From positions 1-54,396 of the forward strand of contig JAMOVK010000033.1 in NCBI GenBank assembly GCA_027067775.1: a stretch of 54,396 nucleotides of DNA, read 5' to 3'. Under the pieces are notes generated by a model that ran no database searches, had not been told where the DNA came from, and saw nothing but the letters and a program-made list of their open reading frames with translations. The DNA is from Deltaproteobacteria bacterium (GTDB lineage: Bacteria > Desulfobacterota > Dissulfuribacteria > Dissulfuribacterales > QOAL01). Numbering within the stretch: the first letter of the stretch is position 1; every line of letters begins with the position of its first letter. Below are positions 1 to 54,396 of this stretch, piece after piece. The position numbers and the translations under genes were made by a program.

Positions 1-1413
1 ACCAAGATCAAGACGCGTTATGAACCGGTAGTCTTTGGCAAAACGCCTTATCACCTTGGTATTAAAAAAAGAGCTGAGATAAGAGGTGTTGGCAAACACC
101 CCTCCGATTTCACCGCTCAGTCCAAATTTTACAGAATAGCCCCGGTTTGCATAAAGTACATTGTCTGAAACAGATTTATACCAAGAGATAAAAGGAATAA
201 GCTCCCTGTTGTCACTCTTCTCCCCTCCTGTCTCGTAGTTTTCGTATCCAAGGTTTATTCCAGCATTGCGTCTCCAGCCGTTAGAAACAGTCTGGGAGTA
301 GAGAAGTCCCACGTTATACTTCCAACCTTTTCGTGATTCCGTGTCATAGTGTTCAATGAACGGCCTTAGAGAAAGGTAATCGCTGTAAGGTCTGTCAAGA
401 GGAATAAAGTATTCCCCAGACATGAGTGTCTCTTCTGTTGAAAACTGGAACTTCGTCCTGAAATGATGTCCCCTTGTCCCAAGATACCTTCTCTGCCACT
501 CCAGGCTCATCCTAGGCCCCGTGTCAGAAACATATCCCAGGCCCAGCCTGAATACATTTGGTTTTTTCATGGGACAGGTTACAAACAAGGGAATCCGTTT
601 ATCCTGGCTGGTCCTATCTCTTGAATAATCTATGCTGACATCTTGAAAGTAGTCTGAATCCAAAAGCCTTGAGCGGAATTTTGCCAGTTTTGCAATATCA
701 AAAGGATCTCCAGGCTTAAATGGGGCATATCTTTTGAGAAATTTACTTGACAATGAAGTATCTCTAAATTCGATCTTACCAAAACGGTACCTTGGACCTG
801 TTTCCAGGTGGAGATAAATTGCAGCGGTTGCCTCTTTTTTATCAATCAATACCTCATGCCTTTTAAATGTCGCATCGAGAAATCCTTGAGCCCTGGCCCT
901 GTTTAAAAGCTCTTTTTTGAATTTTTCATATTTTATCTGATCGAACCTGTCTCCCTTTTTAAAAGATGGGACAAGTTTGGAAAAATAGTTGCTACCAGGG
1001 CCTGCAACCTTTACTTCAATATGCTTTATGCGGCTTGGTTTTCCTTTTTCTATGTGGTAGGTAACGTAATATAGCCCCTTTTCCCGATTCCTTTTTAGTT
1101 TTCCTTTTATTTCTGGCGAAAAGTAACCAAATGGCTCCAATGCTCTTTTGATATCCTGGTAACCCTTTTTAAAAAGCAACTCAATCCTTGCGGGGCTGAG
1201 GTGTTCATCATCCTTTTCCCGATATATCTCCAAAAGGGACAGCACATTCCTTTTTATTTTGCCCTCTACTCCCTTGACTGCCACATGGAGTTTATAGGAG
1301 GCGGCCTGCAGATTAGGATTTGGCAAAAGGCATGAAATACACAAAAATATCAAGAAAACCTGAAGCGGTCCCCTATTCTTGCAGAGGATATGGCATCTTT
1401 TGATGGCCTTCAC
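1..1413 (-). CDS. tamA: TamA/BamA-family outer-membrane assembly protein (C-terminus beyond window)
   Basis: The minus strand is open for 471 codons from a GTG at 1413 to the left edge, so the gene is partial. The GTG is preceded by an AGAGG ribosome site six bases away. The protein starts with a basic then hydrophobic signal segment (about residues 8-35). Next come about 250 residues resembling tandem POTRA domains, with the typical phrases KKGYQDIKRALEPFGYFSPE, LLNRARAQGFLDA and GPRYRFGKIEF. From about residue 310 the sequence is amphipathic with alternating aromatics, as expected for the Omp85 beta-barrel. In the family, TamA acts with inner-membrane TamB in outer-membrane protein insertion and lipid transport; tamB would be expected downstream, outside the window. 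Plain BamA is less likely because only about three POTRA-sized units precede the barrel. Confidence 0.85.
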   Translation of the reverse strand, partial: MKAIKRCHILCKNRGPLQVFLIFLCISCLLPNPNLQAASYKLHVAVKGVEGKIKRNVLSLLEIYREKDDEHLSPARIELLFKKGYQDIKRALEPFGYFSPEIKGKLKRNREKGLYYVTYHIEKGKPSRIKHIEVKVAGPGSNYFSKLVPSFKKGDRFDQIKYEKFKKELLNRARAQGFLDATFKRHEVLIDKKEATAAIYLHLETGPRYRFGKIEFRDTSLSSKFLKRYAPFKPGDPFDIAKLAKFRSRLLDSDYFQDVSIDYSRDRTSQDKRIPLFVTCPMKKPNVFRLGLGYVSDTGPRMSLEWQRRYLGTRGHHFRTKFQFSTEETLMSGEYFIPLDRPYSDYLSLRPFIEHYDTESRKGWKYNVGLLYSQTVSNGWRRNAGINLGYENYETGGEKSDNRELIPFISWYKSVSDNVLYANRGYSVKFGLSGEIGGVFANTSYLSSFFNTKVIRRFAKDYRFITRLDLG

Positions 1414-1612
1414 TTTATTCCTCTAAACTGCCATAGCAGCATGGCAATTTCATAGACTTCATCGGGAGTCTAATCCAGCAGGTTTGTGAAGCAAAGGATA
1501 TTACAAGATCGGGGAGTCGTGTAAGCTGTAATATTCCACGTGCTGTTTCAATGGCATCTTCCCATACATCCCTATGAGTGAAAAGATTGCTATGGTATTT
1601 GTTTCTGACCAT
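1410..1612 (-). pseudogene. Possible frameshifted small gene upstream of tamA
   Basis: Not recognised. On the minus strand an ATG at 1612 opens a protein-like stretch including NLFTHRDVWEDAIETARGIL and LPDLV. After about 1500 that frame turns into unconvincing cysteine- and serine-rich sequence and stops at 1415. The adjacent frame then reads ILCFTNLLD, a TAG at 1472-1470, and TPDEVYEIAMLLWQFRGIK, ending in a TGA that overlaps the tamA GTG by four bases (GTGA). That overlap and the good C-terminal sequence suggest an ancestral gene translationally coupled to tamA. It would now carry a one-base shift near 1500 and a stop codon. Chance coding-like sequence in a divergent promoter region is the alternative. 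Confidence 0.3.
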
Positions 1613-1642
1613 GGGTATATTGGTATCCGGTGTAAAGAGCAT

Positions 1643-3535
1643 ATGATAAAAACAACTCTTCAAATCGGAAAAAAATACGCCACATGGACAAGGGCTGTCT
1701 TTTTAGCTGGGCTGGTTTTCATATCTCTAGCCTCTCCTCTTGTACCAATACATGCTGCTTTAATAGACGAGGCCCTTCTTAAGGGAGATCCTGCCTATTA
1801 TCAAAAACTTCTGTCTCAAATCACATCCTCAAATGCCTCAAAAGAAGACGTTTTGCTTCAAAAGGCCCTTGTTCAGAAACTGTTATCTCTTACAACCCAA
1901 AAACCTGAATCTGACCTTAAGGTAACGCCACCGTCGAATCTGGATCAATACAAAGCCCTGTTTCAGACTTTTATCAACTGGTCATTGGAACGGGCAAAGC
2001 TGCAAGACAAGACAAAGGAAACAGGTAACAAGTTAAAAATACTAAAAGCTCAAATAGATAGTCTGTCAAAAAATGATCCTTTGTTACTTACCCTGCAGCT
2101 CCAGTATGCCTTCTATAAAAAAGAACTGGATCTTTTTCAGCTTCGTCTCAAAAAGCTGACACAGGCAATGGATGCGACTCCAAAGGCCCTTGTGGAATCT
2201 TTGCCAAAACTACGCTTTGACATTAAAGAAATAGATTCAACCTTGGCAAAGTTAGACGAGTCAATAAACAAGATAGACTCTCGCATCCAGCTTATACAAA
2301 TCGAGATAGAACGCCTTAACCTTTTAAATAAAGAAAAAGATGCAGAAAGATTAAAAGAAACGGTTCTGAAGCTTAAAAACAGCAAGGAACAGCTGATATT
2401 TCAGAAACTTGTAACCCTGTTCTTGAGATTCAGCTATGAACTTCAACAGCAGGACAAGGCACTTTTTAAGACTGCAAGTCAACTAATCAACCTAGGGAAT
2501 CTTGTAGAAAACGGCCATTTTTTAAGCAATGACCTATCCCTGTTGCTGGACGAGATGGAGACCCTGGTCTTGGGAAAGGCCAGGACATTTCATGGTCAGA
2601 CCCTTCAGGAGATACGGTTACTCATTGCCAAATTCTACAGAACCATCAACGAACCGATTGTATCAATCAATGGCACACCCATTAGCATATTAAAACTGCT
2701 TATCGCTGTTGTAATCTTTATCACAGGATTTTTTATAGGAAACTTTTATAAAAGAAACATCCAGCGAATCACTCTTACAAGCAGAACGGTAACCACATCT
2801 ACAAGGACGCTTCTTGCCAACTTGGGCTACTATGCCATTGTCACCTTTTGTTTTTTGATCGCCTTGAAGGTTCTGGGTATTGACCTGTCATCCTTTGCCC
2901 TTGTAGCCGGTGCCTTGTCTGTTGGCATTGGTTTTGGACTTCAAAATGTGGTGTCCAACTTTATATCTGGATTAATCCTTATGTTTGAAAGGAGTGTAAA
3001 GATTGGAGACTACATAGAATTTGATGAAAAACTAAGGGGACGGGTCACGGATTTGAGAATGCGTTCCATGACCATTACTACCAATGATAACATAGATGTT
3101 ATTGTGCCAAACCAGGATTTTATTCAAAACAGGGTAATTAACTGGACCATGAATGACGATATCAGGCGTTTTATTATTCCCTTTGGCGTTGCATATGGAA
3201 CAAATCCCCAGAAAGTTATAGATGTGGCACTAAAGGCAGTGTCGAATAGCGGGTTTAAGGACCTGTACATTTCCAAGAGACGAAAACCTTCTGTCACTAT
3301 GGTGGATATGGGAGATAGTAGTATAAATTTCCATTTGAGAATTTGGATAAAAGGGACAACCATTATGCATCCGAACAAAACCGCCTCTAAATTTTTGATA
3401 CTGATTTACAACGCACTTTATGAAGAAGATATTGAAATTCCCTTTCCGCAACGCGATCTCCACATAAAGTCCTTCAAGGGGGAAATTCCTGTCAAGATGT
3501 TGACTTCACAAAATCCATCTGCCCAAGATATCTAA
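1643..3535 (+). CDS. Small-conductance mechanosensitive channel, MscS/MscK type
   Basis: An inner-membrane tension-gated channel that would release solutes on hypo-osmotic shock. With the ATG at 1643 the protein is 630 residues. It begins with a signal-like segment (ATWTRAVFLAGLVFISLASP), then a long charged, heptad-like periplasmic region (about 100-270) predicted to be coiled coil. Three membrane segments follow (about 349-370, 390-412, 416-445). The last is the glycine/alanine-rich pore helix, with VAGALSVGIGFGLQNVVSNF and FERSVKIGDYIE, the MscS signature. A cytoplasmic beta and alpha/beta domain closes it. An upstream ATG at 1574 is in frame, but 1643 puts the signal peptide at the N-terminus and has AAGAG just upstream. 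It is divergent from tamA. Confidence 0.88.
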   Translation: MIKTTLQIGKKYATWTRAVFLAGLVFISLASPLVPIHAALIDEALLKGDPAYYQKLLSQITSSNASKEDVLLQKALVQKLLSLTTQKPESDLKVTPPSNLDQYKALFQTFINWSLERAKLQDKTKETGNKLKILKAQIDSLSKNDPLLLTLQLQYAFYKKELDLFQLRLKKLTQAMDATPKALVESLPKLRFDIKEIDSTLAKLDESINKIDSRIQLIQIEIERLNLLNKEKDAERLKETVLKLKNSKEQLIFQKLVTLFLRFSYELQQQDKALFKTASQLINLGNLVENGHFLSNDLSLLLDEMETLVLGKARTFHGQTLQEIRLLIAKFYRTINEPIVSINGTPISILKLLIAVVIFITGFFIGNFYKRNIQRITLTSRTVTTSTRTLLANLGYYAIVTFCFLIALKVLGIDLSSFALVAGALSVGIGFGLQNVVSNFISGLILMFERSVKIGDYIEFDEKLRGRVTDLRMRSMTITTNDNIDVIVPNQDFIQNRVINWTMNDDIRRFIIPFGVAYGTNPQKVIDVALKAVSNSGFKDLYISKRRKPSVTMVDMGDSSINFHLRIWIKGTTIMHPNKTASKFLILIYNALYEEDIEIPFPQRDLHIKSFKGEIPVKMLTSQNPSAQDI

Positions 3536-3771
3536 TCTTTAAAGATCTTTCCTACTTGAGTTTTTTCCAATTTTTGCCATGACTCCAAAAAGTTATCAAC
3601 AAAATGAAGTATGCCAACAAAAATGGGACAAATATATTTACGGTGAAATCACTTGGCAAAATTGGTAAACTAAAAATTATTTGCTATTTGTTTATCTTAA
3701 GGAGATATAAATCAGTTTAGCAATTAATTTGAGATAAAGGTACTGGAAAGACCTTGTCAGGAAAATCACAT
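3536..3771. other. 236-base intergenic region ahead of the exporter operon
   Basis: AT-rich spacer with no convincing gene. ATCTTTAAAGAT, a perfect 12-base palindrome, sits just after the channel gene (about 3535-3547) but lacks a T-run. A strong ribosome-site-like AAGGAGAT near 3700 is not followed by a start codon at normal distance. The exporter promoter presumably lies here, but I cannot point to a convincing -35/-10 pair. Confidence 0.5.
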
Positions 3772-5115
3772 ATGAAAATTTTTTATAATCCTTTGGTAAG
3801 TACTATTATTCTAGTCTTTGTTATCTCCTTTACGTCCCTGTGTTTTTTTATCAACATCTGTCTTGCTTCTGACACCATCTGGAGCCTTTACCAACACGCT
3901 GTAAAAAAAGATCCCCTTTTAAAAGAGGCACAGGCGGAACTTAAGGCATCCACTGAGGAAAAACCTTTGGCACGTTCCCAGCTCATGCCTAGACTAGAGG
4001 CCCAGATGGGCCAAGGCTACTATGACAAAAATATATCTGGCATAGGCCCAAGCGACATCAAAAAGGATTATTGGGGCGACAACTACGGAGCAAGGTTGAT
4101 CCAACCTATCTTTAACGGCCAGGCGTATGTGAGCCTGAAGATGGCTGAAAATCTTATAAGTGCCCAGGAGGCTCAGCTTCTTTATGCAAAACAAGAACTT
4201 ATCAGGAGGCTGGCCCTTGCCTATCTGGACTTTTTAGATGCCAAGGCAGCCCTTAGGGTGGCAAAGGACAGGGTAAGACTGGATGCCAAGATACTTGAGA
4301 GGGCCAGAAATTTTCTTAAAGTGGGTACGGGAGATATAGTATCAGTCAAAGAGGCAGAGGCACGTTACAATGCTGCAAAAGCTGTGGTTGTGAATACAAA
4401 AAATCTTGTATCATTAAAACGAACGAACCTTTCGATCATCTCGCATACCCAGGTAGAGGACGTGTCTGATATAAAAAAGTTCAGGCCTAGACTTCCAGAA
4501 CCTGATACGCCAGAGGCCTGGATAAGGGCAGCCATTGAAAATCAGCCAACACTAAAGGAAGCACAAAAACGATTGGCCGTTGCCACCCAAAAGATAGAAC
4601 ATGAAAGGCGTGCCAGATGGCCGCGTATTGACTTGGAAGCAGCAGCCAGCTATGCCAACGGTCAGTTCTTGCCAGATGTGATCTATAGAGAGGCCCATGG
4701 AATTTTCAAGTTTACCTTCCCAATCTATCTTGGTGGTGCAATTGGAGCCAATACCCAAAAGGCAGAAGAAAAGGCCATTGCTGCCAGGCACAGGCTTGAA
4801 TATCTAAAGGATCTGGTCACCCTAGAAACAAAAAACGCCTTTTTGACACTCAAGGACAGTGTCGCCCAGATAGATGCAGCCAAAACCGCCATGGAATCTG
4901 CAAAGGTATCTATGGATGCCACAAGCATGGGCTATCAGGTGGGGACAAGGGACGTTATTGACGTGCTTGACATGACGGACAAGTACCTTGCAAGTTGCCA
5001 ACAGTATTACCATTCCCTTTACAATCATCTAAAGGCCAGAATAATGCTAAAGAGTGCATCAGGAACTCTTGCAGAGGCCGATCTGAAGGCCTTGGAAGAT
5101 CTGCTGGTCCATTAA
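3772..5115 (+). CDS. TolC-family outer-membrane efflux protein
   Basis: Outer-membrane channel of the exporter encoded by the next four genes. The 447-residue product has an N-terminal signal segment (about 8-33, ending near CLAS), then two homologous repeats of long helices and short strands, as in the OEP/TolC fold. Characteristic phrases are LYQHAVKKDPLLKEAQAELK at the N-terminus, YGARLIQPIFNG in the first half, and FTFPIYLGG with VGTRDVIDVLDMTDKYLASC in the second. I chose the ATG at 3772 with an AGGA upstream. An in-frame TTG at 3754 would only add six residues in front of the signal. It starts the operon, followed after 24 bases by the adaptor gene. Confidence 0.9.
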   Translation: MKIFYNPLVSTIILVFVISFTSLCFFINICLASDTIWSLYQHAVKKDPLLKEAQAELKASTEEKPLARSQLMPRLEAQMGQGYYDKNISGIGPSDIKKDYWGDNYGARLIQPIFNGQAYVSLKMAENLISAQEAQLLYAKQELIRRLALAYLDFLDAKAALRVAKDRVRLDAKILERARNFLKVGTGDIVSVKEAEARYNAAKAVVVNTKNLVSLKRTNLSIISHTQVEDVSDIKKFRPRLPEPDTPEAWIRAAIENQPTLKEAQKRLAVATQKIEHERRARWPRIDLEAAASYANGQFLPDVIYREAHGIFKFTFPIYLGGAIGANTQKAEEKAIAARHRLEYLKDLVTLETKNAFLTLKDSVAQIDAAKTAMESAKVSMDATSMGYQVGTRDVIDVLDMTDKYLASCQQYYHSLYNHLKARIMLKSASGTLAEADLKALEDLLVH

Positions 5116-5139
5116 ATAGGGGAGAGGACAGGTAGAAAA

Positions 5140-6195
5140 ATGGATAAAAAAAAGACAGCGATTATTTTGATAATTCTGATTTTGGCTGCTGTAATCACCT
5201 ATGTTGTTTATCAAAAAAAGGAAAGCAGGAATAAGGGAAATATAGTCACCATATATGGAAACGTAGACATAAGACAGGTCCAGCTGGCCTTTTTTGACGA
5301 AGGCAGGATCAAAAGGCTCCTTGTTGATGAAGGTGCTGTGGTAAGGGCAGGAGATCTGCTTGGTGTGCTTGATGATGCAAGGCTCAAGGCAACAGTGGCC
5401 CAACTTGAAAATGAAGTAAATGCCCAGAAACAGATAGTGGCAAAGTTGCATGCAGGCTCAAGGCCCCAAGAAATCAAGGCTGCACGGGCTCGGGTTACTA
5501 AGGCAGAGGCGGCCGTAAGGGATGCCCGCATAACCTACGGAAGAGTCAAAAAACTTTCGGCAACCCGGTTCGTTTCAAGGCAGAAACTGGACGATGCCAA
5601 GGCACGTCTTGATATGACCCTGGCAGAGCTTGAAGAAGCAAAACAACTCTATTCCCTTGCCCTTGAAGGGCCAAGAAAGGAAGATGTAAAGGCTGCAGAG
5701 GCCAGACTCGAATCCCTAAAACATGCCCTTGTACTTGCAAGGGAAAAACTCAAGGACTCAAAGCTTTATGCACCGGCAGCTGGCATTATCAGAGACAGGA
5801 TACTTCAGCCCGGAGACATGGCCTTTCCAGAAAGGCCAGTATTTACCCTCGCCCTTACCACCCCTTTGTGGGTGAGAGCCTATATCCCAGAGCCTGATCT
5901 TGGAAAAATCGCCCTTGGAATGCAGGCTGAGGTGACCGTGGATAGTTTCCCAGATGAGGAATTTGATGGATGGGTAGGCTATATCTCTCCCACTGCCGAG
6001 TTTACCCCAAGGAATGTGGAAACCCCGGATCTTAGAACACGTCTGGTCTACCAGGTGAGGATTTACGTATGCAATCCTCAAAACAAGTTGCGCCTTGGCA
6101 TGCCTGCAACCGTACAAATTGATACTGCAAAAACAAGACATCAAGGGCCATTCGATCCGTCAACCATATGCAAAGACCAAGGCCAACAGTCGTAG
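5140..6195 (+). CDS. HlyD/EmrA-type membrane-fusion protein (YbhG-like)
   Basis: Periplasmic adaptor linking the ABC-2 inner-membrane pump to the TolC-type channel. The protein has 351 residues with a single N-terminal membrane anchor (TAIILIILILAAVITYVVY). A lipoyl-like half follows (VDIRQVQLAFFDEGRIKRLL, GAVVRAGDLLGVLDD), then a long alpha-helical hairpin (about 85-205) and the returning lipoyl half (LYAPAAGIIRDRILQPGDMA). A beta-barrel domain with PLWVRAYIPEPDLGKIALGM comes last. This order matches YbhG/YhiI adaptors, which work with exactly the gene set that follows (double ATPase plus two permeases). Only nine bases separate it from the ATPase gene. The exported substrate cannot be read from sequence. 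Confidence 0.9.
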   Translation: MDKKKTAIILIILILAAVITYVVYQKKESRNKGNIVTIYGNVDIRQVQLAFFDEGRIKRLLVDEGAVVRAGDLLGVLDDARLKATVAQLENEVNAQKQIVAKLHAGSRPQEIKAARARVTKAEAAVRDARITYGRVKKLSATRFVSRQKLDDAKARLDMTLAELEEAKQLYSLALEGPRKEDVKAAEARLESLKHALVLAREKLKDSKLYAPAAGIIRDRILQPGDMAFPERPVFTLALTTPLWVRAYIPEPDLGKIALGMQAEVTVDSFPDEEFDGWVGYISPTAEFTPRNVETPDLRTRLVYQVRIYVCNPQNKLRLGMPATVQIDTAKTRHQGPFDPSTICKDQGQQS

Positions 6196-6204
6196 GCCAA
6201 AAAC

Positions 6205-7971
6205 ATGTCCAGGGCACGCGATAATGATGAGGGTTACTGCATTGTAGCCCAAAATCTAAGAAAAAGTTTCTTTTCCGGAAACAAAGAGATAGTTGCCCTT
6301 CATGATTGCACTTTCAAGGTGAAATCCGGCGTGGTTACAGGCCTTATAGGTCCTGATGGTGCAGGGAAAACCACATTCATGCGTCTTTGTGCCGGTCTTC
6401 TTGTTCCAGACAGTGGTAGCGTTCAGGTGCTTGGCTTTGATGCAACAGAACACTTTCTGGATGTCCAGACCAACATCCGTTACATGCCTCAAAGGTTTGG
6501 TCTGTATGAAGACCTCACGGTAAGAGAAAATCTGGAGCTCTATTCTGATCTGTTGGGAATAGAGCCTGAAAAAAGAGAAGACCGCTACAGGATACTGATG
6601 GATATGACCGGCCTTGCCCCTTTTATGGGCAGACTAGCAGGCAGGCTTTCAGGTGGAATGAAACAAAAACTTGGCCTTGCCTGCACTCTGCTCAAGCCTC
6701 CCAGGCTGCTTATTCTTGATGAACCCACTGTTGGAGTGGATCCGGTTTCCAGAAGAGAACTTTGGGAGATAGTTTATTCACAGGTTGAACAAGAGGGGAT
6801 GAGTGTCCTTTTAAGCACGGCCTATCTGGACGAAGCTGAACGATGTCAGGAAGTAATTCTTATGCACGAGGGACACGTAATGGGCCAAGGTGTGCCAGAC
6901 AGGTTCAGCAAGCCCCTTTCAGGACACTGTTTCATGTTGAAACCGGCCCCTCAGAAAAAACGGGCACTTCAACGCAGTCTTGCCAACAGGGATGAGGTTA
7001 TAGACGCCATTATCCTTGGTGAAAGAATAAGGCTGGTTACAACAGAAGCAATGGAGCCCGAGGCTGTTCGTGAGTTTTTTGGCCTTGAACAAACGGTGGA
7101 GATTACCGAGTCGGAACCCAGGCTGGAAGATGCCTTCATATGGCTGTTAAAAGAAAGGCTCAAAAAACTTGGAAGAAGCGTGAAGTTCAAGACTATAACC
7201 CACAGAAAGGTAGCGGGCAAAGGTGATGAAGAGGTAATAGTAGTCAAAAACCTGAAGAGACGTTTTGGTGATTTCTATGCGGTTGCAGGAATCAGCTTTA
7301 GTGTAAGACGGGGGGAGGTCTTTGGACTTCTTGGTGCAAATGGTGCTGGCAAAACCACTACCTTTAGGATGCTATGTGGTCTTCTTCCTGCCTCTGAAGG
7401 CCAGTTGTACGTTGCAGGGAAAAATCTTAGGAAGGCACGCGCCAAGGCAAGAGAAAGAATAGGTTACATGGCACAGAAATTTTCACTGTACGTTGATCTT
7501 ACTGTCTTACAAAATCTCCGCTTCTTTTCCAGTGCCTATGGACTTTTTGGCAAAAAACAGGAAGAAAGGATAAATTGGGCCCTAGAGGCCTTTGACCTTA
7601 AGGATGAAGCCAATAGCATAAGTCGGGACCTTCCTCTAGGCTACAAGCAGCGACTCGCACTTGCTGCCGCCCTCATGCACGAACCAGATATCCTTTTTCT
7701 GGATGAACCTACCTCTGGCGTGGATCCATTGGCCCGAAGACAGTTTTGGGCCCATATAAATTCTCTGGCAGATGCTGGCGTAACCATTATGGTTACGACC
7801 CATTTTATGGAAGAGGCTGAATACTGTGACAGGATCGTTATCATGAAGCGGGGTCGCATCCTTGCCCAGGGAACACCCGAAGAACTGAAAAAAAGATTTC
7901 ATCCCCCTGGCATTACAAACCCGACCATGGAAGACACCTTTATAACCCTGATAGAGATGGAAGGAGCCTGA
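6205..7971 (+). CDS. Tandem ABC-2 exporter ATPase (YbhF-like, two nucleotide-binding domains)
   Basis: Cytoplasmic ATPase that powers the exporter. The 588 residues contain two complete ABC domains. Domain one (about 8-300) has Walker A GPDGAGKTT, signature LSGGMKQKLGLA and Walker B LLILDEPTVGVD. Domain two (about 345-585) has Walker A GANGAGKTTT, a divergent signature LPLGYKQRLALA and Walker B ILFLDEPTSGVD. The loss of the LSGG core in the second signature is also common in YbhF-type proteins. Fused tandem ATPases of this kind normally serve two different ABC-2 permeases, and two follow directly. The ribosome site before the ATG at 6205 is weak, suggesting coupling to the adaptor gene. Confidence 0.92.
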   Translation: MSRARDNDEGYCIVAQNLRKSFFSGNKEIVALHDCTFKVKSGVVTGLIGPDGAGKTTFMRLCAGLLVPDSGSVQVLGFDATEHFLDVQTNIRYMPQRFGLYEDLTVRENLELYSDLLGIEPEKREDRYRILMDMTGLAPFMGRLAGRLSGGMKQKLGLACTLLKPPRLLILDEPTVGVDPVSRRELWEIVYSQVEQEGMSVLLSTAYLDEAERCQEVILMHEGHVMGQGVPDRFSKPLSGHCFMLKPAPQKKRALQRSLANRDEVIDAIILGERIRLVTTEAMEPEAVREFFGLEQTVEITESEPRLEDAFIWLLKERLKKLGRSVKFKTITHRKVAGKGDEEVIVVKNLKRRFGDFYAVAGISFSVRRGEVFGLLGANGAGKTTTFRMLCGLLPASEGQLYVAGKNLRKARAKARERIGYMAQKFSLYVDLTVLQNLRFFSSAYGLFGKKQEERINWALEAFDLKDEANSISRDLPLGYKQRLALAAALMHEPDILFLDEPTSGVDPLARRQFWAHINSLADAGVTIMVTTHFMEEAEYCDRIVIMKRGRILAQGTPEELKKRFHPPGITNPTMEDTFITLIEMEGA

Positions 7972-7973
7972 GG

Positions 7974-9122
7974 ATGGGCAGCTATTCCTCCAGCACAGAA
8001 AAAAAACTTGCAAGAATGCGTCTGAGAGGGCTCATAAAAAAGGAGATCCATCAGATCCTGAGGGATCCGTCAAGCATCGGAATTGCCTTTTTCCTTCCAG
8101 TGGTTCTCCTGCTGATTTTTGGATACGGTGTCTCCTTGGATGCGGAACACGTTCCAATTGGCATTGTGATTGAGCAGCCTGGACCAGAAACAAATGCATT
8201 TGTTGCAGGCTTTATGGAATCCGAGTACTTCAATCCGGTCTTTTTCCAGTCCGTTCAACAGGCAGAATCCGCACTTCTCCAAAGGAAAATAATGGGTATA
8301 GTCTGGACAAGAAGCGACTTTACCAGAAGGTTGCTTGGCGGTGCAGAGGCTCCAATAGGAGTAATAGTAGATGGAGTTGATGCCAATCAGGCCAGAATTG
8401 TCCAGGGCTACATCACGGGGGTGTGGATGAAATGGATAGCCTCCTATGCCAAAGCCAAAGGCAAGCTGCTTTCTGTACCAGTTAACATAAAACACAGGAT
8501 ATGGTTCAATTCAGCCGTCAGAAGCAGAAATTTTCTGGTTCCAGGTCTGATTGCAGTGATAATGACCCTGATAGGAGGAATGCTTACTTCGATGGTGATA
8601 GCAAGGGAATGGGAACGGGGAACCATGGAGGCCCTTCTTGTAACGCCGGTAAGGATAAGAGAGATAATACTTGGGAAAGTCATCCCCTACTTTTTCCTGG
8701 GCATGGGAGGGATGGCACTTTCGGTATTCATTTCTATAGTCATATTCCATGTCCCCTTTAGAGGTTCCTACCTTGCACTTGGATTGGCCTCAGCCCTTTT
8801 TATGCTAACTGCCATAGCCCTCGGATTAATAATATCCACAGCGGCAGGCAGTCAGTTTGTTGCCGGACAGATTGCCATTGTGATCACCTTTCTGCCGGCC
8901 TTTATGCTTTCAGGCTTTGTATTTGACATCAACTCCATGCCACTTCCAATTCAGATCATAACCTATATAGTTGCAGCAAGGTATTTTGTAAGCATACTTC
9001 AGAGTCTTTTTCTTGCTGGTAACATCTGGCCCATCTACATAGTTAACTGTTGTTATCTGGCCATAATGGCAGCACTGTTTTTTATGATAATCAAGAAAAA
9101 ATCCCACAAGAGGCTCATTTAG
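7974..9122 (+). CDS. ABC-2 type permease, first subunit (YbhS-like)
   Basis: Inner-membrane permease half of the exporter, 382 residues. It has a cytoplasmic N-terminus with the family phrase LIKKEIHQILRDPSSIGIAF, one membrane helix, and a periplasmic domain of about 150 residues. Five more helices are clustered in the C-terminal half, with ARNFLVPGL-type, MVIAREWERGTMEALLVTP and FMLSGFVFDINSMP motifs characteristic of ABC-2 permeases. Its ATG lies three bases after the ATPase stop codon, so the two are translationally coupled. It is a paralogue of the next gene and probably forms a heterodimer with it. Confidence 0.9.
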   Translation: MGSYSSSTEKKLARMRLRGLIKKEIHQILRDPSSIGIAFFLPVVLLLIFGYGVSLDAEHVPIGIVIEQPGPETNAFVAGFMESEYFNPVFFQSVQQAESALLQRKIMGIVWTRSDFTRRLLGGAEAPIGVIVDGVDANQARIVQGYITGVWMKWIASYAKAKGKLLSVPVNIKHRIWFNSAVRSRNFLVPGLIAVIMTLIGGMLTSMVIAREWERGTMEALLVTPVRIREIILGKVIPYFFLGMGGMALSVFISIVIFHVPFRGSYLALGLASALFMLTAIALGLIISTAAGSQFVAGQIAIVITFLPAFMLSGFVFDINSMPLPIQIITYIVAARYFVSILQSLFLAGNIWPIYIVNCCYLAIMAALFFMIIKKKSHKRLI

Positions 9123-9135
9123 GAAGGAAGACACT

Positions 9136-10245
9136 TTGTTAAGAAGGATACTCGCACTCACAATCAAGGAATTCATTGGAATCCTCAAAAACAGGAAAAG
9201 CCGCATGGTTCTTATTCTTCCTCCAATAGCCCAGATCATAGTTTTTGGATATGCTGCCACCTTTGATCTAAAGGATGTACCAGTTGCCATATACAATGAA
9301 GACCAGGGAGAGATTTCACGCCAGATCATAGCCAGATTCAAGGGCTCAAGGGTGTTTAGGATAATTGGGGGCCTGCAGTCGGACGACCAGATATCTCCGG
9401 TAATAAGTCTGAAAAAGGCACTTTTGGTGTTGCATTTCCATGAAGAATTCTCAAAAGATATATTAAAGGGAGGACATGGAGATCTACAGGTAATACTAGA
9501 TGGTCGAAACTCGAATACCGCCTTGATTGCATTGAACTACGTACATACCATTGTCGCTGACTTTAACAGGAGTTGGGCTAAAAAAAACGGTGTGGGGTCT
9601 TCTCCTGCAAGGCTGATAACACGCTCATGGTTTAACCGGATGCTAGACTCTCACTGGTTTATAATTCCGGGAATAGTCGCTCTTCTAACAATTGTTGTCA
9701 CCCTTGAAGTAACGGCCCTTTCTGTAGCAAAGGAACGCGAGGCAGGAACCTTTGATCAACTTCTGGTTACTCCCATGACACCTTTTGAAATCCTGATTGG
9801 GAAATCCCTGCCAGGTCTTATTATTGGACTTGTAGAGGGCACCTTTATCATAATTGCCACCTGTTACTGGTTTGAGATCCCGCTTAGAGGAAGCCTGCTT
9901 GTGCTCTACTCTGGCCTTTTTACATTTCTGCTTTCTGCAATCGGCATAGGACTTATGATCTCTTCCATCTCTCTGACCCAGCAGCAGGGTCTCATGGGGG
10001 CGTTTATGTTTCTGGTTCCTTCGGTTGTCTTGTCTGGCTTTGCCACCCCTATTGCCAACATGCCAAAGTTTGTCCAGGATCTCACCCTTCTAAATCCAAT
10101 GCGCTACATCCTCGTCATCGTCAGATCGGTCTTTCTTCAAGGGGCTGGTTTTGATCTGCTCTGGACCCAGTACATTCCCATGGCAATCATAGGAATTGTC
10201 TCTCTAGCCATTGCGGGTTTTTTGTTTAAAAGACGACTTTACTAG
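9136..10245 (+). CDS. ABC-2 type permease, second subunit (YbhR-like)
   Basis: Second inner-membrane half of the exporter, 369 residues. Architecture matches the preceding gene: one N-terminal helix after LALTIKEFIGILKNRKSRM, a periplasmic domain, then a five-helix block with ALSVAKEREAGTFDQLLVTP and LSGFATPIANMP. The start is a TTG at 9136 preceded by a strong GGAAGGA ribosome site; no ATG fits the N-terminal homology. It closes the five-gene operon. The convergent MFS gene ends 19 bases downstream, and no terminator hairpin is visible in that short gap. Confidence 0.9.
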   Translation: MLRRILALTIKEFIGILKNRKSRMVLILPPIAQIIVFGYAATFDLKDVPVAIYNEDQGEISRQIIARFKGSRVFRIIGGLQSDDQISPVISLKKALLVLHFHEEFSKDILKGGHGDLQVILDGRNSNTALIALNYVHTIVADFNRSWAKKNGVGSSPARLITRSWFNRMLDSHWFIIPGIVALLTIVVTLEVTALSVAKEREAGTFDQLLVTPMTPFEILIGKSLPGLIIGLVEGTFIIIATCYWFEIPLRGSLLVLYSGLFTFLLSAIGIGLMISSISLTQQQGLMGAFMFLVPSVVLSGFATPIANMPKFVQDLTLLNPMRYILVIVRSVFLQGAGFDLLWTQYIPMAIIGIVSLAIAGFLFKRRLY

Positions 10246-10264
10246 ACTAACACCAAGGCCGATT

Positions 10265-11521
10265 TCAAGATTGTTTTTCTCGTCTCTGAAGAAAAAGGAG
10301 CAGCACAGAGATGACAAGCGCTACAATGGCACAGAACAAGATAGTCTGTCTTATGCCGAAGACTGAGGCAAACTTCCCCTGCATAATGCTTCCAAACGGG
10401 AAAAGCCCCATAAAAGACATTGTAAAAAGTCCCATTATTCTGCCCCTTAGTTCATCCCTAGAAAAGAGTTGAAGCAGGCTTATAGCGCTTGTAGAACATA
10501 TAACCATGACAAATCCGCTTACAAAGAGAAACAGGCAGGCATCGACAAAGTCTCTGCTAAACGATACAGCAACTAGTGATGCAGGAAACAATACAGCTCC
10601 TAGACGCCACCATTTTCTCCTGTTTTTCAAGTGTCCAAACTGGGCTACAAAACCAGCTCCTACAAGGGCACCTAGGCCGTTTGCAGCACACATGAATCCA
10701 TAGAGCTTTGCATTTAACCCCAGAACATCCCGGCCTAAGGACGGCAACAAAATGGAATAAGGCAAAAGCAAGATGCCAAAAGCCATTATGTTTAAGAGGA
10801 TAAAAAACACTGGCCTTTTTTCTATCACAAAGGAGACCAGCTCTCCGATATCTCCAAGAGGTGAACCCACATTTTTTCTCAAAGGCCGGTTAAAATCTGG
10901 ATATCTATTTTTCACATACAACAGGCCTAGGATAACAGCGATAGCTGAAGCAGCCTTAAAATAGAAACAATCGGCCATAAGACCTGCCTGCATAAGCAAT
11001 CCAGCAAGGGCGGGCCCTCCAAATCGTGCCATGTTGAACGCTACAGAATGTACAGCTATACCGTTGGTTATGTCCTGTCTACCTACCAAATCATAAATAA
11101 GAGACTGTCTGGCTGGTACTTCAAATGCCATTCCAGTTCCAAGAACCAGGGCAAGACAGAGAATCGCTGAGAACGATATGGCCTCAAGGTCTATTAGCAA
11201 GCCGAATATAATCGCCTGGATCATCATCAGTATCTGAACAGATATGAGAAAGGATACCTTGGGTACGCGGTCGGCAAGGATTCCACCAGCTAGGGAAAAA
11301 AAGAGGATGGGTAGGCTGGCAACTGCGCCTAGGAGCCCAACGTAAAAGGGGTCGCCCATAAGCTCCAGAACAAGCCAGCGCTGGGCCGTTCCCTGGACCC
11401 ATGTCCCCAACAGGGCCAAGGCCTGGCCCATAAGAAAGACCCTGTAGCCCTTATGTCTGAAGCTTGAAAGGCCCTGTGGCCAAAGGCCACTAGAGTGAGG
11501 ACCGTGCAAAGTCCTTGGCAA
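10265..11521 (-). CDS. MFS transporter, EntS/MFS_3-like exporter
   Basis: Predicted 12-helix inner-membrane exporter of 418 residues. The N-terminus ([21 protein letters not shown], then [17 protein letters not shown]) is the start typical of the EntS/macrolide-efflux branch of the major facilitator superfamily. [12 protein letters not shown] is the loop 2-3 motif. The start is probably a TTG at 11521 inside the end of hemB (32-base overlap); the first ATG would cut into helix one. The gene is last in a minus-strand run with the ClpX-like ATPase, receiver protein and hemB. The substrate is unknown. A haem-precursor or siderophore role from the hemB linkage would be speculation. Confidence 0.85.
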
Positions 11522-12476
11522 AATAGGTAATGATAATGTCTGCGCCTGCCCTTCTAAATGCCATAAGGGACTCGTATATCACAAGCTCCTCATTAAGCCA
11601 GCCATTGTGGGCAGCAGCCTTGATCATGGAATATTCTCCACTTACCTGATAGGCCGCGATCGGAAGGGTAAACTCCTGTCTGAGAAGACTGATAATATCA
11701 AGATAGGGCATGCCTGGCTTGACCATTAGGATATCTGCCCCTTCTTCCATATCAAGGGTGGCCTCTCTTAGTGCCTCTCTGCTGTTGGCAATGTCCATCT
11801 GATATGAACGACGGTCACCAAATTGGGGGGCACATTCTGCAGCATCCCTAAATGGTCCATAAAAACTGGAGGCATACTTTACTGCATAAGACATGATGGG
11901 AACGCTTTCAAAACCATTGTCATCCAGCGCCTCTCTGATGGCCCCTACCCTGCCGTCCATCATGTCTGAAGGCGCAACCATGTCAGCGCCTGCCCTGACG
12001 TGGGAAAGGGCAACCTTTTGCAGAAGTTCAAGGGTAGCATCGTTGTCTATGCGAAAGACATCCTTTTTTTCTTTCACTACAATTCCACAGTGACCATGGG
12101 ATGTATATTCGCACAAACACACATCTGTAACAACAAGAAGATCTGGTACAGACCTTTTTACTGCCTGTATTGCCTTTTGAACAATGCCAGATCTTATCCA
12201 TGCGTGTGAGCCTGTTTCATCCTTTTTTTCTGGGATTCCAAAGAGAAGTACTGCTGGAATGCCAAGATCAAAGACCTCCTTGGCCTCTTCAACTATATTG
12301 TCCACAGACATCTGAAAAACACCAGGCATAGAATCTATAGGTTCCTTGACTTTTTTGCCTGGAACAACAAAGAGGGGATATATCAGATGTTCCTTTGATA
12401 TACAGTTTTCCCTGACAAGTGAACGAAACCTGTCTGTCTGTCTAAGCCTTCTTGGTCTGTACTCAGGAAACATCAT
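11490..12476 (-). CDS. hemB: Delta-aminolevulinic acid dehydratase (porphobilinogen synthase)
   Basis: Condenses two 5-aminolevulinates into porphobilinogen, the second committed step of tetrapyrrole synthesis, in the cytoplasm. All family marks are present. The N-terminal [18 protein letters not shown] is there. The cysteine-type zinc site is [14 protein letters not shown]. One active-site lysine is in [20 protein letters not shown] and the Schiff-base lysine region is [14 protein letters not shown]. The start at 12476 ([10 protein letters not shown]) overlaps the stop of the upstream receiver gene as ATGA, indicating coupling; the in-frame ATG at 12488 inside that gene is less likely. The length of 328 residues is normal. 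Heme made by this pathway is needed for the many cytochromes c encoded nearby. Confidence 0.95.
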
Positions 12477-12853
12477 AGGGCAAGCCACTCCTTAAGTTTG
12501 GAAACCACAATGTCAACTTCCTTGACATCCTTAATACAATCGTTACATCCTGCATCCTGAAATTTTTCCTGATCCTCAGGAGAATAGTCAGGACAGATTA
12601 CAAGTATCGGTATCTTATCGGTAGCCGCTGATTGCTTGAGCAGTACACTTACCGACTGGGCATTGAGGACCGGAACATTTTTTCTTATAACGATGAGGTC
12701 TGGTTCTTGTTCTCTGGCAATATCAAAACCAGCCTGTCCATCTTCTGCCACAATCAGATCAAATGGAAACTCTTTGGCTATTTGTGTGAAGACCTCTCGT
12801 GCTTCAGGCTTGTGATCCACCAAAAGTACCACCGGCTTGTTACTACCACCCAT
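12473..12853 (-). CDS. Stand-alone receiver-domain protein lacking the phosphoacceptor aspartate
   Basis: A 126-residue protein with the CheY-like alternation of strands and helices: [15 protein letters not shown], then [34 protein letters not shown] and [18 protein letters not shown]. Key receiver residues are altered. The N-terminal acidic pair is DH instead of DD. The site that should be the phosphorylated Asp reads VIRKNVP, where LLDxxMP is usual. The Thr/Ser after strand four is a Cys. It therefore looks like a pseudo-receiver that binds partners without phosphorylation. A GGAGAAG ribosome site precedes the ATG. It lies between the ClpX-like ATPase (11 bases) and hemB (ATGA overlap). Confidence 0.75.
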
Positions 12854-12864
12854 AGAATCTTCTC

Positions 12865-14775
12865 CTAATTTTTGGATTCGTAACAGATGCGGATAAGTCG
12901 ATTTATGAAAAGTTCAGGATTTTCAACTGCATCAGAAGGTACGTTAAACTCTGCCTGGCCGGTACGCTCCCGAATGAGAGTAAGTCCATACTCCAGAATG
13001 GATGTCAAACGTTCGCACTGAGTATAAAGACTCGCCGGATCAAATCTGCAGGCATCGAGTATCTTGTCTATTGCTGCATCATCAAAGGTAATTGCAATAT
13101 CACAACGGTTTAAAAACGAAGTCTCATAGCTTTTGATCTGCTGAATCCAGAACAGGACGTTCGAGGCAGCCTCCTGTACAGTCATGTCATCCTTGAGACA
13201 CAAATGGGCAATCAGCTCCTTTCTCCTGTCATTCAACACGATGTCCTGCTCTTTCCATGATACCAGCTGCCCAATGTCTAGCTGGTCGATTATAAGTTCC
13301 TTTTCATGATGAACTATAGCCTCGTAATGCTTGATTCGATCCGGGTTGTGCGGCTCTCCAAGAAGCTCTTCAAGGGCCTTTTGCGGATCTTCTACCAGCT
13401 GCCGGGTTACCACTAGAAAATCGATGTCTGTGGAAGGCAGTGCCTTTTCAAACGGCAGAAGCGCCCGTTCAAGCACACTGACAAGGGCCCTGGCACCTGT
13501 TTTTTCCTGGAAGGCTTGGGCTGCAAGAAGCCTAAGTGCATCTTCCTCAAACTTCAGATCTATCCCATAGGCCCTGAAATCCTGCTTTTTGCTCACTATG
13601 ACAGGGCTTTTGGGGTTCTTTAATATCTCAAAAAGATCGTCTTCGGTCAGCTCCTCCAGCACTGCAATTACTGGAAGCCTGCCAATAAACTCGTTTTCAA
13701 AACCGAATTCCACCAGATCTTGAGGCTTGATCTTCTTTAGCCACTCTTGTTCATCCTGTAGATCAAGGTCTGCCCCAAACCCGATGCCCTGCTTTGAAAG
13801 CCTCTTTTTTATGATCTCGGAAAGACCAGAAAAGGCACCGCTTACAATAAAGAGGATGTTTCTGGTGTTGATGGCTTTTTTCATCCTCTTACCGGTCTTC
13901 CTAAAATGTTCAATCGCCTCAAGCTGAGAAATGGGATCATGGGGCGTCTTGAGATCCACCTCGGTCTCTTCAAGAGGTTTTAAAAGCGCCCTTTGAACAC
14001 CAGACCTTGACACATCTGGTCCACGCAGTCCCTCAGTGGCAGCAATCTTGTCAATTTCATCTATGTAGATAATTCCATACTGGGCCCTTTCTATGTCTCC
14101 ATCTGCCTCCTTGACCAAATCCCTGACAAGATCCTCAACATCTCCACCTACGTAACCGGTCTCGCTAAACTTGGTGGCGTCACCCTTCACAAAAGGAACT
14201 CCGAGCCTTGCTGCTATCAGCTTTATCAGATAGGTTTTCCCCACTCCTGTAGGGCCAATAAGAATTATGTTATTCTTTATGCCACCAACAGGCTGTCTGT
14301 GTCTTCCTCTTTTTTCAAGATAGGCAATTTTATTAAAATGGGTACATATCTTAGTGGCAAGAACCGCCTTTGCCTCATCCTGCTTAACAACATACTGATG
14401 CAGATAATCTTCTAAATCTTTAGGTTTTATATTGAAGTTAACAAGAGCCCCTTTTTTCTTTACCTGTTCCTGGGCCTGGTCTGTCTCGTCTGTCTTTGTC
14501 TGGCCTGGAAACACCATCTGGGAGATCACCTTGACCCTTCCCCCATACTTTTTGGCAAGATACTCGCTTATCTCTTTTTCAAGGGCCTTTTGAGAAGGAA
14601 AAGGCCTGTCAGAATCATCTTCTGACATTGTCTCTCCCTTTTGCGATTCGATTGTGTGTAAAACCTTCGAACCAGGTCTTTTTTCATCCTTAGACAGGTT
14701 CGAGCCAGTCCTTTTTTTATCCTCTGCATCCTTGCAGAAGTCCGCCCTTTTGGGCCTTTTAGAGTTGTCGTCCAT
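12865..14775 (-). CDS. ClpX-like AAA+ ATPase without zinc finger, extended C-terminus
   Basis: A Clp/Hsp100-type unfoldase-like ATPase of 636 residues. The core (about 130-470) shows LEDYLHQYVVKQDEAKAVLA, Walker A LIGPTGVGKT, the ClpX-type GYVGGDVEDLVRDL, Walker B IIYIDEIDKIA, FIGRLPVIAVLEEL, and the sensor-2 region KTGARALVSVLERAL. This order matches ClpX. It lacks the N-terminal four-cysteine zinc domain and instead has a charged tail of about 100 residues. About 170 extra residues follow the AAA+ core. The start at 14775 is chosen because AAGGTGA lies ideally upstream; an ATG 20 codons earlier has no ribosome site. It is probably not the housekeeping ClpX, and ClpP partnership is uncertain. 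Confidence 0.8.
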   Translation of the reverse strand: MDDNSKRPKRADFCKDAEDKKRTGSNLSKDEKRPGSKVLHTIESQKGETMSEDDSDRPFPSQKALEKEISEYLAKKYGGRVKVISQMVFPGQTKTDETDQAQEQVKKKGALVNFNIKPKDLEDYLHQYVVKQDEAKAVLATKICTHFNKIAYLEKRGRHRQPVGGIKNNIILIGPTGVGKTYLIKLIAARLGVPFVKGDATKFSETGYVGGDVEDLVRDLVKEADGDIERAQYGIIYIDEIDKIAATEGLRGPDVSRSGVQRALLKPLEETEVDLKTPHDPISQLEAIEHFRKTGKRMKKAINTRNILFIVSGAFSGLSEIIKKRLSKQGIGFGADLDLQDEQEWLKKIKPQDLVEFGFENEFIGRLPVIAVLEELTEDDLFEILKNPKSPVIVSKKQDFRAYGIDLKFEEDALRLLAAQAFQEKTGARALVSVLERALLPFEKALPSTDIDFLVVTRQLVEDPQKALEELLGEPHNPDRIKHYEAIVHHEKELIIDQLDIGQLVSWKEQDIVLNDRRKELIAHLCLKDDMTVQEAASNVLFWIQQIKSYETSFLNRCDIAITFDDAAIDKILDACRFDPASLYTQCERLTSILEYGLTLIRERTGQAEFNVPSDAVENPELFINRLIRICYESKN

Positions 14776-14914
14776 AGAAATCACCTTACCACAGTCAATT
14801 TTTCTTCTCAACTTTATGCACTTTTTATTTTCCATAATATCAGTTAGTATTTGCCAAGATTAAATTTCATTCATCCTGTTTTATTACCAAAAACTATAAT
14901 TATTTGAGGAAGTT
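14776..14914. promoter_or_regulatory. Divergent promoter region, ClpX-like gene / guaA
   Basis: 139 bases between divergent starts, so promoters for both operons must lie here or overlap the ClpX-like leader. A TATAAT at 14895-14900 is only 14 bases before the guaA ATG, and there is no -35 at the right spacing, so I do not call it a promoter. On the minus strand TTGGCA (14856-14851) followed after 15 bases by TATGGA is a weak candidate for the ClpX-like gene. Confidence 0.35.
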
Positions 14915-16468
14915 ATGCAATCGACACCAAAACAAAATATCTTGGTCCTTGATTTTGGCTCACAGACTACACAGCTTATCGCAAGAAGAGTGAGAGAGGC
15001 CCAGGTCTACTGTGAGATCCACCCGTTTAATATAAGCATGGAAAAGATCAAGGCAATGGCCCCAAACGGTATAATCCTTTCTGGCGGCCCCTCCAGTGTA
15101 TACGATGACAACGCTCCCAAGATATCCAAAGAAATCTTTGACCTTGGCATTCCTGTCCTTGGCATATGCTATGGAATGCAGCTTACCAGTTTGCTTTTGG
15201 GTGGAGCTGTTGAAAGGAGCTCCCACAGAGAATACGGACATGCAAGGCTTATAATAGATGAACCAGACGAGATATTTCACGGCCTTGTAACAGGTCAACC
15301 AGGCCATCAGGTATGGATGAGCCATGGAGACAAGGTTGAAAAACTGCCAAAAGGCTTCCGGGTGTTGGCCCACAGCCGTTCCTGTCCTATTGCTGCCATG
15401 GCTAATACAGAAAAAGCCATCTATGGTGTTCAATTCCATCCGGAGGTAGCCCATACCGAGATTGGCATGGATGTTATCTCCAACTTTCTTTTCAGAATTT
15501 GCAAATGTAGTCCTGACTGGACCATGAAATCCTTTGTTTCCAGTACCGTAGAAGAGATAAGAAACAAGGTGGGGGATGGCAGGGTGGTATGCGCTCTTTC
15601 AGGAGGAGTTGACTCCACTGTAACCGCCCTTCTCATTCATAGAGCCATTGGCAAGAGACTTGTATGCGTCTTTGTGAACAACGGCCTTTTAAGAAAAAAC
15701 GAGCCGGAAACCGTGCTGTCTTTTTTGAAGCAGTTTGACCTGAATGTAGTCTATGTGGATGCAGAGGAACGCTTTCTTGAAAAATTAAAGGGGGTTGAAG
15801 ACCCTGAAAGGAAAAGAAAGATAATAGGCAAAGAATTTATAAAGATATTTGAAGAAGAGGCCTCCAAGATAGGACACGTTGACTTTTTGGCACAAGGGAC
15901 GTTGTATCCTGATGTGATTGAAAGCGTGTCTTTTAAAGGCCCCTCTGCAACCATTAAGAGCCACCACAATGTTGGAGGGCTGCCAGAGGTGATGAAGCTT
16001 GCCCTTATAGAACCATTGAGGGAGCTTTTTAAGGACGAGGTAAGAAAGGTGGCCAAGGAACTTGGCATGCCCTATGAACTCATTAACAGGCATCCGTTTC
16101 CAGGCCCTGGACTGGCCATTCGGATATTGGGTGAGGTAACAAAAGATAGGCTTGATATACTCAGGGAGGCAGACCATATCGTTCTTGAAGAGATGAAGGC
16201 ATCAGATTGGTACTGGAAGGTATGGCAGTCTTTTGCGGTTCTGCTTCCAATCAAGACCGTAGGTGTTATGGGAGATGAAAGGACATATGATCATGTTGTG
16301 GCCATAAGGGTGGTTGACAGCTTGGACGCAATGACTGCAGACTGGACAAAACTTCCATACGATATCATGGGGCGCATGTCTAACCGGATTATTAACGAGG
16401 TAAGAGGCGTAAACAGGGTCTGCTATGACATAAGCTCAAAACCTCCTGCAACCATTGAATGGGAGTAA
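14915..16468 (+). CDS. guaA: GMP synthase (glutamine-hydrolysing)
   Basis: Converts XMP, glutamine and ATP to GMP. The 517-residue protein has the three expected parts. The class I amidotransferase domain (about 8-195) shows the catalytic-Cys motif GICYGMQL and FHPEVAHTE. The PP-loop ATP-pyrophosphatase domain (about 200-385) shows [10 protein letters not shown] and [11 protein letters not shown]. The dimerisation domain shows [16 protein letters not shown] and ends [10 protein letters not shown]. The C-terminal PPATIEWE is diagnostic. A GAGGAAG ribosome site precedes the ATG. dnaE follows after 25 bases in the same direction. Confidence 0.97.
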
Positions 16469-16493
16469 ACCCTTGATATTTTAAGGATCAGAC

Positions 16494-19400
16494 ATGGCCA
16501 GATTCACTCATCTTCATTTGCACACGGAGTACAGTCTCCTCGATGGTGCCATAAGGCTAAAAGACCTGTTTCCAAAGGCCAAAGAGTATGGCTACGATTC
16601 TGTGGCAATCACAGATCATGGAAACATGTATGGAGTTCTTAAGTTTTACCAGGCTGCCAAAAAGGCTGATATCAAACCCATAATAGGCTGTGAATTCTAC
16701 GTTGCACCTGGAAGCAGAAAGGACAGGAGTGCGCGAAGCCAATCAGAGGCGGCATTTCATCTGGTTCTGCTTGCCATGAATCAGACCGGTTACAAAAATC
16801 TGATGAAGCTTGTGACAATAGCCAACTTTGAAGGCTTTTACTACAAGCCAAGGGTAGACAAGGAAATACTGCAGGAATTAAATGAAGGATTGATCGCCCT
16901 ATCAGCCTGTCTTCATGGCGAGATTAGCCATGCCCTTTTAAAGAAAAACGAAAAAAAGGCCTATGCCCTTGCTGAAACCTATGCAAGCATATTCAAAGAC
17001 AGGTTCTATCTGGAACTTCAAGAAAACGGCATTCCTGAACAAAAAGAGGTAAACGAGGCGCTCTTAGACCTGTCCAAAAGACTTGGCGTTCCTGTAGTTG
17101 CAACCAATGATTGCCACTACCTTCACAGGGAAGATGCCGATGCCCATGATGTGCTTCTTTGCGTACAGACAGGCAAGACGGTTAACGATCCCAAAAGGAT
17201 GAAATTTTCCACAGACAGCCTTTACTTTGCACCTCCTGAGGAAATGAAAAGGCGTTTTTCCTGGTGTCCCGAGGCCCTAACTGCTACCCAGGAGATCGTT
17301 AACAGATGCGATGTGGAGATAGAAACAGGGAAACACCACTTCCCCCTTTTTAAGATAAAAGAGGGAATGACCTATGAAGAGGAGTTTGATAGACAGGCCA
17401 GGCTTGGATTTGAAAGACGCAAAAGGCATCTTAATCTCAGCCAGGAAGAAGAAAGGACCTACCTCAGCAGACTCGAGGAAGAACTGGAAATAATAAAAGA
17501 CAGGGGTTTTGCCTCTTACTTTCTGATAGTTGCAGACTTCATAAACTGGGCAAAGTCTCATGGCATTCCTGTTGGTCCTGGTCGCGGCTCTGCAGCAGGG
17601 TCCCTTGTAGCCTATTCAATGGGAATTACCGAAATAGACCCTGTCAAATACGGGCTTTTTTTTGAACGTTTTTTGAATGTTGAAAGGATCTCTTTACCAG
17701 ACATAGACGTTGACTTTTGTATGGCCAAAAGGGATGAGGTCATTGGTTACGTTACTGAAAAGTACGGAGGGGAAGACTTTGTAGCCCAGATCATAACCTT
17801 TGGCCAGATGAAGGCAAAGGCCGTTATCAGAGACGTTGGTCGCGGCCTTGGAATGACATACCAGGAAGTCGACAGGATCGCCAAGCTTATTCCTGAAAAG
17901 CCCAATATAAGTCTTGATGAGGCGATAAAACTCGAGCCTAAACTTCAGGAACTTGCCGAAAACGACCAGCAGATAGAACGGCTTTTAACTATTGCCAAGG
18001 CGCTTGAGGGGCTGCCAAGGCATTCGTCAACCCATGCAGCCGGAGTGGTCATATCTGACAAGCCCATGGTGGAGTATCTTCCCCTGACAAAAGGCCAGGA
18101 AGGGGAAACAGTCACCCAGTTCGACATGAAGGACGTGGAGAAGGTGGGCCTTATCAAGTTTGACTTTCTGGGTCTTAAAACCCTTACTGTAATTGATACC
18201 GCAATCAAGCTTATTAAAAGACATTACAAAAAGGAAATCGATCCCTTGCTCATACCCCTTGATGATGAAAAGACCTTCCAGCTTCTTCAAAAGGCAGACA
18301 CCACAGGCGTCTTCCAGTTGGAAAGTTCTGGTATGAAGAACCTGATGAGACAGCTAAAACCCACATCCTTTACCGATCTCATTGCCTTGATTGCACTACA
18401 TCGGCCCGGGCCGCTAGAAAGTGGAATGGTTAGCGATTTTGTAAAAAGGAAACACGGCCAGGGCGAGGTAAAGTACCTTCTGCCCCAATTAGAGCCAATC
18501 CTTAAGGAGACGTACGGCGTAATAGTATATCAGGAACAGGTCATGAAGATCGCCCAGGAACTTGCCGGCTACAGTCTTGGGGAAGGCGACCTTTTGAGAC
18601 GGGCCATGGGTAAAAAAATTCCAGAAGTAATGGAGGCCCAAAAAGAAAGATTCATGAAAGGGGCCCTTGAAAAAGGAATAGATAAAGACAAGGCGGAGAC
18701 CATCTTCGACCTCATGGCCAAATTTGCAGGGTACGGATTCAACAAGAGCCATTCAGCCGCCTATGCACTTATCTCCTATCAGACTGCCTGGTTGAAGACC
18801 CACTACCGTATCCCGTTCATGACATCTCTATTATCAAACGAGCTTGGCAACACAGACGGGGTTGTAAAATTCCTTGCAGAATGCCGCTCAAGTGGTATTG
18901 AGGTGCTTCCACCAGACATAAACAAAAGTGAGGAAGACTTTACCATAGAAGAAGACAAGATTCGCTTTGGCCTTGCCGCTGTAAAAAATGTGGGTTCTAG
19001 CGCAATTCAGGTAATAATCAAAGAACGAGAAAGTGAAGGACCTTTTAAGGACTTTAAGGACTTCTTATGCCGTATTGACCTTAAAAAGGTTAATAAGCGC
19101 GTTATAGAAAGCCTGATAAAGTCGGGGGCCTTGGACTGTTTTGGTTTTGGACGTGCCCAACTATTTGAGTGCATTGACGAGGCCATTGACTTTGGACATA
19201 AAAAACAAAGGGAAAAGAGCCTTGGTCAAAAAAGTCTTTTCGACTGCGCACCTCTTGCCATGTCAGACAGTGCGTTCTCTTTTAAGATGCCAGATGTGGC
19301 CGAATGGGAAAAAATGGACAGGCTTGCCTTTGAAAAAGAGGCACTTGGATTTTACATCAGTGGCCATCCACTTGATTCTTATACTCAGGACATAAAAAGA

Positions 19401-19982
19401 CTTGGCATGGTAGGGACTGATAAACTTTCTACCGTCCCGGAAAGGTCAAAGATATCAATGGCTGGCATTGTCAGGATAAAAAAGGACAAGCTTACCAAAA
19501 AAGGCACCAAAATGGCCTTTCTGGTCTTGGAGGATCTGTCTGGCTCGATTGAAGTAATATGTTTTCCAGACGTATATTCCAGATATAGGGATGCAATTGA
19601 TTCCGACAAGCCAATCTTTGTAGAAGGAGTCCTGAAAAAAGAGGGAGACAACAAAGATGATGTCTCCTACAGACTGATTGCGGAAAAGATAGCACTCCTT
19701 CAAGACGTATGTGCACTAAATACAAACGGAATCGCTATTGAGATAAAAGAGGGACAGGTTGGTCCTGACAAGATGAAACAGTTAAAGGCCATCCTTGAAC
19801 AGGCTCCGGGTGACCTTCCTGTAACCCTCAATATCCAAATTAACAACAAGGGTGTGGTTCAACTGGCCCTTCCTGATAACTTCAATGCCACCCTGGATGA
19901 ACAAGTCAGTGAAGCCATAAATCAACTTATAGGCTATCCGGCCCTGAAAGCCTTGTACGATAGAGACAATAATTTCATTTAA
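16494..19982 (+). CDS. dnaE: DNA polymerase III alpha subunit
   Basis: Catalytic subunit of the replicative polymerase, 1162 residues, a normal DnaE1 length. It opens with the PHP domain (FTHLHLHTEYSLLDGAIRLK, ITDHGNMYG). The palm follows with PVGPGRGSAAGSLVAY and the catalytic aspartates in LPDIDVDFC, then fingers and thumb (GVIVYQEQVMKIAQELAGYS) and helix-hairpin-helix sequences. The OB fold (ISMAGIVRIKKDKLTKKGTK) is near 1000. The PHP metal-binding residues HLH and DH look intact. A TTAAGGATC ribosome site precedes the ATG. The gene runs to within three bases of the convergent response-regulator gene. Confidence 0.97.
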   Translation: MARFTHLHLHTEYSLLDGAIRLKDLFPKAKEYGYDSVAITDHGNMYGVLKFYQAAKKADIKPIIGCEFYVAPGSRKDRSARSQSEAAFHLVLLAMNQTGYKNLMKLVTIANFEGFYYKPRVDKEILQELNEGLIALSACLHGEISHALLKKNEKKAYALAETYASIFKDRFYLELQENGIPEQKEVNEALLDLSKRLGVPVVATNDCHYLHREDADAHDVLLCVQTGKTVNDPKRMKFSTDSLYFAPPEEMKRRFSWCPEALTATQEIVNRCDVEIETGKHHFPLFKIKEGMTYEEEFDRQARLGFERRKRHLNLSQEEERTYLSRLEEELEIIKDRGFASYFLIVADFINWAKSHGIPVGPGRGSAAGSLVAYSMGITEIDPVKYGLFFERFLNVERISLPDIDVDFCMAKRDEVIGYVTEKYGGEDFVAQIITFGQMKAKAVIRDVGRGLGMTYQEVDRIAKLIPEKPNISLDEAIKLEPKLQELAENDQQIERLLTIAKALEGLPRHSSTHAAGVVISDKPMVEYLPLTKGQEGETVTQFDMKDVEKVGLIKFDFLGLKTLTVIDTAIKLIKRHYKKEIDPLLIPLDDEKTFQLLQKADTTGVFQLESSGMKNLMRQLKPTSFTDLIALIALHRPGPLESGMVSDFVKRKHGQGEVKYLLPQLEPILKETYGVIVYQEQVMKIAQELAGYSLGEGDLLRRAMGKKIPEVMEAQKERFMKGALEKGIDKDKAETIFDLMAKFAGYGFNKSHSAAYALISYQTAWLKTHYRIPFMTSLLSNELGNTDGVVKFLAECRSSGIEVLPPDINKSEEDFTIEEDKIRFGLAAVKNVGSSAIQVIIKERESEGPFKDFKDFLCRIDLKKVNKRVIESLIKSGALDCFGFGRAQLFECIDEAIDFGHKKQREKSLGQKSLFDCAPLAMSDSAFSFKMPDVAEWEKMDRLAFEKEALGFYISGHPLDSYTQDIKRLGMVGTDKLSTVPERSKISMAGIVRIKKDKLTKKGTKMAFLVLEDLSGSIEVICFPDVYSRYRDAIDSDKPIFVEGVLKKEGDNKDDVSYRLIAEKIALLQDVCALNTNGIAIEIKEGQVGPDKMKQLKAILEQAPGDLPVTLNIQINNKGVVQLALPDNFNATLDEQVSEAINQLIGYPALKALYDRDNNFI

Positions 19983-19985
19983 GTT

Positions 19986-20684
19986 CTAGCCCTCATCCTC
20001 TGCAGCAAATCTGTATCCAACTCCCGCATGAGTAAGTATGTATTTTGGATGTGCAGGATCAGGCTCTATTTTCTTTCTTAGTCTTCTTACATGCACATCC
20101 AGGGCACGAGACCAGGGGTAGACCTCTTTGTTGTGCCAAAGATGGCTACTCAGGAACTCTCTACTTAACACCTTGCCTCTGTTTTCGAGAAAGAGATTCA
20201 ACAGCTCAAATTCCTTTTTCGTAAGCTTTACCCCCTTGCCGTTAACCTCTATCATCCTTTTTTGTCTGTAGATTTTCAGGTTTCCAAGATCAATGGGATC
20301 GGTCATACCAGAGGTCACCTGGTGCCTCCTGAGACAGGCCCGGATCCTTGCCTCAAGCTCTAGATACTCAAAAGGCTTTGTTACATAATCATCTGCCCCG
20401 ACCTCTAGGCCTCTTATCTTGTCCGGAAGCGAGTCCCTGGCACTGACTATAATGATGGGAATATCAGAGTGTTTTCGTATTTCCTGACAAACCATTAGGC
20501 CATCAATGTCAGGCAACTTTAGATCAAGAATGATAAGATCTGGGGTCAAGGATTTGAAATTCTCAAGCACCTCTTTTCCTGTTGATGCCCCAACGGTGTC
20601 AAAGCCGTCAAGCCTGAGCTGATCCATCAATACGGTTCTGATATCATGTTCATCTTCTACTACAAGGATTCTGGCCTTAACCAT
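19986..20684 (-). CDS. OmpR/PhoB-family response regulator
   Basis: A 232-residue two-component regulator. The receiver domain (1-120) has the acidic pair in VVEDEHD, the phosphoacceptor Asp in DLIILDLKLPDIDG, the conserved Ser in IIIVSARD and Lys in DDYVTKPF. The C-terminal winged helix (about 135-228) has LTKKEFELLNLFLENRGKVL and HVRRLRKKIEPDP, typical of OmpR DNA-binding domains. Its start overlaps the sensor kinase gene by eight bases, so it is the cognate regulator. Target genes are likely the divergent nap/HAO cluster, whose upstream region has tandem repeats of the type such regulators bind; this is inference. Confidence 0.93.
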   Translation of the reverse strand: MVKARILVVEDEHDIRTVLMDQLRLDGFDTVGASTGKEVLENFKSLTPDLIILDLKLPDIDGLMVCQEIRKHSDIPIIIVSARDSLPDKIRGLEVGADDYVTKPFEYLELEARIRACLRRHQVTSGMTDPIDLGNLKIYRQKRMIEVNGKGVKLTKKEFELLNLFLENRGKVLSREFLSSHLWHNKEVYPWSRALDVHVRRLRKKIEPDPAHPKYILTHAGVGYRFAAEDEG

Positions 20685-22236
20685 GTCCCTGATCCTTTTT
20701 CTCTCCCTTGAGGCACGGAATCAGAAAGTAAAAACAACTGCCCCTTCCATTTTTTGATCTTTCACAGACTCCTATCCTTCCTCCATGGGCCTCTATGATA
20801 CCCTTTGCGATTGCAAGCCCTAGTCCCATCCCCGCATCGGTCTTTGCCTCTGTGCGTTGGAAAAATTTGTTAAATATCTTTTCCCTATCCTTTACAGGTA
20901 TGCCAGGACCATTGTCTTCTATCGTGACCTTCCAAAATTTGCCCTCTCTAAAAAGTCTAATTTCTACCTTATCGCCTTCTGGAGAAAACTTTATTGCGTT
21001 TGTAAGAAGATTGATCATCACCTGTTCCATACGCTTTTTGTCCATTTGAGCAAGACAGGGCTCCTCTGGCACCTGATAGTCCAGTTTTATCTTTTTCTTC
21101 CATGCAAGGGGCATTGCCATCAAGATGGCATCTTCCATCACCTCGGCCAGATCGGATTCTTCTCTGTGAAGGGCCAATTCCCCACTTTCGATCCTTGAAC
21201 AGTCAAGGAGGTCCTGGACCATAGAAGACAGTTTTTCCACATTTCTTTGCAAAATATCCAGATAGGGCACAAACTCTTCTGGACTTTTACGGACAAGGAT
21301 GGTTATGGCTCCCTTGATGGCGGTAATGGGAGTCTTTAGGTCATGGGTGATGTTGGTAAAAAAATCGGACTTGTACTTTTCTGTCTTTTTGAGTTCTTCA
21401 TAGGCAAGCTTGAGCTGCTCTATGGCAGAATCTGCCTCTTCCTGAAGAGCGCTTTGTTTTTGTGCAAGGGTCTTAACCATGTTGTTGAAATTCTCTCCAA
21501 CACTTTGCCATTCAAGACTTTGGCTTAGGTTAACCCTTACATTGAAATTGCCTTCCCTTACCTCATCAGCTGCCTGACTTAACTCCTTCAGGGGCCTTAA
21601 GACATAGCTCCTTAGCATGAACCACAGGAGTGTCAGGATTATGAGGATGCCAGTTATCATATAGATAACATAGTGGAGCAAGTTCCTTTCTAGGACTCTA
21701 AAAAAGTTATTTGCATTAAGACCAATAGATATGCAACCCAGTATACTAACCTTTGGTTTTTCACTGTGGCAGCTCTGGCATTCATTTTCAAAAACCAGGG
21801 GGCCGGCATAACGAAAACGATAGATATCTTTATCGTTTACCAGCTGCCAGACCTCCTTTTTCTTGCGGCTTTTCATGTCCAATATGGCCTGTCTTTCAAA
21901 TTCATCAGGGACGTGTTCAGGATTGGTGCTGTTTAATACTGCTATTTTTAAAAAAAAGGGCGCCTTTCTCCCGGCAAAGGCAGCCAGTTCCCCTGTAAAG
22001 GCAGCAGGGGTCATCCTTATGTATCTATCACCCTTTTTGATATAGATTCCGTGCCAGCTTGATATAAGCTGCCTGGAAAGAACAACATAATGGTAGATTC
22101 CACGAGCCTGTTGTAGAAGTTGGGAAATGCCTGCCTGTCTGTATTGGTTTCCCTGCCAAAAAAGAAAGACAGATCCGAAGATACCAAATATAACAATTAT
22201 CCAGAAAAGTATCTTATGACCGAGCCTTAGAAACAT
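20677..22236 (-). CDS. Sensor histidine kinase with periplasmic heme-c (Tll0287/DUF3365-like) domain
   Basis: Membrane sensor kinase of 519 residues. One membrane helix (about 10-28) is followed by a periplasmic domain of about 150 residues containing MTPAAFTGELAAFAGRKAPF and a c-type heme motif CQSCH at 153-157, the layout of Tll0287/DUF3365 redox or gas sensors. A second membrane helix (about 188-206) leads to a HAMP segment (YVLRPLKELSQAADEVREGN). HisKA follows, with the phospho-His in NITHDLKTPITAIKG, then HATPase motifs NAIKFSP, DNGPGIP and GMGLGLAIAKGIIE. It lies between a cupin gene (6 bases) and its regulator gene (8-base overlap). A heme sensor next to nitrate-respiration genes suggests sensing of NO, nitrite or redox state; the ligand is not shown. 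Confidence 0.9.
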   Translation of the reverse strand: MFLRLGHKILFWIIVIFGIFGSVFLFWQGNQYRQAGISQLLQQARGIYHYVVLSRQLISSWHGIYIKKGDRYIRMTPAAFTGELAAFAGRKAPFFLKIAVLNSTNPEHVPDEFERQAILDMKSRKKKEVWQLVNDKDIYRFRYAGPLVFENECQSCHSEKPKVSILGCISIGLNANNFFRVLERNLLHYVIYMITGILIILTLLWFMLRSYVLRPLKELSQAADEVREGNFNVRVNLSQSLEWQSVGENFNNMVKTLAQKQSALQEEADSAIEQLKLAYEELKKTEKYKSDFFTNITHDLKTPITAIKGAITILVRKSPEEFVPYLDILQRNVEKLSSMVQDLLDCSRIESGELALHREESDLAEVMEDAILMAMPLAWKKKIKLDYQVPEEPCLAQMDKKRMEQVMINLLTNAIKFSPEGDKVEIRLFREGKFWKVTIEDNGPGIPVKDREKIFNKFFQRTEAKTDAGMGLGLAIAKGIIEAHGGRIGVCERSKNGRGSCFYFLIPCLKGEKKDQGHG

Positions 22237-22242
22237 ACAGGT

Positions 22243-22584
22243 TCAAAAAAGTGGTGGACTGTGAACGATAAAAAGTTTCAGCTCCTGGCCCATTTCAGAC
22301 TTGACACCATGTTCCTCTTTGGGTGGTACAAGACAGTAATCCCCTTTGCCAAAGGGCTTCCAATGGCCGCCACAGTAGATTTCACCGCTACCTTCAAGAC
22401 AGTATATAGAGTCCGCATTATCGTCATGGATATGGACTGGTATCTCCACTCCTGGCTGAATAGAAAGGATGGATACCCCTATTACAGAACCCTGTTCTTT
22501 ACCTGCAAGCTTGGCAATCTTGACTCCCTCAAATTTTGGATGCGGCTCAAAAAGGATTTCATCCGCCTTAAAAAAGATTGCCAT
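22243..22584 (-). CDS. Small cupin-domain protein
   Basis: A 113-residue single-domain beta-barrel protein. It shows cupin motif 1 as PVHIHDDNADSIYCLEGSGE (metal-ligand histidines HIH, acidic D/E) and motif 2 as GDYCLVPPKEEHGVKS. The ATG at 22584 has GGAGG eight bases upstream; an in-frame TTG 11 codons earlier lacks a good site. It is first in an operon with the heme sensor kinase and OmpR-type regulator, and divergent from napC. Small metal-binding cupins can be sensors, enzymes or accessory proteins, and sequence alone does not choose. The link to the kinase suggests an auxiliary sensing or protective role. Confidence 0.82.
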   Translation of the reverse strand: MAIFFKADEILFEPHPKFEGVKIAKLAGKEQGSVIGVSILSIQPGVEIPVHIHDDNADSIYCLEGSGEIYCGGHWKPFGKGDYCLVPPKEEHGVKSEMGQELKLFIVHSPPLF

Positions 22585-22674
22585 GTTTGTGCCCTCCACA
22601 GACTTTTGGTGTTTCAAAAGAAAAGAAATTTTTTAATTGCTTGAAATGTAAAATAATCTAAGAAGATTGAATTT

Positions 22675-22711
22675 GTTACATTTTAGTAACATATTTAACA
22701 ACATAGTAACA
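22675..22711 (+). promoter_or_regulatory. Tandem TAACA repeats upstream of napC, probable regulator site
   Basis: GTTAC (22675) and GTAAC (22686) form an inverted pair six bases apart. GTAACA, TTAACA and GTAACA then occur at 22686, 22695 and 22706, about one helical turn apart; the longer TAGTAACA is repeated at 22684 and 22704. A possible -10, TAAAAT at 22723-22728, lies 11 bases further on with no good -35, so activator binding over the -35 position would make sense. Phased direct hexamers are typical of OmpR-family sites. Binding by the adjacent regulator is inference. Confidence 0.5.
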
Positions 22712-22777
22712 GAAAAATTCGCTAAAATTAAGGATGAAAATTTTTGCTATCCTTCATACCAACGCAGGAGGGTTTCC

Positions 22778-23329
22778 ATGAGGATTATCACAAACAATGG
22801 GGGGGCAGTACTGATTGCTTGCATTATTGCCTTCCTTGTGGCTCTGGTAGTAGCATTTTTTTCAGCTAAACAGGTACAATCTACCAGTACGGTGGAATTC
22901 TGCAATTCATGTCATGAAATGCACCCTTTTTATAGGACGTGGGCTGCAGGAAAACACGGCTGTGATGAAAAGGGTATTATCAGGGCTAGATGTGTGGACT
23001 GCCACCTGCCCCATGACAGCCTGGGAAACTACCTGAAGACCAAGACGCTTGCTGGTCTTCATGACATCAAGGCCCACTGGATGGGTAAAAAGACAGACTG
23101 GCTTACCCTATGGAAAAACAGGGGGCCCTATGTCCATGCAGCGTATGAGTCTGGTTGCAAGGAATGTCACAAGGAACTGGTGGCTCCAGGCATTCCAACA
23201 AAGGCCTTTTCTGCTCACAAGACCTATCTTGTTGGCCAGACCAAAAGAACATGCCTTGACTGTCACCACGAGGTGGGACATGGAGATCTTGTAAGTGAAT
23301 TCAGAGAAATTGCTAAAAAAGCCAATTAG
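22778..23329 (+). CDS. napC: NapC/NirT/NrfH-family tetraheme quinol dehydrogenase
   Basis: Membrane-anchored cytochrome c that takes electrons from the quinol pool into the periplasm. The 183-residue protein has one N-terminal membrane helix (AVLIACIIAFLVALVVAFF) and four CxxCH motifs (CNSCH, CVDCH, CKECH, CLDCH), as in NapC/NrfH. Phrases such as FCNSCHEMHPFYRTWAAGKH and RCVDCHLPHDS are typical. I chose the ATG at 22778 because AGGAGGG lies directly upstream; the frame is open 37 codons further but the extension is not protein-like. The next gene is an octaheme cytochrome, so it may serve that enzyme, NapA, or both. Confidence 0.9.
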   Translation: MRIITNNGGAVLIACIIAFLVALVVAFFSAKQVQSTSTVEFCNSCHEMHPFYRTWAAGKHGCDEKGIIRARCVDCHLPHDSLGNYLKTKTLAGLHDIKAHWMGKKTDWLTLWKNRGPYVHAAYESGCKECHKELVAPGIPTKAFSAHKTYLVGQTKRTCLDCHHEVGHGDLVSEFREIAKKAN

Positions 23330-23374
23330 TTTTGGGATTTGATTTAGAAAAATTAATAAATAAGGAGGGTTAAC

Positions 23375-24739
23375 ATGAAAAAACTATTTGGTAAAGCAGG
23401 CACACTGATACTGGCCAGTCTCTTTTTAGGCCTTGTATGCAGTGTGGCATTTGCCGAACAGGGTACTGGCAACGCCACACCCAAGCTCCACAAGGAGCTT
23501 GTTATAAAACGTGGCATGTCTCCTGAGGCAGCAAAATGTATTGAGTGTCACTCAAAAAAGACTCCTGGGATTGTAGAATCCTGGAAAAAGGGAAAGATGG
23601 CCCATGCCGCTGTATCATGCTATGACTGTCATGTAGTAGAAAAGAGTTCTCCAATGGCCAGCCAGTGTTCTGGCATTAGAGGTTCAAATGTCTATATCTC
23701 TCCCATGGTGTCATCCCGTACATGTTCACGCTGCCATCCCCAGGAGGTTGAGCAGTTTTTGAAAAGCGGTCATGCAAAACTGTCAAGTTTCCCAGTTGTT
23801 GAAAAGAAAAAGACCTTAAACCTTATATATCATCTTGAAGGAGCCGCATTTATTGGCAACAGCAGATCTAACTCTAGCAACTGGGCATCCAGGGAGGCTG
23901 GCTGCCAGATGTGTCACGGTGGCCAGGTAGAGCTCGGACCGGACCACAAGCCTGTTAAAAACACCTGGCCAGGCGGCGTTGGAACCAGATATCCTGATGG
24001 CTCCATCGGAACATGCACTGTATGTCATACCAGGCATCAGTTCTCTGTGGAGGAGGCAAGAAAGCCTGAAGCATGTGCAAGCTGTCACCTTGGTCCAGAC
24101 CATCCGGACATAGAAATTTACATAGAAAGCAAACATGGCCAGATATTTACCACTCAAGGGGAAACCTGGGAATGGGACAGTGCCCCTGATGCATGGCAGC
24201 CTGGAGATTATACGGCACCTACATGTGCTACTTGCCATATGAGCGGAATCGGTGAGCTGACCACTACACACAACATCAATGAAAGGCTCAAGTGGGATCT
24301 AGTCCATCCAAAGAGCGTGATTCGCTCAGGAGAAAGAGGTGATGGAGAAAAGGGTGCCAAGCTAATGAGAAAGGTATGTGCCAACTGTCACGGTCCAACA
24401 CAGATGCAGAAGGAAATCAACACCCTTGATGATGCTGTAGCCCTTTACAACTTCTACTGGGATGGCGCCGTAAAGATGAAAAAGGAATTGGAAGCAAAGG
24501 GCCTTCTTGGCAAAGATCCCTGGTCAGATGGATTCCAGGAGATCATGTACTACCTGTGGCATCATGCAGGAAGACGTGCCCGCCAGGGTGCTGCCATGAA
24601 CGGTCCTGACTATGCACACTGGCACGGCTTCTTCCAGATCTTTCAGATGTACAAGGATCTGCAGCAGATCTACAACTACCGCATGAAACACAACAAGATA
24701 GAAGAGCCTAGCACTGTAATGAGTACTGGTCCTCTTTAA
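23375..24739 (+). CDS. haoA: Octaheme cytochrome c of the hydroxylamine oxidoreductase (HAO) family
   Basis: Periplasmic 454-residue protein with an Ala-x-Ala signal peptide (cleavage near 27). It has eight CxxCH motifs at residues 55, 82, 117, 177, 214, 234, 284 and 335. The heme spacing, [20 protein letters not shown] after heme seven, CANCHG at heme eight, and a helical C-terminus with [12 protein letters not shown] fit the HAO family rather than NrfA (five hemes) or tetrathionate reductases. In nitrifiers HAO oxidises hydroxylamine. Homologues paired with NapC/NrfH proteins in anaerobes are thought to run reductively on nitrite or hydroxylamine. The upstream napC and downstream nap genes favour reduction. 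Whether the heme-crosslinking tyrosine is present needs an alignment; Tyr413 is a candidate only. An AAGGAGGG ribosome site precedes the ATG. Confidence 0.85.
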
Positions 24740-24772
24740 TAGGTAAGCTCCAAGGAGCATAAAGGTTGACAG

Positions 24773-24810
24773 AGGCTGTGGTTTATAGGGAGCCACAGCC
24801 TTATTCCATT
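24773..24810 (+). terminator. Hairpin after the HAO gene, probable partial terminator
   Basis: AGGCTGTGG (24773-24781) pairs perfectly with CCACAGCCT (24793-24801) around an 11-base loop. TATTCCATTTTTT follows. It lies between the octaheme gene and the porin gene, which has its own ribosome site, so it probably reduces read-through or protects the 3' end. Confidence 0.7.
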
Positions 24811-24850
24811 TTTTAAAAAGAAAAAGGAAAGAAAAAGGAGGGTTAAGGAA

Positions 24851-26290
24851 ATGAAAAGACCAATTTTTACAGTCTTGTTGGCCTTGCTGTTTTTAACAGC
24901 AGCCAATGCCTTTGCTTACAAAATTAACAAAAACGCCTACGTCAAGTTCAAAGAAGAGATAAGATATGAGAACTGGTCTACCTTTGAAAAGCCTAACACA
25001 CGGGATGACCAGTATGACTTTGTATCAAGCAAGATGCGTCTGGGTTTTGGTTTTAACTCCAAATTTATAGATGCATACAGTGAGATCAACTGGACCCAGT
25101 TCTTTGGTCTTCCGAGGCATGCATCCTATGGAACCGGTGCCCTTTACTATGGTCAAAACAACGGTGCCAGGGATGTGGGAAAGGTTGGTATAGACCAGTT
25201 GTGGTTAAGAGGCCGTTTGCCTGGAAGTGAAAACCTGAGCGCAACAATTGGACGTTTTAAATATAACAGCGGACTGGAGTACGGAACAAAGCCCAAGAAC
25301 AAACGTCTGCAGTGGCTCAGAAAACTTCGCATATCTCAACGACTGATAGGTGGATTTGAGTGGTCTCGCGTGGGCCGCTCCTTTGATGGGTTTCAGGTAG
25401 CCTGGAACGACAAGAGTTACAACTTTACAGTGGCAGGCTTCCAGCCTACACAGGGTGGTTTCTACCTCGATTACATGGAAAACGAGACAAAGGGCTACAA
25501 AATCCATGACATTGACATACTGACCGCTGTTTTCACCCTTAAAGACACGGTTATTCCAGGCCTTGATTCGCAACTTTTCTATTACTATTACAACGATGAC
25601 AGGGGCCTGCCAAATCAGGATCCTGAGATCAACACCATTGGTGGACACATTCTTTACGTCACTCCCAAAATGGGACCGGGTAGCTTTGACTTCCTGGTCT
25701 GGGGTGTATATCAGACAGGTGTCTGGGGCAAGGATGACCAGAGTGGCTATGCAGTTGCCCTTGAAGGCGGTTACAAGTTCGAGGACATCAACTGGACTCC
25801 TTGGGTACGAGGTGGCTTCTTCCAGGGCTCTGGTGATGACGATCCCAATGATAACGACCGCGACACCTTCTTCATGATGATGCCGACACTCCGCATCTAT
25901 GCCATGACTCCATGGTTTAACCTCATGAATACCACCTACTGTTTTGGCCAGCTTATGGTTAAACCTCTGCCAAACGTTCTTGTTCGCACCGATGTCACCA
26001 GACTTTGGCTCACGGAAAAGGAAGATGCATGGTACCAGGGCTCAGGTGCTACCAGGGCAGATATATTTGGCTACAAGCCCTTGAGGCCAGTAGGCGGCTT
26101 TGATGACGATGATCTTGGAACCATGTGGGATATATCCTTTTTTATAAAGGACATATACAAGGCCTATGGTGTTAGCATGGGTCTGGATCTGTACTACAGT
26201 CACGTTTGGGGAGACGACGTAGTGGAACAGGTCTTTACCAAAGACGAAGACCTTGATTTCTTCTACGCCGAATTCAGGTTTACATTCTAA
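24851..26290 (+). CDS. Outer-membrane beta-barrel porin (alginate-export-like)
   Basis: A 479-residue secreted protein with a signal peptide ending AFA (about residue 22). The rest is a succession of amphipathic strands rich in Tyr, Trp, Phe and Asp/Gly turns. It ends EFRFTF, a terminal phenylalanine recognised by the Bam machinery. Phrases such as VKFKEEIRYENW, SKMRLGFGFNSKF and ATIGRFKYNSGLEYG resemble alginate-export/OprD-like porins used for small anions in anaerobic respiration clusters. Acidic loops (GSGDDDPNDNDRD, GGFDDDD) may bind cations. Placement between the octaheme cytochrome and napM suggests it admits nitrate, nitrite or a related substrate; this is inference. A strong AAGGAGGG ribosome site is present. 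Confidence 0.82.
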   Translation: MKRPIFTVLLALLFLTAANAFAYKINKNAYVKFKEEIRYENWSTFEKPNTRDDQYDFVSSKMRLGFGFNSKFIDAYSEINWTQFFGLPRHASYGTGALYYGQNNGARDVGKVGIDQLWLRGRLPGSENLSATIGRFKYNSGLEYGTKPKNKRLQWLRKLRISQRLIGGFEWSRVGRSFDGFQVAWNDKSYNFTVAGFQPTQGGFYLDYMENETKGYKIHDIDILTAVFTLKDTVIPGLDSQLFYYYYNDDRGLPNQDPEINTIGGHILYVTPKMGPGSFDFLVWGVYQTGVWGKDDQSGYAVALEGGYKFEDINWTPWVRGGFFQGSGDDDPNDNDRDTFFMMMPTLRIYAMTPWFNLMNTTYCFGQLMVKPLPNVLVRTDVTRLWLTEKEDAWYQGSGATRADIFGYKPLRPVGGFDDDDLGTMWDISFFIKDIYKAYGVSMGLDLYYSHVWGDDVVEQVFTKDEDLDFFYAEFRFTF

Positions 26291-26302
26291 CCAAATGAAT
26301 AT

Positions 26303-26330
26303 GGGCCGGTTCATCCGGCCCTTTTCTTTT
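26303..26330 (+). terminator. Rho-independent terminator after the porin gene
   Basis: GGGCCGG (26303-26309) and CCGGCCC (26315-26321) form a seven-pair GC stem with loop TTCAT, followed directly by TTTTCTTTT. napM begins 13 bases further with its own strong ribosome site, so either read-through occurs or napM has a promoter within the porin gene. Confidence 0.85.
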
Positions 26331-26343
26331 CAGGAGGTGGAAA

Positions 26344-26724
26344 GTGAAAAATCAAATCATGAAACTTTGTTTGCTTGTGCTAACCATTGCAGTAGCCACT
26401 GTCTGTACAGCCGGTGCTTCAGAAAAACCCGCACAGACAAAGGCAACCGGAGGACATCCAGAACTTAGCCAACAGGAAATGCTTACTCCCTGTTCCCAGT
26501 GTCATAAAGAGGCCACTCCAGAAGTCTATAAAGAATGGTATGATTCGGTCCATGGCATTGCCAATGTAAAGTGTTTCCAGTGCCACGGGACATATGAAAA
26601 CCTTCAGGCATCACCTGACGAGACCTCTTGTGCTGCATGTCATAATGCACAGTATCAAAAAAGACCCAAAGACAAAAAATGCTGGGAATGCCATCCGGCC
26701 CATCACTTTTTTATCCACAAGTAG
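26344..26724 (+). CDS. napM: NapM-like periplasmic tetraheme cytochrome c
   Basis: A 126-residue secreted cytochrome. The start is GTG at 26344, preceded by AGGAGG at ideal distance. A signal peptide (LCLLVLTIAVATVCTAGAS) is followed by four CxxCH motifs (CSQCH, CFQCH, CAACH, CWECH) and ends CHPAHHFFIHK. Small tetraheme NapM precedes napA in the napCMADGH operon of Desulfovibrio desulfuricans, where it feeds electrons to monomeric NapA. The order here, napM directly before napA, matches that arrangement. It could also connect to the octaheme cytochrome. Confidence 0.85.
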   Translation: MKNQIMKLCLLVLTIAVATVCTAGASEKPAQTKATGGHPELSQQEMLTPCSQCHKEATPEVYKEWYDSVHGIANVKCFQCHGTYENLQASPDETSCAACHNAQYQKRPKDKKCWECHPAHHFFIHK

Positions 26725-26737
26725 GAAGGAGGTAATC

Positions 26738-29146
26738 ATGGGGCTTTCCAGAAGAGAGTTTATTAAAAGGACTGCCGCCTTAACAGCGGCATCATATGTA
26801 GGAATGAATCTTCCTTTTACTAATGAAAAAACTGTTCATGCTGCAGACGCTGACAGCTGGCACAAGGGAACCTGTAGACTGTGTGGTTCTGGCTGCCGGC
26901 TAGAGCTTGGAGTCAAAAACGGCAGAGCAGTGGCCCTTAGAGGTATTCCGGAATCAAGGACCAACAAAGGCTACCTCTGCATGAAGGGAATGCTTTTTTA
27001 TAAGCTGATGGGCAACAACCACCCTGAAAGGCTTAAAAAACCCCTTTACAGGGCCAGGAAAGACCAGCCGTTTAAGGAAATATCTTGGGATGAGGCCCTT
27101 GACATTGCAGCAAAGGAGTTTGCCAAGGCGGTCAAAAAATATGGCAATGACTCTGTTGCATACTATGGATCGGGACAGGCCCTAACCGAAGAGACCTATA
27201 TCTTTCAAAAGGTTATGAGGGGCGGACTTCAGACCAACAATGTTGAGGGTAACCCACGGCTTTGTATGGCCAGTGCTGTTGGTGGATATATTACATCCTT
27301 TGGAGCAGACGAGCCCATTGGCAGTTATACCAACTTTGAAAGGGCAAGCTGTTTCTTCATCATTGGCAGCAACACTGCCGAAGCCCATCCTGTGCTCTTC
27401 AGAAGGATAATGCGAAGGAAGCTCGACAACAGAGACAGGGTAAAGGTCATCAATGCAGACCCAAGGGTGTCCCCTACTTCAAGAATTGCCGATCTTCACC
27501 TACAGTTTGAACCAGGAACCGATCTCGCCCTTTTAAATGCAATGGCGTACGTAATTCTTGAAGACAAACTTTATGATGAAGACTTTATCAACAACTACGC
27601 TGTCTTTCGCATGGGCAAAGAAAAGAAGCAGGTTGATTTTAAAAAATATAAAGAATTCATCAAAGACTATACTCCAGAAAAGGCAGCTAGAACTTGTGGT
27701 GGTAACATAACACCAGAAAAGATCAGAAAGGCTGCCCACTGGTTTGCAAAGTCTGAAGGTACCATGTCCCTTTGGACCATGGGAATTAACCAAAGAAAGC
27801 GTGGAGTATGGGCAAACAACCTTATCCACAACCTCCATATCTTGACTGGTCAGCTTTGCAAGCCAGGCGCTGACAGTTTTTCTCTAACTGGCCAGCCCAA
27901 CGCCTGCGGTGGTGTGCGAGAAGGTGGAGGACTATGCCATATCCTTCCAGCCCACAGGCTTGTAAAGAAAGACAAGCTCAGACATGAGGTTGAAAGGTTA
28001 TGGGGCATCCCAGAAGGTCGCATCCCGCCCAAACCTGGCTATCATACAGTAGCCATGTTTGAGGCGGTCAATCAGGGCAAAATCAAGGCCATCTGGATCA
28101 ACTGCACAAGTCCGGCCCAGTCCCTTCCAAACTGCGACAAGTACAGAAAAGGCATGAAACGTGAAGACGTGTTTATGGTTGTCACAGACATCTTCCCAAC
28201 AAAAACCACAGAACTTGCAAATCTCATATTGCCCACAGCGTTCATCTTTGAAAAAACAGGTGTCTATGGCTGTACGGAAAGACGCTCACAGCTTACTGCC
28301 AAGGCAGTGGATGCACCAGGAGAGGCAAAACCCGAGGTATGGATGGTAAGAGAATGGGCCCTTAGACTTGCAAAGGAGCTTAAGGACCCAGTTATCAAAA
28401 AGTGCGTAGAACCGTTTCTTGGTAAAGAACCAGACTACGAGCTTCCCAAGGCCATATGGGACGAGTATACACAAAAACTTACCAAAGGCCGGGACAACGA
28501 TCTGAGGGGCGCAACTTACGAGGTGCTTGAAAAACTACCAGACGGTGTCCAATGGCCAGCTCCCACTAAAGAGTGGGCCCTTAAAGGGGGAACCGACATC
28601 AAATTCGTAAGAGGATTGGATCCCCTTGCAGACAAGCATGCAAAAAACGAGCTGCCATTCCAATTCTATGGCCCTGCCCATCCAGACAGGAAGCTGTGGA
28701 TCTGGCTAAGGCCGCAAAAGGGGCCAGAGGAAATGCCAGATTCCCAGTATCCCTTCTATCTGTCCACGGGCAGAATCATAGATCACTGGCATACAAGCAG
28801 TATGACAGGCCGCATCAAAGAACTCATGAGGGCAAATCCATATGCCTATGTAGAAATCAACCCGAAGGATGCTGAAAAACTCGGGATAAAGCCAGGAGAT
28901 ATGGTAGAGGTGGTATCAAGAAGGGGCAGAAATGTACTGCCTGCAAAGGTCTACGTTGGCCCATGTGAAGGCATGGTGTTTGTATACTGGCACGACCAGG
29001 ACGAAGACAGAATGATAAACCGGGTTACAAAGGATGCCTTTGATCCAGGGTCCAAAGAGCCTGAATTCAAGATATGTGCTTGTCGTATAAAAAAGGTCTC
29101 GGGCCCTAAACCACTAACTCCGTTCCTGGTCCAGTTAAAGGCGTGA
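26738..29146 (+). CDS. napA: Periplasmic nitrate reductase catalytic subunit (monomeric type)
   Basis: Reduces nitrate to nitrite at a bis-MGD molybdenum centre. The 802-residue protein has a Tat signal (SRREFIKRTAA, about 4-14). A [4Fe-4S] site is formed by Cys46, Cys49, Cys53 and Cys81 (CRLCGSGC then LCMKG). The molybdenum-ligand Cys176 is in GNPRLCMASAVGGY. NapA family phrases continue through the protein: FGADEPIGSYTNFE, MGINQRKRGVWANNLIHNLH, FSLTGQPNACGGVREGG, GRIIDHWHTSSMTGRI and DPGSKEPEFKICA. The ATG at 26738 is chosen for its AAGGAGG site and Tat signal. Absence of a NapB gene fits the monomeric Desulfovibrio-like branch. Folding would depend on NapD, encoded downstream. Confidence 0.93.
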   Translation: MGLSRREFIKRTAALTAASYVGMNLPFTNEKTVHAADADSWHKGTCRLCGSGCRLELGVKNGRAVALRGIPESRTNKGYLCMKGMLFYKLMGNNHPERLKKPLYRARKDQPFKEISWDEALDIAAKEFAKAVKKYGNDSVAYYGSGQALTEETYIFQKVMRGGLQTNNVEGNPRLCMASAVGGYITSFGADEPIGSYTNFERASCFFIIGSNTAEAHPVLFRRIMRRKLDNRDRVKVINADPRVSPTSRIADLHLQFEPGTDLALLNAMAYVILEDKLYDEDFINNYAVFRMGKEKKQVDFKKYKEFIKDYTPEKAARTCGGNITPEKIRKAAHWFAKSEGTMSLWTMGINQRKRGVWANNLIHNLHILTGQLCKPGADSFSLTGQPNACGGVREGGGLCHILPAHRLVKKDKLRHEVERLWGIPEGRIPPKPGYHTVAMFEAVNQGKIKAIWINCTSPAQSLPNCDKYRKGMKREDVFMVVTDIFPTKTTELANLILPTAFIFEKTGVYGCTERRSQLTAKAVDAPGEAKPEVWMVREWALRLAKELKDPVIKKCVEPFLGKEPDYELPKAIWDEYTQKLTKGRDNDLRGATYEVLEKLPDGVQWPAPTKEWALKGGTDIKFVRGLDPLADKHAKNELPFQFYGPAHPDRKLWIWLRPQKGPEEMPDSQYPFYLSTGRIIDHWHTSSMTGRIKELMRANPYAYVEINPKDAEKLGIKPGDMVEVVSRRGRNVLPAKVYVGPCEGMVFVYWHDQDEDRMINRVTKDAFDPGSKEPEFKICACRIKKVSGPKPLTPFLVQLKA

Positions 29147-29178
29147 TAATTGAAAATCCAAGGCCATAAGAAAATGGA

Positions 29179-29210
29179 GGGTCGGTGCATACAATGCATC
29201 GGCCCTTTTT
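29179..29210 (+). terminator. Rho-independent terminator after napA
   Basis: GGGTCGGTGCAT (29179-29190) pairs with ATGCATCGGCCC (29194-29205) around an ACA loop, 12 pairs including two G-U, followed by five T. It separates napA from the downstream accessory genes and overlaps a GTG that would otherwise extend the next open frame. Confidence 0.85.
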
Positions 29211-29223
29211 ATCAATGGATTAT

Positions 29224-29895
29224 ATGCACCAAAAAACTATGAAAAAATTTTTTATCATCATTTCATTCTTGTTAAGCATCTGTGTTATGCCAGCTTATGC
29301 TGAGGGTCCTGAATTTTTCTTTAGTCACGGCAAGGGAAAAGAATGTGCTGAAAACTGGCTCTTCATGGAAAAACTGTTGGACGAAAACGGCATCAGGTGT
29401 CGGGAAGTAAAACAGATAGCAGGCTTTCCCTATCTCAGGGGCAACCAAGAGATACTGGGCCTTGCATCCAAGATCTCAACCAAATACGCGGAACACAAAT
29501 GGCTAGAGCTCCTGCGAAGGATAGACCTTCAGGCCAGATATGCTGAGCTTTCAGCCCTTGATGAATCCAAACTTAAAAGTTTTTGCTCAAAAGCCAGAAT
29601 TGATTGCAGCCAAGGCAGAATTAGGGCCTATATAGCCAGATGCTCTGCAATAATCATGGGAGATGAAAAGACTAATCACAACTTTATGAAAATCCTTAAA
29701 GAACATGCGATCAGATCTCTAAGTAGCAATACCAGCTCTGGGAAAGCCAGGTGTTTTCAAGATCCCAAAACCCTGGATGGTGTTGCTGGACCTGATGTGG
29801 TCTCTTCCATTTTTATACCACCTCCAAAGACAAAAACATCTGTGGGAAGGCTTCAAAAGCGCATCCAGCTTCAAAAAAATGTCAGACCATATTAA
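29224..29895 (+). CDS. Unrecognised secreted protein between napA and napD
   Basis: I do not recognise a family. The 223-residue product has a signal peptide (FIIISFLLSICVMPAYA, cleavage near residue 26). The mature part has six cysteines (41, 59, 121, 128, 140, 177), no CxxCH motif and no further membrane segment. The first part (FFFSHGKGKECAENWLFMEK, GIRCREVKQIAGFPYLRGNQ) looks like a compact fold. The middle is helical (about 75-165) and the tail is basic and proline/lysine-rich. The ATG at 29224 has a weak GGAT upstream; 29239 is an alternative. It is 12 bases before napD and after a terminator, so it should be made with NapD, NapG and NapH, suggesting a periplasmic maturation or electron-transfer role. 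Confidence 0.75.
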   Translation: MHQKTMKKFFIIISFLLSICVMPAYAEGPEFFFSHGKGKECAENWLFMEKLLDENGIRCREVKQIAGFPYLRGNQEILGLASKISTKYAEHKWLELLRRIDLQARYAELSALDESKLKSFCSKARIDCSQGRIRAYIARCSAIIMGDEKTNHNFMKILKEHAIRSLSSNTSSGKARCFQDPKTLDGVAGPDVVSSIFIPPPKTKTSVGRLQKRIQLQKNVRPY

Positions 29896-29907
29896 AAGGT
29901 TAAGCAT

Positions 29908-30168
29908 ATGCCAATTGGTGGATTTGTTATAAACGTAGACCCGGAACGGATTGAGGAATCTCTTGTCAGACTAAAAGGTCTGGCGGGAGTGGAAATTCAC
30001 GGTAGCGACTCCAAGGGAAACGTGGTTGCTGTACTTGAGTCTGCCACCTCTGAGGATATGGAAAAGATGGTAAAGGATATCATGAAGATAGAAACAGTAT
30101 TTAGTGTAGGACTCACCTACTTTCACGCAGAAGATGAAGTCGAGAAAAAAGAGTATAGAAAAAAATAG
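29908..30168 (+). CDS. napD: NapD chaperone for NapA
   Basis: An 86-residue cytoplasmic protein with the NapD/TorD-like ferredoxin fold: GGFVINVDPERIEESLVRLK, then GVEIHGSDSKGNVVAVLES and VFSVGLTYFHAED. NapD binds the Tat signal peptide of NapA and holds it back until the molybdenum cofactor is inserted. Length and strand pattern fit the family (about 85-95 residues). Its end overlaps the start of napG by 35 bases, showing tight coupling. Confidence 0.88.
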   Translation: MPIGGFVINVDPERIEESLVRLKGLAGVEIHGSDSKGNVVAVLESATSEDMEKMVKDIMKIETVFSVGLTYFHAEDEVEKKEYRKK

Positions 30169-30775
30169 ATCAAAAAACAATTCGCGCAGGTCTTTTCTAA
30201 AACTTTCTGCAGCTGCAGCTGTGCTTGTTGGCATTTCAGAAAAAGGCCAGGCTTTTACCATCAAGGGCTCTCCAGTAAAGACCAATGTCCTTAGGCCACC
30301 TGGAGCAGTACCAGAAGAGATATTTCCTTCAAAGTGTATCAGATGCGGCAGATGCGTTGAGGTATGCCCTTATAAGGCTATTAGGCCACTTGATATACGT
30401 TCTGGAATTTATGCAGGAACCCCGCTCATCTTTGTAAAAGAGGTCCCATGCTATCTATGCATGAAGTGCGTTGAGGTATGCCCTACCGGTACATTGCGTC
30501 CCATAAGCCAAGAAGAAACCAGAATGGGACTTGCCGTGATAGACAAACATGCATGTATTACATGGAATCAGGAACTGGCCCTTTGCAGAACCTGTTACAA
30601 TGTCTGTCCCTTTAAAGAGAAGGCCATCAAGCTGAACGAACTAAGACCTGTTGTAATCGATGAATACTGTACCGGCTGTGGCCTTTGTGTCCATGGCTGT
30701 CAGATAACACAGCAAAATGGGAAAAAAGCTATAAATATAGAGCCAATTTACGCATACAGACCTGTTAAGTGGTAA
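30134..30775 (+). CDS. napG: NapG-type periplasmic ferredoxin with four [4Fe-4S] sites
   Basis: Electron carrier between NapH and the periplasmic reductase, 213 residues. A Tat signal (NSRRSFLKLSAAAAVLVGI) is followed by four cysteine clusters: CIRCGRCVEVCP, CYLCMKCVEVCP, a group around CRTCYNVCP, and CTGCGLCVHGC. LRPPGAVPEEIFPSKCIRCG is a typical NapG/MauM start. The ATG at 30134 lies within the end of napD. napH follows directly; NapGH act as a quinol dehydrogenase in many nap systems. With napC also present, two routes from quinol to the periplasm are encoded here. Confidence 0.9.
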   Translation: MKSRKKSIEKNRSKNNSRRSFLKLSAAAAVLVGISEKGQAFTIKGSPVKTNVLRPPGAVPEEIFPSKCIRCGRCVEVCPYKAIRPLDIRSGIYAGTPLIFVKEVPCYLCMKCVEVCPTGTLRPISQEETRMGLAVIDKHACITWNQELALCRTCYNVCPFKEKAIKLNELRPVVIDEYCTGCGLCVHGCQITQQNGKKAINIEPIYAYRPVKW

Positions 30776-30780
30776 AACAT

Positions 30781-31584
30781 ATGGCCAAGCGTTCCAAAAG
30801 ATACACTCCCTTAAGACTTCTGACACTGTCTTCAGCCTTTCTGCTAATCCTGGTTACACCCTATCTCAACATGCGTTTTCATTTTAATTTTATTCAGGGA
30901 TGGTTTCAGAGCCTGAGTATTGGCAATTTGTGGTTTGTTTCTCCTCTGGAAGGGCTTGAAAGCATACTCACCTCGAGATCCATTTACGGTCCCTTGTTGG
31001 TTGGCATGCTTACTCCAATAACGCTTGCTCTGCTTCTTGGCAGGGTATTTTGTAGCTGGATCTGCCCAATAAGTTTTTTAAGCGAGGTAACAGACTGGAT
31101 TATTCGACTATTTACGAGAAAGAAACACAGGCCTTTTGGTTTAAGACTTCCCAGAAGGGTATTCTGGTTTGCACTTATTGGCGAAATACTGATTGCCTTG
31201 ATTATAGGTGCTCCAATATTTGTCTTTTTGTCGCCTCCTGGTCTGGTTGGAAGGGAAATAATGATGATAACCCTATTCAAGACCATTGCCATAGAAGGTG
31301 TTGTTGTTGTTATAGTGCTGGCCATGCATGTGTTTTCAAAGAGGATGTTTTGCCGCTACTTTTGTCCTCTTGGAGCACTTCTTGCCCTTATTGGAATAAA
31401 AAGAAGACTTATAATAGAGGCTGATCTTGACGAATGCCTCAAATGCAACATGTGTAAAAGGGCATGTCCCCTTGGCCTTGATCCACAAAAAGGAGAAGGC
31501 ACATCACCATATTGTTGGAACTGTGGAAAATGTACTGAGGCATGCAAGGCCTCAGCCCTTGCATTTAAATGGAGAGAATTTTAA
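30781..31584 (+). CDS. napH: NapH-type membrane ferredoxin protein
   Basis: Inner-membrane quinol-oxidising partner of NapG, 267 residues. It has about four membrane helices (near 12-30, 70-90, 125-150, 160-180). CSWICPISFL and CRYFCPLGALLALIG are the CxxxCP motifs characteristic of NapH/NosR-type proteins. Two C-terminal [4Fe-4S] motifs follow: CLKCNMCKRACP and CWNCGKCTEACKA. The ATG at 30781 follows the napG stop by five bases; an in-frame GTG at 30769 would overlap it. It is the last recognisable nap gene. No napF, napB or napL was seen. Confidence 0.9.
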   Translation: MAKRSKRYTPLRLLTLSSAFLLILVTPYLNMRFHFNFIQGWFQSLSIGNLWFVSPLEGLESILTSRSIYGPLLVGMLTPITLALLLGRVFCSWICPISFLSEVTDWIIRLFTRKKHRPFGLRLPRRVFWFALIGEILIALIIGAPIFVFLSPPGLVGREIMMITLFKTIAIEGVVVVIVLAMHVFSKRMFCRYFCPLGALLALIGIKRRLIIEADLDECLKCNMCKRACPLGLDPQKGEGTSPYCWNCGKCTEACKASALAFKWREF

Positions 31585-31677
31585 TCAGTTGCCCTTTTTG
31601 AAAAAACTATTCCTTTTAAAGAAAATCCTGCAGATTTTTAGTGAACAATTCCTGGATAGACCTTAACATACCTTCGT

Positions 31678-32346
31678 ATGTCAAAGGGCAAGAAGAAAAA
31701 GAGACAAAGGACCTGTTTGCTCCAGGCCCAGCGCATATCCTTTCCAGAAGAACGCGGGTTGCCTTGGCTTTCAATGCTGATGGATGCCTACTTTATTGCA
31801 GATAAGGGCATCGCGCTTGAAATCTCAAAAAGGATAAAGGCCGGGGAACGCCTTGCCTGCAAAAAAGGATGTTCAACCTGTTGCATTACTCATGTAACCA
31901 TTCCTGTATATCCACTGGAGGTTGTGGGTATATACTGGTTTGTTATAGAAAAAATCCTGGGGCCGGAAAGGGACATAATCAAAAGGCAACTTGCATCCTT
32001 TGAAAAAGGCAAAGGGTGTCCCTTTCTGGTCGATGGGGCATGCGCCATACACCCTGTAAGGCCTCTTGCCTGCCGTCACTTCAACGTATTCAACAAACCG
32101 TGCAGTCCTGGAGAAGACCCTTACTACACCAGACGCAGGGACGTGCTAACTCCAAACGAGAGATTCAAGCAAAGAGCCCTGGCGGCCATGTTGCCTTTTC
32201 ACGGAGTAAAAGAACCATCAGAAAAAAAACGGCTTGCACGGGCAGGTATTCTCGACTCCATGGTAAAAAATATGCAAGAAATAGAATGGGAAAATCTGGC
32301 AAGGAGAATGGACGGCCATATTCTTTCTAAGACAAGGACAGGATAA
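31678..32346 (+). CDS. YkgJ-family cysteine-cluster protein
   Basis: A 222-residue soluble protein of the UPF0153/YkgJ type, thought to bind zinc or an iron-sulfur cluster through eight conserved cysteines. CKKGCSTCCITHVTIPVYP, CPFLVDGACAIHPVRPLACR and a later FNKPC are visible, the standard order for the family. No specific reaction is established. The start at 31678 has no evident ribosome site, so an internal start is possible. It follows napH by 93 bases in the same direction and may be read with it. Its end abuts the convergent DUF2892 gene with no spacer. Confidence 0.8.
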   Translation: MSKGKKKKRQRTCLLQAQRISFPEERGLPWLSMLMDAYFIADKGIALEISKRIKAGERLACKKGCSTCCITHVTIPVYPLEVVGIYWFVIEKILGPERDIIKRQLASFEKGKGCPFLVDGACAIHPVRPLACRHFNVFNKPCSPGEDPYYTRRRDVLTPNERFKQRALAAMLPFHGVKEPSEKKRLARAGILDSMVKNMQEIEWENLARRMDGHILSKTRTG

Positions 32347-32595
32347 TCATCCGCCATTCTTTTCCTTATCCATTTTATTAAGAGGCTCGACCCCAAAAAT
32401 ACTGTTCAAGATCACAGCCATGGGACAAAATCCTGTTAGAGCAAATACTATCATGTTTAGTCCGGCTAGTATTGGCAGGATGAACCAGTACTTGCTAACC
32501 AAAAGTCCTAGTATGATGCCTCCAAGGACGACGATACCGGCAATGAGCCATATTATCCTTTCAAGATACCAGCGATGGGTTGGTGCTCTGTACAT
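32347..32595 (-). CDS. Small DUF2892 membrane protein (YgaP-like membrane domain)
   Basis: An 82-residue protein with two membrane helices (about 13-33 and 38-58). The family signature GFCPMAVILNSIFG follows in the C-terminal part. This is the membrane module found alone or attached to rhodanese in YgaP. The free-standing form is common in Desulfobacterota and other anaerobes; its function is unknown. It lies 34 bases downstream of the potassium-channel gene and is probably in the same transcript. Confidence 0.8.
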   Translation of the reverse strand: MYRAPTHRWYLERIIWLIAGIVVLGGIILGLLVSKYWFILPILAGLNMIVFALTGFCPMAVILNSIFGVEPLNKMDKEKNGG

Positions 32596-32629
32596 TTTTT
32601 ATTCCTCATGATTTCAAATTGACTTTTTC

Positions 32630-33646
32630 TTAGATCTCCTCCGGCACTGCATGGTGCCCTGCCATTTCCAGCACCTTTCTCACTCCACTCTTCGTTCCCA
32701 AGACTATTATGGTGTCTCCTGGCTCAAGAGGTTCATCAGGAGACAGTTGCAGGGTCAAATGCCCTCCCCTCTTTTTTATGGCAAGAACCGTCACCCCTGT
32801 TCTCTCCCTGAGTGATATCTCCTTTAGCGCCTTCCCTGCAAGATCGGAGTTGGGCATTATCTCTATCTGTTCTATGTCCAGATCAAAACCGACACTATGG
32901 CTGGCAAGATCAAGAAATTCAGTCAGGGTTGGCTTTAAAACTGCCAAGGCCATTCTGGTAGCACCAATCTTGTATGGACTGATAACCTTTGTAGCACCAA
33001 CTCTAAACATCTTTTTTTCTGCGTTTTCGTCTTCAGCCCTAGCAACTATCACGAAACGGGGATTAAGGGATCTGGCAGATATTGTGATATAGACATTAGC
33101 CGCATCTGTACTAAGTACTGTAATAAGCCCCTTTGCTCGTTTGATGCCTGCACGAAGCAGAGTCTCGTCAAGGGTGGCATCCCCTTTCAAATAGTAGAGT
33201 CCATTTTCAGCAGCCAGCTTTATCGCAGACTCTTTGTTGTCAATCACCACCACAGGAAACCGCCTCATCTTTAACTCATTACAGATAACCCTTCCCAAGC
33301 GGCCATAACCGCATACAATATAGTGATGGTTAAGCTTACTTATCTTCTTTTCCATGCGTCTTCTACCGATAAGCCCCCTTATATGTCCTTCAACTATGGC
33401 CTCTGCCAGTGTCCCAACCGCATAGAAGAAGAGACCGACACCAAGGGTAATAAGGATAATGGTAAAAATTCGTCCAGAGTCGCTTAACGGCCTGACCTCC
33501 TTAAATCCTACGGTAGTAAGAGAGATGGCCGTCATATAAACCGAGTCAAGAAACGTCCACTTTTCTATAAAAATGTAACCTGCAATCCCTGCAGCCCACA
33601 AGGATACAATAAGCAGAAAAACTATGAAAATTTTTTTGGTCAACAT
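32630..33646 (-). CDS. Potassium channel with RCK (TrkA-N/TrkA-C) domains
   Basis: A 338-residue 2TM channel of MthK-like layout. The first helix (about 5-27) is followed by a pore loop with filter-like TTVGFKE, where the classical sequence is TVGYG. The second helix is at about 60-85. The RCK domain then shows the Rossmann motif IVCGYGRLGRVICNELK and DNKESAIKLAAENG. A TrkA-C domain (about 245-330) ends the protein. The altered filter makes strict K+ selectivity uncertain. Gating by NAD(H), Ca2+ or nucleotide cannot be decided. The gene lies between pgi (57 bases) and the DUF2892 gene. Confidence 0.88.
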   Translation of the reverse strand: MLTKKIFIVFLLIVSLWAAGIAGYIFIEKWTFLDSVYMTAISLTTVGFKEVRPLSDSGRIFTIILITLGVGLFFYAVGTLAEAIVEGHIRGLIGRRRMEKKISKLNHHYIVCGYGRLGRVICNELKMRRFPVVVIDNKESAIKLAAENGLYYLKGDATLDETLLRAGIKRAKGLITVLSTDAANVYITISARSLNPRFVIVARAEDENAEKKMFRVGATKVISPYKIGATRMALAVLKPTLTEFLDLASHSVGFDLDIEQIEIMPNSDLAGKALKEISLRERTGVTVLAIKKRGGHLTLQLSPDEPLEPGDTIIVLGTKSGVRKVLEMAGHHAVPEEI

Positions 33647-33703
33647 GGACCCAGCCCCACCCAGAATAAAGAAAAGCTTTAATTCATAACAGTGGAATGG
33701 GCA

Positions 33704-35383
33704 TCAGAGCCTTGCTGCCCTTGATAAGACTTTAGCAAAACTCCTCAATCCCAACTTGTAGTCAGATGGAAGATGAACATGTATTACCCTACGGTTGATC
33801 TGGTTAAGGGCCTCAAAATCACCAACAGCCTGGGCAAACTGAATATGCCAGAAGGAAACCCCAAATCCTGGAACAGGCTCATAGTCCTTGGAACGTTTTC
33901 TGGTAAATATTATAAACGCTCCGGAAATCGGCCCGCCCTTATGGAGCTGTCCGGTTGAATGCAGGTATCTAGGACCATAACCCATCACGGTGGCACAACC
34001 TCGCTCCTGACGTACCATGTGCCGCATCTCAGCAACCACCTCATCTACCACAGGATCATAAGGCAGATATGCTAAAAAGCCCATATATCCCCAGGTTGGG
34101 AGCACATTGAAAATATCCCTTAAAGTCCGAGCTAAACCCTTCATTGAAACAGCCAGGGTATGTGAGGGTCTGAAGTTGATCTGACTCTGAGGGTCTACCC
34201 AGAATTTAAGAGGCATCTTGCCATCCTTGATGTAACGATCTAGGATAATGCGCGTCATTTCCTTGGCAACCTTAACATCGGGTTCGTCAAAGGCGTTTAC
34301 CCCGATAAAATGGCATGCAAGGGCAGTAGCAAATTCCCATAAAAAGACCTGCGCTCCTATGTCATAGATGTCATCAAGCAGGAGGACATGTACTGGAAAA
34401 TCTGCCTCTCTTAATTCATTAACGAAGGCATCAAGAGAACGTTCCTTAGAGGTCTCCTTCATGCGCATATAGACAAAAATGCGTTCACCTCCATAAAACC
34501 CAGGAATCCCTGTTGATTCTCCTACAATGGGTACAAGTCCTAAAGTGTCCTTGCCACTGCTTTCTGCAATAAGTTGCTCAAGCCAGAGGCCAAAGGGCTT
34601 GATAGGAGGATCTGCAAGAAGGGTCAACTTGTCACGACTTTGAGCGCCAAACAGGCCCATAAAGGCCCCAAGAATATAGCCCGGATTTTCATTATACGGG
34701 ACCTCCGGTCGGCACTTTTGCCTCATCTGGTCTGCCCTGTCTATAAGAAGGTCAAGATCAAGGCCCAAAATGGCTGCAGGGATCAGCCCAAAATATGAAA
34801 GCGCAGAATACCTTCCCCCAATATCCGGGAAGTTTAAAAAACAGCGTGAAAATCCGCGCTCTTCAGCAAGTGCCTCTAAGGGGGTACCAGGGTCTGTTAT
34901 TGCCACAAAATACTTGCCTGGCTCAGCCACCTTTGAATTCATCTTTTCCCAGAAATAGTTGAAAAGGGCCTGAACCTCAGTAGTCGTACCTGACTTGCTT
35001 GCCACTATAAAAAGGATATCATCCAGCCCCTCGGATTCAACCTTTTCAATCTCGTCTGGATCTGTGGTATCCAGCACTACTAATTCCGGGAAACCTTCTG
35101 CCGGACCAAATATCTTTGATAAGACAAGTGCAAAAAGGCTGGATCCTCCCATTCCCAAAAGGCAAACCCGACGGTAACCCTCATCCTTGACAGACAGGCC
35201 AAAGCCTCTAATCTCCTCTAACTTGTCCTTTATCCTGTCTATAACATCAAGCCAGCCTAGACGGTTTAAGATAAGCTCGTAATCGTCTTCGTTCTGGGTC
35301 CAGAGGCTTGGATCTTTGGCCCATAGCCTTTCTATGGTCTTTTGCCTTTCCTCATCTGATAGTTTATCCGGTCTGACAGTCAC
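33704..35383 (-). CDS. pgi: Glucose-6-phosphate isomerase (Tal-PGI branch, stand-alone)
   Basis: Interconverts glucose-6-phosphate and fructose-6-phosphate. The 559-residue protein has two SIS domains: LLGMGGSSLFALVLSKIFGP with VASKSGTTTEVQALFNYFWE, and the C-terminal part with FVNELREADFPVH and QLHKGGPISGAFIIF. These resemble the isomerase half of bifunctional transaldolase/phosphoglucose isomerases more than classical Pgi, but no transaldolase domain precedes it here. Start is GTG at 35383 with GGGGGAGG upstream. It heads the minus-strand run with the K+ channel and DUF2892 genes and lies 28 bases after mlaC. Confidence 0.88.
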   Translation of the reverse strand: MTVRPDKLSDEERQKTIERLWAKDPSLWTQNEDDYELILNRLGWLDVIDRIKDKLEEIRGFGLSVKDEGYRRVCLLGMGGSSLFALVLSKIFGPAEGFPELVVLDTTDPDEIEKVESEGLDDILFIVASKSGTTTEVQALFNYFWEKMNSKVAEPGKYFVAITDPGTPLEALAEERGFSRCFLNFPDIGGRYSALSYFGLIPAAILGLDLDLLIDRADQMRQKCRPEVPYNENPGYILGAFMGLFGAQSRDKLTLLADPPIKPFGLWLEQLIAESSGKDTLGLVPIVGESTGIPGFYGGERIFVYMRMKETSKERSLDAFVNELREADFPVHVLLLDDIYDIGAQVFLWEFATALACHFIGVNAFDEPDVKVAKEMTRIILDRYIKDGKMPLKFWVDPQSQINFRPSHTLAVSMKGLARTLRDIFNVLPTWGYMGFLAYLPYDPVVDEVVAEMRHMVRQERGCATVMGYGPRYLHSTGQLHKGGPISGAFIIFTRKRSKDYEPVPGFGVSFWHIQFAQAVGDFEALNQINRRVIHVHLPSDYKLGLRSFAKVLSRAARL

Positions 35384-35410
35384 GTGCCCTCCCCCTTTAT
35401 CCCCTTATTT

Positions 35411-36082
35411 TTACGAATTCTTGCTCTTAATATCGGCTTGCTTAGAAAGATTTTTTACCTTTTGCTCCATCATTGCAAGGAGTTCATCCACACCCTTTTT
35501 CTTAAGGACCTGATAAAACTGACTCCTGTAATTTTTAACTAGACTCACACCTTCAATAACCACATCATAACCAATCCACTTGCCATCTTTCTTTCTTTTT
35601 ATCAAACGATACTCTACAGGAATCTCCTGGCCATCCTTTACGATCTTTGTCAATACAGCAGCCTTTGTGGGAGAAAGCATTCTTTGATCTTCAAAGATAA
35701 CCTTTTCGCCTGAATAGTTCTCTATTCTGGAAAGATAGATACTTTCCAACATCTTTGAAAATAGCTCCTTAAACCGCTGGAACTGTTCTTTGTTAAAACG
35801 CCTAATGTATCTTCCAAGAACCCGACGGGAGATATCGTCCAAATCAAAAATCTGACTGACAAGGCTACGTAGTTTTTCCCGCCTTAGCTCTCGCTTGTCT
35901 GGAGACTTTAGGTTGGGGTCCTTTAATACTTCAAGGACTTGGTTGACTAGATTCTCTATCACTTTTTTTGGAGTTGGATCAACCTTTGCAAGCACAAGCC
36001 AGCTACCAAAGGATGCAAAGAAAAAAACCAACAATAAGGACACTGCCAGACGTTTAAGACCTAATAGTTTATACGCTCTCAT
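35411..36082 (-). CDS. mlaC: MlaC periplasmic phospholipid shuttle
   Basis: Carries phospholipids between the outer-membrane Mla complex and the inner-membrane MlaFED transporter. The 223-residue protein has a signal segment (VSLLLVFFFASFGSWLVLA) and the Ttg2/MlaC fold marks: DPTPKKVIENLVNQVLEVLK, FDLDDISRRVLGRYIRRFNK, FKELFSKMLESIYLSRIENY and WIGYDVVIEGVSLVKNYRSQ. It is last in the order ferredoxin, mlaE, mlaF, mlaD, mlaC, 46 bases after mlaD. No mlaB or mlaA is present in the window. Confidence 0.93.
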   Translation of the reverse strand: MRAYKLLGLKRLAVSLLLVFFFASFGSWLVLAKVDPTPKKVIENLVNQVLEVLKDPNLKSPDKRELRREKLRSLVSQIFDLDDISRRVLGRYIRRFNKEQFQRFKELFSKMLESIYLSRIENYSGEKVIFEDQRMLSPTKAAVLTKIVKDGQEIPVEYRLIKRKKDGKWIGYDVVIEGVSLVKNYRSQFYQVLKKKGVDELLAMMEQKVKNLSKQADIKSKNS

Positions 36083-36128
36083 TAGCGAACTGCCTCCTGT
36101 TTAATCTTTATGAATGCATTGATGACGA

Positions 36129-36581
36129 CTACTTTTTCACGCTTCCAAAAACGTATTTGCTTATAAGGCTTTCAATGTCAATTGCCGATTCGGTATCGGT
36201 AATTACCCCACCTTCACCGAGCAATTCTTCAGAGCCTCCTGGCTGAATGCTTATATATTTATCTCCAATGAGTCCACTTGTCTTTACCGACGCTATGGCA
36301 TCCTCTTGTATTGGGATTCCCTTTTTTATCTTCATCTTGACAACGGCTACAAAATCGTTTGTGTCTAGGGTTATTGACTGCACCCTGCCTATCTCTACCC
36401 CTGCCATCTGTACGCTGCTATCTGGCTTGAGACCCGCAACGTTGTCAAAAGATGCACTGATATGATAGTAATCACCTCCAAGTAGTTCCATTTTGCCAAG
36501 CTTGATGGTGAGATATCCCACGCATAGGATGCCTATTAAAACAAAAATACCTACGATCGTCTCTTGGGAATATTTTTTCAT
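36129..36581 (-). CDS. mlaD: MlaD MCE-domain substrate-binding protein
   Basis: Hexameric lipid-binding component of the inner-membrane Mla transporter, 150 residues. An N-terminal membrane anchor (ETIVGIFVLIGILCVGYLTI) is followed by the single MCE domain with VAGLKPDSSVQMAGVEIGRV, TSGLIGDKYISIQPGG and the terminal IESLISKYVFGS helix. Its ATG overlaps the mlaF stop codon as ATGA. Length is normal for MlaD. Confidence 0.95.
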   Translation of the reverse strand: MKKYSQETIVGIFVLIGILCVGYLTIKLGKMELLGGDYYHISASFDNVAGLKPDSSVQMAGVEIGRVQSITLDTNDFVAVVKMKIKKGIPIQEDAIASVKTSGLIGDKYISIQPGGSEELLGEGGVITDTESAIDIESLISKYVFGSVKK

Positions 36582-37813
36582 TTTTTACCTGAAACTCCCT
36601 TACACTCCATTTTTGCAATAACTTTCTGATTTTTCTTTGCCGAAGCCAGTAAAGTTGCCATATCCATCGGCTGCCGGACTTCCAAAATTCCAGCTTTCAG
36701 ACAAAAGTCTATACATACCTTCTTGTATTTAGTCGGATCCATAAGTTCTTGTTGTGAACAATCAGACGAAATTTTATTGATGATCTCTTCAGCCCTTGAA
36801 GCGTCTGCACCTGGCAAAACCGCCAGTATTTCACTGGAACCAAATCTTGCTGCGTAATCCTTGTTTGACATATATCTTTTAAGTGTCATGGCAAGACACT
36901 GGAAAATCCTTTGGGAAGCAATGTAACCAACACCCTTTTTTATCTCTTCAAGATCGTCAATGGTAAAAAGCACTACTGTAAATATGGTCTTTTTCAAAGC
37001 AACCTGTTTAAGCAATTTCTCAACGAGTTTTTCTACCTCAGGACGTGGATTGAGGCCGGTAAGCTGGTCTTGAAGAACCTCTTGACCATGAATAAACTGC
37101 CATACAATCTCGTTATCGGACTGTTCTAACTCTAAAGGGGTACCCTGAAACGGAATCTTTTTATTCTCTATAATGGCCACACGATTGCTTATGAAAAAGA
37201 CATCAGGGATATCATGACTTACCATCACGCCTGTAAATCCAATCTCATGCTGATAATGGGCAATCATATTTAGCACGGCGTTTTTTCTTAAAGGGTCTAA
37301 GCCAGTGGTGGGCTCATCAAACAGTATCATGGTAGGCTCTGTAACCAATGCCCTTGCCAGGGCAACCCTCTTTTGCATGCCTCCAGAAATCTGTGAAGGA
37401 TAACGATCACGTACCTCTTCCAGCTCAAACTGTGCTATTCTAAAATCCACCCTTTTCTTAATTTCCTGGGGGGGCAACTTTGTACGCTCTACAAGGGGCA
37501 GAGCAATATTCTCAAAAACAGTCAAGGAATCAAAGAGGGCGTTGTTCTGAAACATGTAGCTAAGGGACCTTTTAAAGGCCTTCCATTCTGCCTTGGAAAA
37601 CTCGCTTAAAGGTTTGCCTTTTATGAGAATCTGACCAGAGTCTGGCTTAAGCAAACCAATTATATGCTTTAGCAATACGCTTTTGCCAACCCCACTCTTT
37701 CCAATAATGGAGGTGATCTCGCCCGAATATATCTTGAGATTCACCTTGTCTAACACTTGCAGGTTACCAAAACTCTTTGAGACGTCTTTAAATTCAATAA
37801 AAGGTTGGGTCAT
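36578..37813 (-). CDS. mlaF: MlaF-type ABC ATPase fused to a degenerate GGDEF-like domain
   Basis: ATPase of the Mla phospholipid transporter with an unusual extension; 411 residues against about 270 for usual MlaF. Residues 1-245 are a complete ABC domain: Walker A GKSGVGKS, signature ISGGMQKRVALARAL, Walker B MILFDEPTTGLD, H-loop VMVSHD. Residues about 248-395 resemble a diguanylate-cyclase domain: LTGLNPRPEVEKLVEKLL, FTVVLFTIDDLEEIKKGVGY, then RFGSSEILAVLPG where RYGGDEF is expected. GGDEF has become GSSEI, so cyclase activity is very unlikely and a binding or regulatory role is more plausible. It is adjacent to mlaE (12 bases) and overlaps mlaD. Confidence 0.88.
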   Translation of the reverse strand: MTQPFIEFKDVSKSFGNLQVLDKVNLKIYSGEITSIIGKSGVGKSVLLKHIIGLLKPDSGQILIKGKPLSEFSKAEWKAFKRSLSYMFQNNALFDSLTVFENIALPLVERTKLPPQEIKKRVDFRIAQFELEEVRDRYPSQISGGMQKRVALARALVTEPTMILFDEPTTGLDPLRKNAVLNMIAHYQHEIGFTGVMVSHDIPDVFFISNRVAIIENKKIPFQGTPLELEQSDNEIVWQFIHGQEVLQDQLTGLNPRPEVEKLVEKLLKQVALKKTIFTVVLFTIDDLEEIKKGVGYIASQRIFQCLAMTLKRYMSNKDYAARFGSSEILAVLPGADASRAEEIINKISSDCSQQELMDPTKYKKVCIDFCLKAGILEVRQPMDMATLLASAKKNQKVIAKMECKGVSGKK

Positions 37814-37825
37814 TTTCCTATGATC

Positions 37826-38695
37826 TTAAAGCAAAAAAGATGTCAATACATAGTCAAGCACAAGAACCAGTACACATGAGATAACCACTGCAGATGTGGT
37901 AGCCAGGCTCACACCTTTGGCACCAAATCCTCCAGGACGCATATGGGTAAAGTATCCCTGATAGCAGCAAATGGTAGAAACCACCAGGGCAAAAAATAGA
38001 CTCTTTAGAAATCCCCCCGTCACATCCTTCAAGACCACGCTGTCGTAGATTCTATTAAAAAATATTCCCGAATTGACACCAAGCAGAAGCACTCCGGTAA
38101 GATACCCCCCTATCATGCCAATAACATCAAAAAGAGCGGTGAGCAAAGGAAATGTAATCACAGAGGCAGCGATCCTTGGACTTACCAAAAACTTCATGGG
38201 ATTAATGTCCATGGTATCTAGGGCATCAATCTGTTCTGAAATTCTCATGATACCTATCTCAGCTGCAATGGAAGAGCCGGCTCTTCCGATCACCATAAGT
38301 GCAGTAAGTACCGGTCCAAGCTCTCTTATCAGTGACAGTGCAACCGCTGCACCAAGCATGCCTTCGGCGCCAAACTTGACCAGGGTATAATAGCCCTGAA
38401 GTCCAAGGACCATACCAGTAAACAGACCAATGAGGCTGATAATCAGAAAAGACTTGACCCCAATGAAATAAACCTGCTGGATAATCTTTCTAAACTGAAA
38501 CGGGTATGTAAAAATCAATACAAATCCATAAGCAAAGAATATGGCTACAGCCCCAAGCTCCCCTATCACTTTTAGGGTAACTTGCCCCAGCCAGTTGACC
38601 AAGCCCATTATGGATAGTGCTTTTTCGGTTCTACTTGCATTCATCACGTTCGTCCAAACCTGTTTATCAGGGGCTATCCAATCAAGGATAGTCAC
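37826..38695 (-). CDS. mlaE: MlaE permease
   Basis: Inner-membrane permease of the Mla transporter, up to 289 residues. It contains the MlaE/Ttg2B phrases IGVKSFLIISLIGLFTGMVL, LIRELGPVLTALMVIGRAGS, MRISEQIDALDTM and PRIAASVITFPLLTALFDVI, with five to six membrane helices. The open frame starts at a GTG (38695) five bases beyond the ferredoxin stop, suggesting coupling. An ATG at 38644 (MNASRTEK) is an alternative that gives a more usual length. Confidence 0.93.
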   Translation of the reverse strand: MTILDWIAPDKQVWTNVMNASRTEKALSIMGLVNWLGQVTLKVIGELGAVAIFFAYGFVLIFTYPFQFRKIIQQVYFIGVKSFLIISLIGLFTGMVLGLQGYYTLVKFGAEGMLGAAVALSLIRELGPVLTALMVIGRAGSSIAAEIGIMRISEQIDALDTMDINPMKFLVSPRIAASVITFPLLTALFDVIGMIGGYLTGVLLLGVNSGIFFNRIYDSVVLKDVTGGFLKSLFFALVVSTICCYQGYFTHMRPGGFGAKGVSLATTSAVVISCVLVLVLDYVLTSFLL

Positions 38696-38699
38696 AGGC

Positions 38700-38897
38700 T
38701 CATTCTTCGGTTATCTCAATACACTTTGTAGGGCACAATACGGCAGCCATTTCTATCTCTTCCATAGTGGCCCTGTCATCTCCTAAAAAATCGGCCTTTT
38801 CCGCCTCATCCAGCCTGAAGGCTTTAGGGGCAACCTCTTCACACGCCCCGCACCCCTTACAATGAAATTTATCTAAAAATACTTCCTTTTTCTTCAT
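38700..38897 (-). CDS. Single-cluster [4Fe-4S] ferredoxin
   Basis: A 65-residue soluble electron carrier. CKGCGACEEVAPKAFRLDEA plus a later LCPTKCIEI give three cysteines in the first motif and a fourth before proline, the pattern of monocluster [4Fe-4S] ferredoxins of the Fer4_13 type (Desulfovibrio/Thermotoga-like). It is the first gene before mlaE, five bases apart. No metabolic reason for linkage with Mla genes is known to me, so shared transcription may be incidental. Confidence 0.85.
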   Translation of the reverse strand: MKKKEVFLDKFHCKGCGACEEVAPKAFRLDEAEKADFLGDDRATMEEIEMAAVLCPTKCIEITEE

Positions 38898-39017
38898 GTT
38901 GCCCTGTTGTCCTTTTTTTCACCTAGCCAGAAGGGTAGATGGGTCTTCTGAAATTAATCTAAACACTGATACAATGTCAATTAGTGTTGCGGCTTATATA
39001 GGATCGGTAAAAGGATA
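38898..39017. other. 120-base gap between hybrid kinase and ferredoxin-mla operon
   Basis: Both neighbours are on the minus strand. The minus strand has a weak hairpin, AACACT paired with AGTGTT (about 38962-38986), followed by a U-rich stretch, which may end the kinase transcript. The ferredoxin promoter should also lie here; none is clear. Confidence 0.3.
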
Positions 39018-41606
39018 TTATGTGGTTATTTGGTAAAGAGCCTCTTTGAGCTCTTGAATAGTAAAAGGTTTTTGGATAAATACACCCACATTTGAAATAC
39101 TACCTTTTTTTTCCAGAATCTGCTCACTGTATCCAGACATGAGAAGAACCTTGGTAGTTGGAAAAAGTCTCTTGACCTGTCGCGTCACTTCTAAGCCGTC
39201 TTTTCCAGGCATGACTACGTCGGTAATAAATATGTCCGGCTCTTTACCCTTATAGCCTGCCAGAAAAGAGTCAAATTCACTTGGATTAGAAAAGTGTTTG
39301 ACTTGAAAGTCGAGTTTCCTTAAATACTCTACTACCGTTGACCTAACTATCGGTTCATCTTCAAGGAGAAAGACAAGTCTTCCCTTCCCTCTGATGTTCC
39401 TATCAATTTCAAGCCTTTTGATAGAAGTCTTATACTTGGCCTTCTTCTCAATAGCTGGAAGAAAAATAGTTACCCTAGTGCCTTTGCCAGGTGTACTGTC
39501 CAGGGCGATATCACCCCTGCTCTGCTTAACAGTGCCGTATATCATAGCAAGCCCCAAACCTGTACCCTGCCCTAGGGGCTTAGTTGTAAAAAAAGGTTCA
39601 AAGGCGCGCTCCAAGACCTCCTTTTCCATACCACCACCATTGTCTTCAAAGGTGATAATAGCAGCCCTTCCCACATCATCTTTCAAATGACGCAATATCT
39701 TACGGCTTTTCGAAACTCTGGTGGTAACCACTATTTTGCCTTTTCCATCCATGGCGTCCCTAGAATTAAGGGCAAGATTTAGAAAAATTTGCAAAAATCT
39801 GCCTGGATCCACTTCGATGGTGCAATCGGCTTTGCCTGGTATAAATTCTACAGCTATTTCTTCGCCCAAGAGTCTTTCAAAAAAGAGGCATGCCTCACCA
39901 ACCGCCTTGTTCAAAGACACCCTTTCAGGTTTTAGGGTCTGTTTTCTGCTAAAGGCCAGTAGCTGGTTCGTGGTCTCAGCAGCCCTCTTTGCGGCTTTGT
40001 TAATTATCTGAAGCTTTCGATAAGACTCCGTCTCTGGTTCCATCTCCATAAGCAACATCTGGCAGTAACCCATTATGGCCGTGAGCTGATTGTTAAAGTC
40101 ATGAGCTACTCCCCCAGCAAGCCTGCCAATGGCCTCCATCTTCTGTACCTCTCTAAGCTTTTCCTGAAGCTGCCTTTGAGAGGTAATATCCGTGCCCACT
40201 ACCAGAAAATGTGTCTCACCTTTTTGCCTTGATGAAACATAGGGACTTATTTTCCATGCTATGAGCCTTCTTCTGCCCTTCCAGTCACTGACATGGGCCT
40301 CAAACCTGCCACCATTTTCCAGCCGCGTGTTTTGGTTTAGAAATTTTTCTAATCCTTCAGAACTTGAAAGAAGAAGGGAAACAAAAGGAATACCGGTTAA
40401 TTCTGATTGAGATTTTCCCAACATATCAGCAAGGACCGTATTTACCTGAAAGATTGTGCCATCCTTAAAAATCTCAGCCACCAATACCCCTGCCGTTTCT
40501 ATAATAAGCTTATTAAAATCACGCTGTTCAACAAGCTTCTGTTCCAGTTCTTGTTGACTGCTAAGATCTTCTATCAAGGCATAAGCGCCAATCACCACGC
40601 CCTCGTCATTCCTTAAAGGGAAACCAATTAATGAAATAAAAAGCTCCCTGTCTGTGAGGGCTGTAACATATTTTCCTGTAAATTTTATTTCATTTCCTCG
40701 GAGCACCTCTCTGGCCCAGTCGCGAAAGGTTGGATTGGTTGCAGAAAGAGAATTCAGACCTATAAGTTCATCGCGGCTCACCCCAATCAGCTCTGCCAAG
40801 CGCCTATTACAATCAACAATTACCCCATTTCTGTCTATGCATAAAAAACCAAGCGGACCTTTTTCAAAAAAGAGCCTGCTGCGTTCTTCTGCCTTTGTAA
40901 GGGCAAACTCAAGCTCTTTTTGAGCTGTTATATCCCTAAGCATGGAAAAACATGAACCGCTATCACCAGACAAAGTAGTAAAAATAATCCTGTGTTCCAC
41001 CCACCTGTAACTTCCATTGGTATGGGTAAGCCGATAGGAAATCTCGCAATCCTCTTTTGAAGGATTGGCACCAAAATTTTTTAAAAATGTTACCACCCTG
41101 GCCCTATCCTCCGGATGAACAAGCAACCTGTAGGTATCTTTATCTCTGATAAACTTATCCAGGGGTAAACCTGTCCATTTTTCAAGGCTGGAGGTAGCAA
41201 ATCTGATATCTAAGATGTCATGACAAGGGGAATAGAGACTTACTATCGGCAGATGATCAAGAAGCGTGGCACAGGTAGCATCTGAAAAAAATAGCAGGAA
41301 ATAGGTGTGATTTTCACAGGTTTTTAAGGGCACCACCTGACATTTTATAAATGGTCCTACTCCTAAATCCCCAGGATCAACTTCAAAGGTGACCGATCTG
41401 TTCTGCTGATTCTTGTATGGCCTTTCATTAAAGATCTTCGACAGGGCGTTGCCAAAAAGTCGATGGTATGACCTCAAGACCGCGAGATCTTCTCCTTTGC
41501 CAAGGGATGTAGAGGCATAGATGATGTTTTTATGCTTATCCATCAAGAGGCATGGCAGATCAAGCCTATCCAGAAATTCTTTTATCTGTTGAAGACTCTG
41601 GTCCAT
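39018..41606 (-). CDS. Multi-PAS hybrid histidine kinase with C-terminal receiver
   Basis: A soluble 862-residue sensor kinase; no convincing membrane helix is seen. An N-terminal PAS-like segment is followed by PAS repeats (about 120-240, 245-360, 370-480; for example FATSSLEKWTGLPLD, LGFLCIDRNGVIVDCNRRLA, IFQVNTVLADMLGKSQSELT). HisKA carries the phospho-His in RLAGGVAHDFNNQLTAIMGY. HATPase shows NSRDAMDGKG, FEDNGGGMEK and GQGTGLGLAMIYG. The receiver carries the phosphoacceptor in DIFITDVVMPGKDGLEVTRQ. Such proteins pass phosphate on through a separate histidine transferase or act as stand-alone regulators. The stimulus is unknown. It follows the RmlC-like gene by 26 bases. Confidence 0.9.
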   Translation of the reverse strand: MDQSLQQIKEFLDRLDLPCLLMDKHKNIIYASTSLGKGEDLAVLRSYHRLFGNALSKIFNERPYKNQQNRSVTFEVDPGDLGVGPFIKCQVVPLKTCENHTYFLLFFSDATCATLLDHLPIVSLYSPCHDILDIRFATSSLEKWTGLPLDKFIRDKDTYRLLVHPEDRARVVTFLKNFGANPSKEDCEISYRLTHTNGSYRWVEHRIIFTTLSGDSGSCFSMLRDITAQKELEFALTKAEERSRLFFEKGPLGFLCIDRNGVIVDCNRRLAELIGVSRDELIGLNSLSATNPTFRDWAREVLRGNEIKFTGKYVTALTDRELFISLIGFPLRNDEGVVIGAYALIEDLSSQQELEQKLVEQRDFNKLIIETAGVLVAEIFKDGTIFQVNTVLADMLGKSQSELTGIPFVSLLLSSSEGLEKFLNQNTRLENGGRFEAHVSDWKGRRRLIAWKISPYVSSRQKGETHFLVVGTDITSQRQLQEKLREVQKMEAIGRLAGGVAHDFNNQLTAIMGYCQMLLMEMEPETESYRKLQIINKAAKRAAETTNQLLAFSRKQTLKPERVSLNKAVGEACLFFERLLGEEIAVEFIPGKADCTIEVDPGRFLQIFLNLALNSRDAMDGKGKIVVTTRVSKSRKILRHLKDDVGRAAIITFEDNGGGMEKEVLERAFEPFFTTKPLGQGTGLGLAMIYGTVKQSRGDIALDSTPGKGTRVTIFLPAIEKKAKYKTSIKRLEIDRNIRGKGRLVFLLEDEPIVRSTVVEYLRKLDFQVKHFSNPSEFDSFLAGYKGKEPDIFITDVVMPGKDGLEVTRQVKRLFPTTKVLLMSGYSEQILEKKGSISNVGVFIQKPFTIQELKEALYQITT

Positions 41607-41632
41607 TCCCTCTTTGGTCTTATTGATAAAAG

Positions 41633-42121
41633 TTACTGTTCATTGTTAAAGGAAAAAGGTGAACCTTGTACATCCTCATATCTGATCTCATCCACCTCTT
41701 CTTTACGATCCCTGCCCGCATACAATCTGTTTGGACAGTTAAAAACCATGCCAGGCTCTGTTCCTATTACTTTATAGCCGTGGACCACACCCGGAGGAAC
41801 TATTATAGATAACGGTCTATCTACACCTCCATAAAGCCTTAGCATGTTACCATAAGTGGCGGAATCTTGTCTGTTATCCCAAAGTCTTATTTCAAAATTT
41901 CCAGGTCCAACAAAACAGAACATATCGGTCTGAAACCTGTGGGCATGTGGCCCCCTTACAATACCAGGATAAGTTAGCGAACAGTAAGACATCTGTGGAA
42001 AGACTTCCTCAGAAACCTCGTCACTCCTAAAAAGCTCACAAAGCCATCCCCTTCTATCAAGATATTTTTTAAGTTCCTTAACAATAACCCCTTCTATCAC
42101 GCCGACGGAAAAGGATTTCAT
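41633..42121 (-). CDS. RmlC-like sugar epimerase / cupin
   Basis: A 162-residue protein of the dTDP-4-dehydrorhamnose 3,5-epimerase superfamily: LKKYLDRRGWLCELFRSDEV, YPGIVRGPHAHRFQTDMFCF, GNFEIRLWDNRQDSATYG and IIVPPGVVHGYKVIG. The His in RGPHAH matches the catalytic region, but at 162 residues it is shorter than true RmlC (about 180). No other dTDP-rhamnose genes are near. It may be a sugar-nucleotide epimerase or an unassigned cupin. Its start overlaps the stop of the flavoprotein gene by four bases (ATGA). Confidence 0.75.
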   Translation of the reverse strand: MKSFSVGVIEGVIVKELKKYLDRRGWLCELFRSDEVSEEVFPQMSYCSLTYPGIVRGPHAHRFQTDMFCFVGPGNFEIRLWDNRQDSATYGNMLRLYGGVDRPLSIIVPPGVVHGYKVIGTEPGMVFNCPNRLYAGRDRKEEVDEIRYEDVQGSPFSFNNEQ

Positions 42122-42741
42122 CTATTCGTACCTCCGGGTAACCATATGCCATCGATCTTTTCATAATCACCATGGGTTGCGGCTGCTTCCCCTAGCTTTT
42201 CAGCCCTTTGTAAAACATCCGGGATCTGTTTGATTTGGCCTTTTTTTTCCACTCCACGTACCAAAATTGCCGCTGAAAGCCTGCCACCAATGGCATCAAA
42301 AAAGTATTTCATAACCCTCAGACTTCCATCAAAAAGAAGTTTGCCCTTTGTTGCACCGACAGACAAAAAAATGCCCTGCCTTTCCTTCCCCCCGATATGG
42401 CCCTGTTTAAGCACGTACTGCCTGATCCAAAATGCCTGGGATCTCTCCACAAGTGCCTGACTATTGGCTGTTATATTATAGAAAAACATCGGAGAAGACA
42501 AAACCACTATATCAGCCTCTTCTATTTTTGAATAAATTGGTGTCATGTCGTCAATCAAAATACATTCACCAGTATCATCACATCCTCCACACTCAATACA
42601 TGGAGAAAAATTTATCTCGATAAGCCGTATTTTTTCCACCCTTGCACCAGCCTTTTCTGCACCATAAGCAAAGGTATCGGCAAGAAGATCACTGTTGCCT
42701 TCCTTTCTCGGAGAGCCTGAAAAAACCAATATATGCCTCAT
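42118..42741 (-). CDS. Iron-sulfur flavoprotein / NAD(P)H-dependent FMN reductase family
   Basis: A 207-residue flavodoxin-fold protein. The N-terminal HILVFSGSPRKEGNSDLLAD is the FMN-phosphate loop. CIECGGCDDTGEC gives the compact CxxCxxC-x5-C motif of archaeal-type iron-sulfur flavoprotein (Isf), likely carrying a [4Fe-4S] cluster. ADIVVLSSPMFFYNITANSQ forms the second flavin contact. The family handles two-electron reductions of quinones, peroxide or oxygen in anaerobes. The ATG at 42741 with GGAG seven bases upstream is preferred over a TTG 38 codons earlier whose extension is not family-like. It is divergent from the PBP gene. Confidence 0.85.
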   Translation of the reverse strand: MRHILVFSGSPRKEGNSDLLADTFAYGAEKAGARVEKIRLIEINFSPCIECGGCDDTGECILIDDMTPIYSKIEEADIVVLSSPMFFYNITANSQALVERSQAFWIRQYVLKQGHIGGKERQGIFLSVGATKGKLLFDGSLRVMKYFFDAIGGRLSAAILVRGVEKKGQIKQIPDVLQRAEKLGEAAATHGDYEKIDGIWLPGGTNR

Positions 42742-42944
42742 AAGGTTGCTCCAATGCTTGATAAATATTTTTCCCAACGACCAAAATGAAATACTATTCA
42801 AAAGATTGGTTATAATATCAAAGAGTTGGCTAAAAGTCCAAACCTTTATTAACAATCAAAAAATTGAATTTTTTCCTTAAAGAGGAAACAAGTTGTATAC
42901 CGGTTCCTAGTCAGTTAAATTCACTGGCTGAGAAAATTACAGCC
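42742..42944. promoter_or_regulatory. Divergent promoter region, flavoprotein / PBP
   Basis: AT-rich spacer of about 200 bases. TATAAT at 42811-42816 on the plus strand could be the -10 for the PBP-holB-ricT-metG-selB run, but no good -35 lies 17 bases upstream. Nothing else was recognised apart from an open extension of the PBP frame starting at a TTG (42864). Confidence 0.3.
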
Positions 42945-45020
42945 ATGACCAAAAAGAGAGCAAACAAGACAAAAAGGCGCGTCTGGGACGCCAAACCTCT
43001 GCTTGTCATCATATGGACATCCTGCCTGTTCGTCACAGGCATTGCCATGATGGGCATGGCAGCCTACATGATGCTTGAGCTGCCTCCCATTTCTACGCTG
43101 AAAAACTACAGGCCACCAATGGTTACAGAGGTCTACAGTAGTGATGGGAAAACCCTAGCCTACTGGTATAAAGAAAAAAGATGGCCAATATCCATTCACA
43201 AGATTCCAAAGAGACTTATCTATGCCTTCCTTGCGGCTGAAGATGCCAGATTTTATGAACATAGAGGTGTTGACCTTATTGGAGTAGTCAGGGCGGCAAT
43301 AAAAAACGTTGAGGCCGGTGGTATTGTTCAAGGAGCCAGTACAATTACCCAGCAGGTGACGCGATCCCTTCTACTCAGTCCGGAAAGGAGTTGGCTGAGA
43401 AAACTAAAGGAGGCCATCCTTGCCTGGCAAATAGATGGAAGCCTCAGCAAGGACGAAATTCTAAACATATACCTTAACCAAATATACCTTGGAAGCGGTG
43501 CCTATGGTGTAGAGGCAGCAGCCCGGACATATTTTGGCAAACATGCCCATCAGCTCGATATAGCAGAATGCGCCCTCATTGCAGGTCTGACCCAGGCCCC
43601 CAGCAAGTATAATCCGCTTAGACATTTTGAACGGGCAAAAAGACGCCAATTATACGTGTTGAGACGGATGTTCGAAGAGGGATTCATTACCAGAGAGCAA
43701 AGAGAAAAGGCAATAAAGAAAAAGCTGGTTCTGAAAAGCGAAAGGCTATCACCACCCCCGGGGGCCGGATACTTCCTTCAGGATCTGAAAAAAGAACTTA
43801 TAAGAAGATACGGTACACAACGTGTCTTTACGGACGGATTGAAAATCTATACAACCCTTGATGTCAACTGGCAACGAACTGCCTTTGCAGCTCTTGCCAA
43901 AGGCTTAGAGGCAGTCAGCAAAAGACACAAAAGGGACCGTCTGCTTAAAGAGAACATACAAGGGGCCCTGATAGCAATTGACGCACAAACTGGTGCCATA
44001 AGGGCCATGATTGGCGGCCAAGACTTCAAAAAAAACAAATTCAATCTAGCGATTCAGGGAAGGATGCAGCCAGGCTCTTCCTTTAAGCCTGTTGTATATT
44101 CTGCCGCCATGAAAAAAGGGCTCATACAGCCAAATTCTATAATAGTTGATGAGCCTATCTCATTTCCTGGCACAAGAAAAAGCAAACCATGGCAGCCCCA
44201 AAACTTCGACAAGGCCTATATGGGGCCAATTACCATAAGGACGGCCCTGACATACTCGCGAAACGTCGTCTCGGTAAAGATTGCAAGAATGATTGGTGTA
44301 AATGCGGTGATTGAACAGGCTAAAGCCATGGGAATCACTACTCCTCTAGCACATGATCTGTCTATAGCTCTTGGATCTTCTGCAGTCCCTCTAGTCCAGA
44401 TGGTTACCGCGTACAGCACCTTTGTAAATCTTGGAAAGGTGGTAACACCCCAGTACATTGAACAAATCACGGACCGGAGTGGTAAGATTTTAGAGATACT
44501 TACTCCTGAGTTCCATCAGGCTCTGGACCCTGTTACTGCCTTTCAAATGGGCTATCTCTTGATGGGAGTCGTGCAAAATGGCACTGGACGACGGGCAAGG
44601 GCTGTGGGTATTCCAGTGGGAGGTAAGACAGGGACCACTGATAACTATCGTGATGCCTGGTTTGTTGGCTTCAGTCCAGAGGTTGTAGCTGGTGTATGGA
44701 TTGGCAGAAAAGACAAAAAGTCCCTTGGCAGACTAGAAACGGGAGGAAAAGCTGCCTGTCCGGTCTGGACTGAATTCATGAAGACCACGGTCAAAGACCT
44801 TACCAAGACAAGTTACGATATTCCAGATGGAATAGCCTTTGTTCCTGTTGACAAACGTACCGGGCAGATTGTTACCCCGACTAAAGAAAACAGGGGACAG
44901 ATAGTATGGGAGGCACTAAGAAGGGACAAACTTCCTCCACTTGAACCTGAAACCGGATTTCTTCAAGGAATGCCAGACTGGCTTAGGGGTATTGGTGGAT
45001 TTTTCCATCTTGGAAACTAG
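42945..45020 (+). CDS. mrcA: Class A penicillin-binding protein 1A
   Basis: Bifunctional murein glycosyltransferase-transpeptidase, 691 residues, anchored by one helix (about 15-45) with its catalytic domains in the periplasm. The GT51 domain shows LAAEDARFYEHRGVDLIGVV and the family motif QGASTITQQVTRSLLL. The transpeptidase domain shows SxxK in QPGSSFKPVVYS, SxN in TYSRNVVS and KTG in VGGKTGTTDNYRDAWFVGFS. The ATG at 42945 (MTKKRANKTKRR) gives a basic cytoplasmic start; the extension to a TTG at 42864 looks unlikely. It precedes holB by nine bases and probably heads the housekeeping operon. Confidence 0.93.
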   Translation: MTKKRANKTKRRVWDAKPLLVIIWTSCLFVTGIAMMGMAAYMMLELPPISTLKNYRPPMVTEVYSSDGKTLAYWYKEKRWPISIHKIPKRLIYAFLAAEDARFYEHRGVDLIGVVRAAIKNVEAGGIVQGASTITQQVTRSLLLSPERSWLRKLKEAILAWQIDGSLSKDEILNIYLNQIYLGSGAYGVEAAARTYFGKHAHQLDIAECALIAGLTQAPSKYNPLRHFERAKRRQLYVLRRMFEEGFITREQREKAIKKKLVLKSERLSPPPGAGYFLQDLKKELIRRYGTQRVFTDGLKIYTTLDVNWQRTAFAALAKGLEAVSKRHKRDRLLKENIQGALIAIDAQTGAIRAMIGGQDFKKNKFNLAIQGRMQPGSSFKPVVYSAAMKKGLIQPNSIIVDEPISFPGTRKSKPWQPQNFDKAYMGPITIRTALTYSRNVVSVKIARMIGVNAVIEQAKAMGITTPLAHDLSIALGSSAVPLVQMVTAYSTFVNLGKVVTPQYIEQITDRSGKILEILTPEFHQALDPVTAFQMGYLLMGVVQNGTGRRARAVGIPVGGKTGTTDNYRDAWFVGFSPEVVAGVWIGRKDKKSLGRLETGGKAACPVWTEFMKTTVKDLTKTSYDIPDGIAFVPVDKRTGQIVTPTKENRGQIVWEALRRDKLPPLEPETGFLQGMPDWLRGIGGFFHLGN

Positions 45021-45029
45021 GCTGAGGCA

Positions 45030-46055
45030 ATGAGCCCGAACGTCTCTTTAATACGCAAAATCATGTCAAAAGCCTTGCAATCGGGCAGGCTTGCCCATGC
45101 ATACCTTATAGTTGACCAAAAAATCAGCGCCAGAAGGAAGCTTGTAAAGCAAATTGCCTCCCTGCTTCTCTGTAAGAAACCCTTAGATGGTCCAGAGGGA
45201 AGTCTTGAGCCATGCGGGACCTGCACAAGCTGTAGAAAGGCTGCACTTTCTATCCATCCCGATCTTGTTGAAATAATACCCCAGGGAGAATCAATACGCA
45301 TAGAACAGATCAGGCATCTGCAAAAAGAGGTTATTTTTGCCCCTCTTGAAGGCAAACGAAGAATTGTAATAATTGACAGGGCCGAAAGCATGGGGCCAAG
45401 TGCCTCTAATGCCTTATTGAAGATCCTAGAGGAGCCACCAAGTCACACGGTTTTGCTTCTATCCGCATCTACCTCCAGCGCCTTATTGCCTACAATCCTT
45501 TCTCGCTGTCAGGTCCTTAGACAGGCCCGTACGCGGTCCGGGACTCTAGTCTCAGATGGCAAAACAGATAGTGTTTCTCATAAGCTGAATGGCAATTTGG
45601 TCAGTTTTCTTGAAAATGAGCTTGCCCTAGAAGATCAAGATGAAGTTTATAATGCGCTGGAGCTTCGAAAAAAGCTGCTTAACTTTATTGGAAGACAGGG
45701 ACAAGGCAAGCTGCTTGGTTTTTTTGACGCATCCTCCTGTCTTTCTTTATCGAGAAATACGGTTAGATTGACTGTAGCAATCATTAACTCGGTTATAAGG
45801 GATGTTTTTCTAATCAGGCAGCTGGCTGCTAGATGCCATGGAAAAGTAGAAATGGATCTTTCAGACCGATTAATAAACATCGATTCCCAAGAACTTCTTG
45901 TCCGGTTGGCTCAAGGACTTAATTATGATACCTTGGTTGCCTATAAAAAAAGGCTCGACCTTGCACAGGCAATGATCGACAGAAATGTTAAGGCAGAAAT
46001 GATAACAGACATGCTCCTGGTATTTTGGCTAAAGTCTGACAGTAAGATACAATAA
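45030..46055 (+). CDS. holB: DNA polymerase III delta-prime subunit
   Basis: Clamp-loader subunit of 341 residues. The AAA+ module contains SGRLAHAYLIVDQKISARRK at the place of the P-loop, without a functional GxxxxGKT, as in other delta-prime proteins that do not hydrolyse ATP. A four-cysteine zinc module CGTCTSCRK (preceded by LLLCKK), the SNALLKILEEPPSHTVLLL segment and the arginine-finger motif LPTILSRCQ are all present. It is followed by ricT (nine bases) and metG, the same neighbourhood order (holB, yaaT/ricT, metG nearby) seen in many bacteria. Confidence 0.92.
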   Translation: MSPNVSLIRKIMSKALQSGRLAHAYLIVDQKISARRKLVKQIASLLLCKKPLDGPEGSLEPCGTCTSCRKAALSIHPDLVEIIPQGESIRIEQIRHLQKEVIFAPLEGKRRIVIIDRAESMGPSASNALLKILEEPPSHTVLLLSASTSSALLPTILSRCQVLRQARTRSGTLVSDGKTDSVSHKLNGNLVSFLENELALEDQDEVYNALELRKKLLNFIGRQGQGKLLGFFDASSCLSLSRNTVRLTVAIINSVIRDVFLIRQLAARCHGKVEMDLSDRLINIDSQELLVRLAQGLNYDTLVAYKKRLDLAQAMIDRNVKAEMITDMLLVFWLKSDSKIQ

Positions 46056-46064
46056 GTAACTGCT

Positions 46065-47201
46065 ATGAAAGAAGAAGTTGTTAAAGATAATGACAAAATA
46101 ACAGACGCTCTTCAAGAAGAAGAACTTGTCTCCTGCGTACTGTGCAGGGTCCGCATAAGACCTAATACCACTGCAATGACCTATCGGGCTGGAGAACTCC
46201 GTCTAAAAGAAGGAGAATGGGTAGTTGTTCCTACGGTCAACAGCACAGAAGTTGGGCAGATCGTCTCTAAGCCCATAAAGGTGAAGTTACCCAAAAGATG
46301 CATGCCGCCAAAGGTGGAACGGCTGGCCACTACTAGTGAGATAGAGGATTATTATAAAAACCTGGAATTTGAGAAAAATGCCTGGGCTATCTGCCAAGGG
46401 CACATCAACAGTCTTGGATTGAAAATGAAACTCATAAAGGTGGAAAGCTTCTTTGACCGAAGCAAGATAATCTTCTATTACTCTGCAGATGGCAGGATAG
46501 ATTTTAGGGAACTCGTTAAGGCCCTTGTTAAAGACCTGAGGATGAGGGTCGAGATGAGACAGATCGGCATCAGGCACGAGGCAAAATTAGTAGGCGGAAT
46601 TGGTTGTTGTGGCAGGGAACTTTGCTGTGCAGGCTTTCTCACATCCTTTGATTCAATATCCATAAAAATGGCAAAAGCCCAAAACCTGCCCCTTAATCCA
46701 AGTAAAATCTCAGGCCTTTGTGGCAGGCTCCTGTGCTGTCTAACCTATGAATATCAGACATACAAAGAGATGGCCCAGAATCTGCCAACCCTTGGCAAGG
46801 CATGTCAGACTCCCACTGGACAGGGAAAGGTCATTAGGCAGAACATATTTAAACAGGCAGTTACTGTTGCCATGCCAGACGGTAGCATAATTGAATACAC
46901 GGTAGAGGAACTCGAGGGAAAAAAAGGAACCAACAAGGAAGAGCTCAATGAATATGCTCCACCTACAGATGAAGAAGAGCCTGGAAAGATGACAAAACAG
47001 GAGGCAAAAGCCCTGCCAAGATCCAAATCGCAGACTAAAAACCAGAAACACAAAAGGCACGGCAAAAGGAGATCCTCCAAAAAACAAAAAACAAGGCAGC
47101 AAAAGGCCTCGACAAAGAAAGGCAAAAAGAAGAATTCAAACAAAAACAGGCAAGAGACAAATAACATGAGCAAGAAAGGCAAGGGCCAGTCCAATGAGTA
47201 A
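46065..47201 (+). CDS. ricT: PSP1/YaaT (RicT)-family protein with long basic tail
   Basis: A 378-residue cytoplasmic protein. The conserved core (about 20-285) has the PSP1 phrases AGELRLKEGEWVVVPT, VGGIGCCGRELCCAGFL, INPSKISGLCGRLLCCL-like (here LNPSKISGLCGRLLCCLTYE) and TPTGQGKVIRQNIFKQ. In Bacillus the RicT protein joins an iron-sulfur complex that affects RNase Y and mRNA maturation; the cysteines here fit metal binding. The last 70 or so residues are almost entirely Lys, Arg, Gln, Asn and Ser, which is unusual for the family and suggests nucleic-acid contact. It overlaps metG by eight bases. Confidence 0.88.
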   Translation: MKEEVVKDNDKITDALQEEELVSCVLCRVRIRPNTTAMTYRAGELRLKEGEWVVVPTVNSTEVGQIVSKPIKVKLPKRCMPPKVERLATTSEIEDYYKNLEFEKNAWAICQGHINSLGLKMKLIKVESFFDRSKIIFYYSADGRIDFRELVKALVKDLRMRVEMRQIGIRHEAKLVGGIGCCGRELCCAGFLTSFDSISIKMAKAQNLPLNPSKISGLCGRLLCCLTYEYQTYKEMAQNLPTLGKACQTPTGQGKVIRQNIFKQAVTVAMPDGSIIEYTVEELEGKKGTNKEELNEYAPPTDEEEPGKMTKQEAKALPRSKSQTKNQKHKRHGKRRSSKKQKTRQQKASTKKGKKKNSNKNRQETNNMSKKGKGQSNE

Positions 47202-49131
47202 CCGTTTTTATGTTACAACTCCCATTTACTATGTAAACGCTGAACCACACCTCGGGCATGCATATTCAACAGTTGTGGCAGATGTTCAAAATCGCTTTCA
47301 CAAGCTCATAGGTCACGAGACCTTCTTTCTTACAGGCACAGACGAACATGGTGACAAGATTGTACAGGCTGCCCAAAAAATGGGGCTGTCTCCAAAGGAG
47401 TACACAGACATTATCAGTGAAAAGTTCGCTAAGACATGGCCACTTCTCAATATCCGTCCAGACCGGTTCATCCGTACCACAGATCCCCAACACATCAAAA
47501 CCGTACAAATGGTTCTGCAAAAGGTCTTTGATCAGGGTGACATCGAATTCAGGGAATACGAAGGGCTCTACTGCTTTGGTTGCGAAAGATTTCTTATAGA
47601 AAGGGAACTTGTTGATGGCAAATGCCCGGATCATAAAGTAGCACCGACAAGGCTCAAAGAAAAAAACTATTTCTTTCTAATGAGCAAGTATCAACAATGG
47701 CTTATTGATCACATAAAATCAAATCCTGAATTCATAACACCCCAGAGATATAGAAATGAGGTACTGTCTTTTTTAAAAGAACCTCTTGACGATCTGTGTA
47801 TCTCTAGACCTGTTACAAGGCTGACCTGGGGTGTGCCCTTGCCATTTGACAGCAACTTTGTGACCTATGTCTGGTTTGATGCCCTGATCAATTACCTTAC
47901 CGGCCTTGACTATCCGGATGGGCAAAACTTTGCCAAGTTCTGGCCTGCTGCAAACCATGTAATTGCCAAAGACATACTCAAGCCTCATGGCATCTACTGG
48001 CCCATCATGCTCCACGCCATTGGAATAGAACCGTATCAGTCTTTGCATGTTCATGGGTATTGGAAGATAAAAGACGAAAAGATGTCAAAGAGTCTTGGCA
48101 ACATCATCAGGCCCAAATGGCTGGTAGAAAACTTTGGAGCAGATGCCACTCGTTATTGCCTGATGAGGGAGATGAACTTTGGCTTAGATGCCAGTTTCAG
48201 CTACGATGCCTTTGTTACCAGAATAAACGCAGACCTGGCCAATGACCTTGGAAATCTGTTAAGCAGATCAACAACCATGCTCCACAAGTTCAGACAGGGA
48301 CTAATACCCCCGGAAAGGGTCATAGAAGGCCCGCAGGACGACTTGCGGCACCATCTTTCAGCCCTTGTTCCTTCCTGGCAAAAGCTTATGTCTGACTTCC
48401 AGGTCCACAATGCCCTTCAAGAGATATGGAAGGCACTGAATATGGCCAACAAGGTCATAGACACCACTGCACCTTGGCAGCTAGCCAAAGAAACCACCAA
48501 GGCCCAACTTCTTGACGATGTGCTTTACTGCCTTATGGAGACGTTGAGGCTTTCAGCAGTACTTGTAAGTCCGGTTATACCTGAGGCGGCTGAAAAAATT
48601 TTAAGTAGCATGGGTCTAGATCCTGCCGGTGAGCTAGGCCCAAGTGGACTTTCCTGGGGAAGACTAAAGGAAGGCGCAAAAGTGGCCAAGATTCCTCCAC
48701 TTTTCCCCAGGATTGGACCTTCCAAAAAAGAAGCCCAAGGTGCCCAGATACATGACAAGGCCAAGAAACAAAAAGGGGGGAAAGTGGAGGAAAAAACAGC
48801 TTCAAACCAGGGTCTCGTTACCATAGAGGATTTTCAAAAGGTACAGCTCCGGGTGGCTGAGATTGTTTCTGCTGAAAAACATCCCAATGCAGACCGTTTG
48901 CTCAAGCTTACAGTAAAGGCCCCTGAAGAAAGGACCATTGTGGCTGGCATAGCAGAACACTTTTCACCGGAATCCCTTGTTGGCAAAAAGGTGATAATAG
49001 TTGCCAATCTAAAACCTGTAAAACTTAGGGGAGTAACATCTCAAGGGATGCTTCTTGTTGCCAAGGATAGCAAAGGGCTGCATCTTCTTGAGGTATCTCC
49101 AGACACAGAACCAGGTGCCAAGGTAAGCTAG
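47194..49131 (+). CDS. metG: Methionyl-tRNA synthetase with C-terminal tRNA-binding domain
   Basis: Charges tRNA-Met; 645 residues. The class I signature is PHLGHAYS (HIGH) near the N-terminus and KMSKSLGN near 295. A zinc-like knuckle CFGCERFLIERELVDGKCPD lies in the connective domain. FVTYVWFDALINYLTGL and GPQDDL-type anticodon helices follow. The C-terminal EMAP/Arc1-like domain (about 540-645; ITIEDFQKVQLRVAEIVSAE-like, HPNADRLLKL) makes the enzyme dimeric. A lysine-rich linker precedes it. It is preceded by ricT with overlap and followed by selB two bases after its stop codon. Confidence 0.96.
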   Translation: MSNRFYVTTPIYYVNAEPHLGHAYSTVVADVQNRFHKLIGHETFFLTGTDEHGDKIVQAAQKMGLSPKEYTDIISEKFAKTWPLLNIRPDRFIRTTDPQHIKTVQMVLQKVFDQGDIEFREYEGLYCFGCERFLIERELVDGKCPDHKVAPTRLKEKNYFFLMSKYQQWLIDHIKSNPEFITPQRYRNEVLSFLKEPLDDLCISRPVTRLTWGVPLPFDSNFVTYVWFDALINYLTGLDYPDGQNFAKFWPAANHVIAKDILKPHGIYWPIMLHAIGIEPYQSLHVHGYWKIKDEKMSKSLGNIIRPKWLVENFGADATRYCLMREMNFGLDASFSYDAFVTRINADLANDLGNLLSRSTTMLHKFRQGLIPPERVIEGPQDDLRHHLSALVPSWQKLMSDFQVHNALQEIWKALNMANKVIDTTAPWQLAKETTKAQLLDDVLYCLMETLRLSAVLVSPVIPEAAEKILSSMGLDPAGELGPSGLSWGRLKEGAKVAKIPPLFPRIGPSKKEAQGAQIHDKAKKQKGGKVEEKTASNQGLVTIEDFQKVQLRVAEIVSAEKHPNADRLLKLTVKAPEERTIVAGIAEHFSPESLVGKKVIIVANLKPVKLRGVTSQGMLLVAKDSKGLHLLEVSPDTEPGAKVS

Positions 49132-49133
49132 AG

Positions 49134-51104
49134 TTGGACACCAAAACCGTCATACTAGGTACGGCAGGTCACATTGATCATGGAAAGACCACCCTGGTCA
49201 AGGCCTTAACGGGTACCGATACCGACAGGCTCAAAGAGGAAAAGGCCAGGGGCATTACCATAGAGCTTGGCTTTGCCAGGCTCCAGTTGCCTTCTGGGAT
49301 ATCTGTAGGGGTTGTTGATGTCCCAGGCCATGAAAAGTTTGTCAAAAACATGGTTGCTGGTGTTGCAGGCGTGGATCTTGTCGCCCTGGTCATAGCTGCA
49401 GACGAAGGGGTGATGCCGCAAACCAAGGAACATTTGGAGATATGCCAACTACTTGGTGTGAAGCACGGCCTGGTGGTTTTAACCAAGGCGGACATGGTGG
49501 ATGATGAATGGCTTGAGCTGGTAAAGGATGACGTACAGGAATTCCTCAAGGGCACATTCCTTGAGAAAAGCCCTATTATACCGGTGTCAGGGGTTACCGG
49601 CCAAGGTCTTGACAGACTCCTTTCAGAGCTCGACAAAATGGTTTCCACCATACCCGGACGCAAGGTTAGAGGGCCCTTCAGACTCCCTGTTGACAGGAGC
49701 TTTGTCATGAAGGGTTTTGGTACGGTTGTAACAGGCACTGTTATCTCAGGTACGGCCTCAGTAGGAGATGAGGTTACAGTCTATCCACCAGGACATCAAG
49801 GACGCATCAGAACCATCCAGATCCACGGCAGGGAAAGTGAAAGGACGGTGCCGGGCCTTAGAACGGCCCTTAACCTGCAGGGCGTTTCCAAAGAGAACGT
49901 ACAGAGAGGCATGGTTGTTGCCCTGCCCTCTTCCCTCCAGCCTAGTTTCCTTGTAGATATAGAATTCTACTATTTGAAAAGTGCACCCAAACCGCTTAAA
50001 CACAGAGCACCTGTCAGATTCCATGTAGGCACAGCTGAGGTTATTGGCAGAATCCTGATGCAGGAAGATGAAATAAGGCCCGGCTCCACCTGTCTTTGTC
50101 AGATAAAACTAGAAGAACCAGTGGCAGTGCTTCCAGGAGACAGATATGTCATAAGATCTTACTCACCCATCAGGACTATTGGTGGTGGAAGAATACTTAA
50201 CCCGGTTCCTCGCAAGAGAAAGCGGCACAAGAAATGGATGTGGGAAGAACTTGAAATCCTGGCCAAGGCCAAGCCCGAAAGGATAATTGAACTTCATCTG
50301 AATAATGCCGGTTACAGAGGGCTTTCAGGGGCTGAGATTGGTATTCGGACTGGTTTTTTTGGAAAATCCCTAAAAAAATTGCTTGATTCGCTTTTAAGCT
50401 CAAGAAAAATCTTGAAATTTGATGCAGAAGACAGGTTCGTTTCCATGCAGGTTTTTGCTGACCTCATGGAAAAAACACAGTCTATATTAAGGGATTACCA
50501 CAAGGCCAATCCCTTAGTAGAAGCCATGCCCAAAGAAGAGCTGAAATCCAAGCTTTTTCCAACCTCGTCTCAGACTGCACCTGGTCGTGAACAGGCTACA
50601 AAAGGACCAGTACAGAGGCTGTTTAACAGAATTCTGGATGCCCTGTCCAAAAAGGGAATTATTGTAGCAGACAGGGACAGCGTACGCCTGGCTTCTCACA
50701 GGATCAGGCTGGATGGAGAAGAAGAGAAGATAAAGTCCAGGATAGAGATCATCTTTAAAAAGGCTGGCCTTACTCCTCCTTCTGTGGAAGAAGCAGTTGA
50801 CAGGGCCGTTAATCATAAAGAAGACCTGGAACAGGCCAGACAATTCTTCCAGCTCCTTGTGAGGGAAGGAAAGCTCATCAAGGTGAAAGACGGCATATAT
50901 TATCATCCTGATGCACTTGATGAGATAAAAAAACGGGTAGTCGATTATCTTGTCAAAAACCATGAGATGTCTGTTCCTGACTTTCGCAATCTTTGCGGAG
51001 GACTGTCACGAAAATTCATGATTCCCCTTCTTGAATATCTAGATTCTCAAAAACTCACTATAAGGATAGGCGATAAAAGGCGTCTCAGACAAAAGGTATC
51101 GTAA
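49134..51104 (+). CDS. selB: Selenocysteine-specific elongation factor SelB
   Basis: Delivers selenocysteinyl-tRNA to UGA codons marked by a SECIS hairpin; 656 residues. The GTPase domain has GTAGHIDHGKTTLVKALTGT, ARGITIELGF, VDVPGHEKFVKNMVAGVAGV and TKADMVDD. EF-Tu-like domains II and III follow (RSFVMKGFGTVVTGTVISGT). The C-terminal winged-helix repeats (about 400-655) bind SECIS RNA. Start is a TTG at 49134, two bases after the metG stop; no better start exists without cutting the P-loop strand. Its presence implies selenoproteins elsewhere in the genome. selA, selC and selD are not in this window. Confidence 0.95.
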   Translation: MDTKTVILGTAGHIDHGKTTLVKALTGTDTDRLKEEKARGITIELGFARLQLPSGISVGVVDVPGHEKFVKNMVAGVAGVDLVALVIAADEGVMPQTKEHLEICQLLGVKHGLVVLTKADMVDDEWLELVKDDVQEFLKGTFLEKSPIIPVSGVTGQGLDRLLSELDKMVSTIPGRKVRGPFRLPVDRSFVMKGFGTVVTGTVISGTASVGDEVTVYPPGHQGRIRTIQIHGRESERTVPGLRTALNLQGVSKENVQRGMVVALPSSLQPSFLVDIEFYYLKSAPKPLKHRAPVRFHVGTAEVIGRILMQEDEIRPGSTCLCQIKLEEPVAVLPGDRYVIRSYSPIRTIGGGRILNPVPRKRKRHKKWMWEELEILAKAKPERIIELHLNNAGYRGLSGAEIGIRTGFFGKSLKKLLDSLLSSRKILKFDAEDRFVSMQVFADLMEKTQSILRDYHKANPLVEAMPKEELKSKLFPTSSQTAPGREQATKGPVQRLFNRILDALSKKGIIVADRDSVRLASHRIRLDGEEEKIKSRIEIIFKKAGLTPPSVEEAVDRAVNHKEDLEQARQFFQLLVREGKLIKVKDGIYYHPDALDEIKKRVVDYLVKNHEMSVPDFRNLCGGLSRKFMIPLLEYLDSQKLTIRIGDKRRLRQKVS

Positions 51105-51118
51105 AAGACATAACAGCG

Positions 51119-52693
51119 ATGTTTAAAGATACTCTTAGGCAGTGTCTGAAAGACAAGGCTGCCCCAAGAACACGAAATTTTAGCCAGTTTATCTTCACCT
51201 TTGAATTGGTCCCAGCCAGGGCATCAAGAGGCAAGGTAGTGGACGACATCATAAGGTTTGCCCAAGAGGCAGCATCTGTAAAACGGATCAGCGCCCTTTC
51301 CATTACTGACAATGCTGGTGGACATCCTGCCCTGACCCCACAGGCCCTTGGTTCTGAGATTAAATCCATGGGCATTGCCCCTGTAATTCACTTTTCATGC
51401 AAGGACAAAAACAGAAACCGTATAGAATCCGAGCTGTTTGAACTGGACAGGGCAGGACTCAACACCCTTTTGGTTCTGACAGGGGATAACCCGAGATACG
51501 GATATATGGGCAGGGCAAAGCCTGTATTTGACCTGGATTCGGTTCTAGTACTGGCAATGATTCAAGAGATGAGACACGGCCTAGTAGTTCACAAGAAGGC
51601 CCCTGGAGGCGGAGTGAGGCTTCCGAAGATGGATTTCTATTCTGGCTGTGTGGTCTCGCCTTTTAAAAGGACCTTTCCAGAGCAGATATTTCAGTACCTT
51701 AAGCTTAGGAAAAAGTTGCAGGCAGGGGCTCAATTCATCATTAGCCAAATGGGCTATGATGTACGCAAGTATCAGGAACTGGCACTCATACTGCAAAAAA
51801 TGAATTTCTCTGTTCCACTGCTTGGAACAGTGCTCATTCCAACCGTAGGACTTGCCCGTATAATCCATAAAAATGTAATTCCCGGCTGTACCGTACCCAC
51901 AAGGCTTTTGGAGCAGATGGAAAAATGGCCAACAGAAAGGGCATTGGAACTGCGCCTTGATATCGCTGCAAAACTTGTGGCAATCTTATACGGGCTTGGT
52001 TATCACGGAGTGCATCTAAGTGGACCAGGCCTTGAGTATAAACACGTTCACCAGGTCATTGAAATGGCCCACGACCATGCTGCAGATTGGCAAAAATACG
52101 TGGATGATTTTCTTTTTCCAGAAGAATGGCAGTCTTTCCTCTTTCAAGAGGATCCCTCAACAGGACTTAACAGCAATAAGCTCAATTCCTTTTCAAGGGA
52201 TTACAAGGAGACTCTTAGCCCTCCCTATCTGATTGGCAAGATAATCCATGCCCTCTTTTTTGAACCCGATCGCGGTCTGTTCAACACAGCCAAAAGGCTA
52301 GTTAAAAAATGTCACGAAAAAGGATGCATTTCTTGGTTAACATCTTTTGAATATTTTTTTAAAGAGCTGCTATACCAGTGTCAAAGATGTGGTGACTGTT
52401 ACCTTGGGGATCTGGAATTTCTCTGTCCCCAGTCCCAATGTGCCAAAAAGCTGGTCAATGGTCCATGTGGAGGAAGTAACAACGGATGGTGCGAGGTATG
52501 GCCAGAAGAAAAAAGGTGTCTTTTTGTACGCCTTTTTAACAGGGCCTCATGGAATACAGACATACTCTTCAAGGATCAAGAAATTATTCCACCCAGGGAC
52601 TGGGCCCTGGACAGGCAGTCATCTTGGCTGAATTTTTATTTGGGTCGGGATCATAACCATAAAACCATGAAGAGTGAAACAGATGAAGATTAG
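51119..52693 (+). CDS. metF: Methylenetetrahydrofolate reductase fused to MetV-like cysteine domain
   Basis: A 524-residue protein. The N-terminal part (about 20-310) is MetF-like, with FTFELVPARAS at the start, SITDNAGGHPALTPQAL, LLVLTGDNPRYGYMG and AQFIISQMGYDVRKYQ; it should reduce methylene- to methyl-tetrahydrofolate. The C-terminal part (about 385-500) resembles the MTHFR C-terminal/MetV domain, with CQRCGDCYLGDLEFLCPQ, CAKKLVNGPCGGSNNG and a further WCEVWPEEKRC, likely binding zinc or a cluster. In acetogens MetF and MetV are separate partners in the methyl branch of the Wood-Ljungdahl pathway. Here they are one chain, so use in C1 catabolism or fixation as well as methionine synthesis is possible. 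Confidence 0.88.
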   Translation: MFKDTLRQCLKDKAAPRTRNFSQFIFTFELVPARASRGKVVDDIIRFAQEAASVKRISALSITDNAGGHPALTPQALGSEIKSMGIAPVIHFSCKDKNRNRIESELFELDRAGLNTLLVLTGDNPRYGYMGRAKPVFDLDSVLVLAMIQEMRHGLVVHKKAPGGGVRLPKMDFYSGCVVSPFKRTFPEQIFQYLKLRKKLQAGAQFIISQMGYDVRKYQELALILQKMNFSVPLLGTVLIPTVGLARIIHKNVIPGCTVPTRLLEQMEKWPTERALELRLDIAAKLVAILYGLGYHGVHLSGPGLEYKHVHQVIEMAHDHAADWQKYVDDFLFPEEWQSFLFQEDPSTGLNSNKLNSFSRDYKETLSPPYLIGKIIHALFFEPDRGLFNTAKRLVKKCHEKGCISWLTSFEYFFKELLYQCQRCGDCYLGDLEFLCPQSQCAKKLVNGPCGGSNNGWCEVWPEEKRCLFVRLFNRASWNTDILFKDQEIIPPRDWALDRQSSWLNFYLGRDHNHKTMKSETDED

Positions 52694-53453
52694 ACCTTGT
52701 ATAGATATCCATAATGGTAAGGTGAAACAGATTGTTGGCTCCACGTTATCTGACAGTAGGGTCAAAGATCTAAAGGAAAACTTTGTCTCGGATCACCCTC
52801 CTAGTTATTATTCGTCTCTTTTTAGAAGATACAATCTTACTGGTGGCCATATTATTATGTTAGGCCCGGGAAATGAAGAGGCTGCCCTTGACGCCCTGTC
52901 TGGCTGGCCTTACGGCATGCAGATAGGAGGAGGCATCAACATTGATAACGCCAGATATTGGCTGGACAGGGGAGCAAGCCACGTAATAGTAACATCCTTT
53001 GTCTTTTACAAGGGTCACATAGACATGGACAGACTCAAAAGGCTTGAGAAGCTGGTTGGCAAAGAGAGGCTGGTGCTGGATCTAAGTTGTCGCAAAAGAG
53101 AGGGCAGATACTTTATAGTAACAGACAGATGGCAAAAGTTTACCCATGAAGAGATAACCCCGCAGTGTCTTGAGACCCTAAGCCGTTACTGTAGCGAATT
53201 TTTGGTCCACGGCGTAGATGTGGAGGGAAAATGTCAGGGCGTGGATCTCCTTTTAGTAGAAATGCTTGCAGAATTCTCTCCTATTCCTACCACATATGCA
53301 GGAGGAGCAAGGTCGATTGAAGATGCCGTCTCTGTAAAAGACAAGGGTAAAGACAGAATAGACCTTACCATTGGAAGTGCCCTTGACATATTTGGCGGCA
53401 AGGGAGTCACTCTGGAACAAATAGTTGCATTTAACATGAAGGTTGGGGCCTGA
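52683..53453 (+). CDS. hisA: HisA isomerase of the eukaryote-like type
   Basis: Converts ProFAR to PRFAR in histidine synthesis; a 256-residue TIM barrel. The sequence RPCIDIHNGKVKQIVGSTL, NFVSDHPPSYYSSLF, MQIGGGINIDNARYWLDRGA, LVLDLSCRKREGRYFIVTD, LVHGVDVEGKCQGVD and IGSALDIFGGKGV follow yeast His6 and plant HISN3 far more than standard bacterial HisA. The ATG at 52683 is preferred; a GTG three codons upstream is possible. It overlaps the end of metF by 11 bases and ends 23 bases inside the convergent cbiO gene. No other his gene is nearby. Confidence 0.9.
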   Translation: MKIRPCIDIHNGKVKQIVGSTLSDSRVKDLKENFVSDHPPSYYSSLFRRYNLTGGHIIMLGPGNEEAALDALSGWPYGMQIGGGINIDNARYWLDRGASHVIVTSFVFYKGHIDMDRLKRLEKLVGKERLVLDLSCRKREGRYFIVTDRWQKFTHEEITPQCLETLSRYCSEFLVHGVDVEGKCQGVDLLLVEMLAEFSPIPTTYAGGARSIEDAVSVKDKGKDRIDLTIGSALDIFGGKGVTLEQIVAFNMKVGA

Positions 53454-54105
53454 GTCTGCCGTCTTTTAATAGCAACGTCCTGTTTACCATATGTTCAATA
53501 AGGTGAGGTAGATGGGTTATTATGATAAAGGCATCAAAATCTTCATCTTGGATCACAGAAAGGAACCTCTCCACTGCCCTGTTTTCAAGCCCTGCCATGG
53601 GTTCATCCAGCAGCAAGATCCTGGGCTTCATGGCGATTACAGATGCTAGGGCAACAAGCTTTTTCTCTCCTCCGGAAAGCTCGTATGGCACCCTTCTTTC
53701 AAGATGTGCTATCCCCAACCGCTCAAGGCATTGCCTAGATATCTCTAGGGCCTCTTTCCGTGGCATCCCAAGGTTCAAGGGCCCAAAGGATACGTCTTCT
53801 ATAACAGAGGGAGAAAAAAGCTGGTCATCAGGATCTTGAAAAAGAAGGCCTATCTTGCGTCTAGGCTCCTGAAAATCCTTTTCTCTAACACACCTCTTGC
53901 CAAAGATATTTATGGAACCACTAACAGGAGGTATGAGTCCAAGCATAATATGAAACAATGTCGTTTTTCCTGCCCCGTTTCCTCCAAGAAGAGCAATCCT
54001 GTCTCCCTTGTTGACTTCCAGGCTTACACCAGACAGCACCAAACCACAGTTTGGATATCCAAAAGAGATATCTTTCAGTTGTATAAGAGGCAATTTCCAC
54101 TCCAT
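53431..54105 (-). CDS. cbiO: Cobalt/nickel ECF transporter ATPase
   Basis: ATPase of a group I ECF importer for Co2+ or Ni2+; 224 residues. An ABC domain with Walker A LLGGNGAGKTTLFHIMLGLI, Q-loop IGLLFQDPDDQLFSPSVIED (the DPDDQLF phrase is typical of ECF ATPases), signature YELSGGEKKLVALASVIA and Walker B ILLLDEPMAGLE. Its ATG lies 31 bases inside the end of cbiQ, so they are coupled. Cobalt would feed cobalamin synthesis and nickel would feed hydrogenases; the metal cannot be assigned from this subunit. Confidence 0.93.
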   Translation of the reverse strand: MEWKLPLIQLKDISFGYPNCGLVLSGVSLEVNKGDRIALLGGNGAGKTTLFHIMLGLIPPVSGSINIFGKRCVREKDFQEPRRKIGLLFQDPDDQLFSPSVIEDVSFGPLNLGMPRKEALEISRQCLERLGIAHLERRVPYELSGGEKKLVALASVIAMKPRILLLDEPMAGLENRAVERFLSVIQDEDFDAFIIITHLPHLIEHMVNRTLLLKDGRLRPQPSC

Positions 54106-54396
54106 TCAATACTCAAAAGGCAAAGACCAAAAGTCAGTATGACTGCAATCAAAATCAGATCTTCCCTTCCAAATTTAAAATGAGACAAGAGCCAAAAGGT
54201 ACCGTTAAATCCCCTGCATACCATGGCCCAGTAAACTCTTTGCCCCCTGTCATAGCTTCTGACAAAAAGAGTCCCCAAGATATTTGCATAGGTCTTATAT
54301 GTAAAAAGATTGGTCCCGGGCCTGAACCCTCTTAGCAAAGCAGCCCTTTTTATTCTAAGATACTCGTCTTCTAGTACATGGAGATAACGCCAGGAA
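54075..54396 (-). CDS. cbiQ: Cobalt/nickel ECF transporter transmembrane subunit (partial)
   Basis: The minus strand is open from the right edge to a TGA at 54075, giving the last 106 residues of a CbiQ-type T component. It shows RAALLRGFRPGTNLFTYKTY, LGTLFVRSYDRGQRVYWAMV and CRGFNG, which include the two coupling-helix Ala/Arg-Gly motifs (AALLRG and AMVCRGF) that contact the ATPases. A C-terminal hydrophobic helix (DLILIAVILTFGLCLLSIEW) ends it. The start lies outside the window, where cbiM/cbiN or nikMN are expected. Confidence 0.9.
   Translation of the reverse strand, partial: SWRYLHVLEDEYLRIKRAALLRGFRPGTNLFTYKTYANILGTLFVRSYDRGQRVYWAMVCRGFNGTFWLLSHFKFGREDLILIAVILTFGLCLLSIEWSGNCLLYN

Follow-up and report, generated by a model that had tools for sequence, protein, structure and literature searches.

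The gene at positions 36578..37813 (-) of the 54,396-nucleotide stretch of DNA analysed here (the window) raises the question of why the ATPase of a phospholipid transporter should carry a GGDEF-like domain. An earlier note had described it as an Mla ATPase and a degenerate GGDEF-like domain in one protein, with the motif GSSEI, and this description was indeed confirmed. The protein has 411 residues and is encoded by a single unbroken ORF. Pfam searches returned ABC_tran at residues 21-170 (1.8e-38) and GGDEF (PF00990) at residues 248-394 (36632..37072 (-); 6.6e-15, with 55.7 bits exceeding the cut-off of 23.8), the latter being among seven GGDEF matches in the whole-genome search. The MlaF ABC ATPase part comprises residues 1-243 (37085..37813 (-)), which matched 6xbd, 7cgn and 7d06 by phmmer at 1e-49 to 1e-50, and a short flexible hinge follows at residues 244-247 (37073..37084 (-)). 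A misassembly or chance ORF was ruled out, since the identical in-frame fusion occurs in dozens of genomes.

The ATPase part and its neighbours were then compared with known Mla components. The best PDB matches of the ATPase part were MlaF structures (7d06, 6z5u, 6xbd and 7cgn), as were the top Foldseek matches of the full-length model (6xgz and 6xgy). The signature SGGM is present, as SGGMQKR. The protein scored 194.7 bits against the strict cut-off of 441 bits for NCBIfam PRK11831, and its assignment to MlaF relies on the best-matching structures, the SGGM signature and the joint encoding with mlaE, mlaD and mlaC. The permease gene mlaE (37826..38695 (-)) encodes 289 residues in which no N-terminal STAS domain was found, and it matched Pfam MlaE (3e-80) and TIGR00056 (7.7e-73). 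The product of mlaD (36129..36581 (-)) is an MCE protein of 150 residues that scored above the cut-off for TIGR04430 OM_asym_MlaD (2.3e-49), and the mlaD start codon overlaps the mlaF stop codon (ATGA). The gene mlaC (35411..36082 (-)) encodes a periplasmic lipid carrier of 223 residues (Pfam MlaC, 2.4e-47), giving the order mlaE-mlaF::GGDEF-mlaD-mlaC. The fusion gene encodes the ATPase component of a true Mla phospholipid transport system, consisting of MlaE-F-D with MlaC, and with MlaA encoded on another contig of the same genome. Just upstream of mlaE, at window positions 39018-41606 (-), a PAS-type hybrid histidine kinase with a receiver domain was recognised by reading. Multihaem cytochrome-like proteins, a large outer-membrane-like protein, and molybdopterin oxidoreductase-like and ferredoxin-type proteins were likewise read at 22667-31584 (+), and the make-up of this cluster suggests a respiratory oxidoreductase.

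The C-terminal domain was modelled with AlphaFold2 (AF2) from 19 natural sequences, with a pLDDT of 84 and a pTM of 0.82. GGDEF-domain structures filled the top ranks of the Foldseek and VIA-align searches with this model, and the cyclase matches had Z scores of 16-17. The model matched PleD (2wb4) with a VIA Z score of 16.8, and 3ign with a Z score of 16.8 and 2.9 Å over 148 residues; the modelled fold extends to about residue 402. The C-terminal domain has a clear GGDEF fold, which answers the comparison with PleD-type domains that had been proposed as a check. In the full-length AF2 model (pLDDT 82.9, pTM 0.62), both domains were well formed. The hinge was of low confidence (pLDDT below 50 at residues 243-247), and together with the pTM of 0.62 this means that the relative placement of the domains is not fixed by the model. 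MetN ranked high in the fold search with the full-length model, aligning over 359-398 columns with an rmsd of ~11-13 Å, the placement between the domains being unmatched.

Whether the domain could still work as a cyclase was judged from an alignment of 64 distinct fusion proteins with three intact cyclases that this genome also encodes. In the fusion protein here, T284, E289, K292 and Q301 occupy the positions of the metal-binding Asp, Lys332, Asn335 and Asp344 of PleD, respectively. The metal-ligand Asp (PleD D327; Thr284, 36962..36964 (-)) was absent across the family and its position was taken by Thr or Ser in 52/64 members, while no member had the guanine-binding Asp (PleD D344; Gln301, 36911..36913 (-)), with Gln in 54 of the 64. 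Lys332 was found in 3/64 and Asn335 in 15/64. The GG(D/E)EF motif occurred in 0/64 members and reads GSSEI here (325-329; 36827..36841 (-)). At the RxxD inhibitory site (I-site), SNKD was found (316-319; 36857..36868 (-)) with the Arg lost, and the family has Arg in 7/64 and Gly in 32/64 at this position. In the three intact cyclases, D327, K332, N335, D344 and the I-site Arg are all present. The residues retained by the fusion family are structural: DQLTGL (249-254; 37052..37069 (-)) is the kept DxLTGL start of GGDEF domains (family G 63/64, T 59/64, D 46/64), and the equivalents of Gly339 and Arg366 were present in 62 and in all 64 members, respectively. An active diguanylate cyclase was ruled out family-wide by the catalytic positions. 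Judged from these residues, the domain is a pseudo-cyclase throughout the family and long dead as an enzyme.

The loss of GTP-, metal- and c-di-GMP-binding residues across the family also disfavours the suggestion in the earlier note that the extension senses a nucleotide. In BcsE and PelD, degenerate GGDEF domains do act as receptors for c-di-GMP (PMC7439463); however, the RxxD I-site used by receptors of this fold is the very motif that reads SNKD here. The new consensus of Thr/Ser and Gln at the two old Asp positions makes the site look remodelled, not merely decayed, and suggests re-specialisation over free decay. The domain might thus be an allosteric sensor, in which the Thr/Ser-Gln pocket or another surface would bind a small molecule or nucleotide and switch lipid transport, comparable to MetN C2 with methionine; MetN and ModC both have ligand-binding C-terminal domains (PMC10710835). 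However, the residues that would bind metal and guanine have been lost and, beyond the Thr/Ser-Gln pair, the former pocket positions vary widely within the family, so that we regard a sensor as rather unlikely. It is unlikely, too, that the GGDEF fold was turned once, phylum-wide, into an allosteric switch of Mla that dispenses with MlaB and has a putative ligand at Thr/Ser284-Gln301. If it were so, a signal from the cytoplasm would be coupled to lipid traffic at the outer membrane, with no part for MlaB.

Within the genus, the domain was ~60-70% identical, compared to 90-95% for the ATPase. The dN/dS of the domain was ~0.09-0.18 where dS was unsaturated, and dS was saturated in the ATPase part. 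The domain remains under purifying selection. The faster evolution relative to the ATPase and the truncated copy at L132 described below would fit a domain that is an inert leftover, tolerated at the end of the protein. However, 18 families have kept the domain at full length, its fold is conserved and its dN/dS is below 0.2, and we consider this reading highly improbable.

The fusion was present in 8/8 other members of the genus and 10/10 members of the family searched, with the same neighbour genes wherever the locus was read in these genomes. In the order, it was also found in families f2, f3 (with the domain split over two matches) and f5; several other families of the order are without it and have an unfused MlaF that is 43-50% identical, and further unfused MlaFs elsewhere in the phylum are 39-48% identical. 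Across Desulfobacterota, whose survey had been proposed from the sequence, 51-52 of the 395 sampled genomes carry the fusion, in 18 families. A profile of the domain identified 51 of these genomes, and one more (G325) was added after operon inspection. Fusions were scored at 52 places with at least 144 bits and a match beginning at the first profile positions, whereas a complete domain of an ordinary cyclase scored no more than ~112 bits, and most such matches began only at position 16 or beyond. Nearly all fusions with a readable locus adjoin mlaE, mlaD and mlaC. A lineage-specific oddity was ruled out by this phylum-wide occurrence. No confirmed fusion was found outside this group in one scan of named genomes, in which a Colwellia match (L060) showed 23% identity over 101 residues. 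One genome of family f70 (G176) has two different MlaF-GGDEF fusions ~3 kb apart (L111:477-1829 and 4731-6062). In family f50, three loci (L133:3165-4172, L134:3599-4468 and L135:3348-4343) encode unfused MlaF-like ATPases that are 60% identical, with no recognisable MlaE, MlaD or MlaC within ~3 kb.

In a first tree, with an unfused set taken from other lineages, the fused proteins formed a clade with a support of 100. In an IQ-TREE phylogeny of 80 ATPase domains that included the closest unfused MlaFs, the fused proteins all fell into a single well-supported group, which also holds a few unfused MlaFs, including L131 and L136. This tree needs four changes of fusion state, and a single fused clade was not rejected (AU p 0.087). 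We read the tree as pointing to one ancient gain early in the phylum and a few losses. At L132:3283-4155, MlaF carries a ~45-residue remnant of the domain start, with mlaD directly after it and the operon intact. This remnant is a secondary loss, visible in progress, and represents a natural deletion of the domain.

The earlier note had further stated that no mlaB gene is present and had proposed that the extension may replace MlaB. The first point stood: whole-genome STAS and STAS_2 domain scans revealed no mlaB adjoining the fusion operon, and the STAS matches of the genome sit on contigs C129, C139 and C148. The best STAS_2 match was the N-terminus of a second MlaE at another locus. This locus on contig C148 (L038:1438-3236) is a second one of Mla/MCE type, with STAS fused to the MlaE N-terminus and followed by an ABC ATPase gene that continues past the end of the sequence read. 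A lone mlaB elsewhere in the genome was also sought, and the scans gave only this STAS-MlaE fusion, two STAS proteins on C129, which are neighbours beside ORFs reading like anti-sigma-type kinases, and a protein of 770 residues. The STAS_2 matches of the relatives likewise lie away from their mlaEFDC operons, and no mlaB was recognised in any fusion operon read. A specific MlaB substitute on the MlaB-binding face of MlaF would account for this absence and would suit the contact that the E. coli MlaF extension itself makes with MlaB at the dimer edge (PMC7367683). However, unfused mlaEFDC operons of the same order and phylum are equally without mlaB, and no STAS-like small ORF was seen at them when their ORFs were inspected by eye. 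The loss of mlaB is thus not tied to the gain of the domain, which weakens the proposal. In addition, MlaB is sparsely distributed among diderm bacteria (PMC10665443) and the GGDEF fold is not the STAS fold. We judge a specific substitute for MlaB to be quite improbable.

The other STAS and GGDEF proteins of this genome, together with the fast evolution of the domain, would also agree with a docking platform for a trans partner, such as a STAS protein, a true diguanylate cyclase or another regulator, that recruits or regulates Mla. The GGDEF* domain of BcsE indeed binds BcsQ independently of c-di-GMP (PMC7439463). However, the operons read contain E-F-D-C only, with no co-encoded partner, and in the second system the STAS domain is already part of that system's MlaE. 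A docking platform therefore appears doubtful.

The position of the domain points to a different role. MlaF homology between the window protein and E. coli stops at residue 243 here and at E. coli residue 246, so that the GGDEF-fold domain begins where the E. coli handshake extension begins. In E. coli, residues 247-269 of MlaF form this "handshake" around the neighbouring MlaF (PMC7367683). The extension is needed for function, its deletion causes the loss of MlaF from the complex, and the unrelated dimeriser GCN4 in its place largely restores function (PMC7367683). In MetN and ModC, the C-terminal domains pair below the ATPases, regulate them and bind ligand (PMC10710835). As the alignment places it, the domain here replaces the E. 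coli MlaF handshake extension position for position. GGDEF domains commonly pair, and here the two GGDEF-fold domains may form a pair, or each may pair with the MlaF next to it.

We propose that the C-terminal tail of MlaF was swapped for a GGDEF domain early in the phylum and that the cyclase function was then lost. The domain would serve as a non-catalytic structural or regulatory module, MetN-C2-like, below the two nucleotide-binding domains. Pairing of the domains would stabilise or restrain both the dimer of MlaF and the attachment of that dimer to MlaE, and the module would do the work of the E. coli handshake extension and MlaB, and of MetN C2. Such a module, pairing the two MlaF subunits or tuning them, is the most economical reading and the one we favour, at about even odds, and within it we infer the dimer pairing and any effect on lipid flux. 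The clear GGDEF fold, the start at an extension that GCN4 can replace, and the full-length model that is alignable with MetN, whose C2 dimerises below the nucleotide-binding domains, all speak for it. Furthermore, structural residues have stayed in place under a low dN/dS, in contrast to those of the active site, and the fusion recurs in 18 families, nearly always in a readable mlaEFDC operon. However, unfused relatives with short tails and no mlaB keep the operon, showing that the module is not obligatory. The L132 remnant, and the unfused L131 and L136 inside the fused clade, mean that the domain is dispensable there, and its faster evolution than the ATPase could also reflect a weakly constrained linker.

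Comparison with known systems shows what is shared and what is not. As in the MlaFEDB-MlaC-MlaA systems of E. coli and A. baumannii, MlaE, MlaF, a short MlaD and MlaC are encoded in one operon and MlaA elsewhere. The order here is E-F-D-C, however, mlaB is missing, and the GGDEF-fold domain stands in place of the ~25-aa handshake extension, which is of the E. coli type and not established as general for MlaF. The domain shares the fold, the order of elements, the DxLTGL start and the Gly339 and Arg366 equivalents with the GGDEF domains of PleD, DgcR and WspR, whereas the metal Asp, Lys332, Asp344 and GG(D/E)EF are replaced, Asn335 is variably kept and the I-site Arg is lost. It resembles MetN C2 and ModC as an extra folded C-terminal domain on an ABC ATPase, possibly with self-pairing, but belongs to a different domain family, and ligand and pairing are known for those importers. 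Similar to the GGDEF* domains of BcsE and PelD, it is a GGDEF fold that is catalytically dead and belongs to a system for envelope export. Those domains, in contrast, have retained the RxxD I-site and are c-di-GMP binders, whereas the domain here no longer has the I-site Arg and forms one chain with an ABC ATPase. We classify the fusion as a variant of the Mla transporter, neither a cyclase nor a c-di-GMP receptor.

The expectation that a link between GGDEF folds and lipid transport would be novel agrees with our survey of the open-access literature (preprints outside its scope), in which no prior report was found. It contained no link of MlaF or MlaE with GGDEF, the few co-mentions being unrelated screens, and no report of an ABC ATPase-GGDEF fusion. 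The finding bears on how MlaF assembles and is switched, as MlaF of E. coli needs both the C-terminal extension and MlaB and many Mla operons are without MlaB. This lineage provides a natural experiment, since a folded domain that is easily deleted, swapped or mutated stands in place of the extension. It also extends pseudo-GGDEF domains to an ABC ATPase of lipid transport.
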